From the NCBI GenBank assembly GCA_027489355.1, contig JAIXZY010000066.1, positions 62,001-126,000 on the forward strand: 64,000 nucleotides of DNA, in the 5' to 3' direction. The DNA is from Paracoccaceae bacterium (GTDB lineage Bacteria; Pseudomonadota; Alphaproteobacteria; Rhodobacterales; Rhodobacteraceae). Positions 1-64,000 of the stretch are shown one piece after another (within the stretch, counting starts at the first letter, position 1; each line of letters starts with the position of its first letter). The notes under the pieces are model-generated. The model searched no databases, was not told the DNA's origin, and saw nothing but the letters and a program-made list of their open reading frames with translations. The position numbers were made by a program, and so were the translations under genes.

Positions 1-788
1 ATGCCCTTGGTGATCTTGGTCGGCACCGGCAGAAGGATATGCCCCGCCAGCGCCGCCGCCGTCTTGTCGTAGACGACGAACTGGCCCTTGCGCGGCTTGA
101 TCGTGAACCAGCTTTCCCCCGTCACCCGCCGGTCGACCTCGTCACCCCAAAGCCCGGCCGCGTTGATCACCAGGTCCGCCGACACCGCCCCCGCCGTCGT
201 CGCCAGATGCCAGGTCTCGCCCGACCGACGCCCGGCCAGCACCTCGGCCTGCCGCATCAGCACCGCTCCGTTCGCCAGCGCCTGCAGCAGATAACCATGC
301 GCCGCCGACCAGGGATCGACCAGATGCTCTCCCGGCACGCGGAACCCCGCCAGCACGCGGTCGGACAGAGCCGGTTCCAGCCCCCGCGCCTCGGCCCCCG
401 TCAGCGGGTGGATATCTGTCACTCCATTGGCGATGGCCTGGTCCATCAGAGCCGACAGGCTCGCGACCTCGTCCTCGCTCCAGGCCAGCACCATCGCTCC
501 TGCCTGCACCAGTGGCAGGCCCAGCCGCTCGCGCACCGCGTGATAAAGCGCATAGCCCTCGCGGATGCAGGCCAGTTCCAGACTGCCCTCCGGGGCATCA
601 AATCCGGTGTGCAGGATCGCACTGTTGGCCTTCGAGGCGCCGTCCAGCACGTCGACGGCCTTTTCCAGCACCACCACCCGCGCCCCCGCCAGCGTGAAGG
701 CGCGCGCCAGGGCACAACCGACGACACCCGCGCCGATCACCGCCACGTCGTACCCCGTGCGGGTGTCCCCTGGCGCGGCCTGATCCAT
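1..788 (-). CDS. FAD-dependent oxidoreductase (DAO / glycerol-3-phosphate dehydrogenase-like), truncated by the window start
   Basis: Reverse-strand reading from ATG at 788 gives MDQAAPGDTRTGYDVAVIGAGVVGCALARAFTLAGARVVVLEKA, a Rossmann GxGxxG FAD-binding N-terminus. It is open to position 1, so it is missing from the ORF track. Confidence 0.85.
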   Translation of the reverse strand, partial: MDQAAPGDTRTGYDVAVIGAGVVGCALARAFTLAGARVVVLEKAVDVLDGASKANSAILHTGFDAPEGSLELACIREGYALYHAVRERLGLPLVQAGAMVLAWSEDEVASLSALMDQAIANGVTDIHPLTGAEARGLEPALSDRVLAGFRVPGEHLVDPWSAAHGYLLQALANGAVLMRQAEVLAGRRSGETWHLATTAGAVSADLVINAAGLWGDEVDRRVTGESWFTIKPRKGQFVVYDKTAAALAGHILLPVPTKITKG

Positions 789-934
789 CGGTCACCTTGT
801 GGTTTTCAACATGAATTGACTACTCGGTCATTCCAGTCAAGACTGGCCTCGCCGAGGATGGAAATTTCACCGGCTGGTAAAAAAATCTGTTGACCGGCGC
901 GGTCTGACGCGGTCGGCTGCTTGCGGGGAAGTCC

Positions 935-1693
935 ATGAAGCCGCACGAACGACAGCCTCAGATCGAGGCGATCATCCGGCGCGAAGGGGAAGTGTCCGTC
1001 GAGATGCTTGCAGCACGATTTGACGTGTCGTTCGAGACGATCCGCCGCGATCTCGGCCAGCTTGCCGGACTTGGCCGCATCCAGAAGGTCCACGGCGGCG
1101 CCCGACGCCCGCAGCTGATCCGCGAACCCAGCCACGATGAACGCGCAACAACTGCCGCTCCGGCCAAGGCAGCCATTGGCCGCCGCCTGGTCGATGCCGT
1201 AGCGCCCGGCGAGACGCTGTTCATCGACACCGGCTCGACCACGCTAGCCGCAGCCGAGGCGCTGGCGGTGATCCCCGACCTGACGGTCATCACCAATTCC
1301 TGCCGGCTGGCCGAACGCCTGGCCCGGTCCAGCCGCGATGCCACGATCCATCTTCTCGGTGGGCGCTACGGGCTGGACAACGCCCAGACCACCGGCATCG
1401 CGGTGATCGAGCAGCTGCAGGCCTTCCGCGCCGACCGCGCCATCCTGACCGTTGCAGCCTTTGACCCGGTCGAGGGCGCGATGGACGCCAGCCTGGATGA
1501 GGCACAGATCGCCCGCGCGATGATCAGGAATGCCCGTTCGGTCATCATTCTGGCCGATTCCGGCAAGTTCGGAAGCCATGCCGCCTATGCTGTCTGCGCG
1601 ACGCAGGACATCGATCTCATCATAAGCAACGACAGGTTGGACAAGGCGCACAAAGAGGCGCTGCACGACAGGGGAGTGGAACTTTGGACATGA
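935..1693 (+). CDS. DeoR/GlpR family transcriptional regulator
   Basis: N-terminal HTH (RQPQIEAIIRREGEVSVEMLAARFDVSFETIRRDLGQLAGLGRIQKVHGGA) and a sugar-isomerase-like DeoR C-terminal domain. Confidence 0.93.
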   Translation: MKPHERQPQIEAIIRREGEVSVEMLAARFDVSFETIRRDLGQLAGLGRIQKVHGGARRPQLIREPSHDERATTAAPAKAAIGRRLVDAVAPGETLFIDTGSTTLAAAEALAVIPDLTVITNSCRLAERLARSSRDATIHLLGGRYGLDNAQTTGIAVIEQLQAFRADRAILTVAAFDPVEGAMDASLDEAQIARAMIRNARSVIILADSGKFGSHAAYAVCATQDIDLIISNDRLDKAHKEALHDRGVELWT

Positions 1694-1715
1694 CGGCAAA
1701 GCGGATGGCTGGGCC

Positions 1716-2225
1716 ATGCCGCAACTGATCAAGGGATACGTGCGGCTGATCGACCGCATTTCGGATTACGTGGGCTACCTGGCGGCCTCGCTGATCTTTT
1801 TCATGGGCGCGACGCTTCTCTTCGACGCCTTCACCCGCAACGTGATCCAGATGCCCGTCCACTGGGCGATCGAGCTGACGCAGTTCACGCTGGCCGCCTA
1901 CTATTTCATGGGCGGGCCGATCACGCTGAAGAACAACGAGCACGTCCGCATGGACCTCTGGTATGCGAACCTCTCGGACCGTGGCAAGGCGAAGATGGAC
2001 CTTGTCACCATCGGCTGCCTCATCTTCTACCTGGTCGTGATGCTGGTCGGCTCGATCTCGTCGCTGCAATACGCGATCCAGACCGGCGAACGCCGCTTCT
2101 CGATCTGGAACCCCTCGGTCATCCCGATCAAGGCGCTTCTGACGGTCTGCCTGGTGCTGATGCTGCTGCAAGCCTTCTGCCTTGTGTTCAAGCACATCGC
2201 CACCTTGCGCGGGGAGCGCATCTGA
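1716..2225 (+). CDS. TRAP transporter small permease (DctQ family)
   Basis: 169 aa, four hydrophobic segments, next to a DctM homologue. Confidence 0.9.
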   Translation: MPQLIKGYVRLIDRISDYVGYLAASLIFFMGATLLFDAFTRNVIQMPVHWAIELTQFTLAAYYFMGGPITLKNNEHVRMDLWYANLSDRGKAKMDLVTIGCLIFYLVVMLVGSISSLQYAIQTGERRFSIWNPSVIPIKALLTVCLVLMLLQAFCLVFKHIATLRGERI

Positions 2226-3562
2226 TGTCCTACGAGATGATTGCGCTTCTGATGTTCGCCTCGATGGCGCTGCTGCTTGTGACCGGGCAGCGGGTGTTCG
2301 CCGCCATCGGCTTCGTCGCCGCGGGCGCAGCCCTGCTGCTTTACGGCAACGGAGCGATCGAGCTGCCCTATAACCAGGTGTTCAAGCTCTTCAACTGGTA
2401 CGCAATGCTGACCCTGCCCATGTTCATCTACATGGGCTACATCCTGGCCGAGAGCGGGATCGCCGAAGACCTGTACAAGATGATGCATGTCTGGTTCGGC
2501 CGTCTGCCGGGCGGGCTGGCCATCGGCACCATCCTTCTCATGGTCATCATCTCGGCGATGAACGGGCTTTCGGTCGCGGGCATGGCCATCGGCGCCACCA
2601 TTGCCCTGCCCGAGATGATCCGGCGCGGCTATGACAAGGTGCTGATCTCGGGCGTGGTGCAGGGCGGCTCGTCGCTGGGCATCCTGATCCCGCCCTCGGT
2701 CGTGCTGGTGCTCTACGGCATGATCGCGCGCCAGCCGGTGTCGAAGCTGTGGTTCGCGGGTATCCTGCCGGGCCTCCTGATGGCCTCGCTCTTCATCCTC
2801 TACATCGTCATCCGCGCCAAGCTGAACCCCAGGCTCGCCCCGCCTGTCCCGGCGGAAGAGCTGAACATGCCCTTCCGCGAGAAGCTCGCGCTGGCCAAGG
2901 CGGGGATCATCCCCTTCGCGATCTTCTTCTTCATGACCGGGCTTTTCGTCTTTGGCTACACCAGCCTCGTCGAAAGCTCGGCCGTGGGGGCGACCTGCGC
3001 GACGCTTGCGGCGCTGGCCAAGGGCCGCTTCTCCTGGCGGCTGGTGCGCGAGACCTCGATGAAGACGCTGGGGGTCAGCTGCATGTTCATGTGGCTGATC
3101 CTGGCAGCGCTCGCCTTCGGATCAGTCTTCGACGGGCTGGGCGCGGTCCGCGCGATCGAGACGCTGTTCATCACCCAGTGGGACCTGTCGCCCTGGACCA
3201 TCATCATCATGATGCAGCTCAGCTTCATCCTGCTGGGAATGTTCCTGGACGACACCGCGATGCTGGTGATCGTGGCCCCGCTCTACATCCCGCTGGTCGG
3301 GGCCCTGGACCTCGGCTTCGACAACCAGCTGATCTGGTACGGCATCCTCTACACCATCACCTGCCAGATCGCCTACATCACGCCACCCTTCGGCTACAAC
3401 CTGTTCCTCATGCGATCTCTTGCGCCCAGGGACATCTCGCTGGCGGACATCTACCGTTCGATCTGGCCCTTCGTGGGCATCATGATGCTGACGATCGTGA
3501 TCCTGATGATCTTCCCCCAGATCGCGCTCTGGCTGCCAGAGCAGGTCAATGTGAAAGGCTGA
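2225..3562 (+). CDS. TRAP transporter large permease (DctM family)
   Basis: 445 aa, many TM segments, typical motifs (GGSSLGILIPPS, FLDDTAMLVIVAPLYIPL). Overlaps the DctQ stop. Confidence 0.93.
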   Translation: MSYEMIALLMFASMALLLVTGQRVFAAIGFVAAGAALLLYGNGAIELPYNQVFKLFNWYAMLTLPMFIYMGYILAESGIAEDLYKMMHVWFGRLPGGLAIGTILLMVIISAMNGLSVAGMAIGATIALPEMIRRGYDKVLISGVVQGGSSLGILIPPSVVLVLYGMIARQPVSKLWFAGILPGLLMASLFILYIVIRAKLNPRLAPPVPAEELNMPFREKLALAKAGIIPFAIFFFMTGLFVFGYTSLVESSAVGATCATLAALAKGRFSWRLVRETSMKTLGVSCMFMWLILAALAFGSVFDGLGAVRAIETLFITQWDLSPWTIIIMMQLSFILLGMFLDDTAMLVIVAPLYIPLVGALDLGFDNQLIWYGILYTITCQIAYITPPFGYNLFLMRSLAPRDISLADIYRSIWPFVGIMMLTIVILMIFPQIALWLPEQVNVKG

Positions 3563-3609
3563 CAGACGACCCGGGCCTTCAGAAGCCCATGACAACAGAG
3601 GAGAAACCG

Positions 3610-4686
3610 ATGACCGAGAAGAAACCCGAAAGCCCAAGCGAGAAGATCCTCGCCTCTCGCCGCAACTTCCTGCGCCAGTCGGTGCTGGGGGCAGGGGCCG
3701 CGGCCGGGGCGACGCTTGCCGCGCCCTATGTCAACGCGCAGACCGGCCCGATCAAGTGGCGGCTCCAGACCTATTCGGGCGCGCCCCTGGGGGCCCATGT
3801 GATCAAGCCGCAGATCGAGGCCTTCAACGCCGCCGCCAACGGCGAGATGGAGATCGAGCTTTACTACGCCGACCAGCTCGTCCCTACCGCTGACCTCTTC
3901 CGCGCGCTGCAAAGCGGCACCATCGACGCGGTGCAGTCGGACGAGGCGACGATGGCCTCGCCCGTCGACATCGCGGTCTTCGGCGGCTACTTCCCCTTCG
4001 CCACCCGCTACAGCCTCGATGTGCCGGCGCTGTTCCGCTATTACGGCCTGAAGGAAATCTGGGAAGAGGCGTATAGCGAGGTCGAAGGCGTGACCTGGCT
4101 TTCCGCCGGGGCCTGGGACCCGCTGCACATCTTCACCGTCGACAAGCCGATCCGCAGCCTCGCCGACATGCAGGGCCTGCGCGTCTTTGGCGTGCCGACC
4201 GCTGGCAAGTTCCTGTCCAAGTACGGCCTCGTGCCGGTGACGATCCCGTGGGACAACGTCGAAGTTGCGATGCAGACCGGCGAGCTTGACGGCGTGGCCT
4301 GGTGCGGCTTCACCGAAGCCTACGAGGTCGGCTGGGCCGACGTCTGCAAATACGCGCTGACGAACTCGGTCACGGGTGCCTGGTTCGGCAGCTACTTCGC
4401 CAACACGGCCAGCTGGCAGAAGGTCCCGCCGCACCTGCAGGAACTTTTCCGCATCTCCATCGACCAGTCGCACTACTACCGCAACGTCTGGTACTGGGGC
4501 GGCGAGGCCAAGCTGCGCGTCGAGGGCGAAAAGATGGAGCTGACCTCGCTTCCAGCCGAGGAATGGGCTCAGGTCGTCAATGATGCCAAGGGCTTCTGGG
4601 ACGAAGTTGCCGCGACCTCACCGCGGTCGGCCAAGGTGGTCGAGGCGTTCAAGAAGTACGCAGACACCATGGACAAGGCGGGCTAG
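3610..4686 (+). CDS. TRAP transporter substrate-binding protein (DctP family) with Tat signal
   Basis: Frame of ORF 2749..4686; the real start is probably ATG 3610 after GAGGAG. Twin-arginine signal SRRNFLRQSVLGAGAAAGATLAAPYVNA. Confidence 0.92.
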   Translation: MTEKKPESPSEKILASRRNFLRQSVLGAGAAAGATLAAPYVNAQTGPIKWRLQTYSGAPLGAHVIKPQIEAFNAAANGEMEIELYYADQLVPTADLFRALQSGTIDAVQSDEATMASPVDIAVFGGYFPFATRYSLDVPALFRYYGLKEIWEEAYSEVEGVTWLSAGAWDPLHIFTVDKPIRSLADMQGLRVFGVPTAGKFLSKYGLVPVTIPWDNVEVAMQTGELDGVAWCGFTEAYEVGWADVCKYALTNSVTGAWFGSYFANTASWQKVPPHLQELFRISIDQSHYYRNVWYWGGEAKLRVEGEKMELTSLPAEEWAQVVNDAKGFWDEVAATSPRSAKVVEAFKKYADTMDKAG

Positions 4687-4700
4687 CCCTACCGCTGATC

Positions 4701-4745
4701 CACGCAGCGTGGCGACCGGCCTCGCCGGTCGCCTCCGTCTGCGTG
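4701..4745. terminator. Strong stem-loop between convergent genes
   Basis: Inner GCGACCGGC-CTC-GCCGGTCGC (4712-4732) nested in CACGCAG / CTGCGTG. No clear U-tract. Confidence 0.5.
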
Positions 4746-4775
4746 CCACCCGGTGGCGCGATGCTCAACTGGCGC

Positions 4776-6272
4776 TCACAGGTCGAAGCGGACACCCTGC
4801 GCCAGCGGCAGCTTGGTCGAGTAGTTCACCGTCGAGGTCTGCCGCCGCATGTAGCCTTTCCAGGCGTCCGAGCCGCTTTCCCGCCCGCCGCCGGTTTCCT
4901 TCTCGCCGCCGAAGGCCCCGCCGATCTCGGCACCCGAGGGGCCGATGTTCACGTTGGCGATGCCGCAGTCCGACCCGGCGGCCGACAGGAAGGTCTCGGC
5001 CTCGCGCAGGTTCAGCGTGAAGATGCAGGAGGACAGGCCCTGGGGCACGTCGTTCTGCAGCGCGATGGCCTCGTCGAACGCGTCATAGGTCAGGACGTAC
5101 AGGATCGGGGCGAAGGTCTCTTCGCGCACCGTGTCCGTCTGGCCCGGCATCTCGACCAGGGCCGGGGTCACATAGGCCCCGCCGGGAACGCCATCGGTCA
5201 CCGGCTCGCCACCATGGACCAAACCGCCCTCGGCCCGCGCGCGGTCAAGCTGCGCCAGCATCCTGTCGCGCGAGGCCATGTCGACCAGCGGGCCGATCAG
5301 CGTTCCTTCCGTGCGCGGATCGCCGATGGGCAGGCTGGCATAGGCCTTGGTGAGCCGCGCGATCAGGTCGTCACGGATCGACCGATGCACGATCAGCCGC
5401 CGCAGCGAGGTGCAGCGCTGACCGGCCGTGCCGACCGCGCCGAAGACGATGGCGCGCACCGCCATGTCGAGGTCGGCCGAAGGCGCCACGATCATCGCGT
5501 TGTTGCCGCCAAGCTCCAGGATCGGCCGGCCCCAGCGGGCCGCGACCTTGGGGCCGACGATGCCGCCCATCCGGGTCGATCCGGTCGCGGACAGGACCGG
5601 GACATCCCGGCTGTCGACCAGCGCGGCACCCACGTCCGGGCCGCCGATCACCAGCTGGCAAAGACCCTCCGGCGCATCGCCGAAGCGTGCCAGCGCCCGC
5701 TCCAGGATCCGCATCGTGGCCATGGCGGTCAGCGGGGTCTTTTCCGACGGCTTCCAGATCACCGGGTTGCCGCAGACCAGCGCCAGCGCCGCGTTCCAGG
5801 ACCAGACGGCAACGGGGAAGTTGAAGGCGCTGATCACACCCACCGGCCCGATCGGATGCCAGGTCTCGGCCATCCGGTGACCGGGACGCTCGGAGGCGAT
5901 GGTCAGACCATAGAGCTGCCGCGACAGGCCCACGGCGAAGTCGCAGATGTCGATCATCTCCTGCACTTCGCCCAGTCCTTCGCTGGTGATCTTGCCTACC
6001 TCCAGCGTCACCAGCGCGCCCAGTTCGGCCTTGGCCGCGCGCAGTTCTTCGCCCAGCAGGCGCACCAGTTCGCCCCGGCGCGGGGCGGGGACGCTGCGCC
6101 ACTCGGCAAAGGCTGCCTTGGCGCGGGCGATGACGGCCGGCATCTCGGCGGCCGGGGTCTCATGGACGCGCGCAAGCGCGGCCCCGTCGATGGGCGAACG
6201 CACGGTCAGCGTCCCGCCCGTCAAGTCGGTCTCGGTCAGGCCCGCGGCGGCGAGGGTGGCAGAATGGGTCAT
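4776..6272 (-). CDS. Aldehyde dehydrogenase, ALDH7-like (alpha-aminoadipate semialdehyde / piperideine-6-carboxylate dehydrogenase-like)
   Basis: 498 aa; ALDH motifs (FNFPVAVWSWNAALALVCGNPVIWKPSEKTP, LELGGNNAMIV, GQRCTSLRRLIVH). The ELGGNNA and GQRCTSLRR forms are ALDH7-like. Confidence 0.88.
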   Translation of the reverse strand: MTHSATLAAAGLTETDLTGGTLTVRSPIDGAALARVHETPAAEMPAVIARAKAAFAEWRSVPAPRRGELVRLLGEELRAAKAELGALVTLEVGKITSEGLGEVQEMIDICDFAVGLSRQLYGLTIASERPGHRMAETWHPIGPVGVISAFNFPVAVWSWNAALALVCGNPVIWKPSEKTPLTAMATMRILERALARFGDAPEGLCQLVIGGPDVGAALVDSRDVPVLSATGSTRMGGIVGPKVAARWGRPILELGGNNAMIVAPSADLDMAVRAIVFGAVGTAGQRCTSLRRLIVHRSIRDDLIARLTKAYASLPIGDPRTEGTLIGPLVDMASRDRMLAQLDRARAEGGLVHGGEPVTDGVPGGAYVTPALVEMPGQTDTVREETFAPILYVLTYDAFDEAIALQNDVPQGLSSCIFTLNLREAETFLSAAGSDCGIANVNIGPSGAEIGGAFGGEKETGGGRESGSDAWKGYMRRQTSTVNYSTKLPLAQGVRFDL

Positions 6273-7321
6273 GTCTTGGCTCCTTCAAGGGTCGCGAGGG
6301 CGCGCTGTTCGGGCAGCCCCATGGCGACAAGCAGCGGGCTTTCGGCCTGCAGTTTCTGGAAATCCGCCTTCCCGGCCATGCCGCGCCAGCGGGCCAGGAT
6401 CAGCGATTGCGCCACCGCGCCCCCCAGCGTGGTGCCGGGGCCGGTGACGATGAAAAGTTCGGGGGCGAATTCCTGGGCCGCGGTGCGGATCGCGGCGGTG
6501 AAGTCGTAGGTCTCGGTCACCTGATGGCCCAGGGTGTAGCCGCGCAGCGCCGCCGGCTCGACCGCGCCCGGCCACCAGACGGCGCCGCGCCCGTCGATGA
6601 GCGGCAGCCGGGGCTGCGCGAAGAGGCGTTCGGGCAGCGCCGCCCGGCCCTGTGCCGCCACCGGCGCCTGAAGCGCGGTATGGAAGGCCGCATGGTTGCC
6701 CAGTCGCATCGGGAAGCGCCCCTGCACCGGGTCGACCGCGCTCTCGAAGGCCTTCAGACCCGCCTCGTTCCCGGCCAGCACCAGAAGCCCGCCCAGGTCG
6801 ATCGACAGCGCCAGCACATGGTCCCGGGGCGCCGCGATCTCGTCCACCAGCGCCAGCAGGGCTGCCTTGCGTACCGGGCGCGGCACCCAGTCCTCGTCGA
6901 CCCAGGGGTAGACGACCTGCCCGCCGATCAACGCGGCCTGCATCAGGCTGCCCATCCGGTTGGCGATGGTGAAGCCGTCCTCGGCCGTCACGGCCCCGGC
7001 GCAGGCCAGCGCGGAATACCAGCCCATCGAGTTTCCGGTGACCGCGACCACCTCGATCCCGTCCCGGTCGATCGACAGGAAATCGCCCAGCGTTGCGGCA
7101 TAGATCAGACCGCTTGCATTATCCCCGCGCGAATGGCGCGCCAGCGAAAAGCGCTCGGCCCCGTCCAGAGCGGCAAGGCTTTCCTGCCCCTCGGCGGCCC
7201 GGATCGCGTCGAAGCGCCGCAAAAGGGCCGGGTCCGGGAAGTGGCGGCCCAGATAGCCCAGTTCCGTGGCGTTGTAGGTCCCGCGCCCCGGGCAGATGAC
7301 GACGGCGGTCCTGCGGGTCAT
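6269..7321 (-). CDS. Stand-alone FabD-like acyltransferase (ACP S-malonyltransferase-like)
   Basis: PGRGTY, GNSMGWYSALACAGAV (GxSxG), ANRMGSLMQ (FabD Arg region) and AAFHTAL (catalytic His region). Start ATG 7321 overlaps the upstream E1 gene. Confidence 0.83.
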   Translation of the reverse strand: MTRRTAVVICPGRGTYNATELGYLGRHFPDPALLRRFDAIRAAEGQESLAALDGAERFSLARHSRGDNASGLIYAATLGDFLSIDRDGIEVVAVTGNSMGWYSALACAGAVTAEDGFTIANRMGSLMQAALIGGQVVYPWVDEDWVPRPVRKAALLALVDEIAAPRDHVLALSIDLGGLLVLAGNEAGLKAFESAVDPVQGRFPMRLGNHAAFHTALQAPVAAQGRAALPERLFAQPRLPLIDGRGAVWWPGAVEPAALRGYTLGHQVTETYDFTAAIRTAAQEFAPELFIVTGPGTTLGGAVAQSLILARWRGMAGKADFQKLQAESPLLVAMGLPEQRALATLEGAKT

Positions 7322-9513
7322 CGCGCACCCCCGGTCAGCGCGCGGGCCGCAGCAAGGATCTGGTCCTTCGACGGCATCGTCGCCGCATAGGCCGGGCCGG
7401 TGGCGATGAAGCTGTCCTCGGCCGTCAGGCGGGCCAGCGGAATGCCGGGGGCCGCCTCGTGGAAATGCGCCATCAGACCTTCGGCGACGCCGCCGGTATG
7501 GCGGGTCTCGTCCACGATCAGGATATGCCGGCACCCCGCGACGGCCGCCGACAGCGCCTCTTTCGGAAGCGGCGACAACCAGCGCGTGTCGATGATGCGG
7601 GTCTTGACACCCGCCGCCTCAAGTTCGGGGCGCGCCTGCTGCGACAGGTAGCAGCCGTTGCCGAAGGTGACGATGGCAAGATCGTCGCCCTGGCCGTCGA
7701 TCCCGACCTCACCCAGCGCGATCCGCTGGCTGGGATCCGGGTAGCGCCGCATCCAGGCGCCGTCCTTGTCGGCATGCAGGTCGCGCATCGGGTAAAGCGC
7801 GATGGGCTCGACAAAGACCACCACCCGCTGCTCCTCGCGCGCAAGCCGCACGCATTCCCGCAGCATCATCGCCCCGTCGGCACCGTTCGACGGCACGGCG
7901 AGGATCACGCCCGGAATGTCGCGCAGCACGGCCAGCGAGTTGTCGTTGTGGAAATGCCCGCCGAAGCCCTTCTGGTAGCCCAGCCCCGCGATGCGGATCA
8001 CCATCGGGTTGGTGAACTGGCCGTTCGAGAAGAAGGGCAGGGTGGCCGCCTCGCCCCGGATCTGGTCCTCGGCGTTGTGGACATAGGCGAGGAACTGGAT
8101 CTCCGGCATCGGGACGAAGCCGTTCTGCGCCATGCCGATCGCGAGGCCCAGGATCGACTGCTCGTCCAGAAGCGCGTCGATCATCCGGTCCGGCCCGAAG
8201 CGCGCCGTCAGCTTCTGCGTCACGCCATAGACGCCGCCCTTGCGACCCACATCCTCGCCCATCATGACGATCTCGGGGTGGGCCAGCATCAGGTCGGTCA
8301 GCGCCCAGTTGATGAGGCGCGACATGATCTGCGGTTCGTCCATCGCCTTCAGGTCCGCGCCAAACGCCTGCTCCCGGGCTTGGGCGCTGGGACCATTCGT
8401 CGGCCGGCACGTGCGGCGAGGCGGTATGATCGCGGCCATGACCTCGCCCGCGGTTTTCAGCCGGGGCCGCGTCACCGCCTCGGCCGCGACCCTGGCCACG
8501 CGCTCGCCGGTTTCCCGGTAGATCGCAAGCGCGTCCTCGGGCGACAGCGCCCCTGCACTGTCCAGCAGCCGGACCGAGTGCAACAGCGGATCGTTCGCCT
8601 CTTCCGCCTCTACCTCTTCGCGCGGCAGGTAGGTCGTGGGCATGTCGGCCCCGGCATGGCCGTAAAGCCGGATGGTACGGACATGCAGGAAGGCCGGCTT
8701 CCGGCGGGTACGGACGTATTCGGCGGCCTCCAGCGCGGTGGCGTAGGTGTCGTACAGGTCAAGCCCATCGCAGGCGAAGTATTTCAGGCCGGGACGGTTC
8801 GAGAAGGTCGCGGCGATCCAGCCCTTCGGCGTCTTGGTGGAAATGCCGATGCCGTTGTCCTCGCAACAGAAGAGCAGGGGCAGAGGCACCGACTGGAAGC
8901 TCGTCCACTGCGCCGCGTTGAAGGCTCCCTGCGCGGTGGAGTGGTTGGCGCTTGCATCGCCGAAGCTGCAATAGGCAATGGCGTCGTCGGGCAGGATCGC
9001 GTGTTCGGGACGGTGGCGGCGGGCCGCGCCGATGGAATAGGCGGCGCCGACGGCCTTGGGCAGATGGCTGGCGATGGTCGAGGTCTGCGGCGGGATCATC
9101 AGCGCGCGGCTGCCCAGCACCTTGTGCCGCCCGCCCGAGATCGGGTCCTCGGAGGACGAGGCGAAGGACAGCAGCATGTCCCGCGTCATGGTCTGCCCCG
9201 GCACCTGCTCGGCACGCGCGATCTGGAAGGCCGCGTCCCGGTAATGCAGGAAGGCGATGTCCGTGGGCCGCAGCGCGGCTGCGACGGCCGCAAGCCCCTC
9301 ATGCCCGGACGAGCCGATCGTGTAGAAGCCTTGCCCCTCGCGCTGCATCGCGCGGCTTTGCCGGTCCAGCGCGCGGCTCAGGCAGCCCGAGCGGAACAGC
9401 GACACGGCCAGCGTCGGCGGCAGCGGGCCTTGTGGGGCGCGACCCGGCGGCAGGTCCCGCGCGGCGACGCGGCGCAGGAAATTCTCGTGGACGATCTCGC
9501 AGCGGTCCATCAA
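7318..9513 (-). CDS. Fused alpha/beta E1 component of a 2-oxoacid dehydrogenase (TPP-dependent)
   Basis: 731 aa; TPP motif GDASANHSTAQGAFNAAQ...ENGIGIST, then an E1-beta-like half (IVMMGEDVGRKGGVYGVT..., GGHFHNDNSLAVLRDIPGV). Confidence 0.9.
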   Translation of the reverse strand: MMDRCEIVHENFLRRVAARDLPPGRAPQGPLPPTLAVSLFRSGCLSRALDRQSRAMQREGQGFYTIGSSGHEGLAAVAAALRPTDIAFLHYRDAAFQIARAEQVPGQTMTRDMLLSFASSSEDPISGGRHKVLGSRALMIPPQTSTIASHLPKAVGAAYSIGAARRHRPEHAILPDDAIAYCSFGDASANHSTAQGAFNAAQWTSFQSVPLPLLFCCEDNGIGISTKTPKGWIAATFSNRPGLKYFACDGLDLYDTYATALEAAEYVRTRRKPAFLHVRTIRLYGHAGADMPTTYLPREEVEAEEANDPLLHSVRLLDSAGALSPEDALAIYRETGERVARVAAEAVTRPRLKTAGEVMAAIIPPRRTCRPTNGPSAQAREQAFGADLKAMDEPQIMSRLINWALTDLMLAHPEIVMMGEDVGRKGGVYGVTQKLTARFGPDRMIDALLDEQSILGLAIGMAQNGFVPMPEIQFLAYVHNAEDQIRGEAATLPFFSNGQFTNPMVIRIAGLGYQKGFGGHFHNDNSLAVLRDIPGVILAVPSNGADGAMMLRECVRLAREEQRVVVFVEPIALYPMRDLHADKDGAWMRRYPDPSQRIALGEVGIDGQGDDLAIVTFGNGCYLSQQARPELEAAGVKTRIIDTRWLSPLPKEALSAAVAGCRHILIVDETRHTGGVAEGLMAHFHEAAPGIPLARLTAEDSFIATGPAYAATMPSKDQILAAARALTGGAR

Positions 9514-10715
9514 CGGGCCTCCAGCGCGGCGGCGAGGCGGGCCAGGCCCTTGTCCAGATCAGCGTCCGAATAGGCGAAGGACAGGCGCAGATGGCCCGGC
9601 AAGCCGAAGGCGCGGCCCGGAACCAGCGCGACCCCGTGATCCTGCAGAAGCCAGCGGCAGAAGTCGGCGTCCGTCGCATGGCCCGTCGCCGCCATCGCCC
9701 CGGTGATGCGTGGAAAGACGTAGAACGCCCCGTCCGGAAGCGGGCAGTCGATCCCCGGCAGCGCGTTCAGCGCCGCCACCACCCGGTCGCGCCGGCCCTG
9801 CCAGGCGGTCCGGCGGATGTCCAGGATCGCCTGATCCCCAGTCAGTGCCGCCAGCGCCGCCGCCTGCGACACCGAGGACGCGCCCGAGGTCAGTTGCCCC
9901 TGCACCGTCCCCATCGCGCCGACAAGCGGCTTCGGCCCGATCCCCCAGCCGATCCGCCAGCCGGTCATCGCATAGGCCTTCGACACGCCGTCCACTGTCA
10001 AACTGCGGTCGCGCAACTGGGGCGCGGCCTTCGCCAGCGGGGTGAACGGGACGAAGTTCAGGTGACGATAGATCTCGTCGGACAGGACCCAGACCTCCGG
10101 GTGGCGGGCCAGAACCTCGGCCAGCGCCTGCAATTCGGCGGCGGAATAGATCGCCCCGGTCGGGTTCGACGGCGAGTTGAGCATCAGCCAGCGCGTGCGC
10201 GGGGTTATCGCCGCCTCCAGCGCCGCAGGCGAAAGCTTGAACCCAGCCTCCATCCCGCAGGCCACCACGACCGGCCGGCCGCCCGCCAGGCTGACGATAT
10301 CGGCATAGCTCGTCCAGAAGGGCGCGGGCATCACCACCTCGTCCCCCGGATCCAGCGTCGCCAGCATCGCATTGGCGATGACCTGCTTTGCGCCGGTCGA
10401 GACGATGACCTCACCTGCCGTCACCCCGGCCTGCGCCGCTATGGCTCCGCGCAGGGCAGGGGTGCCGCTGTTCGCGGTATAGCGGGTCTGGCCCTTCAGC
10501 GCCGCCTGATGCGCCGCCTCGATCACTGGCGCTGGCGTGGGAAAGTCCGGCTCTCCGGTCGACAGCGACACCACATCGCGCCCCGCCGCCCGCAATGCCG
10601 CGGCCTCTTCGGAAATGCGGACGATCTCGGACACGTCCAGCCCGCGCAGGCGCTCTGCCTGCCTGAAACCCGTCGTCGCCGTCATCGCCGTCCCACCTTG
10701 CGCCATCCCGCTCAA
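9510..10715 (-). CDS. Class I/II pyridoxal-phosphate-dependent aminotransferase
   Basis: SLSTGEPDFPTP, NSPSNPTGAIYS, SDEIYRHL, DGVSKAYAMTGWRIGW motifs. The start could be a few codons downstream (MTATTGFR). Confidence 0.92.
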   Translation of the reverse strand: MSGMAQGGTAMTATTGFRQAERLRGLDVSEIVRISEEAAALRAAGRDVVSLSTGEPDFPTPAPVIEAAHQAALKGQTRYTANSGTPALRGAIAAQAGVTAGEVIVSTGAKQVIANAMLATLDPGDEVVMPAPFWTSYADIVSLAGGRPVVVACGMEAGFKLSPAALEAAITPRTRWLMLNSPSNPTGAIYSAAELQALAEVLARHPEVWVLSDEIYRHLNFVPFTPLAKAAPQLRDRSLTVDGVSKAYAMTGWRIGWGIGPKPLVGAMGTVQGQLTSGASSVSQAAALAALTGDQAILDIRRTAWQGRRDRVVAALNALPGIDCPLPDGAFYVFPRITGAMAATGHATDADFCRWLLQDHGVALVPGRAFGLPGHLRLSFAYSDADLDKGLARLAAALEAR

Positions 10716-10779
10716 GTCTAGCTGGCCTTGCCCGCGAAAATGAGCGACATGTTGGTCATCATCCTGGAGAAAAACTCAC

Positions 10780-11673
10780 ATGATCGCCCCGCGTCGCTTC
10801 CTGCCCTCGATCAGCTCGCTTCTCGCGCTGGAAGCGGTGGACCGCCGCGGCAGCGCCACCGCCGCGGCCGAGGAACTGGCGCTGACCCATTCCGCGGTCA
10901 GCCGCCAGCTCAAGACGCTGCAGGACCAGATCGGCGTGACCCTTCTGCGGCGCGAGGGGAAGGGGCTGACGCTGACCCCCGCCGGGATCGATTATGCGGC
11001 TTCGATCCGCGACTACCTGCAGGACCTCGCGCGGGCCAGCCTCAAGATCCGCGCGGCGGGCGAACAGTCCAGCCTGAACATCGCCGTCCTGCCCGCCTTC
11101 GGGACGCATTGGCTGCTGCCGCGCCTTCGCGCCTTCGCGCAGGGCAATCCCGACATCACCATCAACTTCGCGACCCGGCTTTCACCCTTCGACTTCACCC
11201 GCGAACCCTTCGACGCCGCGATCCACTTCGGCCGCGCCGACTGGCCGGGGGCGACCCATCTGGAACTTGCCCGCGAACAGGTCATCCCCGCCTGCGCACC
11301 CTCTCTGGCCGGGCGCGGCTCGCTCACGCCCCAGGACCTTCCCGCACTCCGGCTGCTGCACCTGGAAACCCGTCCCGGCGCCTGGGAGGACTGGTTCGCC
11401 CGGCAGGGCTGTCCCGCAGGCCACCTGCGCGGGATGCTCTTCGACCAGTTCTCGCAGATGGCCGAGGCGGCGGCCCTGGGCTACGGTGTCGCGCTGCTGC
11501 CCGCCTTCCTGGCCGAGGCCGAGTTTGCCAAGGGACGGCTCGTGCCGCCTGTCGAACTGCCGACCGAGGTCGACGGGGCCTATTACATCGTCTGGCCGCA
11601 GATCAGCCCGCCCGGCCGCCCGCTGCAGAAGCTCTTGAAGTATCTGCAGTTGGGCCAGACCGGGCGACCCTGA
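10780..11673 (+). CDS. LysR family transcriptional regulator
   Basis: N-terminal HTH (LLALEAVDRRGSATAAAEELALTHSAVSRQLKTLQDQIGVTLLRREGKGLTLT). Divergent from the aminotransferase. Confidence 0.94.
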   Translation: MIAPRRFLPSISSLLALEAVDRRGSATAAAEELALTHSAVSRQLKTLQDQIGVTLLRREGKGLTLTPAGIDYAASIRDYLQDLARASLKIRAAGEQSSLNIAVLPAFGTHWLLPRLRAFAQGNPDITINFATRLSPFDFTREPFDAAIHFGRADWPGATHLELAREQVIPACAPSLAGRGSLTPQDLPALRLLHLETRPGAWEDWFARQGCPAGHLRGMLFDQFSQMAEAAALGYGVALLPAFLAEAEFAKGRLVPPVELPTEVDGAYYIVWPQISPPGRPLQKLLKYLQLGQTGRP

Positions 11674-12025
11674 CCTTGCGGCGGAAGTCTGCAAGCCCTG
11701 CCCGAACGCTTGCCATTCCGGCATCTTCCCGTCCTTGCCGCGGCAGTTTCAGACAAAACACTTGCCCGACGGCGCAAAACAGGCAACGGTCCCGCGGCAA
11801 CGCAGACGGAAGTTCAGCGGCGGCAGCCGGGGACACGGGCGGGCGAACCCGGTGGTCCACGGACCGGTTGCAGCCGATGGAGCCCGGGAACGATGAAATT
11901 GGGCGGGGCTGACCGGGCAGGGTTCGGCATGTCCCGCCGACGGGAAGCAGTTTGTCCGGCCTCCGGGCGGGATTGGTGGACATGGCCGTCAGGCATGTGA
12001 TTTGGTCGACAAGGGGCATTTCGTG

Positions 12026-13657
12026 ATGGCGCAGCGGTCCGCTCCGCCCCCGGCGTCCGTCGGGCAGGGCCTCGCCGCCAGGGCAGCGGCGCGGCACTGG
12101 GATGTCGTGGTCATCGGCACCGGGGTCGGCGGCGGCATCATCGGGCGGCGCATGGCCGAACGCGGACTCTCGGTCCTTTTCGTCGAGAAGGGACCCGTCG
12201 GCCACCGGACCGAAGGCCAGGACCTGCGCGGCGACCTGGAAGACTATGTCGCCCGCCAGGCCCGCGGCTTCTGGCCCACCCCGATCGAGACGCGCATCGA
12301 CGGCGGGCGGCCGCAACGCTTCTTCGCGCCGCTCGGCAGCGGGGTCGGCGGCTCTTCGGTCTTCTACGCCGCCGCCGCCGAACGGCCCGAACGGCACGAT
12401 CTCGATCCGACCAACGCCATGCCGCATCCCACCGGCGGCTGGCCCGTCGGCTACGATGCCTTCCGGCCCTGGTTCGACCAGGCCGAGGACCTCCTCTCGG
12501 TCCGAGGCGAGGCCGACCCCCTCTCGGACCTGCCCGCGCCGCACCTGGCTGCCCCCGACCTCACCCCCGCCGAGGCGGCGCTCTTCCGCGACATCCGGCT
12601 CTCCGGACTCCACCCCTACCGCGCGCATGAGGCGCTGCGCCGCCTTCCCGGCTGCACCGACTGCCTTGGCCGCAAATGTCCGCGCCCCTGCAAGATGGAC
12701 GGCCGCTCGGCCGGGGTAGAGCCTGCGCTCGAGACCGGCAATGCGACGCTTCTCGCCAATGCGACGGTCGAGGAACTCATCGAATCCGGCGGCCGAATTA
12801 CCCAGGCGCGGGTTCGCGCCGACGGACGCGAGGTCCTGCTGCAGGCCGATGTCTTCGTCCTTGCCGCCGGCGCGCTGAACTCTCCGAACCTGCTCCTGCG
12901 GTCGACCTCCACGCAGGCCCGAGGTTGCGCCAATTCAAGCGGTTGGGTCGGGCGCGGGCTGATGTTCCACCTCAGCGAACTGGTCGCCGTCTGGCCGCTT
13001 CGTGGCAGCCCTACCGTCGGCGCGACCCGCACTCTGGCCTTCCGCGACCTCTACAGCCATGAGGGCCAGCGGCTCGGCCTTGTGCAGTCGATGGGTGTCT
13101 CGGCCGATGCGGGCCAGATCGCCGCCCATCTCAAGTCAATGCTCGCGCATTCTGCCCTGCGCCGCCTTCCAGGCGCGCCGCGCCTTGCCACGCTTTTCGG
13201 CAAGATCGCCGCCGAAGTCTTCGGCTCGGCCACCGTGCTGGTCGGTGTGCTTGAGGACCTGGCCTATCCCGAGAACCGTGTTCGCCCGCATCCCGACGAC
13301 CCCGAGATCCCGCTTGTCGACTATCGCATCTCGGACGAGCTGAAGCAGCGCCGTGCGCATTTCCGCCGGGCGATCCGGCAGAAGCTGTCGCGCCACCGGC
13401 TGATGATGCTGTGTTTCAGCCCGACGCTGAACTTCGGCCACCCCTGCGGCACGCTGCGTTTCGGTTCCGATCCGGCGACCTCGGTCCTTGATGCCGACTG
13501 CAAGGCGCACGACCTTGACAACCTCTATGTCGCCGATGCCTCGTTCATGCCCTCGTCGATGGGCGTCAATCCCAGCCTCACCATCGCCGCCAACGCACTG
13601 CGGGTGGGAGAGATCATCGCAGCGCGTCTCGTCTCCGCCAGACGCAAAGCCAGCTGA
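12026..13657 (+). CDS. GMC family FAD oxidoreductase with a four-cysteine motif
   Basis: GMC folds: VVVIGTGVGGGIIGRRMAERGLSVLFVEKG, GSGVGGSSVFYAAAAERP, C-terminal LYVADASFMPSSMGVNPSLTIAANALRVGE. ORF extends to TTG 12002; ATG 12026 preferred. Confidence 0.9.
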   Translation: MAQRSAPPPASVGQGLAARAAARHWDVVVIGTGVGGGIIGRRMAERGLSVLFVEKGPVGHRTEGQDLRGDLEDYVARQARGFWPTPIETRIDGGRPQRFFAPLGSGVGGSSVFYAAAAERPERHDLDPTNAMPHPTGGWPVGYDAFRPWFDQAEDLLSVRGEADPLSDLPAPHLAAPDLTPAEAALFRDIRLSGLHPYRAHEALRRLPGCTDCLGRKCPRPCKMDGRSAGVEPALETGNATLLANATVEELIESGGRITQARVRADGREVLLQADVFVLAAGALNSPNLLLRSTSTQARGCANSSGWVGRGLMFHLSELVAVWPLRGSPTVGATRTLAFRDLYSHEGQRLGLVQSMGVSADAGQIAAHLKSMLAHSALRRLPGAPRLATLFGKIAAEVFGSATVLVGVLEDLAYPENRVRPHPDDPEIPLVDYRISDELKQRRAHFRRAIRQKLSRHRLMMLCFSPTLNFGHPCGTLRFGSDPATSVLDADCKAHDLDNLYVADASFMPSSMGVNPSLTIAANALRVGEIIAARLVSARRKAS

Positions 13658-14407
13658 ATGGCGCACCGCATGATGCATGAAACCCTGACCGACATCGCCG
13701 TCATCACCGAAGCCAGCTGGGGCCTCGGCCAGGCGCTGGCCCTGGCGCTGGTCCGCCGCGGCATCGCCGTCGCCGGCATCGCGCGCGAGGCCTTCACCGC
13801 CGAAGGCGTCCTCTCCGTGACCGCCGACGTCCGCGACCCGGTCCAGGTCGCCCAGGCCTTCGACCAGATCCGCGACAGGCTCGGCACGCCCACGATCCTG
13901 ATCAACAACGCCGAGACCTATCCCGACCGCGACATTCTGGACGAAACCCCGGACACGTTCATGGACACCCTCCGCCTCAATCTCGGGGGTGCCTTCAACT
14001 GCTGCCACGAGGCTCTGCCTGCGATGGTGGCCCGGGGCTCTGGCCGGATCGTCAACGTCGTCACCTTCGCCGACATCAGCCCCGCGCCCCTTGCTGCCGG
14101 CTACTCGGTCTCGAAGGGGGCTCTGCGGATTCTCACCCGCGCTCTGGTGGCGGACCTGGGCGACCGCTTCCCCGGCATCGTCGTGAACGACTGGATTCCT
14201 GGCACGCATTCCCCCCGCAAGGGCATCCCGGACGGCGTTGATCCTGCGGTCGCCGCCGAATGGGGCGCGGCGCTGGCGCTATTGCGACGGGCCGACATCA
14301 ACGGTCGGGTCTTTCTGCAGGATCGCGAACACCTCTCGCCCCGGTCGCTGAGGGGCCGCGTGAAGGACCGGGTGCTCGGGCGGCGCCAGATCCGCATCCG
14401 GCTCTAG
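13658..14407 (+). CDS. SDR family oxidoreductase, degenerate motifs
   Basis: SDR fold with YSVSK, but TEASWGLG in place of TGxxxGxG and NNAE in place of NNAG. Starts immediately after the GMC stop. Confidence 0.82.
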   Translation: MAHRMMHETLTDIAVITEASWGLGQALALALVRRGIAVAGIAREAFTAEGVLSVTADVRDPVQVAQAFDQIRDRLGTPTILINNAETYPDRDILDETPDTFMDTLRLNLGGAFNCCHEALPAMVARGSGRIVNVVTFADISPAPLAAGYSVSKGALRILTRALVADLGDRFPGIVVNDWIPGTHSPRKGIPDGVDPAVAAEWGAALALLRRADINGRVFLQDREHLSPRSLRGRVKDRVLGRRQIRIRL

Positions 14408-14547
14408 TCACCGCGATCCTCCTCCCTGCCGGTCAAAGCAGCGGATCGACTGCTGAAAAAATAGGCACATGGTCACCCGTCAGTCGCATTCGGCGTCGTG
14501 GCCCTTTTCAAGGCTGGCGCGGCTCTGCTCTAGTTGACGACAAGTAA

Positions 14548-15975
14548 GTGTGCCGGGGGACGTGGGTGACGCAGTTCAACGAGATGTACCAGGGCGTGGA
14601 CGTCCGCCAGCCCTATGCGCGGCTCAAGGACTGGGTAGGCCACATGCCGCAAGAGCTTCGCAGTCTGAAACAGGCCGAGGCCGAGGCGCTGTTCCGTCGC
14701 ATCGGCATCACCTTCGCCGTCTACGGTGAAGGCGGCGACCCAGACCGGCTGATCCCCTTCGACATGTTCCCCCGCGTCTTCTCGGGTTCGGAATGGGCGA
14801 AACTCGAACGCGGAATCAAGCAGCGGGCCCGGGCGCTGAACGCCTTCCTTGTCGACGTCTACGGCCGGGGCGAGATCATCCGTGCCGGCCGCATCCCGGC
14901 CCGCCTCGTCTACCAGAACGAAGCCTACGAGAAGGCCGTCGCCGGTTTCGTGCCCCCCAAGGGGGTCTATTCGCACATCGTGGGCGTCGACATCGTCCGC
15001 ACCGGACCGGACGACTTCTACGTCCTGGAAGACAATTGCCGCACGCCAAGCGGGGTCAGCTACATGCTGGAAAGCCGCGAGATCATGATGCGGATGTTCC
15101 CCGACCTGTTCCGGGAAAACCGCATCGAACCCGTCGACACCTATTCCGAGAAACTCCGCCGCACCCTCTCCAGCGTCGCCCCCGGCAAATGCAAGGGCGA
15201 GCCGACGGTGGTCATCCTCACCCCCGGCCATTTCAACTCGGCCTACTACGAGCACTCCCTTCTCGCCGACCTGATGGGCGTCGAACTGGTCGAGGGCCAG
15301 GACCTCTTCGTCGACGGCGAATACGTCTACATGCGCACCACCGAAGGCCCGCAGCGGGTGGACGTAATCTACCGCCGCATCGACGACGCCTATCTCGACC
15401 CCTTGTGCTTCCGCCCGGACTCCATGCTCGGCATCCCCGGGCTGATGGATGTCTACCGCTCGGGCGGCGTGTCGATCTGCTCGGCGCCGGGGGCAGGGGT
15501 CGCCGACGACAAGGCGGTTTACACCTACGTCCCCGACATGGTCCGCTTCTATCTGGGCGAGGAACCGATCCTTAAGAACGTGCCCACCTGGCAGTGCGGG
15601 CGCGAGGATGACCTGAAGCACGTCCTCTCCAATCTCCCCGACCTCGTCGTCAAGGAAGTCCACGGCTCCGGAGGCTACGGGATGCTTGTCGGCCCCAAGG
15701 CCACGAAGGAGGAGATCGACCGCTTCCGCCTGAAGCTCGCCGAGGACCCCGGCAACTACATCGCCCAGCCCACCCTTGCGCTCTCCACCGTCCCCACCTT
15801 CGTCGACGAGGGCGTCGCCCCCCGCCATGTCGATCTGCGGCCCTACTGCCTGGTCGGTGAACGCATCGAACTCGTCCCCGGCGGGCTGACCCGTGTTGCG
15901 CTGAAAGAGGGCTCTCTGGTCGTGAACTCGTCCCAGGGCGGGGGGGTGAAGGACACTTGGGTGCTCGCAGAATGA
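14548..15975 (+). CDS. Circularly permuted ATP-grasp type 2 protein (Anbu operon)
   Basis: DDFYVLEDNCRTPSGVSYMLESREIMMRMFPDLF, ILTPGHFNSAYYEHSLLADLMGVELVEGQDL, VVKEVHGSGGYGMLVGP. Exact start uncertain (GTG 14548, GTG 14566 or ATG 14584). Confidence 0.92.
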   Translation: MCRGTWVTQFNEMYQGVDVRQPYARLKDWVGHMPQELRSLKQAEAEALFRRIGITFAVYGEGGDPDRLIPFDMFPRVFSGSEWAKLERGIKQRARALNAFLVDVYGRGEIIRAGRIPARLVYQNEAYEKAVAGFVPPKGVYSHIVGVDIVRTGPDDFYVLEDNCRTPSGVSYMLESREIMMRMFPDLFRENRIEPVDTYSEKLRRTLSSVAPGKCKGEPTVVILTPGHFNSAYYEHSLLADLMGVELVEGQDLFVDGEYVYMRTTEGPQRVDVIYRRIDDAYLDPLCFRPDSMLGIPGLMDVYRSGGVSICSAPGAGVADDKAVYTYVPDMVRFYLGEEPILKNVPTWQCGREDDLKHVLSNLPDLVVKEVHGSGGYGMLVGPKATKEEIDRFRLKLAEDPGNYIAQPTLALSTVPTFVDEGVAPRHVDLRPYCLVGERIELVPGGLTRVALKEGSLVVNSSQGGGVKDTWVLAE

Positions 15976-16012
15976 CCGGGGTCCGACACGTCTTCCGCCA
16001 AGCATCGAAATC

Positions 16013-16033
16013 CGATTTTTCGCAGAAAAATCG
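16013..16033. repeat. Hairpin CGATTTTTC-GCA-GAAAAATCG
   Basis: Perfect 9-bp stem with the same GCA loop as 56750; lies in the ATP-grasp/alpha-E gap. Confidence 0.85.
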
Positions 16034-16056
16034 TCGCCGTACGGGCAGGTCCTGAC

Positions 16057-17007
16057 ATGCTGAGCCGCACCGCCGACAACCTGTACTGGATCGCCCGCTA
16101 CATGGAGCGTGCCGACACCGTCGCGCGCCTTCTGGAAGTCGGCTCCCGCATCAGTCTCCTTCCGTCCGCCCACGGCTACCGCAGCGAATGGGACAGCCTT
16201 CTCCAGGCCACCGGTATGGCCCGTGCTTTCGCCGAAAAATACGGTGACCCGGTCCAGCGCAACATCGAAAGCTTTCTGTTTTTCGACCGCGACAACCCGT
16301 CCTCCATCGCCAGCTGCATCACCGCCGCGCGCGAGAACGGGCGCATCGTCCGCACCGCACTGACCTCACAGGTCTGGGATGCGCTCAACACCGCTTTCCA
16401 GGAGCTGAAGCAGCTGGAACGCGAGGAACGCTCAGGACTCGAACTTTCGCGGCTTACCGACTGGACGATGCGTCACGCCGCGATGCTGCGGGGGTCCATC
16501 GACGCCACGCTGTTGCGCGATGACGGGTACAACTTCCTGAATATCGGCTACTATCTGGAACGCGGCGACAACACCGCGCGCCTGATGGACGTGAAGTACT
16601 ACGTCCTTCTGCCGCGCATCGACTACGTCGGCTCCGGGCTTGACAACTACCAGTGGACCACGCTCCTGCGCGCGATGGGGGCGCAACGGGCCTTCCACTG
16701 GGCCTATGGCGGCGATGTCACCGCCATGAAGATCGCCGACTTCCTGATCCGAAACCCACAGTCCCCGCGCTCTCTCGCGACCTGCACCGCGGGGCTGATG
16801 AACCACCTCTGTCGCCTCGCCAAAGCCTTCGGACGCGAGACCGAGGCCCAGGACAAGGCACGCTCCCTTGCCGCGGGGATCGAAGCCGCGACCGTCGAGG
16901 CGATCTTCGACGAAGGGCTGCACGAATTTCTCAGCCGCTACATCGCCGAGTCCGCCCAACTCGCCAACGCGATCCATGCCTCCTACCTCAGCGGAGAGAT
17001 GCGCTGA
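16057..17007 (+). CDS. Alpha-E domain-containing protein
   Basis: MLSRTADNLYWIARYMERADTVARLLEV, the typical alpha-E N-terminus, directly after the ATP-grasp gene. Confidence 0.92.
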   Translation: MLSRTADNLYWIARYMERADTVARLLEVGSRISLLPSAHGYRSEWDSLLQATGMARAFAEKYGDPVQRNIESFLFFDRDNPSSIASCITAARENGRIVRTALTSQVWDALNTAFQELKQLEREERSGLELSRLTDWTMRHAAMLRGSIDATLLRDDGYNFLNIGYYLERGDNTARLMDVKYYVLLPRIDYVGSGLDNYQWTTLLRAMGAQRAFHWAYGGDVTAMKIADFLIRNPQSPRSLATCTAGLMNHLCRLAKAFGRETEAQDKARSLAAGIEAATVEAIFDEGLHEFLSRYIAESAQLANAIHASYLSGEMR

Positions 17008-17813
17008 TGCGCCTGACCGTCGACCACGTCACCCGCTACCGCTACGATGCCCCGGCCCGGTCCGTCGTGCAAAGCCACCGGCTCACCCCCTCGGCTTTCG
17101 CGGGACAGAAGGTGCTCGACTGGGAAGTGACGGTCGAGGGCGGCACCAGAGGGGCGCGGCACCGGGACGGGGCAGGGGACGTGGTCCAGGGCTGGACCGT
17201 CGCCGGCCCTGTCACCGAGGTCATCGTCCGGGTCCGCGGCACGGTGGAAACCCAGGACCTCGCCGGCGTCCTGCGCGGTCACCGCGAGACCGTGGCCCCC
17301 GACTGCTACCTGCGCGAAACCCTTCCGACCCGGATCGACGTCGCGCTGGCGGACCTTGCCGGGTCGGCCACCGGCCCCGACAGGCTCAGCCTTGCGCACG
17401 CGCTGTCTGCCGCGGTCTCGGACGCCATCGCCTACCGCCCCGGCGTGACCCATGCCCATACCACCGCCGCCGAGGCTCTGGCGCTGGGCGAAGGGGTCTG
17501 CCAGGATCACGCGCACGCACTCATCGTCTGTGCGCGCCACCGTGGCATCCCTGCCCGCTACGTCTCGGGCTATCTCTTCGCGACCGAGGATGGAACGCCG
17601 CACGAAGCAGCCCATGCCTGGGCCGAACTCTTCGTCCCCGGCCTCGACTGGGTCGGTTTCGACCCCGCCAACCGCTGCTGCCCCGACGCCCGTTACATCC
17701 GCCTCGGCTCCGGCTTCGACGCTCAGGACGCCGCGCCGATCCGCGGCATAGCGCGGGGCGGGGCGGGCGAGGACATGGATGTCACGGTTGCGGTCCAGCA
17801 GTCGGTTCAATAG
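17007..17813 (+). CDS. Bacterial transglutaminase-like cysteine protease family protein
   Basis: MRLTVDHVTRYRYDAPARSVVQSHRLTPS; catalytic-region GVCQDHAHALIVCARHRGIPARYVSGYL, HAWAELFVPGLDWVGFDPAN. ATGA overlap with the alpha-E gene. Confidence 0.92.
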   Translation: MRLTVDHVTRYRYDAPARSVVQSHRLTPSAFAGQKVLDWEVTVEGGTRGARHRDGAGDVVQGWTVAGPVTEVIVRVRGTVETQDLAGVLRGHRETVAPDCYLRETLPTRIDVALADLAGSATGPDRLSLAHALSAAVSDAIAYRPGVTHAHTTAAEALALGEGVCQDHAHALIVCARHRGIPARYVSGYLFATEDGTPHEAAHAWAELFVPGLDWVGFDPANRCCPDARYIRLGSGFDAQDAAPIRGIARGGAGEDMDVTVAVQQSVQ

Positions 17814-17843
17814 GGTCCGACAGACTCGAGGGAACAGACGAAG

Positions 17844-18566
17844 ATGACTTACTGCGTGGGCCTCCTCCTCAACGAAGGCATGGTGCTCCTGTCGGATACC
17901 CGGACCAATGCCGGCCTCGACAACATCTCGACCTACCGCAAGATGTTCACCTTCGAGGAGCCGGGCGAACGCGTCATCGCGATCCTGACCGCGGGCAGCC
18001 TGTCAGTCACCCAGACCACCATCGCCCAGTTGCGCGAAGCCATCGCCGACCGCGAGGCGACGCCGGAAACCTCGATCATGCTGGCCCCCACCTTGCTGAA
18101 AGTGGCCGAGATCGTCGGAAATCGCCTTGCCGCCGTCCGGGCTGAAGTCGATCACAAGCTCTCGGCCTCGCAAGGGGCTTCGGCGTCCATGATCGTAGCA
18201 GGGCAGCGCCGTGGTGGGGCGATGCGGCTGTTCCTGATCTACCCCGAGGGCAACTTCATCGAAGCGACCGAGGACACGCCCTTCCTTCAGATCGGCGAGC
18301 ACAAGTATGGCAAGCCGATCCTCGACCGGGTGGTGAAGCCCACAACCAGCCTTGCCGATGCGCAGAAGGCCGTGCTTCTTTCGATGGATTCGACGTTGCG
18401 GTCGAACCTCTCGGTGGGCATGCCACTTGACCTTGCGGTGATCGAACGGGACGCCTGCAAGGTCACCCTCCGCCGCCGGATCGAAAACGGCGATCCCCAG
18501 TTCCGCGCCATGTCCGAGGCCTGGTCGACAGCCCTGCGCGACGGTTTCGCCAGGATCACGATCTAG
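17844..18566 (+). CDS. Anbu (ancestral beta subunit) proteasome-like peptidase
   Basis: MTYCVGLLLNEGMVLLSDTRTNAGLDNISTYRKMFTFE, with Thr2 as candidate nucleophile, ending the ATP-grasp/alpha-E/transglutaminase operon. Confidence 0.93.
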   Translation: MTYCVGLLLNEGMVLLSDTRTNAGLDNISTYRKMFTFEEPGERVIAILTAGSLSVTQTTIAQLREAIADREATPETSIMLAPTLLKVAEIVGNRLAAVRAEVDHKLSASQGASASMIVAGQRRGGAMRLFLIYPEGNFIEATEDTPFLQIGEHKYGKPILDRVVKPTTSLADAQKAVLLSMDSTLRSNLSVGMPLDLAVIERDACKVTLRRRIENGDPQFRAMSEAWSTALRDGFARITI

Positions 18567-18577
18567 CGGGGATCGGA

Positions 18578-20095
18578 TCAGTCGGCGTCCCCCGCGACCT
18601 GGCTCAGGACCTGCCCGCGCCCCCGGAGACGCATCAACATAGGCACGACCAGGAACACTGCCGAGATGCCCAACAGCGTGGCCGAAACCGGGGTGGACAC
18701 CAGCGTCGTCCAGTCGCCCTGCGCGATGGCAAGCGCGCGCCGCAACTGCTGTTCAGCCATCGGTCCCAGGATCAGCCCCACGACCACCGGCGCGACGGGG
18801 TAGCCGTAAAGCCGCATCCCGTAGCCCATCACGCCGAACAGGATCAGCATCCCTAACTCCACAGGCGACGCGTTGACCCCGATGGTCCCAAGCGTGGCGA
18901 ACAGCAGGATGCCGCCGTAAAGCCACGGGCGGGGGATCGAGAGCAGTTTGATCCAGAGCCCGATCAGCGGCAGGTTCAGCACCACCAGCATCACGTTGGC
19001 AATCAGCAAAGACGCGATCAGTCCCCAGACCAGCTCGGCGTTCATCACGAACAGCAAAGGACCCGGCTGCAACCCGAACTGCTGGAACCCCGCCAGCATG
19101 ATCGCCGCCGTCGCCGTCGTGGGCAGGCCCAGCGTCAAAAGCGGCACCAGCGTTCCGGCGGCAGCGGCGTTGTTCGCCGCCTCCGGCCCTGCCACACCCT
19201 CGATGGCTCCCTTGCCGAACTCTTCGGGATGCTTCGTCAGCTTGCGTTCGGCCGCATAGGAGAGGAAGGACGCCACATCCGCGCCCCCTGCGGGCATCGA
19301 CCCGATGGGAAAGCCGATGAAGGTCCCCCGCAGCCAGGCCTTCCATGACCGCCGCCAATCCTCGCCCGTCATCTTCACGCTGCCCCTGACGCGATGCATC
19401 CCGTCCGGCGGCTCTCGAATCGCGGCCACGGCCAGTGCCTCGCCGATGGCGAAGAGCGCCACCGCCAGCGTCGTCGTCTCGATCCCGTCCATCAGCTGCG
19501 GCACGCCATAGGTCAGCCGCGCCGCGCCCGTCAGCCCGTCGATCCCCACACAGGCCAGCGCCAGCCCGATGAAAAGCGAGGTTAGCCCGCGCAGCGACGA
19601 ATCCCCGAAGGTCGCCGAGACGGTGACAAAGGCAAGCACCATCAGCGCAAAGTACTCCCGTGGGCCCAGCGTCAGCGCCAGCTTCACCACCTGCGGCGCC
19701 AGGAAGGCCAGAAGCAGCGTCGCGATCAGACCCGCCACGAAGCTTCCGATCGCCGCCGTCGCCAGCGCCGGCCCCCCGCGCCCCTGCCGCGCCATCTGGT
19801 TGCCCTCGATCGCCGTCACGATTGATGCGCTTTCCCCCGGGGTGTTCAACAGGATCGAGGTCGTCGAGCCCCCATACATTCCCCCGTAGTAGATCCCCGC
19901 GAACATGATCAGCGAGCCTGCAGGGTCCAGCCCATAGGTCACCGGCAACAGAAGCGCCACGGTCAGCGCCGGGCCGATCCCCGGCAACACGCCCACGGCC
20001 GTGCCCAGCGTCACCCCGATCAGCGCGTACAGCAGGATCACCGGGTCCAGCGCCGTGGACAGGCCCTGCATCAGCAGCGAAAAGCTTTCCATCAC
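18578..20095 (-). CDS. tctA: Tripartite tricarboxylate transporter permease TctA
   Basis: 505 aa; [54 protein letters not shown]. Confidence 0.94.
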
Positions 20096-20096
20096 G

Positions 20097-20585
20097 CTAT
20101 CCCCGGAAGATCAGCAGTTCCAGCGGCCCGCCCGGCAGGTTCAGCTTCAGCAGCCGGTCGAACACCCCATAAATCACCAGCGACAGGACCAGCCCCACCG
20201 CCACCGCCTTCCACAACGGCCGCTGCCCGAAGCCTCGCGCCGTCATCCCGAACAGCAGCGCGCCCGAGATCACGAAGCCCACCACATGCAACAGCGCCAA
20301 CTGCGCGACAAGCCCGCCCAGGATCCACAAGACCGGGGCAGGGGCCTGCCGCGGCGGCCTGGGCAGGTCGCCCCTCAGACCGGAGACGACCGTCATCACC
20401 GCCAGACCCAGCAAGCCATAGGCCACGATCCGCGGCACATCCGCCGGACCCACGCCCGCATAGCCGCCATCCTGCTTCAGTCCGGCCGCATCGACCAGAA
20501 TCAGCGCCGCCAGCCCTGCCAGCCCCGCCGCAATGACGAACGCCGCCCGCCGGGGGCGGCGTTCCGGGGAAAACCCCTCGCTCAC
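20097..20585 (-). CDS. tctB: Tripartite tricarboxylate transporter small permease TctB
   Basis: 162 aa, four TM segments, between tctA and tctC. Confidence 0.88.
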
Positions 20586-21526
20586 TTGACCAGTCCGATG
20601 TCGCGCAGCACCGTCTCGGTCGCGGCGATGTCCGCGTCCAGCTGTGCAGCGAAGGCGTCGCCCGCCAGGTAGGTGTTGGTCCAGCCCTTGTCGGCCAGCA
20701 TCTTTGTCCAGCCTTCCGAGCTGTTCAGCTTCTCGATGTCGCCCGAGATCTTGGCCACCTGCTCCGGCGTCAGCCCCGGCGCTGCGGCCACCATTCGCCA
20801 GTTCTCGACCACCACGTCGAAGCCCGCCTCCTTGATGGTCGGCGCCTCGATTCCCGGCAGACGCTCGGCCGAGGAGACCGCCAAGAGCCGCATCGTCCCG
20901 GCCTTCACCTGCTCGGCGAACTCGCCCACGGACGAGACACCCGCCGTCACCTGGTTGCCCAGGATCGCCGCCATTGCCTCGCCGCCGCCCGAGAAGGCGA
21001 CATAGTTGATCTTCGTCGGGTCCACCCCCGCCGCCTTGGCCAGAAGACCGACCAGGATATGGTCCGTGCCCCCGGCCGAGCCACCGGCCCAGCTGACCGA
21101 CCCCGGGTCAGCCTTCATCTTCTCGACCAGTTGCTCCAGCGTCTGGATATCGGACGCGGCCGGAACCACGATGGCCTCGGTGTCCCCGGTCAGCCGCGCG
21201 ATGGGCGTCACGTCCTTCAAGGTCACAGGCGAGGCGTTGGTGAGGATCGCGCCCACCATCACATAGCCGCCGACGATCAGTTTCGTCGGATCGCCCGCGC
21301 TGTCGGCCACGAACTGCGCCAGCCCCACCGTGCCGCCCGCGCCGGGGACGTTGACCACCTCGACCGAGGGCGCAATGCCTTCGGCCTGCAGGACCTCCTG
21401 CATCGCCCGCGCCGTGCCATCCCAGCCGCCGCCGGGGTTGGCCGGAGCCATGATCGTGTAATCCTGCGCGAAAGCCGGAACAGCCAGCGCAGCCGCAAAG
21501 GCCACGCCAAGGATTGCGTGTTTCAT
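20582..21526 (-). CDS. tctC: Tripartite tricarboxylate transporter substrate-binding protein TctC
   Basis: Signal peptide [21 protein letters not shown], then [22 protein letters not shown]. Start ATG 21526 after GGAGG. Confidence 0.92.
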
Positions 21527-21637
21527 CTGGTTTCCTCCCAATAGCGGCACAAGGGCCGCAGGTCTGCCGGGGCTCCCTCCCCGGAACACCCACAGCTAAG
21601 CACGGCAACCTGTCACGAACCTGACATGTTCCCGTCG

Positions 21638-22684
21638 CTACTCCCCGCCCTCCAGTGCCGCGTTCCACGCGGCCAGCACCTGTGCGCGACCGGCACCGTC
21701 CAGATAGGCCAAGAGCCCCGGCGACACCGCCACTGGCCGCAGCTTCGCCCCCAGCGCCTCCTGCATCGCCACCGCCGAATCCTTGCCGCGCACCTCAAGG
21801 CTCACCGCCGGCAGCCGCAGCCGTTCGGCCAGCAGCGTCTGCCCCTCGCGCGACATGAGGAATGCCAGGAAGGCCTCGCCCAGGTCCGGCGACACGGCCG
21901 CCCGCGGCACCAGCGCCACCCGGCTGACCACGACCACATAGTCGCGCGGCAGCACCAGCCCCAGGTCCGGCAGCCGCGCGGCCTGGTCTGCGGCATAGGA
22001 CCCCAGCACGTTGTAGCCCAGCTTCAGCGCGCCCGAATTGACCCCGTCGATGATATCCTGCGATGTCGGGAACGTCTGCACCCCCGCCCGCCCCATCGCG
22101 CGCACCAGGGGCCAGAGATCGGCGAAATGCTCCTGGTCCCGCATCAGGAACAGATAGCCCACCGCCGACCGCGCGATGTCATAGGTCCCGATCGCCCCTT
22201 TCGGCGCCGTGGCCAGCCAGTCGATCAGCGCCGCCCGGGTGTCCGGCGGCCCGTCCGGGAATGAGGGCTTGTGATACACGATCACCGCCGGTTCGAAGGT
22301 CAGCGCAAAGACCATGCTGCGCCAGGCGGCCCAGTCCGGCCAGGTCTCGGCCCCCGCCACATCGGCCTCGCGCGCGTAGCCGTCATTTGCCAGCTTCACC
22401 GTCACGTCCATCGCCGAAGAGAACACCAGGTCCGCCGTCGGCTGGCCCGCGTCCGTCTCTGCCATCACCCGCGCCGCAATTTCTCCGGTCAGCAGATCCT
22501 CGTAGCGCACGGTCACGTCGGGCGCCTGACGCTGGAAGGCCTCGACCAGCGGCCGGGCCAGCGGGGAATCCAGCGAGGAATAGACCACCAGCTCCCGCTC
22601 GCCGCCGCCCGGCGCGGGAAATACCACGACATCGGCCCGGACGGGCAGGGCAAGGCAGACAAGAAGCGCGCGCAGAACCCACAT
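21638..22684 (-). CDS. ABC-type extracellular substrate-binding protein (Fe3+-type family), orphan
   Basis: Signal peptide MWVLRALLVCLALPVRA, then ELVVYSSLDSPLARPLVEAFQRQAPDVTVRYEDL. No cognate permease or ATPase nearby. Confidence 0.87.
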   Translation of the reverse strand: MWVLRALLVCLALPVRADVVVFPAPGGGERELVVYSSLDSPLARPLVEAFQRQAPDVTVRYEDLLTGEIAARVMAETDAGQPTADLVFSSAMDVTVKLANDGYAREADVAGAETWPDWAAWRSMVFALTFEPAVIVYHKPSFPDGPPDTRAALIDWLATAPKGAIGTYDIARSAVGYLFLMRDQEHFADLWPLVRAMGRAGVQTFPTSQDIIDGVNSGALKLGYNVLGSYAADQAARLPDLGLVLPRDYVVVVSRVALVPRAAVSPDLGEAFLAFLMSREGQTLLAERLRLPAVSLEVRGKDSAVAMQEALGAKLRPVAVSPGLLAYLDGAGRAQVLAAWNAALEGGE

Positions 22685-22935
22685 GGGCGCCAGCCTAGCC
22701 GTAGCGCCCGCCACCCGACAACTGCCGCCTCACGCTGGCGATTCGCCCGGGATGCTTGATGCCGCAGTGTCGGCCCCCGCGCCGGGACCGAAGCCAGACG
22801 AAAGCCACATTTCGCAGAGGCACATGAACGGCGATTAATGGCTCCTTTCCAGACGCTTGTGGCCTGAAGCTCTTCCTATACCTGAACATCCCTTCGCTCT
22901 TCCTCAACCACGACCACCTGTCCTACCCTGAGCCC

Positions 22936-23607
22936 ATGAGAATCCTGCTCGTCGAAGACGACCTCCCCCTGGCCGAGGCGCTGACAACGCTCCTCCTGGG
23001 CGCAGGCTATGCGCTCGACGTCACCCACGACGGCCTCTCCGCCGAGACCCTGATCGGCGCGGAACGCTTCGACCTTGTCATCCTCGACCTGAACTTGCCG
23101 GAAAAGGACGGTCTTTCCGTCCTCCGCTCCCTCCGCGTGAAGAAGAATCCCGTTCCGATCCTTATACTTACCGCCCGCGGTGAACCTGCCGAGCGCATCG
23201 CCGGACTTGACCTCGGGGCCGACGACTACATGGTAAAACCCTTCGATGTGGGAGAGTTCGAGGCCCGCGTCCGGTCGATCCTCCGCCGCCAGGCCGGCCA
23301 CCACGCCTCGGACCTGCAGATCGGCGCCGTCACCTTCGACATGGCCGCCCGCCGCTTTTCGGTCGGGGACGAGGCACTGGACCTGCCCCCGCGCGAACTG
23401 GCCCTGCTGGAGCTCTTCTTCCTCCGCGCCGGTCGGGTTGTCGGAAAGGAAGCGATCGTTCAATCCCTTACATCACTTGATGACAGCCTGTCCGACAACG
23501 CGATCGAGCAATATGTCAGCCGCCTTCGCCGTCGCCTTCAGCCCCACGGCCTGACCCTGCGCACCGCCCGCGGCCTTGGCTATCTTTTGGAACGCCCCGG
23601 TGGCTGA
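22936..23607 (+). CDS. tctD: Response regulator, OmpR/TctD-like
   Basis: MRILLVEDDLPLAEALTTLL, LVILDLNLPEKDGLSVLRSLR, winged-helix C-terminus. Confidence 0.9.
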   Translation: MRILLVEDDLPLAEALTTLLLGAGYALDVTHDGLSAETLIGAERFDLVILDLNLPEKDGLSVLRSLRVKKNPVPILILTARGEPAERIAGLDLGADDYMVKPFDVGEFEARVRSILRRQAGHHASDLQIGAVTFDMAARRFSVGDEALDLPPRELALLELFFLRAGRVVGKEAIVQSLTSLDDSLSDNAIEQYVSRLRRRLQPHGLTLRTARGLGYLLERPGG

Positions 23608-24964
23608 CCGCCCGTCGTCCCTTCGCCGAACGATCCTTCTCTGGCTCGTCCCCGCCACCGCCGCCATCGGTGCCCTCGCCCTTCTCGACACGCGGATCGA
23701 GGCGCGGAGGACCGCGCGCGACGTCTCGGACCGCGTGCTGATCGGCTCGGCGATGGCCATTGCCGAAGGCGTCAGCGTCGACGCCGAAGGCGGCCTCGCG
23801 ATCACCATCCCCTTCTCCGCGCTCGACATGCTGTCGTCGACGGCGCAGGACCAGGTCTTCTACCGTGTCGATGGGCCGCAGGGCATTTTGACGGGATATC
23901 AGGATCTTGCGTCCGTTTCCGTCGCTGCGGGGCAAGAGACTGCCCTTGCAGATGCGACCTACAAGGGAATGCCGATCCGCACAGCGACCCTCTCGCGCGA
24001 ACTTACCACGGGCGAAGGCACGCTCCCCTTCACCGTGACCGTCGCCGAAACCACCCGAGCCCGCGAGGCACTGGCCCGCTCCATCCTGGCACGCTCCGCC
24101 CTCCGCATCGCGGGCCTCATCGCCGGGGCCGCCCTGGTTGCCTGGACCGTCGCGACCTACGCACTCCGCCCTCTCGACCGTCTCTCGCGCAGTATCGCCG
24201 CCCGTGCCCCGCACGACCTGACCCCCGTTGCGGCTGACGCGCCCGACGAACTGCGCCCGGTGGTCGAGGCCCTGAACGGCTTTCTCCAGCGGCTCTCCCG
24301 CGCGATGGCGGCGTTGCAGAACTTTGCCAGCAACGCGAACCACCAGATCCGCACGCCCCTGACGGTGGCACGGACACAGATTGCGGTTTCAGGAAAATCC
24401 AACGCGGCCAATGCCTTGGAGAAGGCGGATGCCGCGCTGATCCGCATCGAGCGGGTGCTTGAACAGCTTCTCCTCCTTGCCCGGGTCGAGGCCTCGGGCA
24501 CCCGCCCGGCTCTGCGTGAAGTCGACGTCGCGGCCCTTGCCCGCAGCGTCACGGCCGACCTGATGCCGCTTGCGCTGCGGCTTGACCAGGACCTTGGTTA
24601 TGACGGCCCCGAAACCGCGCTGGCCAGGACCGAGGACGTCCTTTTGGGCGAACTCCTCCGCAATCTCGTCGGCAACGCCCTGACCCACTGCCCTGCGGGA
24701 ACGGTGGTGACCCTGCATTTGCAGGACCACGGGCCGGAAGGACTTGTGCTCGCGGTGGCGGACACGGGTCCCCACCTGACCGAAAGACAGTTCACCGACC
24801 TGAAACGCCGCCTGCAGCCCGGCCACGAGATGCGCTCGGGCACCCGCGGTCTTGGCCTCCACATCGTGGCCGAGATCGCCCAGGCCCTTGGCGCAGAGAT
24901 TGCTCTGGACCGGCGTCCGCAAGGCCAGGGTCTGTCCCTGCGCGTCACTCTGCCGATCGTGTGA
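23600..24964 (+). CDS. tctE: Sensor histidine kinase, TctE-like
   Basis: 2CSK_N-like N-terminus; H-box NFASNANHQIRTPLTVARTQI; ATPase motifs LVGNALTHC, ADTGP, TRGLGLHIV. GTG 23600 start overlaps the tctD stop. Confidence 0.88.
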   Translation: MADRPSSLRRTILLWLVPATAAIGALALLDTRIEARRTARDVSDRVLIGSAMAIAEGVSVDAEGGLAITIPFSALDMLSSTAQDQVFYRVDGPQGILTGYQDLASVSVAAGQETALADATYKGMPIRTATLSRELTTGEGTLPFTVTVAETTRAREALARSILARSALRIAGLIAGAALVAWTVATYALRPLDRLSRSIAARAPHDLTPVAADAPDELRPVVEALNGFLQRLSRAMAALQNFASNANHQIRTPLTVARTQIAVSGKSNAANALEKADAALIRIERVLEQLLLLARVEASGTRPALREVDVAALARSVTADLMPLALRLDQDLGYDGPETALARTEDVLLGELLRNLVGNALTHCPAGTVVTLHLQDHGPEGLVLAVADTGPHLTERQFTDLKRRLQPGHEMRSGTRGLGLHIVAEIAQALGAEIALDRRPQGQGLSLRVTLPIV

Positions 24965-24973
24965 GAGGAAAGT

Positions 24974-25048
<75 letters not shown>

Positions 25049-25161
25049 ACCGTGCGGCGGTGTTTAGCGAAGGGGCTGGGGGCGTGCAAGGGGCCTTCGG
25101 CGAAAAATTCGCTCCGCCGTCGCGGCTTGCCGGGGTTCGGGCCGCGAGCTAGGAGAGGGGC

Positions 25162-26328
25162 ATGATCTGGGACGCAGTGATCCTTGGGGCCGGAGCCGCC
25201 GGCATGATGGCCGCCATCGAGGCGGGGCGGCGCGGTCGCAAGGTGCTGGTGGTCGACCACGCCAGGGCGCCGGGCGAGAAGATCCGGATCTCGGGCGGAG
25301 GGCGGTGCAACTTTACCAACCTCAACATCGCGCCGGACCGATTTCTTTCGCAAAATCCGCGTTTTGCGCTTTCGGCCCTGAAGCGGTTCACCCAGTGGGA
25401 CTTCATCGCGCGGATGGATGCAGCCAGGATCGCCTGGCACGAGAAGACGCTGGGCCAGCTCTTCTGCGACGGTTCGGCAACGCAGGTCGTCGACATGCTG
25501 GTCCGTGACATGGAGCGGGCGGGTGTGGTGCTCTGGCTTGACTGCGCGCCGGGCGAAGTTCGGCGTAGCTCCGATGGGTTCGAGGTCGAAACGGCCCGGG
25601 GCGTGCAGCGGGCGCGCGCCGTCGTGGTGGCGACGGGGGGCAAGTCGATCCCGAAGATGGGGGCGACCGGCTTTGGCTACCGGCTGGCCGAGCAGTTCGG
25701 GCTCCCGGTGGTCGAGACCCGCCCCGCCCTCGTGCCGCTGACCTTTGCCGAGCAGGAACTGGCCTGGATGCGGCCCCTTGCCGGGGTGTCGCTGCCGGGA
25801 CGGGTCAGCTGCGGGCGGACGGCGTTCGACGAGGCAGTGCTCTTCACCCATCGCGGACTCTCCGGTCCGGCGGTGCTGCAGATCTCCTCGTACTGGCGTG
25901 AGGGCGAGGCGATCCATGTCGACCTGCTGCCGGGCTGGGACGTCGCGTCAGAGCTGCGCGCCGCGCGGGGCAAGCTTGCCCTGCGGACGGTCCTGGGACG
26001 CTGGCTGCCCGAGCGACTGGCCCGTCATCTGGAAGAGGCGGCCGGGGTGACGGGGTCGATGGCCGAACTTCCGGGGGCCACCCTCGACCGGATCGGCGCG
26101 GGGATCCGCGACTGGCGGCTGGTGCCGGTCGGGTCCGAAGGCTACCGGACCGCCGAGGTGACGCTGGGGGGCGTCGATACCCGGGCACTGGACGGCCGGA
26201 CGATGCAGGCGAAGGCGGTTCCGGGCCTGCATTTCGTCGGCGAGGTGGTGGATGTGACCGGCTGGCTGGGGGGGTACAATTTCCAGTGGGCCTGGTCATC
26301 GGGTTGGGCGGCGGGACAGGCGATCTGA
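25162..26328 (+). CDS. NAD(P)/FAD-dependent oxidoreductase, TIGR03862/HI0933 (YhiN-like) family
   Basis: MIWDAVILGAGAAGMMAAIEAGRRGRKVLVVDHARAPGEKIRISGGGRCNFTN is diagnostic. Confidence 0.92.
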   Translation: MIWDAVILGAGAAGMMAAIEAGRRGRKVLVVDHARAPGEKIRISGGGRCNFTNLNIAPDRFLSQNPRFALSALKRFTQWDFIARMDAARIAWHEKTLGQLFCDGSATQVVDMLVRDMERAGVVLWLDCAPGEVRRSSDGFEVETARGVQRARAVVVATGGKSIPKMGATGFGYRLAEQFGLPVVETRPALVPLTFAEQELAWMRPLAGVSLPGRVSCGRTAFDEAVLFTHRGLSGPAVLQISSYWREGEAIHVDLLPGWDVASELRAARGKLALRTVLGRWLPERLARHLEEAAGVTGSMAELPGATLDRIGAGIRDWRLVPVGSEGYRTAEVTLGGVDTRALDGRTMQAKAVPGLHFVGEVVDVTGWLGGYNFQWAWSSGWAAGQAI

Positions 26329-26700
26329 TCCTTCCCCGGAATGGATCGCACGGCTTGCCGGTTTGCCTGTCCACGCTGGACAGACAGCGCATCCTGTTTC
26401 CGATCAATGGGTTACCGGCGGACGTTAACCCGGCGTTAGCTGCGACTCATACCCGACGGTCCAGTCGGCCCGTGTTCCGCGCGATCTTCCGGTAGCCCCG
26501 TTCCCCCCGCGCGCCAAGCCAGGCCGAACCCCGCGGGTCGATGCCTGACACCTGCCGAAAGCGCGCCTCGGCCGCGTTGATCCTGCCTAGGGGGATCAGG
26601 CTGGGGCCGAAATGGATTGCCCTTCAATGTCACGGAGCCGACCATCGGGTTGCCGTTCAGGAATCAGGCCCGGGGGGCATGCCAGACCTTTCGCCAAGGC

Positions 26701-27531
26701 TCAGACCCGCAGGGGGTCGGCCTTGGCCAGGCGGTCGAACTGCATCAGGCTGGCGACGAGCGCCGGCATCTGCTCAAGCGGGATCATGTTCGGCCCGGCC
26801 GAGGGGGCGCGGTCCGGGTCCTCATGCGTCTCGATGAACACGCCTGCGATGCCAAGGCTTACCGCAGCGCGCGCCATGACCGGCGCAAACTCGCGCTGCC
26901 CGCCCGAGGAATTGCCCTGTCCCCCCGGTTGCTGCACCGAATGGGTGGCGTCCATGATGATCGGGTAGCCGGTCCTTGCCATGATCGGCAAGCTGCGCAT
27001 GTCGGCGACGAGGGTGTTGTAGCCGAAGCTGACACCGCGTTCGGTCAGAAGGATCCGGTCGTTGCCGGTGCTTGCGACCTTGGCCGCGACGTTGGCCATA
27101 TCCCAGGGTGCGAGGAACTGGCCCTTCTTCACGTTCACCACCGCCCCGGTTTCGCCGGCGGCCAGCAGAAGATCGGTCTGGCGGCAGAGGAAGGCCGGAA
27201 TCTGGATCACGTCGACCACCGTCGCCGCCTCGCGCGCCTGGCCCGCGTCGTGGACATCGGTCAGGACCGGCATCCCCATCGCGCGCACGGCCTCCAGCAC
27301 CTTCAGGCCGGCCTCCATCCCCATGCCGCGCTTGCCGGACAGCGACGTGCGGTTGGCCTTGTCGTAGCTCGCCTTGAAGACGTATTGCGCCCCCGCCGCC
27401 GCGCAGGCCTCGGCCATCCGGCCCGCGATCATCTGGGCATGGGTTTGGCTTTCCAGCTGGCAGGGACCCGCGATCACCAGAAGTGGCCGGTCATTGCCGA
27501 CGGTCAGCCCGCCGATCGTCACATCCGTCAT
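26701..27531 (-). CDS. kdsA: 3-deoxy-8-phosphooctulonate synthase
   Basis: PLLVIAGPCQLES, YVFKASYDKANRTS, PIIMDATHSVQQPGG. Confidence 0.95.
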   Translation of the reverse strand: MTDVTIGGLTVGNDRPLLVIAGPCQLESQTHAQMIAGRMAEACAAAGAQYVFKASYDKANRTSLSGKRGMGMEAGLKVLEAVRAMGMPVLTDVHDAGQAREAATVVDVIQIPAFLCRQTDLLLAAGETGAVVNVKKGQFLAPWDMANVAAKVASTGNDRILLTERGVSFGYNTLVADMRSLPIMARTGYPIIMDATHSVQQPGGQGNSSGGQREFAPVMARAAVSLGIAGVFIETHEDPDRAPSAGPNMIPLEQMPALVASLMQFDRLAKADPLRV

Positions 27532-27541
27532 GCGCTTGCCC

Positions 27542-29224
27542 TTACGACGAGACCTGTTCCCGCAGGATCGCGGCGGTCATCGAGACCATGAGGTAAATTC
27601 CCAGCATGATCAACATGGTCACCAGCGTGTTCTCGAATGCGCGGGGGAAGGCGGGTTCGTCCGGCGGAATCGGGCTGACCGACAGCGACAGGTAGCGGAC
27701 TTGACGATTGGCCTCGATCCGCGACGTCTCCATCGCCTGCAGCGCCTGGGCCAGCAGCATCTGCCGGGTCTGCAGATCGGCCTGCGCGACCAGAAGCTGG
27801 CCCTGGACCTCGGCCAGGCTGGTCTCGCCCCCGTTCGTCTCGGTCATCCGCGCGCGCAGGTCGGCGATCTGGGACTCCAGCGTGGCGATGCGGCGCTTGA
27901 TCGGCTCCATCCGGGCCTGGTTCGGCTCGGCATTCGATTCCATCTGCGCCAGCGCCAGGCGTTCCTGCACCAGCTGGTTTTCAAGCCCCGAGATCTGGCC
28001 GACGATCAGCCCGACTTCGGTCTCTGACGAGAGAATCTTGAACTTCTCCTGCAGCTCGATGAGCTTCTTCTGCGACTCGGCCAGTGAGGCCTGCGCCGCG
28101 TCATACCCCGCCTGCGCATCCTTCATCTGGTCGGCCCGCAGCCGCTGTGTCAGATGGTCGACCTGTCCCTCGGCATAGGCGATCAGCTGCTTCGACCAGG
28201 CGGCCGCAACCTGCGGGTCGGCGGCGATCACGTCCATGCGGATCACGCCCTCGGTCGTGTCGAACGAGATTTTCAGGAACTTGCGGTAGACCTTGTAGGC
28301 CGCCTCAAGCCCGGCATCGGCCTCCAGCCGCTGCAAGGGGTCGATCGTCTCGCTCTGGAAATGGGCGCGGAAGCCCAGATCCTCATCCAGCCGCGCCATC
28401 GCCTCGCGTGATTGCAGGTAGCCCTGGACGGCGATCGAATCCTGCGAGGTGGCAAAGGCCGTGCCCGAAAAGAGCCCGCCAAGCGATCCCCCGGTCGAGG
28501 CCGGCCCCGCCTGCTGGATCACGAACTCGGACCGGACCGAATACATCGGTGTCGCGATCATGTAGAAATACCAGCCTGCAAGCAGCGTCGGCAGCATGAC
28601 GAAGGCGAACAGCCGCGCGGCCAGCAGGGCAAGACGGCGGCGGCGGCGGCGGGCGATGTCCTGCTGCATCCGCAGGATTTCGGCCGCCTGGTTCACCTCG
28701 GCGCGCTGCTCGGTCGAGGGCAGCTGGACCGGCTTCGCCTTCTTCGGCAGCTGCACGCCGTCGCCGGGCAGGCGTGCGAGTTCGCGGCCGGGGGCGCGGA
28801 CGGGGGACTCTGCCGGGGCGGGCGAGGGCGAGACCACCCGCAGAATCGAGGCGCGCGAGAAGGGGTCGACCCCGGCCTCGCGCAGAAGGCGGACGGCATC
28901 GGCCTCGGATGCGGGGGCAAGCCGGTTCTTCTGCGCAATCAGGAAGGCCCGCTTCAGCTGGCGTTCGGTAAGCCCCTCGGCCAGGATTGCAGCGTTGACG
29001 GCGGCGATCTCTTCGGGCGTGACGGCGCGCTGGACCGCGGGGGCAGTGGCGGCCGTAGCTTCGAGGTCCGGGCCGGACGCGGGCCGGTCCTCGGGGCGGC
29101 GGAAGTCCATGTTGCCGAACCCGTCATCCCCGGTGTCGAACATCTGGCCGCTGTCCCCGGCGCCAAGGGCCGAGCGGTCAACCGGCCGGGTGTGATAGCG
29201 GGCGACCTTAGGCGTCGTAGTCAT
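27542..29224 (-). CDS. Capsule polysaccharide export inner-membrane protein (KpsE/Wzz-like) with a long cytoplasmic N-terminal extension
   Basis: Two TM segments flank a coiled-coil periplasmic region (SVRSEFVIQQ...). About 200 aa precede TM1. Start MTTTPK at 29224 preferred. Confidence 0.87.
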   Translation of the reverse strand: MTTTPKVARYHTRPVDRSALGAGDSGQMFDTGDDGFGNMDFRRPEDRPASGPDLEATAATAPAVQRAVTPEEIAAVNAAILAEGLTERQLKRAFLIAQKNRLAPASEADAVRLLREAGVDPFSRASILRVVSPSPAPAESPVRAPGRELARLPGDGVQLPKKAKPVQLPSTEQRAEVNQAAEILRMQQDIARRRRRRLALLAARLFAFVMLPTLLAGWYFYMIATPMYSVRSEFVIQQAGPASTGGSLGGLFSGTAFATSQDSIAVQGYLQSREAMARLDEDLGFRAHFQSETIDPLQRLEADAGLEAAYKVYRKFLKISFDTTEGVIRMDVIAADPQVAAAWSKQLIAYAEGQVDHLTQRLRADQMKDAQAGYDAAQASLAESQKKLIELQEKFKILSSETEVGLIVGQISGLENQLVQERLALAQMESNAEPNQARMEPIKRRIATLESQIADLRARMTETNGGETSLAEVQGQLLVAQADLQTRQMLLAQALQAMETSRIEANRQVRYLSLSVSPIPPDEPAFPRAFENTLVTMLIMLGIYLMVSMTAAILREQVSS

Positions 29225-29861
29225 AAAGCCGTTTCGCTTCTTCAAGGGTCTCGAACTGGTAGAGCTGGCCATTGCGCAGCACGGCGGCGCTGCGACAGAA
29301 CTTCTCCAGCGTCCTGGGCGAGTGCGAGACGATCACGACGGTCGAATTCTTCAGGCGTTCCTTGAGGATGTTGCCGGCCTTGCGGTTGAATTCGACATCC
29401 GCGGTGGCGGGCATCCCCTCGTCGATCAGGTAGATGTCGAACTCGATCGACAGCAGGAGCGAGAACGAGAACCGGCTGCGCATCCCCGAGGAATAGGTGG
29501 CCAGCGGCATCTCGAAATATTCGCCAAGGCCGCAGACCCAGCGGCAGAAGCTTTCCACGTAATCTGGGTCCAGCCCGTACAGCCGGGCGATGTAGCGGCA
29601 GTTTTCCTTGGCGGAATGCTTGTTGTTCACCCCGCCCATGAAGCCCAGCGGGAACGACACGCGCGAGGTCTTGCGGATCGAGCCTTCGTCGGGCTTCTCC
29701 AGCCCGGCCATCATGTTGATGATCGTGGTCTTGCCGGTGCCGTTGCCGGCCAGGATGCCAAGCGAGTTGCCCAGCTCGACGCGGAAGGAGGCACGGTCAA
29801 GGATCACCTTGCGCTGCGTTCCCGTCCAGAAGGATTTCGATACGTCCCGAAACTCGATCAT
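29208..29861 (-). CDS. Polysaccharide ABC exporter ATP-binding protein (KpsT-like)
   Basis: GILAGNGTGKTTIINMMAGLEKPDEGSIRK Walker A; TYSSGMRSRFSFSLLLSIEFDIYLIDEG signature and Walker B. Confidence 0.9.
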   Translation of the reverse strand: MIEFRDVSKSFWTGTQRKVILDRASFRVELGNSLGILAGNGTGKTTIINMMAGLEKPDEGSIRKTSRVSFPLGFMGGVNNKHSAKENCRYIARLYGLDPDYVESFCRWVCGLGEYFEMPLATYSSGMRSRFSFSLLLSIEFDIYLIDEGMPATADVEFNRKAGNILKERLKNSTVVIVSHSPRTLEKFCRSAAVLRNGQLYQFETLEEAKRLYDYDA

Positions 29862-29978
29862 CCGCCGCCTCGGCACCCGTGGATCGGGCGTCCGTCTCTT
29901 GGTGTACGGCCATACCGTTAACATCGCGTTTGTGGCCTTTAAAGGGCCGAGGTGGCGCGTTTTCCGTGGTGGGGCCGG

Positions 29979-31202
29979 TCAGGCGATGCCTTGCCGGGCG
30001 CGCGGGCGGGCCAGAAGCAGGGCGGCGGGTCCGGCAAGCAGGCTGATCGCCAGGCCCAGCCGCGCGGCCTCCTGCATGGCGCCGCCGGGCAGCGCGGTGG
30101 CAAGGCTCAGGACGGGGAGGGTGAAGCCCATGCCCATGATCAGCGTGATCCGCAGCACGTCGCGCAGGGAGATTCCGGACGGCAGGCGCAGGCCCAGCAT
30201 GGCGGCAAGGCCAAGCCCGATCACGATCATTCCCAGCGGCCGGCCGATCCAGAGCGCGGCCAGCGTGGTCAGCGTGGTTGGGGCGAAGGCCGAAAGGTCC
30301 ACCCCGCCGCGCGTCAGGCCGAACACGAACAGGATCGCGGTCAGCGGCCAGGCAAGCGCATGTGTCAGGCGGTTCAGCGGATCGTGCAGAAGTTCCTCGG
30401 CCTCGGCGAAAAGGCCGAAGCTGCGGTCGGCATGGGCGATGGCGGGGATCACCGGCAGCAGGCCCAGGACCGGGGGCAGGCCCGAGGCGGCGACGCCGAT
30501 CCAGGACAGAAGTCCGGCGGCGACATAGGGCAGAAGCCGCTGGCTTGCGCGCCGCTGCGTCTCGGGTGCGTCAGGATCGGGGGTGCGGCCGAAAAACGCC
30601 CAGGTGATCAGCGTCGCCGCAAGGGGCAAGAGCAGCCAGACCAGGCGCAGGGACACGGAAGGATGCGTGAGCCCCGCGATCAGCAGGGCAAGAATGTCCG
30701 TGGCGATGGCGAGAAGCAGCAAAAGGTGCAGTGCGGCGTGGCCGGGCCCGAAGACCGCACGTCCGACGAGAAAGCAAAGAAGCACGTCGCTTCCCAGCGG
30801 CACCTGCCATCCGGTTGCGAAACCAGCCTCCTCGGCGGTCTCGATCAGTGCGGCGGTTGCGATCCAGACCAGCGCGGCACCGACCAGCCCGCCAAGGGTG
30901 AGCCCGGCCGGAAGCGCGGCCTGCCGTCCCTTGAGCGAGCCGTGCTCCAGCGTCAGGGCCTCCCAGAGCTCCTTGCCGATGAAGAACAGGAAGAGCGCCA
31001 TCGCCCCGTCCGCCACAATGTTCAGCGGCGTGAGGCTGAAGGGCAGCGGGGCGAGCCAGGAGGGCAGTGCGAGGTCGAGCAGACGCCACTCGACCGCGTC
31101 GTAATAGCTGGCGGGCGCGACGTTGACCCAGAGCGTCGCCGCCGAGGCGCCGCCGAGCAGGGCCTGGGCGAAACGGGGCACGAAACTGGAGACGCGATAC
31201 AT
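29979..31202 (-). CDS. nhaA: Na+/H+ antiporter NhaA
   Basis: NIVADGAMALFLFFIGKELWEALTLE, PLGSDVLLCFLVGRAVFGPGHAALHLLLLLAIATDILALLI. Start ATG 31202 after a GAGGG Shine-Dalgarno. Confidence 0.92.
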   Translation of the reverse strand: MYRVSSFVPRFAQALLGGASAATLWVNVAPASYYDAVEWRLLDLALPSWLAPLPFSLTPLNIVADGAMALFLFFIGKELWEALTLEHGSLKGRQAALPAGLTLGGLVGAALVWIATAALIETAEEAGFATGWQVPLGSDVLLCFLVGRAVFGPGHAALHLLLLLAIATDILALLIAGLTHPSVSLRLVWLLLPLAATLITWAFFGRTPDPDAPETQRRASQRLLPYVAAGLLSWIGVAASGLPPVLGLLPVIPAIAHADRSFGLFAEAEELLHDPLNRLTHALAWPLTAILFVFGLTRGGVDLSAFAPTTLTTLAALWIGRPLGMIVIGLGLAAMLGLRLPSGISLRDVLRITLIMGMGFTLPVLSLATALPGGAMQEAARLGLAISLLAGPAALLLARPRARQGIA

Positions 31203-31340
31203 GCGGACCCTCGGCAGGATTTTCGCCATTTGAGCCGGGAACTGGCCGGTCCGCAATGGGCCTCTGGCGGCGGGGGAGCCGTCGCCGGGGGCATCGAACC
31301 CCCGCCGACGGCGCTGCCGCGGAGCGGGGTCGGACGGTGT
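31203..31340 (-). promoter_or_regulatory. GC-rich structured 5' leader of nhaA (candidate cis-regulatory RNA)
   Basis: Minus-strand RNA contains GCCGTCGgcGGGGG-TTCGATG-CCCCCggCGACGGC, a near-perfect 14-bp stem with a 7-nt loop, within the ~138 nt before the start codon. Confidence 0.5.
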
Positions 31341-31350
31341 GCCCTGTCAC

Positions 31351-31390
31351 GGGCGGCGGATGCCTCCGGCGGGGATATTTCTGGAAGGGA
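31351..31390 (+). repeat. Copy A of a short intergenic repeat (GCCTCCGGCGGGGATATTT family)
   Basis: GGGCGGCGGATGCCTCCGGCGGGGATATTTCTGGAAGGG; compare copy B at 32819-32857. Confidence 0.7.
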
Positions 31391-31440
31391 AAGCGGGGTG
31401 CGGGGTTGCCCGGCGGGGCTGGAGGGGCCAGCTTGAGGCG

Positions 31441-32019
31441 ATGGGATTGAGCGAGGATATTCGGGCCTGCCGGCTTTGCGCCACCCGGTTCGCCGGGACC
31501 GCGACGGGTCACGATCCGCGGCCGGTGGTCTGGTTCCGCCCCGGTGCCCGGGTGCTGGTGGCGGGGCAGGCGCCCGGCCTGCGGGTGCACGAAAGCGGGC
31601 GGCCCTTCACCGACCGCTCCGGCGACCGGTTGCGCGACTGGATGGGCGTGACGGAGGCGGAGTTCTACGACCTGTCGCGCGTGGCGGTGGTGCCGATGGC
31701 CTTCTGCTTTCCCGGCTACGACGCGAAGGGCGCGGACCTTCCGCCGCCGCCGTCCTGTGCCGCCACCTGGCGCGGGCGGGTCATGGCCGAACTGGGCGAG
31801 GTGCCGCTGACGCTTCTGGTCGGCGGCGCGGCGATCCGCTGGCATCTGGGCCTGCGCGACGTGACACGGGCCGTGGCTGACTGGCGCATCCCCGCCGCGC
31901 GCGGCGTCTTTCCCTTGCCGCATCCCTCGTGGCGGAATACGGGGTGGCTGAAACGTCACCCCTGGTTCGAGGCCGATCTCCTTCCGGTTCTCCGCCAGCG
32001 CGTGCGGGAGGTTCTTTAG
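31441..32019 (+). CDS. Uracil-DNA glycosylase family protein
   Basis: CRLCATRFAGT, VLVAGQAPGLRVHESGRPFTDRSGDRLRDWMGV, PLPHPSWRNTGWLKRHPWFE. Confidence 0.88.
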   Translation: MGLSEDIRACRLCATRFAGTATGHDPRPVVWFRPGARVLVAGQAPGLRVHESGRPFTDRSGDRLRDWMGVTEAEFYDLSRVAVVPMAFCFPGYDAKGADLPPPPSCAATWRGRVMAELGEVPLTLLVGGAAIRWHLGLRDVTRAVADWRIPAARGVFPLPHPSWRNTGWLKRHPWFEADLLPVLRQRVREVL

Positions 32020-32808
32020 ATGTCCGACGTCGTCACCCTGCTGGATGCGGCCCACGCCGCCGTCTCGGCCGATCCCGGCAACGAGGCGCTGCGGCTGCGC
32101 TTCTTCGAGCGGCTGGCCGATGGCGAGATGGTCCTCCTGCTGGAGCGCGAGGCCGAAGGGGAAAGCCTGGAGCCCAAGGTCTTCGACCTGGAGGACGGCC
32201 CGGTCGTCCTGGTCTTCGACCGAGAGGAGCGGCTGGCCAGCTTCACCGGCGGAATCGCCCCCTATGCAGCACTGCCGGGCCGGGTGATCGCGGGGCTTCT
32301 GAAGGGGCAGGGCATCGGGATGGGGGTGAACCTCGGCGTCGCACCCTCTTCGATGCTGCTGCCCCCCGAGGCGATGGACTGGCTGGCCGAGACGCTGGAA
32401 GAGGCACCCGAAGAGGTCGAGGCGCTTCCGCAGGAGTTCCTGCCGCCCTCGGTCCCCGAAGCGGTGATCGCGGCGCTGGATGCCAAGCTTGCGCGGGCGG
32501 GCGGGCTGGCCGTGGCCGCGCTGCTGGCGGGCGTGGTCTACAAGGGGGGGCGACGGGGCCACCTTCTGGCCCTGCTGGATGCCGTCGAGGGCGCGGAAGG
32601 CGCGCTCGCGCGGGCGATGAACGAGGCGCTGGTCTTTTCCGGCATCGAGGCGGGGGAACTTGACGTGGTCTTCCTGCCCTCGGTCGCGCCCGTCGCCCGG
32701 TCGATGGGACGCGTCGCGCTGAAGTTCGACCTCCCCGCGCCCGAAGTGCAGGATCTTTCCCCCGCCGCACCGGGGATGGACCCGTCGCGGCCCCCGAAAC
32801 TGCGGTAG
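32020..32808 (+). CDS. SseB family protein
   Basis: SseB N-terminal-like LVFDREERLASFTGGIAPYAALPGRVIAGLL; directly downstream of the UDG gene. Confidence 0.78.
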   Translation: MSDVVTLLDAAHAAVSADPGNEALRLRFFERLADGEMVLLLEREAEGESLEPKVFDLEDGPVVLVFDREERLASFTGGIAPYAALPGRVIAGLLKGQGIGMGVNLGVAPSSMLLPPEAMDWLAETLEEAPEEVEALPQEFLPPSVPEAVIAALDAKLARAGGLAVAALLAGVVYKGGRRGHLLALLDAVEGAEGALARAMNEALVFSGIEAGELDVVFLPSVAPVARSMGRVALKFDLPAPEVQDLSPAAPGMDPSRPPKLR

Positions 32809-32818
32809 CTCCGGGTGC

Positions 32819-32857
32819 GGCGGGCGGAGCCTCCGGCGGGAGTATTTGGGAAAAGAG
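32819..32857 (+). repeat. Copy B of a short intergenic repeat
   Basis: GGCGGGCGGAGCCTCCGGCGGGAGTATTTGGGAAAAG; shares GCCTCCGGCGGG..TATTT..GGAA with copy A. Confidence 0.7.
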
Positions 32858-32934
32858 CAAGCGCACTTTTGGGGTATAATGATACCGTTCTGGCAAGGTG
32901 CTGATAAACATATAGAAAATCTTGTTTCTGGTGC

Positions 32935-32963
32935 TTGACGCGTCGTGCGGCTTCGGCGATAAG
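32935..32963 (+). promoter_or_regulatory. Candidate sigma70 promoter of rplM-rpsI
   Basis: TTGACG, 17-bp spacer, GATAAG. Confidence 0.6.
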
Positions 32964-33017
32964 CCCGCATCCGAGATTGTCGGGGGCCGTCAGGCCTCCT
33001 TTTCGTTAGGGACCACG

Positions 33018-33482
33018 ATGAAAACCTTCACCGCTACTCCGGCGGACATCGAGAAGAAGTGGATCCTGATCGACGCCGAGGGCGTCGTTCTGGGTCGCCT
33101 CGCCACGATCGTCGCCAACATCCTGCGCGGCAAGAACAAGCCGACCTTCACCCCCCACATGGACATGGGTGACAACGTCATCGTCATCAACGCCGACAAG
33201 GTGCAGATGACCGGCAAGAAGCGCGACGACAAGGTCTACTACTGGCACACCGGCCATCCGGGCGGCATCAAGCAGCGCACCGCGCGGCAGGTGCTGGAAG
33301 GCAACCACCCCGAGCGTGTGGTCGAAAAGGCCGTCGAGCGCATGATCACCCGCAACCGCCTGGGCCGTCAGCAGATGACCAACCTCCGCGTCTACGCCGG
33401 GGCCGCTCATCCGCATGAGGCGCAGCAGCCGACCGTTCTGGACGTCAAGGTCCTGAACCCGAAGAACACCCGGAGCGCGTGA
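33018..33482 (+). CDS. rplM: 50S ribosomal protein L13
   Basis: [68 protein letters not shown]. Confidence 0.98.
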
Positions 33483-33484
33483 TC

Positions 33485-33967
33485 ATGGCCGATATCAAAT
33501 CCCTCGATGACCTGAAGTCGGCCGTGGGTTCCGCACCCGCCGCCGTCGAAGCTGCTCCGCGTCAGCCCGTCCGCGACAAGCTCGGCCGCTCCTATGCGAC
33601 CGGCAAGCGCAAGGACGCGGTCGCCCGCGTCTGGGTCAAGCCCGGTTCGGGCAAGGTCGTGGTCAACGGCAAGGAAATGGCGGTCTACTTCGCCCGTCCC
33701 GTGCTGCAGATGATCCTGAAGCAGCCCTTCACCGTGGCGAACGTGGAAGGCCAGTTCGACGTCTACGCGACCGTCGCTGGCGGCGGCCTCTCGGGCCAGG
33801 CTGGCGCCGTGAAGCACGGCATCTCGAAGGCGCTGCAGCTTTATGAGCCCGCCCTGCGCGGTGCGCTCAAGGCCGCGGGCTTCCTGACCCGCGACAGCCG
33901 CGTCGTCGAACGGAAGAAGTACGGCAAGCCGAAGGCCCGCCGCTCGTTCCAGTTCTCGAAGCGTTAA
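33485..33967 (+). CDS. rpsI: 30S ribosomal protein S9
   Basis: [28 protein letters not shown] ... [25 protein letters not shown]. Confidence 0.98.
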
Positions 33968-34007
33968 CAGCTCTCGCAGGGTACGCTTCGGCGCACCTTG
34001 CCCGGAA

Positions 34008-34032
34008 GGCCCGCCCCACCGGCGGGCCTTTT
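34008..34032 (+). terminator. Rho-independent terminator of rplM-rpsI
   Basis: GGCCCGCC-CCACC-GGCGGGCC-TTTT. Confidence 0.88.
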
Positions 34033-34135
34033 GCTTTGGGCCATTTGCCGCCGCCGCGGGCCGGCCTTTCAAGCGAACCTGCCCGCCCTCCGGCGATCCG
34101 CGCTAGACTGGCGCCTTCCAACGATGGAGGTCGAG

Positions 34136-34494
34136 ATGATTTCGGTTCGGTACATCGTGAACGACGTCGCTGCCTGCGTCGCCTTCTACCGCGACGTGCT
34201 TGGCTTTGCCGTCGAGATGCACCCCGGCCCCGGTTTCGCAGCCCTCACGCGGGGCGACCTCCGGTTGCTGCTGAACGCGCCGGGGCAGGGTGGGGCCGGG
34301 GTTGCCGGCGGTGCGCCGCAGCCGGGTGGCTGGAACCGCTTCCAGATCGCGACCGACGACCTGGACGCGCTGGTCGCAAGTCTGCGGGACAGGGGGCGGC
34401 CTTCCGGGGCGAGACGGTCGAAGGCCGCGGCGGGCGGCAGTGCCTGGTCGAGGACCCTTCCGGCAACCTGGTGGAGCTGTTCCAGCCCGGCTGA
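34136..34494 (+). pseudogene. VOC/glyoxalase-like protein, frameshifted
   Basis: Frame 1 gives MISVRYIVNDVAACVAFYRDVLGFAVEMHPGPGFAAL...ATDDLDALVASLRDRG. The expected C-terminus AAFRGETVEGRGGRQCLVEDPSGNLVELFQPG lies in another frame after the G5 run at 34392-34396. Confidence 0.85.
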
Positions 34495-34521
34495 AAAAGA
34501 AGGGCCGGGAAAACCCGGCCC
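34493..34521 (-). terminator. Terminator of the DUF1127 gene
   Basis: Minus-strand GGGCCGGG-TTTT-CCCGGCCC followed by TTCTTTTTC. Confidence 0.75.
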
Positions 34522-34562
34522 AGTCAGGGGTAAGAGCGAAGAAATCGCTCGGGGATTCTGGC

Positions 34563-34766
34563 TCAGGGTTGCCAGAAGGGTTTGGCGCATTCGCGGCGGG
34601 CTTGCTGAGCATCAAGGCCGATGTCGCGCAGCAGGTGCGCGTCCAGATGGGCCAGGCGCTGCCGTTCGCGGGTGCGGGTCATGGCGGTGGAAAGGGACGT
34701 CAGCAAGCGCGCAAAAAGCCCGGAGCGGGCGCGCAGCGGAAGGGTGTCGATATGGGTCTGGGGCAT
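34563..34766 (-). CDS. DUF1127 domain-containing small protein
   Basis: RERQRLAHLDAHLLRDIGLDAQQARRECAKPFWQP is a typical DUF1127/YjiS C-terminus. Confidence 0.88.
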   Translation of the reverse strand: MPQTHIDTLPLRARSGLFARLLTSLSTAMTRTRERQRLAHLDAHLLRDIGLDAQQARRECAKPFWQP

Positions 34767-34781
34767 TTCTGCCTCCTTCGA

Positions 34782-34797
34782 TTTGTATTGATACAAA
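34782..34797. promoter_or_regulatory. Perfect inverted repeat between divergent DUF1127 and MocR genes
   Basis: TTTGTAT-TG-ATACAAA. Confidence 0.7.
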
Positions 34798-34857
34798 ATG
34801 CCTGTTTCGGTAGTAACAATGTACTCTCACCACCGAATGAGTCGCCAGAGGATTATT

Positions 34858-36261
34858 GTGACTGATACAACTTGGGCGCCCGATCTGACTCAATTCCCCG
34901 GACCGAAGTACCTGGCGCTGTCCCGCGCCCTGCGGGATGCGATCCGCAGCGGGGATTTGCCGGCGAATTCTCGGCTGCCAACGGTGCGAGATCTGGCCTG
35001 GCGCCTGCATCTGACCCCCGGAACAGTGGCGCGGGCCTATCAGCTGGCCACGCAGGAGGGTCTTCTGGCCGCGACGGTAGGGCGCGGGACCTTTGTAGCG
35101 GCACAATCCCCGCGCCTTGGTCCGACCCAGCCATTGTATGCTGAACGCATCACCGGCGGATCCACCGGACTCGTCGACCTCCGCGCGCCGCAGGTGCCCG
35201 AGGTCGGGCAGGCCGAGGCCTTCCGGCAGGCGTTGCTGGAAATGGCCGAGGGGACGGGGCAGGGCTGGCTCGACTATACCAGCCAGCTGGGCGAGGCCGC
35301 CTTGCGGTCCGAGGTCGTGGCCTGGATGGGCGACCGCATCCTGGGTCCCATCGGACCGGAAGATGTGGCCCTGACGCACGGCGGGCAGAACGCGATCCAT
35401 CTGATCTTCGACTGTTGTCTGCGCGGCGAACGCCCGGTCGTGCTGATCGAGGATCTGGCCTATCCCGGCTTCCGTTATGCCGCCCGCGCGGCCCGTGCCG
35501 AAGTCGTGCAGGTCGAGATCGACGAACTGGGCATCGTCCCCGCCGCGCTGGAAGCCGCCTGCCGCCGTCACGGCGCCCAGGTGTTGTGCCTGACGACCGA
35601 GGCGCAGAACCCCACCACCGGCCGCATGCCCGTGAAGCGCCGCCAGCAGATCGCCGAGATCGCCCGGGCCTACGATCTCCAGATCCTCGAGGACGACTGC
35701 TACTCCGTCGCCGTTTCGGACATCCCCAGCTTGCGCGCCCTGGCACCCGAGCGGGTCTGGCTGGTGGGCAGCGTCTCCAAGACCCTCTCTGCGGCGCTGC
35801 GCTTCGGCTACGTGATCTGCCCCGCCGGCATGGGCGAGGCGGGCCGCCTGACCGCGCAGCACGGGTTCTTCGCGCTCTCGCGCCCGGTGGCCGAGCTGAT
35901 GCTGCGGCTCTTCCAGTCCGGCGCCGCACAGCGCATCCGCGAGCGCGTCCAGGCCGAGTTCGCTGCCCGCCAGCAGATCCTCGTCAACCAGCTTGGCGCC
36001 TTCGACCTTGGCTGGCAACCCGGCGTTCCCTTCGCCTGGCTGCGGCTTCCCGTCGGCTGGCGCGCCTCGACCTTCCTGCGCACCGCCGAGGCACGGGGGG
36101 TCCTGGTCCGCTCGGCCGACGAATACGCCGTCGTCCACGGCCGCGCCCCGAATGCCGTGCGCATCGCCATCGCCGCGGGCCTCCCGCGCGAGGCGTTCGA
36201 GACGGCGATGCGCACGCTGGCCGACCTTCTGGCCCGCCCGCCGCAGGACCTTCTGGTCTAG
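34858..36261 (+). CDS. MocR-type GntR regulator / PLP-dependent aminotransferase-like
   Basis: GntR wHTH (LSRALRDAIRSGDLPANSRLPTVRDLAWRLHLTPGTVARAYQLATQEGLL) fused to an aminotransferase-like domain (EDDCYSVAVSDIPSLRAL, GSVSKTLSAALRFGYVI). Start could be earlier (34819 or 34840). Confidence 0.9.
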   Translation: MTDTTWAPDLTQFPGPKYLALSRALRDAIRSGDLPANSRLPTVRDLAWRLHLTPGTVARAYQLATQEGLLAATVGRGTFVAAQSPRLGPTQPLYAERITGGSTGLVDLRAPQVPEVGQAEAFRQALLEMAEGTGQGWLDYTSQLGEAALRSEVVAWMGDRILGPIGPEDVALTHGGQNAIHLIFDCCLRGERPVVLIEDLAYPGFRYAARAARAEVVQVEIDELGIVPAALEAACRRHGAQVLCLTTEAQNPTTGRMPVKRRQQIAEIARAYDLQILEDDCYSVAVSDIPSLRALAPERVWLVGSVSKTLSAALRFGYVICPAGMGEAGRLTAQHGFFALSRPVAELMLRLFQSGAAQRIRERVQAEFAARQQILVNQLGAFDLGWQPGVPFAWLRLPVGWRASTFLRTAEARGVLVRSADEYAVVHGRAPNAVRIAIAAGLPREAFETAMRTLADLLARPPQDLLV

Positions 36262-36382
36262 AGATCCCGACCTGTTGCATTTGGGACTCGCCCCGCGCGG
36301 AATCGCCCGGATCGGGAGTTGACCGACCGGCAACCCCTGGCCCAGATTCCGCGCACGAGCAGTCAATAAGAGAGCCCGAAAA

Positions 36383-36643
36383 ATGGGACTTCAGCATGCA
36401 TTCCACGCGCCGCACGGCGGCGCGGATTTTCTTGGCTGGCGCAAGACGCGCCAGGGTGCCACCGAAATCGTCTACGATGACGGCGTGACCCGCCGCATGG
36501 TCTGGCGCGTTGCCACCGACGACCCCTCCGAAGCCCGCATCGCCGAGGCGCTGCGCGTGGCCGTCGGTTCAGTCCGTGTCGTCCCTACGCTCTATGACGA
36601 GCTGAAAAAACGCGCGATCGCCATCGAGCGCATCGCCGGCTGA
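36383..36643 (+). CDS. Small hypothetical protein (86 aa)
   Basis: Good coding character and an isolated position. Sequence MGLQHAFHAPHGGADFLGWRKTRQGATEIVYDDG.... Confidence 0.65.
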   Translation: MGLQHAFHAPHGGADFLGWRKTRQGATEIVYDDGVTRRMVWRVATDDPSEARIAEALRVAVGSVRVVPTLYDELKKRAIAIERIAG

Positions 36644-36789
36644 ACACCGGGGCGGGGTCCCTGCGGCCCCGTCCGCCATGCCCGCTTGATTTCCCCCCGG
36701 ATTGATGCCCCTCTTGCCACGAACGGGTCGTTCGGTCTAATTTGATCAAATGACAAGGCTGCCGGTAGCGCGGCCGAACAGGGGGCAAG

Positions 36790-37653
36790 ATGGCGCAAAC
36801 GCCGGGATCCGAGGCCAGAACGGGCCTCAAGCTGATCTCTCCGACAGCTGTTTACGTGATTCTCCTTCTCGCCGTGCCGCTGGCCACGGTGCTGATCTAC
36901 TCGGTGCTGACCGGCGGGCGCGGCAACGTCTCGCTTCCCGTCACGATCGAGAACTACTCCGAACTCTGGGCCAAGTCGGTCTACGGCTACATCATGGTCA
37001 AGTCACTGATGGTGGCGCTGGTGGTGACAGCCATCACCGTGGTCCTCGCCTATCCGGTGGCCTATTTCGTCAGCTTCCACGTCAAGCCCGAGCGGAAGAG
37101 CCTGTGGCTGTTCCTGATCACCATCCCGTTCTGGACCAGTTACATCATCCGCGTCAGCCTGTGGTTCGTGATCCTGGGCTACGGAGGCATCCTCGACTCG
37201 CTGCTTGGAACGATCGGCCTGCCGCCTCTCAACGTGGCCAGCCACTCGATCCTGTCGATCATCATCGTGCTTGCCCATGCCTATGCCCCCTTCGCGGTGC
37301 TGCCGATCTTCGTCAGCCTGGAAAAGGTAGACCGCTCGCTGCTGGAAGCCGGGCAGGACCTGGGCGAATCCCGGTGGGTCACCTTCCTGCGTGTGACGCT
37401 GCCCCTGTCGATGCCAGGCGTGATCGCCGCGGCGCTGATCGTCTTCATCCCGACGGTCGGCGACTACGTGACGCCCGAGCTTGTCGGCGACGGCAAGGAG
37501 CCGATGATCGCCAACCTGATCGAGACCCAGCTTCTGAAGCTGCAGAACTTCCCCCAGGGGTCGGCCTTCGCCGTGGCCTCGATGCTGATGGTCGGCATCG
37601 TCTCGGTCGCTTTCGTGCTGTGGAACCGCCGCTTCATCGGAGGCCAGAAATGA
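36790..37653 (+). CDS. ABC transporter permease, spermidine/putrescine (PotB) family
   Basis: Six TM segments and the EAA-like loop LLEAGQDLGESRWVTFLRVTLPLSMPGVIAA. Confidence 0.93.
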   Translation: MAQTPGSEARTGLKLISPTAVYVILLLAVPLATVLIYSVLTGGRGNVSLPVTIENYSELWAKSVYGYIMVKSLMVALVVTAITVVLAYPVAYFVSFHVKPERKSLWLFLITIPFWTSYIIRVSLWFVILGYGGILDSLLGTIGLPPLNVASHSILSIIIVLAHAYAPFAVLPIFVSLEKVDRSLLEAGQDLGESRWVTFLRVTLPLSMPGVIAAALIVFIPTVGDYVTPELVGDGKEPMIANLIETQLLKLQNFPQGSAFAVASMLMVGIVSVAFVLWNRRFIGGQK

Positions 37654-38459
37654 AGAAGGCCCCGATCCTGCGCAGCTACACGCTGGTCTACCTCTTGTTC
37701 CTTTACGGGCCGATCCTGCTGTTGCCGATCTTCGCCTTCAACGATGGCAAGGTCGTGGCCTTCCCGCTGCAGGGCTTCACAACCGGCTGGTTCAGCGAGA
37801 TGTTCGCCGACCAGAACCTGCGCATCGCCGCGAAGAACAGCCTGATCATCGCGCTGTCGGTGGCCACCCTGTCCACCGTGCTGGGCATCTTCGCCGCGCG
37901 CGCCAGCGTGCGCTACGCCTTCCCCGGAAAGGCCCCGCTGATGGGGCTGATCATGCTGCCGCTGGTCCTGCCCGAGATGATCGTCGCGATGGCGCTGCTG
38001 GTCGTGCTTCTGTCGATGGGCGTGCCGCTGTCGCTGTTCACCGTCATCATCGGCCAGGTCCTGATCTGCACCCCCTTTGCCGTCGCGATCCTGACCTCGG
38101 CTTTCCAGAGCCTTGACAAGTCGCTGGAAGAGGCGGCGATGGACCTGGGTGAAACCGCGTGGAGCACCTTCCGCCTGATCGTGCTGCCCCTGGTGATGCC
38201 CGGGATCATGGCATCCTTCCTGATCTGCTTCACCATCTCGTTCGACGAGTTCATCATCTCGAACTTCCTCGGTTCGGGCCAGCCGATCCTGTCGGTCTAT
38301 ATTTTCGGTCAGTTCCGTTTCCCCGCAAAGGTGCCCTCGATGCTTGCCCTGGGGACGGTGCTGGTCTGTATGTCGATCATCCTGCTCGGCTTCGCCGAGT
38401 ACATGCGCCGCCGCGGCATCGCCAAAGCGGGGGGCAAAGATTCCGGAGGCTTCCTGTGA
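37650..38459 (+). CDS. ABC transporter permease, spermidine/putrescine (PotC) family
   Basis: EEAAMDLGETAWSTFRLIVLPLVMPGIMASFLICFTISFDEF. Confidence 0.93.
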   Translation: MKKAPILRSYTLVYLLFLYGPILLLPIFAFNDGKVVAFPLQGFTTGWFSEMFADQNLRIAAKNSLIIALSVATLSTVLGIFAARASVRYAFPGKAPLMGLIMLPLVLPEMIVAMALLVVLLSMGVPLSLFTVIIGQVLICTPFAVAILTSAFQSLDKSLEEAAMDLGETAWSTFRLIVLPLVMPGIMASFLICFTISFDEFIISNFLGSGQPILSVYIFGQFRFPAKVPSMLALGTVLVCMSIILLGFAEYMRRRGIAKAGGKDSGGFL

Positions 38460-39556
38460 CCTTTTCCGCTGACCGTCCGACGATGATCGAGTTCAAGGAC
38501 GTCCACAAATACTACGGCGACTACCACGCGCTGCGGGGGATCAACGGGACGATCAAGGCGGGGGAGTTCTTCTCGCTCCTTGGTCCCTCGGGCTGCGGCA
38601 AGACCACGCTTTTGCGCACCATCGCCGGGTTCGAGGACATCTCGTCGGGCGTCATCATGATCGATGGCAAGGACATGGCGAACGTCGCCGCCAACGTGCG
38701 GCCGACGAACATGGTGTTCCAGTCCTACGCAATCTTCCCGAACATGAGCGTCGAGGAAAACGTGGGTTTCGGCCTGCGCAAGGACCCGCGGTCAAAAGAG
38801 GATAAGGCCAAGGCCGTTGCCGAGGCGCTGGAGATGGTGGGGCTCAAGGGCTTTGGCAAGCGCGCGGCCCATGCGCTCTCGGGCGGCCAGCGGCAGCGCG
38901 TGGCGCTGGCCCGCGCGCTGATCCTGAAGCCCAAGGTGCTGCTTCTGGACGAGCCGCTCTCTGCGCTGGACAAGAAGATGCGCGAACACATGCAGGTCGA
39001 GCTCATCAAGCTGCAGCGCCAGGTCGGGATCACCTTCATCCTCGTCACCCACGACCAGGAAGAGGCGCTGGTCATGTCCGACCGCATCGCCGTGATGTTC
39101 GAAGGCGAGATCGCCCAGCTTGCGGACCCTGAAACGCTGTACCGGCGGCCGAACTCGAAGAAGGTGGCCGACTTCATCGGCACGATGAACTTCATCCCGG
39201 CCCAGGTCCTGTCCGAGACCGGCGACACCCTCGAGATCGACGCCAAGGGCCTGGGCCGCGTCACCATCGATGCGTCGATGGCCCCGCCTGCGCGCGGCGA
39301 AAGCCCGGTGGTGGGCCTGCGCCCCGAGACGCTGACGCTGCTCTACGACGGCCAGACCGCGACCGAGCGCGAGACGGAAGGCATCATCGACGAGGTGATC
39401 TACTTCGGCGACATGACCTATTACGACGTCTACCTGGGCGGAACGGATGTCGAGGTGCGGCTGTCGATGCGCAACGTGCCGGGCCGCCCGGTGCTGGACG
39501 TGGGGACGAAGGTTCGGGTTGCCTGGAGTCCGTCGGCGCTGGTCCTGTTCCGCTAG
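38456..39556 (+). CDS. ABC transporter ATP-binding protein, PotA family
   Basis: LLGPSGCGKTTLLRTIAGFE, LSGGQRQRVALARALILKPKVLLLDEPLSALD, TOBE-like C-terminus. GTG 38456 or ATG 38483. Confidence 0.94.
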   Translation: MTFSADRPTMIEFKDVHKYYGDYHALRGINGTIKAGEFFSLLGPSGCGKTTLLRTIAGFEDISSGVIMIDGKDMANVAANVRPTNMVFQSYAIFPNMSVEENVGFGLRKDPRSKEDKAKAVAEALEMVGLKGFGKRAAHALSGGQRQRVALARALILKPKVLLLDEPLSALDKKMREHMQVELIKLQRQVGITFILVTHDQEEALVMSDRIAVMFEGEIAQLADPETLYRRPNSKKVADFIGTMNFIPAQVLSETGDTLEIDAKGLGRVTIDASMAPPARGESPVVGLRPETLTLLYDGQTATERETEGIIDEVIYFGDMTYYDVYLGGTDVEVRLSMRNVPGRPVLDVGTKVRVAWSPSALVLFR

Positions 39557-39570
39557 CGTTCGCGCGCTTG

Positions 39571-39655
39571 CCGATTTCTTCGAAGTAATCGGACCGGAGC
39601 CTTCAAAGGCTCCGATGCGGAGTTTGTGAAAACTCCGCGCCCCGGTGAATCGGGG
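39571..39655. repeat. Array of four tandem hairpins
   Basis: CCGATT..AATCGG (39571-39592); CGGAGCCTT-CA-AAGGCTCCG (39595-39614); GCGGAGTTT-GTGA-AAACTCCGC (39617-39638); CCCCG-GTGAAT-CGGGG (39640-39655). Confidence 0.85.
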
Positions 39656-39712
39656 TTAAGCAAAAGTTAACGCCCGCAGCCAACACCTTGATCTTAAAGG
39701 CGACTTGGAGTT

Positions 39713-39727
39713 TGTCCACTGTGGACA
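39713..39727. repeat. Perfect palindrome TGTCCAC-T-GTGGACA
   Basis: Read directly from sequence, between convergent potA-like and TetR genes. Confidence 0.7.
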
Positions 39728-39733
39728 GGCTTT

Positions 39734-40345
39734 TCATCGATCCGGCGAAATCAGCCCCAGACCGCGCAAATAGATGCCGATCCCGGTCTCCAGCAGGTCC
39801 TCCGGCGGCCAGGGCAGCACGCCCCCGTTGCCCCGCAGGAACAGCTCCACAACCCCGTGGCTGGCCGCCCAGACATGGGCCGAGACCATGCTGGCCGGCG
39901 GTCGCCGCCCTTCGGGCAGCCCCCGGACCAGCCCTTCCGCCGCCCGGTCCATCGTCGCCCGCGCCTTCGCTGCGACCGAGGCGAGGTCCGGGTGCTGTCC
40001 CGGTTGCAGACCGCTCTCGAACATCGCCTGGTAGTGGCCGGGATATTTCCGGGCGAAGGCCAGGTAAGCCCGCCCCGTCGCCTCGAAGGCCGCAAGGGGG
40101 GAGGGCCGCCCCTCGTCGTAGGCGTACTCAAGAAGCGCCGCGAAGATGTCGAACCCCTGCCGCGCGACCTCGGCCAGAAGATCATCCCGCCCCGCGAAAT
40201 GCCGGTAGACCGCCGCCGGCGTCACATCAGCCGCTTTCGCGGCCTCGGACAGGGTGAAGCCCTGCGGCCCCTTCTCGGCGATCAGCGCCAGCGCCGCCTC
40301 GACCAGCGCCTGGCGGAGGTTGCCGTGGTGGTATCCCCGCTTCAT
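39734..40345 (-). CDS. TetR/AcrR family transcriptional regulator
   Basis: [62 protein letters not shown]-terminal part of ORF 39734..40858. Confidence 0.93.
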
Positions 40346-41211
40346 CCCCGCAACTTCGGCCCGCCGCAGATCTTGTCGTCGACCTTGCCGATGGATTTCT
40401 CGTCCTTCCCGGCATAGTCCACGGCCCCCAGGATCGTCTGGATCGCCGCGATCCGCGCGCGCTTCTTGTCGTCGGAGAGGATCACCGTCCAGGGCGCGTG
40501 CTTGAAGTGGGTCTTCTCCATCGTCTCGTCGATGGCGGTGCAGTAGTCGTCCCACTTCGCCAGCCCGTCGATGTCGATCTGGCTGAGCTTCCACTGCTTC
40601 AACAGATCCCCCTCGCGGTCGAGGAACCGTTTCAGCTGCTCGGCCCGCCCGACCTCCAGCCAGATCTTCAGGAAGACGATCCCCTCGTCGACGATCATCT
40701 GCTCGAACTCCGGCAGCTGTCGGAAGAACTTCGTCCGCTCCTGCGGCGTGCAGAAGCCGAAGACATGCTCGATCATCGCGCGGTTGTACCAGCTGCGATC
40801 GTAAAGCGCGATCTCGCCCTTGGCGGGAAACCAGTCGACGTAACGCTGGAAGTACCATTGCTGGCTTTCCCGCTCGTTTGGTTTGGGCAGCGCCACGACA
40901 TAGGCCTGGCGCGGGTTCAGGTTTTCCGTCACCGCCTTGATCGTCCCGCCCTTACCGGCGGCGTCGCGGCCCTCGAACACGACGAGAAGCCGCTTTCCCG
41001 AGGCTTTCAGGCCGGCCTGCATCTTCGCAAGCTCGATCTGCAGGGCGTCCATGTGGGTGTCATACTCCTTGCCCGACAGCTCCTCGCGGTAGGGGTAGGA
41101 CTTGGTGAGGATGTCATCCTTCCCCGCCTTTTCGATGGCTTCGCGCACCGATTTCGGCGCGCCTTCGCGGAAGTAGCGGCTGATCGCGCCGTCGAAGGGA
41201 AGCTGGGTCAT
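40342..41211 (-). CDS. ppk2: Polyphosphate kinase 2
   Basis: [79 protein letters not shown]. Confidence 0.95.
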
Positions 41212-41271
41212 GCACTGGTCCTCCTGCCAGGCAGAGTAGAGGGATCGCCGGGCAGAAGGAAGCGGGCACGA

Positions 41272-41730
41272 TCAGCCGGGGGGAGTGACCATGCCGATGC
41301 CATGCCGCGCCATCGCCGCGGCGATCGCGGGAAAGTCCGGCATCTCGCCGGGGGCGAGGGGGGTGTCCCGGCCCACGTCGCGGAAGAAGGCGATCATGCT
41401 GTCGTCCAGCATCACCAGGAAGCGCACCGGCCTGTCCCCTTCGTTGGCATAGTTGTGCGGCTCCATGCTGCTGACGGCGGCGCTTTCGCCGGGGTTCAGC
41501 CGAATGGTCGTCACGCCCTCGGGGCCGAAGCTGCGCACGGTGAGCTGGCCTTCGACAACCGCGAAAAGCTCGGGCGAGGCATGGGTGTGCGGCGGGGTGA
41601 CCGCGCCGGGCGGGGCCTCGACCTCGATCAGGTGGTTGGCGGTTCCGGGCAGCTGGCCCAGGAAACGCAGGTGGTCGGTCACGACCCAATGGGTCTCGAT
41701 CCGCTCGCGCGGGGTAATGGTGATCGTCAT
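41272..41730 (-). CDS. Cupin domain-containing protein
   Basis: EVEAPPGAVTPPHTHASPELFAVVEGQLTV cupin motif. Confidence 0.88.
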   Translation of the reverse strand: MTITITPRERIETHWVVTDHLRFLGQLPGTANHLIEVEAPPGAVTPPHTHASPELFAVVEGQLTVRSFGPEGVTTIRLNPGESAAVSSMEPHNYANEGDRPVRFLVMLDDSMIAFFRDVGRDTPLAPGEMPDFPAIAAAMARHGIGMVTPPG

Positions 41731-41752
41731 GATTATGGTCCTACGGTATGGA

Positions 41753-42352
41753 TCAGTCCGCGTCAGAGGGGGCGCTGGCGGCTGCGGACAAAAGCCGCTC
41801 CAGCGCCCAAGCGGCGGTCTGGCCGGCTTCCGCGCCGGTCAATCCGCCGTAGTCCTTCAGCACTTCCCAGGCGGAGGCGCTGTAAAGCAGATGGGCCAGT
41901 GCCTCGATCCGCGCCTTTTCGGTAGGGGGTAGGCTGGCAGTGACCGGCGCAAGGCTGGCCGCAAAGGCCGCCCGACGCCGGGGCAGGTTCGCAAGCCGCA
42001 TGTCGCGGCCCGCGCGGGAGTGGAGACCGGCCCGCACCGCGCCTTCCAGGCTGTCCATCCGGGCGAACCCGTCGCGGATCGCCTGCACCAGCGCAGCCGG
42101 GTCGCCGGGGGCAACGACGACGCCCAGCTGGTCGTTCAGCCAGCGGAACGCCGCACCAAGAAGCGCCTCGCGGGTTTCGAAATGCCGGAACACGGTGCGG
42201 CGTTCGACTCCCGCTGCCTTGGCGATCGCATCCATCGAGGCGTCTTCCTCGGTCTGCATCAGCTCGACCGCCGCAGCAAGAATCCGGTCGCGGGTCGCCC
42301 TGGCCTGCTCTTCGCGGACGGCGGATTTGTAGGGCCGGGGGGAATCAGACAT
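41753..42352 (-). CDS. TetR family transcriptional regulator
   Basis: RDRILAAAVELMQTEEDASMDAIAKAAGVERRTVFRHFETREALLGAA. Confidence 0.9.
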   Translation of the reverse strand: MSDSPRPYKSAVREEQARATRDRILAAAVELMQTEEDASMDAIAKAAGVERRTVFRHFETREALLGAAFRWLNDQLGVVVAPGDPAALVQAIRDGFARMDSLEGAVRAGLHSRAGRDMRLANLPRRRAAFAASLAPVTASLPPTEKARIEALAHLLYSASAWEVLKDYGGLTGAEAGQTAAWALERLLSAAASAPSDAD

Positions 42353-42424
42353 CGTCGCCTCGCATTTGGTGACACTGTGTGTGCCATCAATATGCGGGCC
42401 TGTCAATTGATGTAACTTATGGTG

Positions 42425-43360
42425 TCACGAATTTTGGTTGGCCCGGTCGATAGCCTCGATGACGGTGTCGGCATGGGAATGGTGGGGCATGTGCCCCGCG
42501 CGGGGGATGACGGTCAGGGTTGCGTTGGGAAGAAGCTGCGACAGAGGGCTGGAGTGAATTCGCAGCGGGACGATGGTGTCTGCGCTGCCGTGGACCAGCT
42601 CGACAGGCAGGGACAAGGTCGGGTAGCGCGGCTCCATCGTCACCAGTTCGGCCCGGAGTGCATTCACCTGGCTGACATTGGCGCTGAGCGTTTCGCGGCG
42701 AAGCGTCAGGGGCGTGCCAAGGAATGCGTCGTAACCCTTGGGAACGGGGTCGGGCGCGAAGACGGCGTCGATGGCGGATCGCACATAACTGTCCGGCACA
42801 AAGGCCGAGGCGAGGGGGACCACCAGCGCACGGCCCAGGGGGTTCGAGGTCAGGCGGTACCAGATGTCCAGCTTGCCGGGCCAGGGCATCGAGGGGCTTG
42901 AGACGAGCACCAGCGCCTTTGGTCCCCCGTCCAGCGCCCAGGCAAGCGCGACCGACCCCCCGTAGCTTTGTCCAAGCACGACAGGACGCGTCACACCAAG
43001 CTGCGCGACACCCGCCTTGATGAACCTCGCCTGGGCCAGCAGGCTTGTTTCGTCCAGAACGTCCGAGTGGCCGAGGCCCGGGCGGTCCACCACGATCACG
43101 CGGTAGCGGTCGGTCAGGCGGTCGCGCAAGCTGAAGGTCATGTCCCGCAAGCTGCCCGAGGCACCGTGGATCAGGACAAGGTCGGGGCCTTCGCCCCGCA
43201 TCTCGTAATGCAGGCGCCTGCCGTCGACCGTCACGAAGTCCCCGCTGGCCGGATAGGCGGCCTCGGCGGCGGTTTCGCGGGCCGAGGCCCGCCAGTGGGT
43301 CACACCGGCGAGCGTTGCGAGGGCGATGAAGAGGCTAGCGGCCAATCTCTTCGATGTCAT
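42425..43360 (-). CDS. Alpha/beta hydrolase
   Basis: [47 protein letters not shown] nucleophile elbow; GHMPHHSH. Confidence 0.9.
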
Positions 43361-44252
43361 ATGGCGTGGACTGGTAAATCTCGTTGATCCAGTTGCCATA
43401 TAGAAGGTGGGCGTGGCTTCTCCAGCGGTTCAGCGGGGGAAGCGCGGGATTGTCATCGGGGTAGTAGTTCTGCGGCACGTTGATCGGGGTGCCGTTCGCG
43501 ACATCCCGGTCATATTCCTGCTTCAGCGTGTCGCTGTCGTATTCGAAGTGGTTGAAGATATACAGCGCCCGGTGCGCCGCATCCTCGACCAGGCAGGGGC
43601 CGACCTCGTCGCTGCCGAGAAGCGTGCGCAGCCCGGGGACAGCGTCGATCTCGGCCTGCTTCATCTCGGTCCAGCGCGACACGGGGATCACGAAATCATC
43701 CGAGAATCCGCGCAGATAGGGCGAGGTGGGCGCAAGGTTCCGGTGCCGGAAGCAGCCGAAGGCCTTGTGGTCCAGCATGTGCTTTTGCACGCCGTGGAAA
43801 TGGTTGATCATCGCCATCCCGCCCCAGCAGACGCCGAAGGTGGAATGCACGTTGGTCTGGGTCCAGTCCATGACCTCGCAAAGCTCGTCCCAGTAGGTGA
43901 CTTCCTCGAACGGCAGATGCTCGATGGGGGCGCCGGTGATGATCAGGCCGTCGAACTTTTCGTCCTTCACCGCCTGGAAGGGGCGATAGAAGGTGGCCAT
44001 GTGTTCGGCCGCGGTGTTCCTTGTCTCGTGCGACGTCATGCGGATCAGCTGCAGGTCGATCTGCAGGGGAGTCGCGCCGATCAGCCGCGCGAACTGGTTC
44101 TCGGTCTGGATCTTCTTCGGCATCAGGTTCAGGAGGCCGATCCGCAGGGGCCGGATGTCCTGATGCGCGGCGCGGGTCGGCGACATGACCATGACGCCCT
44201 CGGACCGCAGCACGTCATAGGCGGGCAGGGTTTCGGGAAGCGTGATCGGCAT
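43335..44252 (-). CDS. metA: Homoserine O-acyltransferase (MetA family)
   Basis: [61 protein letters not shown]. Confidence 0.95.
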
Positions 44253-44314
44253 CGTCGGGGTCCTTGGATCTTCGGAAGGGGAAGAGCTAGGCGGTTATGC
44301 TTCGGGTTGCAAGG

Positions 44315-45172
44315 TCAGGCCCGGTCGATGGCGCGGGCCATGAGCGCGTCGAAGTCCTGGGCGCTGGCGACCTCGCCCACCTCTTCGGCCGTGACGGTCA
44401 CGCCCCAGCGCGCCATCGCGGCATAGCGCGGCTGGCGATGGGCCAGCGCGCGGGCATAGGTCCAGCGCACGAAGTGGTCGGGATCGCAGGTTTCTTCGGT
44501 AACTGAATGGGTTGCACGGTATTCTTCCCATGCCGCGTGAAGAAAGTGCGGCTGGTAGTACATCGGCTTCGGGGCGCGGTCGAAGCGGCGGACAAGTTCA
44601 GCCGTGTGGGCGTCGGACCCCTTGATCCAGACCATCAGCAGCGTCCCGGAAAGCTGCGTCATCACCGGGTCGGTCGGGTTTTCTGGTTCCACCACCTCGC
44701 AGATGGACCCGGACGTATCGCAGACGAAATGCGGATAGCCGTAGATTTCCTCGGCCCTTTCCATGAAGCGGGCAGTGTCCAGCGTCGCCGCCACTTCGGC
44801 GGCACGATGCTGTTCCTGGCGCTTCATGTATTCGGCGAAGGGGACGCCGCCTTTCTGCGGGTCGCCGGGCTTGCCAAGGTAGGTCGAGAGCGGCGCAAGG
44901 TTGTCGAAGGTGATGTTCGAAGCGATGTAGACGCTGTCGGTCATCAGAAGCTCACGCAGCAACGGGACCTTCATCGCCTCGCGCTTGAAGTTGTCGGCGA
45001 TGTATTCGCCCATGTAGCGGGTGCCGATGCGGTAATCGACCGAGTAGTGGAACCAGTCGCCGTGGTCGCGCAGAAGGTTCGACAGATAGGTCTTGCCAAG
45101 GCCCGACATGCCGAACAGCATGACGCGCTTGGCCTGGGCCTTCAGGTAGTCGGAACCGGAACTGTAGATCAT
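44315..45172 (-). CDS. P-loop ATPase/kinase-like protein of unknown function
   Basis: Walker A GMSGLGKT, 285 aa. Confidence 0.75.
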   Translation of the reverse strand: MIYSSGSDYLKAQAKRVMLFGMSGLGKTYLSNLLRDHGDWFHYSVDYRIGTRYMGEYIADNFKREAMKVPLLRELLMTDSVYIASNITFDNLAPLSTYLGKPGDPQKGGVPFAEYMKRQEQHRAAEVAATLDTARFMERAEEIYGYPHFVCDTSGSICEVVEPENPTDPVMTQLSGTLLMVWIKGSDAHTAELVRRFDRAPKPMYYQPHFLHAAWEEYRATHSVTEETCDPDHFVRWTYARALAHRQPRYAAMARWGVTVTAEEVGEVASAQDFDALMARAIDRA

Positions 45173-45224
45173 CGCATCACCTCTTCGCGACTTCTGTTAG
45201 CCGCGTGCTGGCCGGTCCACAACG

Positions 45225-45249
45225 AAAAACCCCGCCCGGAGGCGGGGTC
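45225..45249 (-). terminator. Terminator of the FadL/OMPP1-like gene
   Basis: Minus-strand GACCCCGCCTCCGGGCGGGGTTTTT. Confidence 0.82.
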
Positions 45250-45271
45250 CACGGGCCGAACTGGCCTGAGC

Positions 45272-46357
45272 TCAGAACGTGTAGCCGATCTTGATCCCGA
45301 CGCCGACGCCGGAGTTGTCCGTGAAGACGCCGCTGATCGGCGGGTTGGTGGTTGCGTCGCCGATGTCCACATAGCGGACGCCGCCGGTGATCTTCATGTT
45401 GTCCATCGTGTAGGTTGCGGCCAGGCCGATGCTTTTCATCCCGTCCGACGGACCGAGGTTGCCGGTCGGCGCGCCATCGGCCTTTTCGTAACCGACGGTC
45501 ACGGCTGCAGCCCAGTTGTCGTTGAACCTGCGTCCGATCCCCAGGTTGTAGGTCGTCCGGTCGCCGGCATAGTCGACCAGGTTCCCCAGCGGCGCGGGAT
45601 AGAACGGCGGGTCGATGACGAAGGCCGTCCAGTCGACCCAGCGGATCGAGCCGAACAGCAGCGTGTCCTTGGCGATGCCGGTCTGGAACTCAAGGTTGAC
45701 CGACTGCGGAACCTCGGTTTCGAAGGTCCCCGGCGCCGCGCCGAATTCCAGAGATTCCAGCGTATGAGTGATCGCCGAGTTGTAGGTCAGCGCCACGCGG
45801 GCGGCGATTTCGGGCTTTTCCCAGGCGACGCCGATGACATAGCCGAGTTCGGAGTCATGGTTGGTGTCCAGGGTGTAGCCGCCGACAGATGGCAGGCTTA
45901 CCTCGCCATGCACCGTCTCGTATCTCAGGCCGCCATAGACCGAGATGTTGTTTTCGAACTGGTATTTCAGAAGGGCAGTGATGGCGCTGGAGGTGAGCGT
46001 CGCGGTTGAACCGGCAAGCGGATACGCTCCAAGGGCGGGAACGCCAGGATAGTTCACGTTGGCGCCGATGGGCTGGTCCAGGATGACCGCCAAAGCCATG
46101 CGGTCGCCGATGTCCATCTTGTAGCCGAGGCTCCAGGAATTGTAGTCGCCCGCCATGTCGCCCGAGCTGATGGCCCCGCCTCCGACGGTCCCGCTCACAT
46201 CCGGTGCGAAGCGGCCGAAGCTCAGTTCGGCATAGCGGCCCTCTTCGAAAAGGATAGCCACGGATTGTGTGGAACGTTCGACGCCCCCCGCGTGGGCGCC
46301 CGAGCTGGCGGCAAGAATCGCCACCGTGACCAGTGCAGATTGTCTCATCGTCCTCAT
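45272..46357 (-). CDS. Outer membrane protein transport protein (OMPP1/FadL/TodX family)
   Basis: Signal peptide MRTMRQSALVTVAILAASSGAHA; beta-barrel pattern ending VGVGIKIGYTF. Confidence 0.87.
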   Translation of the reverse strand: MRTMRQSALVTVAILAASSGAHAGGVERSTQSVAILFEEGRYAELSFGRFAPDVSGTVGGGAISSGDMAGDYNSWSLGYKMDIGDRMALAVILDQPIGANVNYPGVPALGAYPLAGSTATLTSSAITALLKYQFENNISVYGGLRYETVHGEVSLPSVGGYTLDTNHDSELGYVIGVAWEKPEIAARVALTYNSAITHTLESLEFGAAPGTFETEVPQSVNLEFQTGIAKDTLLFGSIRWVDWTAFVIDPPFYPAPLGNLVDYAGDRTTYNLGIGRRFNDNWAAAVTVGYEKADGAPTGNLGPSDGMKSIGLAATYTMDNMKITGGVRYVDIGDATTNPPISGVFTDNSGVGVGIKIGYTF

Positions 46358-46441
46358 CCCTGAATTGAATTCCCGACCCGGGAACTCCCCCTTCTTTGAG
46401 GCTAGGCCCTGCGACATTTTGCGTCAATCAATGACGCCGCG

Positions 46442-47329
46442 TCACGGTTTTGTGACGTTGGGTGCCTGTGTCCCCGGGGTGCCACCCCGCAGGGTGATCC
46501 AGATGCCAAGGAAGATCAGTGCAGCCCCGGCAAGAAGGCTTGGTTCGACGGGTTCGGCATAGAACAGCGCCCCCACGACGGCGATGATCGGCAGGCGGGC
46601 GAAATCGACGGGGACGACCATGCTGGCCGGAGCGAGGGAGAGCGCCGTGGTCAGCGAAAAATGCGCAGTGATGCCCGAGATGCCGATCAGGATCAGCCAG
46701 GGCAGGGTGGCAAGCGTCGGCAGGGTCACGCTGCCGAAGGCAGTCATGGCGACGGTGCCGAAGACCGCCTGCATCAGCGTCAGCCAGAACAGGATCGACA
46801 GGATCGGCTCTCCGCGCGTCAGGGCCTTGGTCATCAGCGTCGTCGAAGCGAAGAAGAAGGCGGCCCCGGCGGCGGCAAGCACTCCGGCCTCGACATGGCC
46901 AAAGTCCGGACGGGCCACGATCAGGACGCCGACGAAGCCGAGGGTCGCCGCGGCCAGTTTCCGGCGGGTCAGCCGTTCGCCCAGGAAGATCGGCGACAGC
47001 AGGATCACCCAGATCGGCGAGGTGAACTCCAGCGCGAAGACCTGGGCCAGCGGGATCATTGTGATCGCCCAGAACCACAGCGACTGGCCGGTGAAGTGGA
47101 AGACGTTGCGCACCACATGACTTGGCAGGCGCTCGGTGCGGATGTCGCGCAGCCGGGCGAGGGCCGCCGCCAGCGCCACGACGATCACCCAGCCGATCAT
47201 CGAGCGATAGGCCAGAATCTCGATGGTGTCGTGCACGCCCTTGATCTGACGCGTGGCGATGGCCATCGCGGTGAAGGCGGCGATGGCTCCGATCATCCAG
47301 AGCGCGGCGGCAAGCGGGCGGTGGGTCAT
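46442..47329 (-). CDS. DMT family (EamA) transporter
   Basis: Ten hydrophobic segments; FTGQSLWFWAITMIPLAQVFALEFTSPIWVILLSPIFLGERLTRRK. Confidence 0.9.
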   Translation of the reverse strand: MTHRPLAAALWMIGAIAAFTAMAIATRQIKGVHDTIEILAYRSMIGWVIVVALAAALARLRDIRTERLPSHVVRNVFHFTGQSLWFWAITMIPLAQVFALEFTSPIWVILLSPIFLGERLTRRKLAAATLGFVGVLIVARPDFGHVEAGVLAAAGAAFFFASTTLMTKALTRGEPILSILFWLTLMQAVFGTVAMTAFGSVTLPTLATLPWLILIGISGITAHFSLTTALSLAPASMVVPVDFARLPIIAVVGALFYAEPVEPSLLAGAALIFLGIWITLRGGTPGTQAPNVTKP

Positions 47330-47371
47330 GGGGCGTACCTTGCCGGGCGGGCGGGGAATGTCCAGAGCGGT

Positions 47372-47614
47372 TCAGCGGCGCAGGAGCCAGGTCACCCCCA
47401 GCCAGGCAAGGCAGAAGGGCGCGAGAAGCACAAGGAAGATCGGCGCCAGGTTCGATCCCTGCTGGAACCCCACGACGGTCGAGGCCAGTGCGCCCGCCAT
47501 CACGACAAGCGGCACGGCCGACAGGCGCAGCGGCCAGCGCCACAGCGCGGCGACCTGCGCCACCACATAGGCGGGCAGGCAGAGCATGACGGCCATGCCG
47601 AGGATCATCTGCAT
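47372..47614 (-). CDS. Small hypothetical membrane protein (80 aa)
   Basis: Two or three hydrophobic segments; upstream of the EamA gene on the same strand. Confidence 0.6.
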   Translation of the reverse strand: MQMILGMAVMLCLPAYVVAQVAALWRWPLRLSAVPLVVMAGALASTVVGFQQGSNLAPIFLVLLAPFCLAWLGVTWLLRR

Positions 47615-47735
47615 AGCGGACCTCCTATCGGGCAGAGTGTGCCGCCGCTTTGTGGCGCGAATACGGAGGCGCGCTTGACCGACGTCAAGGCCCGTCTGCC
47701 GGGGCCGTGCGAGGGGAGAAACCGGAGGTGCCGCG

Positions 47736-48203
47736 ATGGATACCTATGTGCTGGCGCGGGTTCTGCACGTCCTGGCCGTGGTCCACTGGATCGGCGGGGT
47801 GGCGATGGTGACGCTGGTGATCCTGCCGCAGATGCAGGCGCTGCCCGCGGGCGAGCGGATCGCGATGTTCGAACGGCTGGAAAGCCGGTTCGGCGGACAA
47901 GCCAAGCTTTCGACCCTGGTCGCAGGGCTGTCGGGTCTGTGGATGGTGTGGCGGACCGATGGCTGGGGGCTGTTTCTTCAGCCCGACTACTGGTGGCTGC
48001 ACCTGATGGTCGCGGTCTGGGCGGTGTTCACGCTGGTCCTGTTCGTGCTGGAACCGCTGGTCCTGCACCGCTGGTTCCATGCCCGCGCCGTGCGGGACCC
48101 GGAAGGCACCTTCGCGCTTGTCCTGCGGCTGCACCGCATGCTTCTGGCCCTGTCCGCGCTGGCGGTCGCAGGGGCGGTGCAGGGCGCGCATGGCGGGCTT
48201 TAG
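47736..48203 (+). CDS. Integral membrane protein, CopD-like/unknown
   Basis: 155 aa, four TM segments, LARVLHVLAVVHWIGGVAMVTLVILPQ. Confidence 0.75.
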   Translation: MDTYVLARVLHVLAVVHWIGGVAMVTLVILPQMQALPAGERIAMFERLESRFGGQAKLSTLVAGLSGLWMVWRTDGWGLFLQPDYWWLHLMVAVWAVFTLVLFVLEPLVLHRWFHARAVRDPEGTFALVLRLHRMLLALSALAVAGAVQGAHGGL

Positions 48204-49189
48204 TCAGGGACGACGAGGACCTTCACGTCCCCGGGAAGGGCGGGACGGGCGATGGCCTCCGGGGCCTCGGACAGAGGGATGATCCGGGAAATCAGCGGGG
48301 CGACGTCCACTTGTCCCGTCGTCAGCATCGCGGCAGCGCGGGCCTGGGTGAAGGGGTTGATGAAGCTGTGCAGAAGCTGGATCTCGCGGAAAAGAAGGTC
48401 GAAGGGCTCGATCCGCACGGTCTCGCCTTGCGGCAGGACGCCCAGGACGACCACCCTGCCGCCGGAGCGGGCCAGGCGCGGCGCCATCTCGACGGTTGCG
48501 GCGACGCCTGCGCATTCCAGCACCAGGTCAGCCCCTTGCGGCAGACGAGCGCGCGCTTCGGCTTCGGTCGCGGCGGTGTGAGTGGCACCCAGCCGTTGCG
48601 CCGTCTCGCGCTTCGCCGGATGACGGGTGACAAGTGTGACCTCTGCTCCGGCATTCCGCGCCAGTTGCACCGCCAGAAGGCCAATGACCCCGCCACCAAG
48701 GATCAGCACCCTGTGACCGGGGACGGGCGCGCCGAGGTCTATCCCATGCAGCGTGCAGGCCAGCGGCTCGGCAAAGGCGGCGTGGTGCGGATGCAGGTCC
48801 GGGACCGCAATCGCCCGGTGGGCTGGGATCACGGCCCGTTCGGCAAAGCCGCCGTCACGGTGGATGCCGATGGCGATGTTCCGGGCGCAAAGGTTCACCC
48901 GCCCGCGCAGGCAATGATCGCAGGCGCCACAGGCGATGTTCGGGTCGCAGGTGATGCGGGTGCCGAGGGGCAGGGTGACGCCTTCTCCGCAGCCGATGAC
49001 CTCACCCGCGAATTCGTGGCCCAGGGTGACAGGCGGGGCGCAGGGAAACTCACCTTTGAAAAGATGCCTGTCGGTGCCGCAGATTCCGGCCGCCTCGACG
49101 CGCACCAGGACCTCCCCCGGCCCGGGTGAGGGGTCAGGGACCTTTGCCAGCTCGATCCTGCCCACGGCCTGCAGCCGGACTGCGCGCAT
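48200..49189 (-). CDS. Zinc-dependent alcohol dehydrogenase (MDR) family
   Basis: EAAGICGTDRHLFKGEFPCAPPVTLGHEFAGEV, structural Zn CGACDHCLRGRVNLC. Confidence 0.93.
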   Translation of the reverse strand: MRAVRLQAVGRIELAKVPDPSPGPGEVLVRVEAAGICGTDRHLFKGEFPCAPPVTLGHEFAGEVIGCGEGVTLPLGTRITCDPNIACGACDHCLRGRVNLCARNIAIGIHRDGGFAERAVIPAHRAIAVPDLHPHHAAFAEPLACTLHGIDLGAPVPGHRVLILGGGVIGLLAVQLARNAGAEVTLVTRHPAKRETAQRLGATHTAATEAEARARLPQGADLVLECAGVAATVEMAPRLARSGGRVVVLGVLPQGETVRIEPFDLLFREIQLLHSFINPFTQARAAAMLTTGQVDVAPLISRIIPLSEAPEAIARPALPGDVKVLVVPD

Positions 49190-49336
49190 CCCATCCTCCA
49201 TCTGGGCGCCGATCATGGCATGGGAGGGGCGGACTGTCGCGGATGTTGTGCGTGACCGAACAGCCCGTTGGCAGGTCGGTCGGTTGTCGAGCGGCCGGCT
49301 CCGGCCTATCTGTCATCGCAACAGAAAGGATGTGCC

Positions 49337-49930
49337 ATGAGCCTGGATCAACCCGTGGGTCGCCACCCCGACCACCCCGTCGCGCCCCAGTTTACCGCCC
49401 GCTGGTCGCCCCGGTCCTTTACCGAGCGCGCGGTCAGCGAAGCCGAGGTGATGTCGTTGCTGGAAGCGGCCCGCTGGGCGCCCTCGGCGTCGAACCATCA
49501 ACCCTGGCGTCTTGTCTGGGCGCGGCGAGGAGAGGACGCCTTTGCCGCGATCCGCGATACGCTGACGGGGAACAACCCGGTCTGGGCCGGGAAGGCGGGG
49601 GTGCTGTTTGCCGTAGTCTCGAAGGATACGGTCACGAACCGCGACGGGAAAGAGGTCGCGAACCGCACTGCGGGCTTCGACAGCGGCTCCGCCTGGATGA
49701 GCCTGGCGTTGCAGGCGAAAAGCATGGGACTTTTCGCGCATGCGATGGGGGGCTTCGACAAGGACAAGCTTGCCGCCGCCATCGCGCTGCCCGAGGACCA
49801 CACCCTTCACTGTGTGGTCGCGGTCGGCGAACAGGGTCCGGCCGAGGCCCTGCCGGACGACCTTCGAGCCCGCGAGATCCCCAGTCAGCGCAAGCCGGTC
49901 GAGGAAATCAGCCGGCACGGGCGCTTCTAG
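49337..49930 (+). CDS. Nitroreductase family protein
   Basis: RWSPRSFTERAVSEAEVMSLLEAARWAPSASNHQPWRLVWA. Confidence 0.93.
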   Translation: MSLDQPVGRHPDHPVAPQFTARWSPRSFTERAVSEAEVMSLLEAARWAPSASNHQPWRLVWARRGEDAFAAIRDTLTGNNPVWAGKAGVLFAVVSKDTVTNRDGKEVANRTAGFDSGSAWMSLALQAKSMGLFAHAMGGFDKDKLAAAIALPEDHTLHCVVAVGEQGPAEALPDDLRAREIPSQRKPVEEISRHGRF

Positions 49931-49985
49931 CACCGGTTTGATCCTTTCCCTTTCGCGGGTCTCTGCGGAAGGGAGAGGGTCGGGT

Positions 49986-51560
49986 CTACTCCAGCTCGAT
50001 CGTGCCGGGCGGCTTCGAGGTGCAGTCGTAGAAGACGCGGTTGATGCCCTTGACCTCGTTGATGATCCGGGTGGCGGTTTCGCCCAGGAACTCATGCGTG
50101 AAGGGATAGTAGTCGGCGGTCATGCCGTCGACGCTTGTCACCGCGCGCAGGGCGAGCGCGTAGTCGTAGGTCCGCCCGTCGCCCATCACGCCCACCGTCC
50201 GCATCGGCAGGATCGCGGCGAAGGCCTGCCAGATTTCGTCGTAAAGGCCGTGCTTGCGGATCTGGTCGATGTAGACCGCATCCGCCCGGCGCAGGATGTC
50301 GAGCTTTTCCTTGGTGATCTCACCCGGGCAGCGAATGGCAAGGCCCGGGCCGGGGAAGGGGTGGCGACCGATGAAGCTGGCCGGAAGGCCAAGCTCGCGG
50401 CCGAGCGCGCGGACCTCGTCCTTGAAAAGCTCGCGCAGGGGTTCGACGAGCTTGAGGCCCATCTTCTCCGGCAACCCGCCGACGTTGTGGTGCGATTTGA
50501 TCGTGACCGACGGCCCGCCACTGAAGGAAACGCTTTCGATCACGTCGGGGTAAAGCGTCCCCTGCGCGAGGAACTTCGCGCCCCCGACCTCGTTCGCGTG
50601 CTTCTGGAAGACGTCGATGAAAAGCTTGCCGATGGTCTTGCGCTTGACCTCGGGGTCCGAGACGCCCTCCAGCGCGCCGAGGAAGAGCTCGCTTTCGTCG
50701 GCGTGGATCAAGGGCATGTTGTAGTGATCGCGGAACATGGTCACGACCTGCTCCGCCTCGCCCAGCCGCAGCAACCCGTGGTCAACGAAGACGCAGGTCA
50801 GCTGGTCGCCGATGGCTTCATGGATCAGGACGGCGGCGACCGAGGAATCCACCCCGCCCGACAGCCCGCAGATCACCTTTGCGTCGCCCACCTGCTCCCG
50901 GATCTTGCGGATCGCTTCCTCGCGGTAGGCGCCCATCGTCCAGTCGCCCTTGAACCCGGCAAGCTTGACGAAGTTCTCGTAAAGCTTGCCCCCCTTCGGG
51001 GTGTGGTGCACCTCGGGGTGGAACTGGACGGCGTAGAAGTGCCGCGCCGGGTCGGCGGTGATGGCAAAGGGCGCGTTGGGCGAGGTGCCGAGGACCTGGA
51101 AGCCGGGAGCCAGTTTCGACACATGGTCGCCGTGGCTCATCCACACCTGCTCGCGCGCCTGGGGGCCGTCTTCGGGCGGGAACCAGCCGGCGAGGATCGG
51201 GTGGGTGAGGTCGGTGGGCGTCACGAAAGCACGCCCGAACTCGGCCGTGCCGTGGCCGCCTTCGACATGACCGCCCAGGCAATGCATCATCACCTGCTGT
51301 CCGTAGCAGATCCCAAGGATCGGCACGCCCATCTCGAACACCCCTTTCGGCGGCATCGGGGCGTTCTCCCAGTAGACGCTGGCCGGTCCCCCCGAGAAGA
51401 TCACCGCCTTGGGCGAGAAGGCCTTCAGGAAGGCCTCGTCGATGCGGTTGTAGGGGTGGATTTCGCAGTAGACGTTCAGCTCACGCAGGCGGCGCGCGAT
51501 CAGCTGCGTCACCTGGGACCCGAAGTCGATGATGAGGAGGCGGTCGTGTGTCTGGCTCAT
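49986..51560 (-). CDS. guaA: GMP synthase (glutamine-hydrolysing)
   Basis: [71 protein letters not shown]; ends [18 protein letters not shown]. Confidence 0.98.
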
Positions 51561-51724
51561 GCGTCCGATTAGGCCGGGACGGGCCGAAGCGCAAGATAGC
51601 GCGCGCGGGGCCGTGTCGTTTGCGACGGGTGCGGATGTCGGTTTTGGAAAGGATTGGACGGTTTCGAGGGACGGAGCCTGTCGCTTTGGCGGCATAAGGA
51701 CGCAAACATCTCCCGGAGGCAGAC

Positions 51725-53266
51725 ATGAACGAAGTTGCAGGGCGCAGGTCGCGCAGTGGTGGGGGCGCCAGCCGTCGGGCAGAGCGGACTGCGATCAGCT
51801 TCGAAACCGCACGCTTCATCCAGCGTAATATCCCGAACTTCGAAATCCTGAACGAGGAAGCGCTCCAGATCATCGAGCACAACGCCGAGACGGTGCTGGA
51901 AGAGATCGGCGTCAACTTCGTGGAAAACCCCGCCGCCCTGGCCCGCTGGCGCGATGCGGGGGCCGACGTGCAGGGCGAACGGGTCCACATTCCCCGCGGC
52001 CTGGCCCGCAAGCTGATCTCCACCGCGCCCAAGACCTACACCCAGCATGCCCGGAACCCCGAGCGGAACGTGGAAGTGGGCGGCCGGAACCTGGTGCTCG
52101 CCCCGGTCTACGGCCCGCCCTTCGTCCGCGACATGGAAGGCGGTCGCCGCTATGCGACGCTGGAGGATTTCCAGAACTTCGTGAAGCTGGGCTACATGTC
52201 GAAGTGGCTGCACCATTCCGGCGGCACGGTTTGCGAGCCGACGGACGTGCCGGTGAACAAGCGTCACCTCGACATGCTCTTGGCCCACATGACGCTGTCG
52301 GACAAGCCCTTCATGGGGTCCGTGACCGAACCCAGCCGCGCGCAGGATTCGGTCGACATGGCCTCGATCCTGTTCGGCAAGGAGTTCGTCCAGCAGAACA
52401 CGGTGATGACCTCGCTCATCAACATCAACTCGCCGATGGTCTTCGACGGGATCATGATGGGCGCGCTCGAGGTCTATGCGGCCAACAACCAGGCCTCCAT
52501 CGTCTCGCCATTCATCGTCGGCGGCGCGATGGCGCCGGTGACGGTGGCCGGGACGCTGACCCAGGTGCTGGCGGAAATCCTTGCGGGCGTGAGCTATTCG
52601 CAGCTCGTCCGTCCGGGCTCGCCCGTGATCGCGGGGGCCTTCGTGACCTCGATCGACATGAACTCGGGCGCGCCGACTTTCGGGACGCCGGAAGCGGCGC
52701 ACATCACCTATGGCGCAGGCCAGCTGGTGCGGCGTCTGGGCCTGCCCTACCGCTCGGGCGGGTCGTTCTGCGGGTCCAAGCTCCCCGACGCGCAGGCGGC
52801 CTATGAAACCGCGAACAGCCTGAACATGGCGCTGCTGGCCGGGGTCAACTTCATGCTCCACGCCTGCGGCTGGCTGGAGGGCGGTCTGGTGTCGTCCTAC
52901 GAGAAGTTCGTGATGGACGCCGATCAGCTTGGCACGCTGCACCACCTGGCGCAGGGCATCCAGATCGACACCAACGGTCAAGCGATGGACGCGATCCGCG
53001 AGGTCGGTCCGGGAGGTCACTACCTGGGCTGCGCGCATACCCAGGCCAACTTCAAGTCGGCCTTCTGGCGGTCGGACCTTCTGGACTACAAGCCCTTCGA
53101 GACCTGGGCCGAGGAAGGCAGCCGGGACACCCAGGCGCTGGCCAACGAACGGGTCCGCAAGCAGCTCGCGGACTACCAGGCCCCCGACATGGACCCCGGC
53201 ACCCGCGAGGCGCTGGAAGCCTTCGTCGCACAGCGCAAGGCCGCGATGCCGGACGCCTTCATCTAA
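51725..53266 (+). CDS. Trimethylamine methyltransferase (MttB) family protein, non-pyrrolysine type
   Basis: 513 aa MttB-family protein ([53 protein letters not shown]). Continuous frame, no internal TAG. Confidence 0.9.
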
Positions 53267-53294
53267 GGCGCAAGTCAGGTTGCAGAAAGCGAAA

Positions 53295-53318
53295 AAGGGG
53301 CGGTCGCAGCCGCCCCTT
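53295..53318. terminator. Bidirectional terminator between the MttB-family and DUF6477 genes
   Basis: AAGGGGCGG-TCGCAG-CCGCCCCTT, with A-rich 5' and TCTTCC 3' flanks. Confidence 0.8.
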
Positions 53319-53335
53319 CTTCCATTCAGTGCCTG

Positions 53336-53617
53336 TCAGGCAGTGCCACGGCGCAAAAGCTGCGCCTCGGCCAGAAGCGCGATCAACACCTCGATATGGC
53401 GGGCCACCGAATAGGCCGCATCCCCGGCAAGGCGTGTCGCCTCCAGCCGTGCCTCGACCGACATCAACGACGAGACCGTGGCCTCGGGCGAGGCCTGTTC
53501 GGCCACATGGCGCCGCAGGTCCCGCTCGCGCCGGTATTCGGCCAGCCCGAAGCGGGCCGCGCGCATCAGCAGCCGTGGGCGGCGCAGCGTTTCAAGCATG
53601 GTGCGACAGTCGGTCAT
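53336..53617 (-). CDS. DUF6477-like small protein
   Basis: 93 aa: MTDCRTMLETLRRPRLLMRAARFGLAEYRRERDLRR...; divergent from the DUF6456 gene. Confidence 0.72.
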   Translation of the reverse strand: MTDCRTMLETLRRPRLLMRAARFGLAEYRRERDLRRHVAEQASPEATVSSLMSVEARLEATRLAGDAAYSVARHIEVLIALLAEAQLLRRGTA

Positions 53618-53656
53618 CGGGTCCTCCGTTTCTGCTTGGAGGCATCCTGCCGCAAT

Positions 53657-53783
53657 ACAACCTGGCGTTGCGCAACCTCAGGTTGCAGCGCGCGCTGGTT
53701 ACCGAATAGTTTAAGAAATCCGTCGAATTGTTGAGGTCGGGCGAAAGCTTAACGATCAGGTAACCAATTCCACCCAAGGTTGC
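53657..53783. promoter_or_regulatory. Divergent regulatory region with AACCT/AGGTT half-sites and a CtrA-like box
   Basis: ACAACCT 53657-53663; GCAACCT-C-AGGTTGC 53672-53686; AGGTTGC 53777-53783; TTAA-N7-GTAA 53749-53763. Confidence 0.6.
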
Positions 53784-53785
53784 GG

Positions 53786-54964
53786 ATGTCCGAGGCTGGA
53801 CGTATTGCGGCCCAGGTGGACAAGGACGGGACGACTGAATTGACAGAATTGACTGTTGCCAGCCTGCCAGACTGGCTTCCTGCCGCCGTGCGTCACTACA
53901 TCGACCATACCGAAGAAGGCACATCGCTGCGGGAACTGGCACGGCGCGAAGGTCTGCACGCCTCGACCATCCTGCGTCAGGTGCGCCGGTTCGAGAACCG
54001 GCGCGAAGACCCCCTGATGGACGAGGCGCTGTCGGTCCTGTCCCGCCATGCGCTTCGCCCGTCCGATGACCCAGCCCGAAAGGATGATCCTGCAATGTCA
54101 GTCCACCCGCGCCTTTCTGAAACGGGCGATCAGCCGCTCTGCGACGAACAGGCCCTGGTGCGCGAGGGGATGCGCGTGCTGCGGCGCATGGCCGAGCCGA
54201 ATGCGGTGATGGCCATCGCCCCCGACCTGGACAAGGCCGTGGTGATCCGCGACCTGCCGGGCGGAAAAAGCCTGCGGACGGCGGTACTGGACCGTTCGGT
54301 GGCCCATGCCTTTGTGCTGAAGGACTGGGTCAGCTGCCGCAAGCCGGGCCGGGTCTCGACCTACGAGATCACCTCGGCCGGACGGGCCGCGCTGAAGCGG
54401 ATGGTGGACGAGGAGGACCGCCGCCGCCACGGCATGGCCGAGGCCGCCACCCCGTTCGGCGAACAGCACCGCGTCTGGGGTGAGCGCGATGTGATGGACG
54501 ATGGCGGCCCGCGCCGGGTTCGCTACAACCTGGCCGAAAGCCCGGTGGCGCTCTTGGGGCGCAGGCGGGACCGGGATGGCAAGCCGTTCCTGGAGCCGGA
54601 ACTGGTCGCGGCCGCCGAACGCCTGCGCGAGGATTTCGAACTGGCCCAGATGGGGCCGCGCGTGGCGCAGAACTGGGACCGGTTCCTGACCGGGGGCGAC
54701 CGGGGTGCCTTCCAGCCCGACAGCGGGCTGGGCGAGGGTCCGTCCTCGGCGCGGGGCAGGGTGGCTGCGGCGCTGCGCGACCTGGGGCCGGGCCTTGGCG
54801 ACATGGCGCTGCGCTGCTGCTGCTTCCTGGAGGGGCTGGAAGTCGCCGAAAAGCGGATGGGCTGGGCCGCGCGGTCGGGGAAGATCGTCCTGCGCATCGC
54901 GCTGATGCGGCTGCGGCGGCACTATGAAGAGACCTACGGCAAGTCCGGGCCGCTGATCGGCTAG
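53786..54964 (+). CDS. DUF6456-type protein with N-terminal HTH; candidate GafA-like GTA activator
   Basis: HTH-like TSLRELARREGLHASTILRQVRRFENRR; C-terminal ARSGKIVLRIALMRLRRHYEETYG. Confidence 0.75.
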   Translation: MSEAGRIAAQVDKDGTTELTELTVASLPDWLPAAVRHYIDHTEEGTSLRELARREGLHASTILRQVRRFENRREDPLMDEALSVLSRHALRPSDDPARKDDPAMSVHPRLSETGDQPLCDEQALVREGMRVLRRMAEPNAVMAIAPDLDKAVVIRDLPGGKSLRTAVLDRSVAHAFVLKDWVSCRKPGRVSTYEITSAGRAALKRMVDEEDRRRHGMAEAATPFGEQHRVWGERDVMDDGGPRRVRYNLAESPVALLGRRRDRDGKPFLEPELVAAAERLREDFELAQMGPRVAQNWDRFLTGGDRGAFQPDSGLGEGPSSARGRVAAALRDLGPGLGDMALRCCCFLEGLEVAEKRMGWAARSGKIVLRIALMRLRRHYEETYGKSGPLIG

Positions 54965-55533
54965 GCCCCGACGCCCCGGGCGATCAGCACCAGCGAGATC
55001 GCCGCCAGCCAGAGCGAGGCCAGCCGCCGCAGCAGGAAAAGCGCGCGCGGCTGGCCCGTCCCGCCACCGCGCAGGGCCGCGCCCGCCAGGGCCCACAGCG
55101 TCGCCACCGCAACCACCAGCCCGGCGAAAAGCGCAAGGTTTGCCGCCAGCCGGTCGGGCGAGGGCAGAAGGACCAGGCCGAAGATCAGCCCCTTCGGATT
55201 CAGCGCCGTTGTCACGAAAAGCGCGCGCGGGCCGACGGACAGGTCCTTCGGAGTGGCCCCCGTGCGCCACAGTCTCAGCGCCAGAACCGCCACCCAGGCC
55301 CCGGCCGCCAGGGTCACCGCGCCCTGCAACCCCGCCTGTCCCTCCAGCAGCGATGCCCCGACCAGCGCCAGCGGCACGACAGTCACGACATAGCCCGCAA
55401 GCTCGGCCGGGATGAGCCGCATCGCCCCGGCAAGGCCGCGTTCCGCCCCGGCGAGGAGGACAAGGGAATTCGTCGGCCCGGGGGTCAGCAAGAGGACCAG
55501 CACGGCCAGCGCGAGTTCGGCAAAGGACATCAT
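54961..55533 (-). CDS. LysE family translocator
   Basis: LLLTPGPTNSLVLLAGAERGLAGAMRLIPAELAGYVVTV, six TM segments. Confidence 0.88.
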   Translation of the reverse strand: MMSFAELALAVLVLLLTPGPTNSLVLLAGAERGLAGAMRLIPAELAGYVVTVVPLALVGASLLEGQAGLQGAVTLAAGAWVAVLALRLWRTGATPKDLSVGPRALFVTTALNPKGLIFGLVLLPSPDRLAANLALFAGLVVAVATLWALAGAALRGGGTGQPRALFLLRRLASLWLAAISLVLIARGVGA

Positions 55534-55800
55534 CACCCCCGGTTCTGGGACGGTCATGCCCGTTCCGCAAGAGCCGGGCCTTGATCCGCATCAAGCGGAC
55601 AGGGGGAGGCCACGACGGACCTCCCCCCGCGACCGGGGCTTCCCCGTCCCCGGTTGGCGCGCCGACATCCGGTTGTCGGGCGACGCGCCGGACGCTGTCT
55701 CATGCGGCCGGTGCAAGACGCCACGGCAGTCCGGCCGCGTTGCCTTGGGCGCAAAAGGGGCTTATCTGGAGGAGAGCCATACGGTGAGGGGGAATTTTCC

Positions 55801-56745
55801 GTGCGCGACCTCAAGCTTCCCGAAGAGCGTCACCCCGAAAAGGCGCATCGCCCGGACAATGCGCAGCCGAAAAAGCCTGCCTGGATCCGCGTCAAGGCCC
55901 CGACCTCGGAGGGCTACAAGCAGACCCGCGACATCCTGCGCGAAAAGAAGCTCGTCACCGTCTGCGAGGAAGCGGGCTGCCCCAACGTCGGCGAATGCTG
56001 GAGCCAGGGTCACGCCACCGTGATGATCATGGGCGAGATCTGCACCCGCGGCTGCACCTTCTGCAACGTGGCCACCGGCAAACCGCAGCTGCTCGACGCC
56101 TTCGAGCCGGGCCGGGTCGCCCATGCGGTGGCGGAACTTGGTCTCAACCACGTTGTCGTGACCTCGGTCGACCGCGACGACCTTGATGACGGCGGGGCCG
56201 AGCATTTCGCCCAGACCATCCGTGCGATCCGCCACCGCTCGCCCGGCACGACGATCGAGGTCCTGACCCCGGACTTCCTGAAATGCCCGCCCTCGGCCCT
56301 GGAAAAGGTCGTCGAGTCGCGGCCCGATGTCTTCAACCACAACCTGGAAACCGTCCCCGGTCTCTACCACGAGGTGCGGCCCGGCGCCCGGTACTTTCAT
56401 TCGCTGCGGCTTCTCCAGCGGGTCAAGGAGCTGGACCCGATGATGTTCACCAAGTCCGGCATCATGGTGGGTCTGGGTGAAACCCGGCAGGCCGTCCTGC
56501 AGGTGATGGACGACATGCGGTCGGCCGACGTGGATTTTCTGACCATCGGCCAGTACCTGCAACCGACGCCCAAGCATCACCGGGTCGACCGTTTCGTGAC
56601 GCCAGAGGAATTCAAGGCCTATGAGACCGCCGCCTGGGGCAAGGGGTTCCTCATGGTGTCGGCGACCCCGCTGACGCGCTCCAGCTACCATGCCGGCGAT
56701 GACTTCGCCCGGATGCGCGCCGCGCGCCAGACGGGCCGGGGCTGA
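55801..56745 (+). CDS. lipA: Lipoyl synthase
   Basis: [41 protein letters not shown], both Cys clusters. GTG start 55801. Confidence 0.97.
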
Positions 56746-56749
56746 GCCG

Positions 56750-56770
56750 CGAGTTTTCGCAGAAAACTCG
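56750..56770. repeat. Hairpin CGAGTTTTC-GCA-GAAAACTCG
   Basis: Perfect 9-bp stem, 3-nt loop, 5 bp after lipA. Confidence 0.85.
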
Positions 56771-56774
56771 TCCA

Positions 56775-56795
56775 CTGATTTTCTGCGAAAATCAG
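56775..56795. repeat. Hairpin CTGATTTTC-TGC-GAAAATCAG
   Basis: Perfect 9-bp stem; overlaps the stop codon of the minus-strand gene 56792..57031. Confidence 0.85.
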
Positions 56796-57031
56796 AAGAT
56801 CATGCGCACCGGACCGGTGTTGCAGACCACGATGTACTGGTTCTCGGTCATCAGGAGGTGAAAGCCACGACGCCTGACCTCGGCGACGAAGCGGTCATGC
56901 CCGACTTCTGTTGCCACCCAGCCAACGGCGCGGCGCACCACGCCGCCCTGCGCGGCCTTGGCGGAAAAGACAAGGTCGATCCAGGCGTCCGGGTCCGAAG
57001 TGCGGTGATGGCGGGGCAGGGGACAAGGCAT
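56792..57031 (-). CDS. Small conserved-looking hypothetical protein (79 aa)
   Basis: RTSDPDAWIDLVFSAKAAQGGVVRRAVGWVATEVGHDRFVAEVRRRGFHLLMTENQYIVVCN. I recall similar Rhodobacteraceae proteins labelled phosphoribosylanthranilate isomerase-like, a doubtful label at this size. Confidence 0.7.
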   Translation of the reverse strand: MPCPLPRHHRTSDPDAWIDLVFSAKAAQGGVVRRAVGWVATEVGHDRFVAEVRRRGFHLLMTENQYIVVCNTGPVRMIF

Positions 57032-57076
57032 GCCCCCAGCATTCGCACAAGGGTGGTTACCGGCGGGTTAATGCTG

Positions 57077-57964
57077 TCATTCGACGTCGGGCACGGCCAG
57101 CAGATATTCAGCCACGGCCTGCCGGTCGGTTTCGGGCAACCGTGCCATGTTCTCCACGACATGCGCCATGTGTCCGCCGACGCTGTCATACTCGGGCGTG
57201 AAGCCGGTGGTCAGGTACTGCACGATGTCGCCCGCCGTCCAGCCAAGCTTCGCCGGCGTGATGTTCGGAATCCGCCCCTCGCCCGACGGGTTCGGTGCCC
57301 CGCCCAGCCAGCGCGCGGTGTCCATGCCGCCCAGAGCGTTGCGCGGCGTGTGGCATTCGCCGCAATGCGCCAGCGCCTCGGCGATGTAGCGACCCCGCGC
57401 CGCGGTCGGCGTCAGGTTGCCCGGCAGGGCCCAGTCGTCGGACAGGAACAGGATCTTCCACAGCCCGACGCTGTCGCGCAGCGAGAACGGGAAGCCCAGC
57501 TCGTGCGGCTGGCTGGGCGTCGGATCGGCGGGCAGCGTCTTGAGAAAGGCGTAAAGGTCCGCGACGTCCCGCAGCTCCATCTTCGCGTAGGAGGCATAGG
57601 GCAGCGAGGGATAGTAATGTTCCCCCTCGGGACTCACGCCCCGGGTAATGGCATTCGCGAGGTCAAGAAGCGACCAGTTGCCGATCCCGTGCTCGGGGTC
57701 CTGGCTGATGTTCGGCGCCACGAAGGTGCCGAAGTCCGAGGGAAACTTCTGGCCGCCCGACAGAACCAGCTCGGCGCCGCCCTCGGCATCCGCGGCCATG
57801 TGGCACGAGGCACAGCCCGCCGCCCAGAAGACCTGCTCGCCCCGGACCGCGTCGCCCGTCAGATCGGCGACCGCGGCGGCGGACAGGGGTTGCGGGCGGG
57901 CCATCAGGTAAAGTCCCCCGGCCCCCACCAGGGCCAGGACAACCAGCCAGCGCATGATCCGCAT
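57077..57964 (-). CDS. Diheme cytochrome c family protein
   Basis: Signal/TM anchor MRIMRWLVVLALVGAGGLYLM; two CxxCH motifs (CASCH, CGECH). Confidence 0.92.
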   Translation of the reverse strand: MRIMRWLVVLALVGAGGLYLMARPQPLSAAAVADLTGDAVRGEQVFWAAGCASCHMAADAEGGAELVLSGGQKFPSDFGTFVAPNISQDPEHGIGNWSLLDLANAITRGVSPEGEHYYPSLPYASYAKMELRDVADLYAFLKTLPADPTPSQPHELGFPFSLRDSVGLWKILFLSDDWALPGNLTPTAARGRYIAEALAHCGECHTPRNALGGMDTARWLGGAPNPSGEGRIPNITPAKLGWTAGDIVQYLTTGFTPEYDSVGGHMAHVVENMARLPETDRQAVAEYLLAVPDVE

Positions 57965-58021
57965 CGTAATCTCCGTCTGCAACCTTTCGGCGACCCTACG
58001 CAGAACCGGGACCGCGTCCAA

Positions 58022-58198
58022 TCACGGTTTCTGGCGCAGGCCGTCCACTGTCATCCACTCCGGCCAGCCAAAGAGGGACTCGACCGCGACCAGCGCCAGG
58101 CACAGCGCCAGAACCGCAAGAACCAGCCTGACGCGCCCTTCGGACGGCGGATTCTGCACCCACCGCTTCGCCCGCAAAAGCCAGTGCAGCTGGGTCAT
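58022..58198 (-). CDS. Small membrane protein (58 aa), below the ORF-track cutoff
   Basis: [58 protein letters not shown]; start overlaps the hpt stop. Confidence 0.68.
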
Positions 58199-58740
58199 GC
58201 CGGGTCGGTGAAGCGCACCTTGCCGATGAAGGGCAGGTTGCGGTTGCGCTGCGCGAAGTCGATACCGTAGCCCACGACGAATTCGTCGGGGATCTCGAAG
58301 CCGGTCCAGTCGGCCTTGACCGGCACCTCCCTGCGCGAGGGCTTGTCCAGAAGCGCGCAGGTCTTCAGCCGGGCAGGCTCGCGCGCGGTCAAGAGGTGCA
58401 GCACGTGGCTCAGCGTGAAGCCGGTGTCGATGATGTCCTCGACCACCAGAACGTCGCGTCCCGCGATCTCGCCCCGCAGGTCCTTCAGGATCCGGACCTC
58501 ACGGCTGGAATGCATCGCATCGCCGTAGGACGAGGCTTCCAGGAAATCGACCTCCACCGGCAGCTCGATCTCGCGCACGAGGTCGGCGATGAAGACGAAG
58601 GACCCGCGCAGAAGGCCCACCACCACCAGCTTGTCGGTGCCGTGGAAATGCTGGGTGATCTCGCGCGCCAGCGCCTCGACCCGGGCCGCGATGGCCTTGG
58701 CGCTGATCATCTGGTCGATCACATAGGGGCGGGTCGGCAT
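58195..58740 (-). CDS. hpt: Hypoxanthine phosphoribosyltransferase
   Basis: [56 protein letters not shown]. Confidence 0.95.
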
Positions 58741-58862
58741 GAGGGTCATCCGGGTTGCTTCGCCCCTTCCTAGCGCCCAAAGCCACAGTTGCCTAGGCCG
58801 TGACATGACGCCTGCTTGATCTTGGCTGCGCCTCGGGCCACATGTCGGGGGAAGAGAGAGCG

Positions 58863-59333
58863 ATGCCGACCCATTCCGAAACCAAGCGCCTGCCCTACAC
58901 CGCCCAGCAGATGTACGATCTGGTGGCCGATGTGGCCTCCTACCCGAAGTTCCTGCCCTGGAACTCGGCCGCCCGCATCCGCTCGCGCACGCCCATCACT
59001 GCGGGGGCCCACGGCGCGGGAGAAGTGATGGAGGCCGACCTGGTGATCAGCTTCAAGGTCTTCCGCGAACGCTTCGGCAGCCGGGTGACGCTCTGGCCGG
59101 AAGCGAAGAAGATCGATACCGAATACCTCGACGGACCCTTCCGCCACATGCGGTCGAACTGGGCCTTCCGCGACATTCCGGGCGGCTGCGAGGTCGATTT
59201 CCACGTCGACTTCGAATTCCGCAATGCCATCCTGCAAGGAATCATCGGTGTGGTCTTCAACGACGCCATGCTGCGCGTGGTCCGCGCCTTCGAACGCCGA
59301 GCGGCGGAATTGTACGGGCCGGCCCCGCTTTGA
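58863..59333 (+). CDS. START-like/RatA-COQ10 family protein
   Basis: [39 protein letters not shown]. Confidence 0.92.
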
Positions 59334-59389
59334 CGCGACGGAAACCTCTCACGGCGGCGTGAAGCTTCACGAGCAACCGGGAGCTTTCA

Positions 59390-60256
59390 ATGCGTGTTTT
59401 CATACTCCTCCTTTCCGTCCTCTTCTCCCAGTCCGTTGCGGCCGAGACCGTCCGCCTCGGTGACCGCTGGTACGAGATCGCGCTGCCCGCCAAGGCCAGG
59501 GGCGCGCCCCTGATCCTGGCGCTGCACGGCGGGGGCGGGGACCCCGACCAGTTCGCCAAGGCCTCCGGCTTCGCCCGCGCCGCAACGCATGCGGGCTTTG
59601 CCGTGGCTTTCCCCGCCGGAAGCGGGCGTCGTGGAGACAGGCTTCTCACCTGGAACGGCGGATATTGCTGCGGCTATGCGTCGCGCCGGGGCGTGGATGA
59701 CATCGGTTTCCTGAAGCAGGTGATCGACGACGCCGCCCGCCGCTTCGGTGTCGATGGCACCGGCGTCTACCTGACGGGTATGTCCAACGGCTCGATCATG
59801 TCGGAGACCTTTGCGGCTAGAAACCCCGGTCTGGTCCGCGCCGTCGCGGGTGTTTCAGGCTCGATGGACACCAGCCGTCTCCGCGTCAGGGGCAAGGTCC
59901 CGGCGCTGATCATCCACGGAACGGCCGATACGATGGTGCCCTACAACGGAGGGCAGGGCGACACCAGCCTGACCCGGACCGACTTCGCCTCGGTCGCCTC
60001 GGTGGTAGACGCCTTCCTGGCGCCCTGGGGCGGGGGGCTGGCCGAAACCTCGCGCGTGATCGACCGCAAGGATGACGGCACCTCGGTCACCGTGACCGAC
60101 TACCAGAAGGGCGGCGGGGTCGTTGTGCGCCTGATGACGATCGAGGGCGGCGCACATCACTGGCCCGGCGGCCGCAAGGCCCGGCTTGACGATGGCAAGA
60201 CGCAGGAGATCGACGCCAACACCGAGATCCTGCGCTTCTTCGCGGCGCGCCCGTAG
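59390..60256 (+). CDS. Secreted alpha/beta hydrolase esterase (PHB depolymerase/LpqC-like)
   Basis: Signal peptide; LILALHGGGGDPDQFAKASGFARAATHAGFAVAFPAGSG; TGMSNGSIMSE. Confidence 0.9.
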   Translation: MRVFILLLSVLFSQSVAAETVRLGDRWYEIALPAKARGAPLILALHGGGGDPDQFAKASGFARAATHAGFAVAFPAGSGRRGDRLLTWNGGYCCGYASRRGVDDIGFLKQVIDDAARRFGVDGTGVYLTGMSNGSIMSETFAARNPGLVRAVAGVSGSMDTSRLRVRGKVPALIIHGTADTMVPYNGGQGDTSLTRTDFASVASVVDAFLAPWGGGLAETSRVIDRKDDGTSVTVTDYQKGGGVVVRLMTIEGGAHHWPGGRKARLDDGKTQEIDANTEILRFFAARP

Positions 60257-60293
60257 CGTCCGCGTACCGCATTCATCAAAAGGACTTCGCAGC

Positions 60294-60770
60294 CTACCGC
60301 AGCGCCGCGATCAGCAGCCCCAAGGCATGCTCGGTCGCGGCCTTGCGCACCTTGGCCCGCCCCAGGGCGCCGAACTCCACCGTCTCGACCCGCGTCTCGC
60401 GCCCCTTGCCGGCCAGCCCGAAACAGACCCGGCCCTCGGGTTTGAACTCCGACCCGCCCGGTCCCGCGATCCCGGTGATCGAGACCGCAAGGTCCGCCGC
60501 CGAATGGCGCAGCGCCCCTTCGGCCATCTCGCGCGCCACCTGTTCCGAGACGGCACCCCACGCGGATAGCGTCTCGGGCGAGACGCCCAGAAGCTCGACC
60601 TTGGCGGCGTTGGAATAGGTGACAAAGCCGCGCTCGAACACCTCCGAGGATCCCGCAACATCGGTCAGCGCCGCCGCTACCATCCCGCCGGTGCAGCTTT
60701 CCGCCGTGGCGATCCGAAGGCCCCAGTAGCGCGCCTGCGCCAGCAGATCGGGAACGTCTACCCCAGCCAC
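60294..60770 (-). CDS. CinA family protein (C-terminal amidohydrolase domain)
   Basis: IATAESCTGGMVAAALTDVAGSSEVFERGFVTYSNAAKVELLGV; GTG start 60770. Confidence 0.93.
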   Translation of the reverse strand: MAGVDVPDLLAQARYWGLRIATAESCTGGMVAAALTDVAGSSEVFERGFVTYSNAAKVELLGVSPETLSAWGAVSEQVAREMAEGALRHSAADLAVSITGIAGPGGSEFKPEGRVCFGLAGKGRETRVETVEFGALGRAKVRKAATEHALGLLIAALR

Positions 60771-61258
60771 GGCTGCACCACCCCGTGATAAAGCCCCGCC
60801 AGGGCGACCGAGACCACCCCGGCGAACAGCCCGGCCCAGAGGTCGTCCAGCATCACGCCCTTCGCCCCTTCTACCCGGTCGGCCCGACCCACCAGCCAGG
60901 GCTTCCAGATGTCGAACAGACGGAACAGCAGGAACGGCGCGACCCAGCCCGGCCAGGCGGCCAGAAGGTCCACCCCATGCCGCCACAGCGGAATGACCGT
61001 GAAGGACAGCGCCAGAAGCTGCCCCGCAACCTCGTCGATCACCACCTCCGAAGGGTCCTTTCCGCCGGTCTCGCGCAGATATTGCGGCACGGCCCAAAAG
61101 CCCAAGGCTGTCGCCACAAAGCAGCCCACCGGCACCGCCAGCGCCCAGCCCGCCTGATAGGCCGCCACCGCCAGCGCCACCGTGATCGCCGAGGCCCAGG
61201 TACCGGAGGCAGGCTTCAGGAACCCCGACCAGAAGAAGGTGGCGACCAGAGTGCTCAT
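60758..61258 (-). CDS. pgpA: Phosphatidylglycerophosphatase A
   Basis: [48 protein letters not shown]. Confidence 0.93.
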
Positions 61259-62373
61259 GCCTGCACCAGAACCGCCGTCGCCAGCGCCGCGATGCCTTCC
61301 TCGCGCCCCGTGAAGCCCAGCCGTTCCGACGTCGTGGCCTTGACCGAGACCCGGCCCGCATCGACCCCCATGATCCGCGCCAGCTCGGCCTGCATCGCAA
61401 GAGCATGCGGGCCGATCTTCGGCCGTTCGCAGACCAGCGTCACGTCGCAATTCCCCAGTTCATAGCCCCGCGACCGCGCCAAACCGATGGCGTGGCTCAG
61501 AAAGATATGCGACGCCGCACCCTTCCACTGCGGATCGCTGGGCGGGAAGTGCCGCCCGATGTCCCCCTCGGTCAGCGCGCCATAGATCGCGTCGGTCAGC
61601 GCATGCATCCCCACGTCGGCGTCAGAGTGGCCCAGAAGCCCCCTCCCATGCGGCACCTTCACGCCACAGAGCCAGACGTGATCGCCCTCGCAGAAGGCAT
61701 GCACGTCGTAGCCATTGCCCATCCGCACGTCCATCGCACGTCCCTTCAGGATCGCCTCGGCCCGGGCGAAATCCGCAGGCCAGGTCAGCTTCAGATTGGT
61801 TTCCTCGCCCTCGACGATGGCCACGTCAAGCCCCGCCGCGCGCGCCACCTCGACATCGTCCGCCGCGCCGCCCGGATGCTGGCGATGCGCGGCAAGGATG
61901 GGCGCGAAGCGGAAGGCCTGCGGCGTCTGCGCGCGCCAGAGGCCGGTCCGGTCCACAGCCGCCGCCACGAAGCCGTTCTCTCCGCGCCACAGCGCATCCG
62001 CCACCGGCAGGGCGGGGGCTGCGCCTGCGTGGCTCTCCAGCGCCGCCACCAGCCGGTCGATCAACGCCCGCGACACCAGGGGCCGCGCCCCGTCGTGGAT
62101 CAGTACCGCCTCGATCCCCGACCCCTCCAGCGCCCGCAGCCCGGCCAGGACCGAGGCATCCCGCGTCGCCCCGCCCTCGACCAGGTCCACGCCCAATCCC
62201 TCGGCCCGCGCGCGGTCGTCGGGGTGGATCACCAGGACCACCCGCATCCCCCGGAAGGCTGCCAGCGTATGCGCCAGCACCGGCTTGCCCAAAAGCATCT
62301 GCCACTGCTTCGGCACCGCGCCGCCCATGCGGCTTCCGCGACCTGCGGCGACGATGATGACGGCTGTTTCCAT
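61255..62373 (-). CDS. ispDF: Bifunctional IspD/IspF
   Basis: Isp[30 protein letters not shown]. Isp[32 protein letters not shown]. Confidence 0.97.
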
Positions 62374-62553
62374 GCTGGCCTTTCCTTTGCTCTTTCCGTA
62401 ATCCAGCCCGACATGCATGACAATCTGGCGCTTGTCCCTGGCGCATGCCTAAAAATTGTGCATCGCATGTTTTTCAGTCATAATCATCCGGCCCTGCCTT
62501 GGTGGCGTCGCGGGACGGGGCTAGCACTTCATCAACTGCACAAGGATAAGGCT

Positions 62554-63531
62554 GTGTTCCTGCCGCTCGGCCCGCTGTCGCTGACCCCTCCGGTTTTCCT
62601 GGCCCCGCTGGCCGGGATCACCGACCTGCCATACCGCCGTCTGGTCTCGCGCTTCGGGGCCGGCCTCGTCGTCAGCGAGATGGTCGCCAGCGCCGAAGTC
62701 GTCCGCGCCCAGCCCGAGGCGCGCGCGCGGGCGGAACTGGGGTTCGGCGAACAGGCGACCTCCGTCCAACTTGCGGGCCGTGATCCGCACTGGATGGCCG
62801 AGGGCGCGAAGTTTGTCGAAGGGCAGGGCGCGCGGATCATCGACATCAACATGGGCTGCCCGTCGAAGCGGGTGACGACCGGCCTCTGCGGCTCGGCGCT
62901 GTTGCGCGACCTCGACCTGGCGCTGACGCTGATCGAGGCGGTGGTGAAGGCCGTGAAGGTCCCCGTCACGCTGAAGACCCGCCTCGGCTGGGACGACACG
63001 CTGCACAACGCACCTGAACTTGCGCGGCGTGCCGAGAACGCGGGCGTGCGAATGATCACCATCCACGGCCGCACCCGTTGCCAGTTCTACAAGGGCAACG
63101 CCAACTGGTCCGCCATCCGCGCCGTGAAGGAGGCCGTGACGATCCCCGTCATCGCCAACGGCGACATCACCGACACCGCCACCGCGAAGGAAGCCCTGCG
63201 CCTGTCTGGCGCCGATGGCGTGATGATCGGCCGCGGCGCGCAAGGGGCACCGTGGAAACTGGCGCAAGTAGCCCATGACCTCTACGGCACCCCCGCCCCG
63301 AAGATCCCCGACGGCGGCGCGCGGGGCCGGATGATCCTTGACCATTATGAGGACATGCTCACCTTCTACGGCCGCGACCTTGGCCTGCGCATGGCGCGCA
63401 AGCACCTGGGCTGGTATCTTGAGGAAGCCGGCCTCCCCCATGCGCGTGAGGCGATCCTGACCTCCACCGACCCGGCCGAGGTGATCCAACTCATCGAACA
63501 GGCCTTCGCCGAACTGGAGCTTGCCGCATGA
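62554..63531 (+). CDS. dusB: tRNA-dihydrouridine synthase (DusB/NifR3)
   Basis: VFLAPLAGITDLPYRRLVSRFGAGLVVSEMV; IDINMGCPSKRVTTGLCGSALLR; GTG start. Confidence 0.95.
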   Translation: MFLPLGPLSLTPPVFLAPLAGITDLPYRRLVSRFGAGLVVSEMVASAEVVRAQPEARARAELGFGEQATSVQLAGRDPHWMAEGAKFVEGQGARIIDINMGCPSKRVTTGLCGSALLRDLDLALTLIEAVVKAVKVPVTLKTRLGWDDTLHNAPELARRAENAGVRMITIHGRTRCQFYKGNANWSAIRAVKEAVTIPVIANGDITDTATAKEALRLSGADGVMIGRGAQGAPWKLAQVAHDLYGTPAPKIPDGGARGRMILDHYEDMLTFYGRDLGLRMARKHLGWYLEEAGLPHAREAILTSTDPAEVIQLIEQAFAELELAA

Positions 63532-64000
63532 CCCCCTACCGCGCGCCTTATCCGGTGCCGGGGGTGATCTGGGCCTCCTTGCCCCTCCCCACGCTCCTGA
63601 TCGACGCGCAAGGCCGCATCCTGGAAGCCAACCCCGCGGCCGAGACCTTCCTGAATGCCTCGGCCAAGGCTCTGAAGGACCAACCCGTGTTCGACCGTCT
63701 GGCCATCGACGCCCCGATGGACGAGGCGCTGGCGCGCGTCCGCGCGAACCAGTCCGCGCTGAACATCAACGACGTGGACGTGACCACGGGCGAGCGGCCC
63801 CCGGTGCAATGCACGCTCCACCTCGCGCCCATGCATGACAACCCCGGCATCGTGATGCTGATGCTCTCGCCGCGCGAACTTGCCGACCGCCTGGGCCGCT
63901 CGATGGGCGCCAAGACCGCCGCCCGGTCCGCCATCGGCATGGCCGAGATGCTGGCGCACGAGATCAAGAACCCGCTCGCCGGCATCTCCGGCGCGGCGCA
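63528..64000 (+). CDS. ntrB: Nitrogen regulation sensor histidine kinase NtrB (GlnL), truncated by the window end
   Basis: PAS-like N-terminus, then EMLAHEIKNPLAGISGAA; downstream of dusB/nifR3, open to the window end. Confidence 0.92.
   Translation, partial: MTPYRAPYPVPGVIWASLPLPTLLIDAQGRILEANPAAETFLNASAKALKDQPVFDRLAIDAPMDEALARVRANQSALNINDVDVTTGERPPVQCTLHLAPMHDNPGIVMLMLSPRELADRLGRSMGAKTAARSAIGMAEMLAHEIKNPLAGISGAA

Follow-up and report, generated by a model that had tools for sequence, protein, structure and literature searches.

Gene transfer agents (GTAs) are particles resembling viruses that move host DNA from one cell to another. Since a cell dies in producing them, what keeps production switched off in the majority of cells is a central question. 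The window analysed here, a 64,000 nucleotide stretch of a Rhodobacteraceae genome, contains a divergent gene pair that was likened, in a preliminary description made without database searches, to rcc01866 and rcc01865 (GafA) of Rhodobacter capsulatus, and was judged likely to be the regulator, outside any phage-like region, of an RcGTA-like cluster elsewhere in the genome. Is this pair the regulator, is there a cluster for it to regulate, and by what means might the one control the other?

The gafA locus and its control region

The plus-strand gene of the pair was originally listed as the frame 53786-54964, starting at an ATG. Its product matches the Pfam family PF20057 (DUF6456) with an E value of 3.5e-62, scoring 208.9 bits against a cut-off of 26.3, and a weak helix-turn-helix (HTH) match is also found by profile search; both this HTH and the C-terminal DUF6456 domain lie within one full-length open frame. 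The secondary structure of the AlphaFold2 model gives an N-terminal HTH, a central domain with beta strands and a C-terminal DUF6456 domain. Residues S41, T42, R45 and R48 of the HTH are invariant across the alignment (A5), and S41, R45 and R48 correspond to the S43...R50 R51 region of R. capsulatus GafA when compared by its published description. A PDB search with the GafA model returned nothing at E ≤ 0.001. The gene is present as a single copy in the 4.2 Mb draft genome, and its nearest named relatives are found in Tabrizicola genomes, at around 88-90% protein identity.

The partner on the minus strand (53336-53617) encodes a 93 aa homologue of rcc01866 that matches PF20083 (DUF6477) with an E value of 9e-33, far above the gathering cut-off. 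It too is found once in the genome, is present in 112 of the 121 genomes surveyed across the family, and occupies the divergent position directly upstream of gafA in 76 of the 80 loci retrieved from named genomes. Its AlphaFold2 model is all-helical (pLDDT 81), and a fold comparison with the PDB gave no match with an E value of 0.001 or below. The pair is flanked by guaA (49989-51557, minus strand; NF000848, E 9e-230) and lipA (55675-56745, plus strand; TIGR00510, E 4e-109), which is the usual arrangement at Rhodobacterales gafA loci (PMC6363796). The gene between guaA and the pair, an MttB-family methyltransferase (51725-53266, plus strand; PF06253, E 2e-236), is not part of the gafA system. 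These two genes are gafA and its rcc01866 partner in a Rhodobacteraceae bacterium resembling Tabrizicola, and they belong to a family already known; as their arrangement is the normal Rhodobacterales one, the locus is less surprising than was first supposed.

Both open reading frames lie where they were originally placed, 168 bp apart, but the true coding sequence of gafA is probably shorter. The ATG at 53786 is missing from the close relatives compared, both Tabrizicola-type and others, in which the surrounding sequence contains indels. Nearly all of these relatives retain the TTG at 53840, two having GTG in its place, and starting there brings the N-terminal HTH into the numbering of R. capsulatus GafA. 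Because of this conservation, and because it stands at the usual spacing from an upstream CtrA site, the TTG is the probable start, giving a PF20057 protein of 374 aa (53840-54964, plus strand) and widening the gap to the divergent gene to 222 bp.

This CtrA site (53749-53764, plus strand) is an exact match to the full TTAAC-N6-GTAAC sequence, for which no occurrence was expected in 100 shuffles, and ends 75 bp before the TTG. The same sequence is bound by CtrA in the gafA promoter of R. capsulatus (PMC6363796). A CtrA-type site was found upstream of gafA in 68 of 110 relatives with the patterns used; the distance from site to start ranges from 45 to 109 bp over all plausible starts, and mostly from 65 to 86 bp at the best-conserved start. 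A proposed link between loss of the site and loss of the GTA cluster was not supported (Fisher p = 0.79 when the cluster was scored by the tape marker, 0.10 by the TIM marker). A second CtrA-like site, with one mismatch, faces the DUF6477 gene (53698-53713, minus strand), and a dyad of the form GTCC-N6-GGAC (GTCCGAGGCTGGAC) in the 5' region of gafA (53788-53801), largely conserved in Tabrizicola relatives, is possibly the site of another regulator. Another perfect CtrA full site occurs further along the window (57056-57071, minus strand), directly upstream of a 79 aa open reading frame (56792-57031, minus strand) that matched no NCBIfam family.

A search of phage sequences for relatives of GafA found one only. 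This is a relative of the C-terminal part, at 36.5% identity, encoded at 76124-76729 in MW462191.1, a 103 kb freshwater phage whose capsid protein (46333-47412) is 42% identical to that of the GTA; it resembles the published GTA-like roseophages that carry gafA.

The RcGTA-type cluster and its association with gafA

A complete RcGTA-type cluster is present in the same genome, running in order from g1 to g15 at approximately 27955-41746 on the minus strand of contig C23. Its genes encode TerL, the portal, an S78 protease, an HK97-type capsid of 398 aa and connectors, with a 109 aa open reading frame at the terS position as a candidate for that gene. Others are those for TP901-type tail, TAC_11, TIGR02217, hub TIGR02218 and NlpC proteins, and a tape gene that matches the NCBIfam equivalog NF058675 (RcGTA_tape) with 340.8 bits against a cut-off of 220. 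The g15 protein carries GTA_TIM, Phage-tail_3 and Rcc01698_C domains; matches to PF13547 and PF11836 and an Rcc01695-family protein are also present. As the window is part of a different contig, C33, and no phage structural cluster is linked to gafA, the regulator is unlinked from the cluster, as in R. capsulatus and as had been anticipated. Neither a lack of similarity to GafA or GafZ nor the absence of an RcGTA structural cluster, the two outcomes named beforehand as counting against that reading, was found when each was looked for. Elsewhere in the genome, a candidate for one of the dispersed RcGTA lysis genes, encoding a holin-associated muramidase/GH108, lies outside the window at C33:146900, where the scanned fragment scored below the NCBIfam cut-off. 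A 1220 aa open frame on another contig also matches the tape measure weakly (G000:C42:6389-6574) and probably belongs to an unrelated prophage.

The survey of how gafA is associated with the cluster covered 121 family genomes, with few exceptions one per genus. gafA was found in 113, the g15 marker GTA_TIM in 106 and RcGTA_tape, at approximately 150 bits or more, in 95. All 106 genomes with GTA_TIM have gafA, and all eight genomes lacking gafA also lack GTA_TIM (Fisher p = 7e-9, a value uncorrected for ancestry). gafA is nevertheless retained in seven genomes without GTA_TIM and in 18 without the tape marker, so another use of the gene, or its slow decay, is possible; gafA predicts the cluster well, not perfectly. 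These retained copies, and a frequency of gafA so high that co-occurrence by itself is weak evidence, are what could be cited for a pair whose main use to the host lies outside GTAs and which shares no more than ancestry with the cluster, but this is very improbable, given that no gafA-negative genome carries the cluster marker, that published deletion and overexpression experiments demonstrate a GTA role for gafA, and that three genomes also lacking the RcGTA tape, G003 (L007, L167), G051 (L021) and G112 (L086), have a gafA interrupted by a stop or without an open N-terminal half, which suggests decay following loss of the GTA. In three other genomes, G008 (L077), G012 (L101) and G050 (L091), the cluster is present and the DUF6456 frame opens only around 100-126 aa before the domain; these are possibly split gafA genes or frameshifts.

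Some tape-less genomes retain a distinctive remnant of the cluster. In six of the surveyed genera, the leader described below is intact and is followed by a frame joining residues 1-186 of TerL to g15 from residue 649 to its end (L155 in G039, L156 in G051, L157 in G097, L158 in G074, L159 in G087 and L160 in G065), the junction falling in all six directly after ...WVDE and ...WFTE. In a wider search, such an in-frame fusion replaced most of the cluster in 16 of 397 genomes (genera), with frames that are open and 827-904 aa long in 13 of the 16. Five of the six fusions were placed in a tree of g15 C-termini, where they stand beside intact relatives in five places, and the fusion genomes are likewise scattered in the gafA tree. 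The fusion may have arisen through recurrent deletion at a short shared sequence, may have spread by exchange of the deletion allele, or may have been kept through selection for the joined product. Pseudogenised GTA clusters have been noted previously, and non-producing cheater lineages proposed (PMC10883770).

A conserved promoter and leader element upstream of g1

The new part is a conserved promoter and leader element, containing a covarying hairpin, at the target of GafA. In the aligned leaders (A1, A2), a -35 sequence TTGAC is followed by a spacer motif, CGnnCG, and a -10 sequence GTAtAnnTT; after this come CAtGCTaGAAGAagTGGGc, a stem formed by AAGCGGCC...GGCCGCTT, a U-run and CATTTC. The inner core of the structure is a terminator-like GC stem with its U-run, enclosed by an outer helix in which GAAGUG pairs with CAUUUC. 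In this genome the element lies at C23:41769-41896 (117 bits against R1, the model built from the leaders). The outer helix of the element starts around 10 nt past the inferred start site; counted from that site, the hairpin here runs from about +17 to +50, ending about 46 nt ahead of g1.

Among the clusters of relatives in which terL could be assigned, 38 in number, a terminator-like hairpin of -15 kcal/mol or lower precedes g1 in 25, as against 1.3% of shuffled sequences, three of the 38 antisense strands and one of 110 gafA upstream regions; in 11 of the 38, no hairpin within the scanned stretch reached -12 kcal/mol. Across 69 leaders, 94.7% of helix cells are paired, double changes occur in 14 of the 15 pairs, and double-change cells number 86, compared with a mean of 16 after shuffling, although all these counts lean towards the model since the alignment was fitted to it. 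Sliding the partners along the alignment abolishes the signal. The leader was also considered as a short coding open reading frame; this was rejected, since no more than 33 of the 69 have ATG as the start triplet and the spacing of the arms is divided evenly among the three frames (22/20/22).

The R1 model matches 86 of the 121 family genomes, and 61 of these 86 had played no part in building it. There is usually one match per genome; in nearly all it falls immediately ahead of the cluster, and in most it shares a contig with the tape gene and lies approximately 7-9 kb upstream of that gene. The model also provides a simple marker of RcGTA promoters in unannotated genomes, including those in which the cluster has mostly been lost. 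Beyond the family, within the class, it gave weak matches only (E ≥ 0.001), none of them convincing, and the leader stretch has no Rfam match at E ≤ 1. Neither the window nor a set of 66 gafA loci gave a significant R1 match, and when the GTA promoter motif was sought in gafA promoters, the best scores were no better than those of shuffled sequences. The hairpin was not found described in the R. capsulatus GafA literature examined.

A possible antitermination switch

Taken as a whole, these data are very probably best explained by a gafA/rcc01866 pair, switched by CtrA, that activates an unlinked operon of the RcGTA type. Acting through the site at 53749-53764, CtrA would turn on gafA in some of the cells. 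The fused protein would then use both its N-terminal HTH and its C-terminal DUF6456 domain to bind the promoter of the unlinked cluster, and would switch on the 14 kb particle operon. Experiments in R. capsulatus have found gafA to be CtrA-dependent and needed for GTA production. There, the C-terminal part of GafA binds a fragment containing the -35, the -10 and the start site, with the N-terminal part bound to both flanks of this and the central part in contact with the omega subunit (PMC9638019).

How the operon is switched on is a more finely balanced matter. One proposal, to which we give an even chance, is that GafA does not act on initiation only, but works as a processive antiterminator in a Q-like switch: its DUF6456 part would load at CGnnCG between the -35 and -10 and remain on RNA polymerase, allowing the enzyme to pass the hairpin and U-run terminator around 17-50 nt into the transcript, while without GafA early termination would silence the operon. 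The sequence establishes the gene, the cluster and the leader; termination at the hairpin, and read-through brought about by GafA, are inferred. An unrecognised antitermination activity of R. capsulatus GafA has been speculated upon by Tran and Le (2024) (PMC11150451), and the combination of a spacer motif with an early, conserved candidate terminator is the layout such a hypothesis calls for.

The main alternative, which we consider somewhat short of an even chance, is that GafA is purely an activator of initiation, recruiting RNA polymerase via omega, and that the hairpin is unrelated to it. Binding of R. capsulatus GafA to both omega and the core promoter is in keeping with such recruitment (PMC9638019). 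The hairpin might then end transcripts of the upstream mltG-like gene or shield the GTA mRNA at its 5' end: it sits between the mltG-like gene and g1, such that a terminator here would serve the upstream gene too, and the outer helix places the U-run within a longer stem, as would suit a stable mRNA end. By contrast, conservation extends from the -35 into the hairpin with no break at the -10 or in the early part of the transcript, a covarying outer helix just past the inferred start is not needed by an mltG terminator, and the element is nearly always single in a genome and found at the GTA cluster.

If antitermination does occur, the GTA clusters of Rhodobacteraceae would be under the control of a cis-acting leader RNA, with a hairpin terminator just past the promoter. 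To our knowledge, the binding elements of GafA have yet to be resolved to the single base; the motif in the spacer and the hairpin in the leader offer exact targets for mutation in a tractable laboratory strain, and the conserved leader makes the published speculation testable.

The closest known system is that of R. capsulatus, with which this one shares a fused HTH and DUF6456 protein, a divergent DUF6477 partner, guaA and lipA flanks, a CtrA site in the gafA promoter and an RcGTA-type cluster in the same genome; it differs in its Tabrizicola-like genus and probable TTG start, and is known here from its sequence. In Caulobacter crescentus, the N- and C-terminal parts of GafA have homologues in GafY and GafZ, which are encoded by two separate genes, whereas here one open frame spans both HTH and DUF6456. 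GafZ is an antiterminator whose site, GCGCCCG-CTGGCGC, lies between the -10 and -35 (PMC11150451), the same position as that occupied here by CGnnCG. However, the Caulobacter terminator follows the first gene, in 150 bp repeats, while the candidate here is in the 5' leader; furthermore, GafA binds omega and GafZ was not seen to (PMC11150451), hence their mechanisms may differ. Likewise, lambda-type Q proteins have a binding element (QBE) between the -35 and -10 followed by an early terminator, a likeness that is an analogy of layout rather than a demonstrated relation of sequence.
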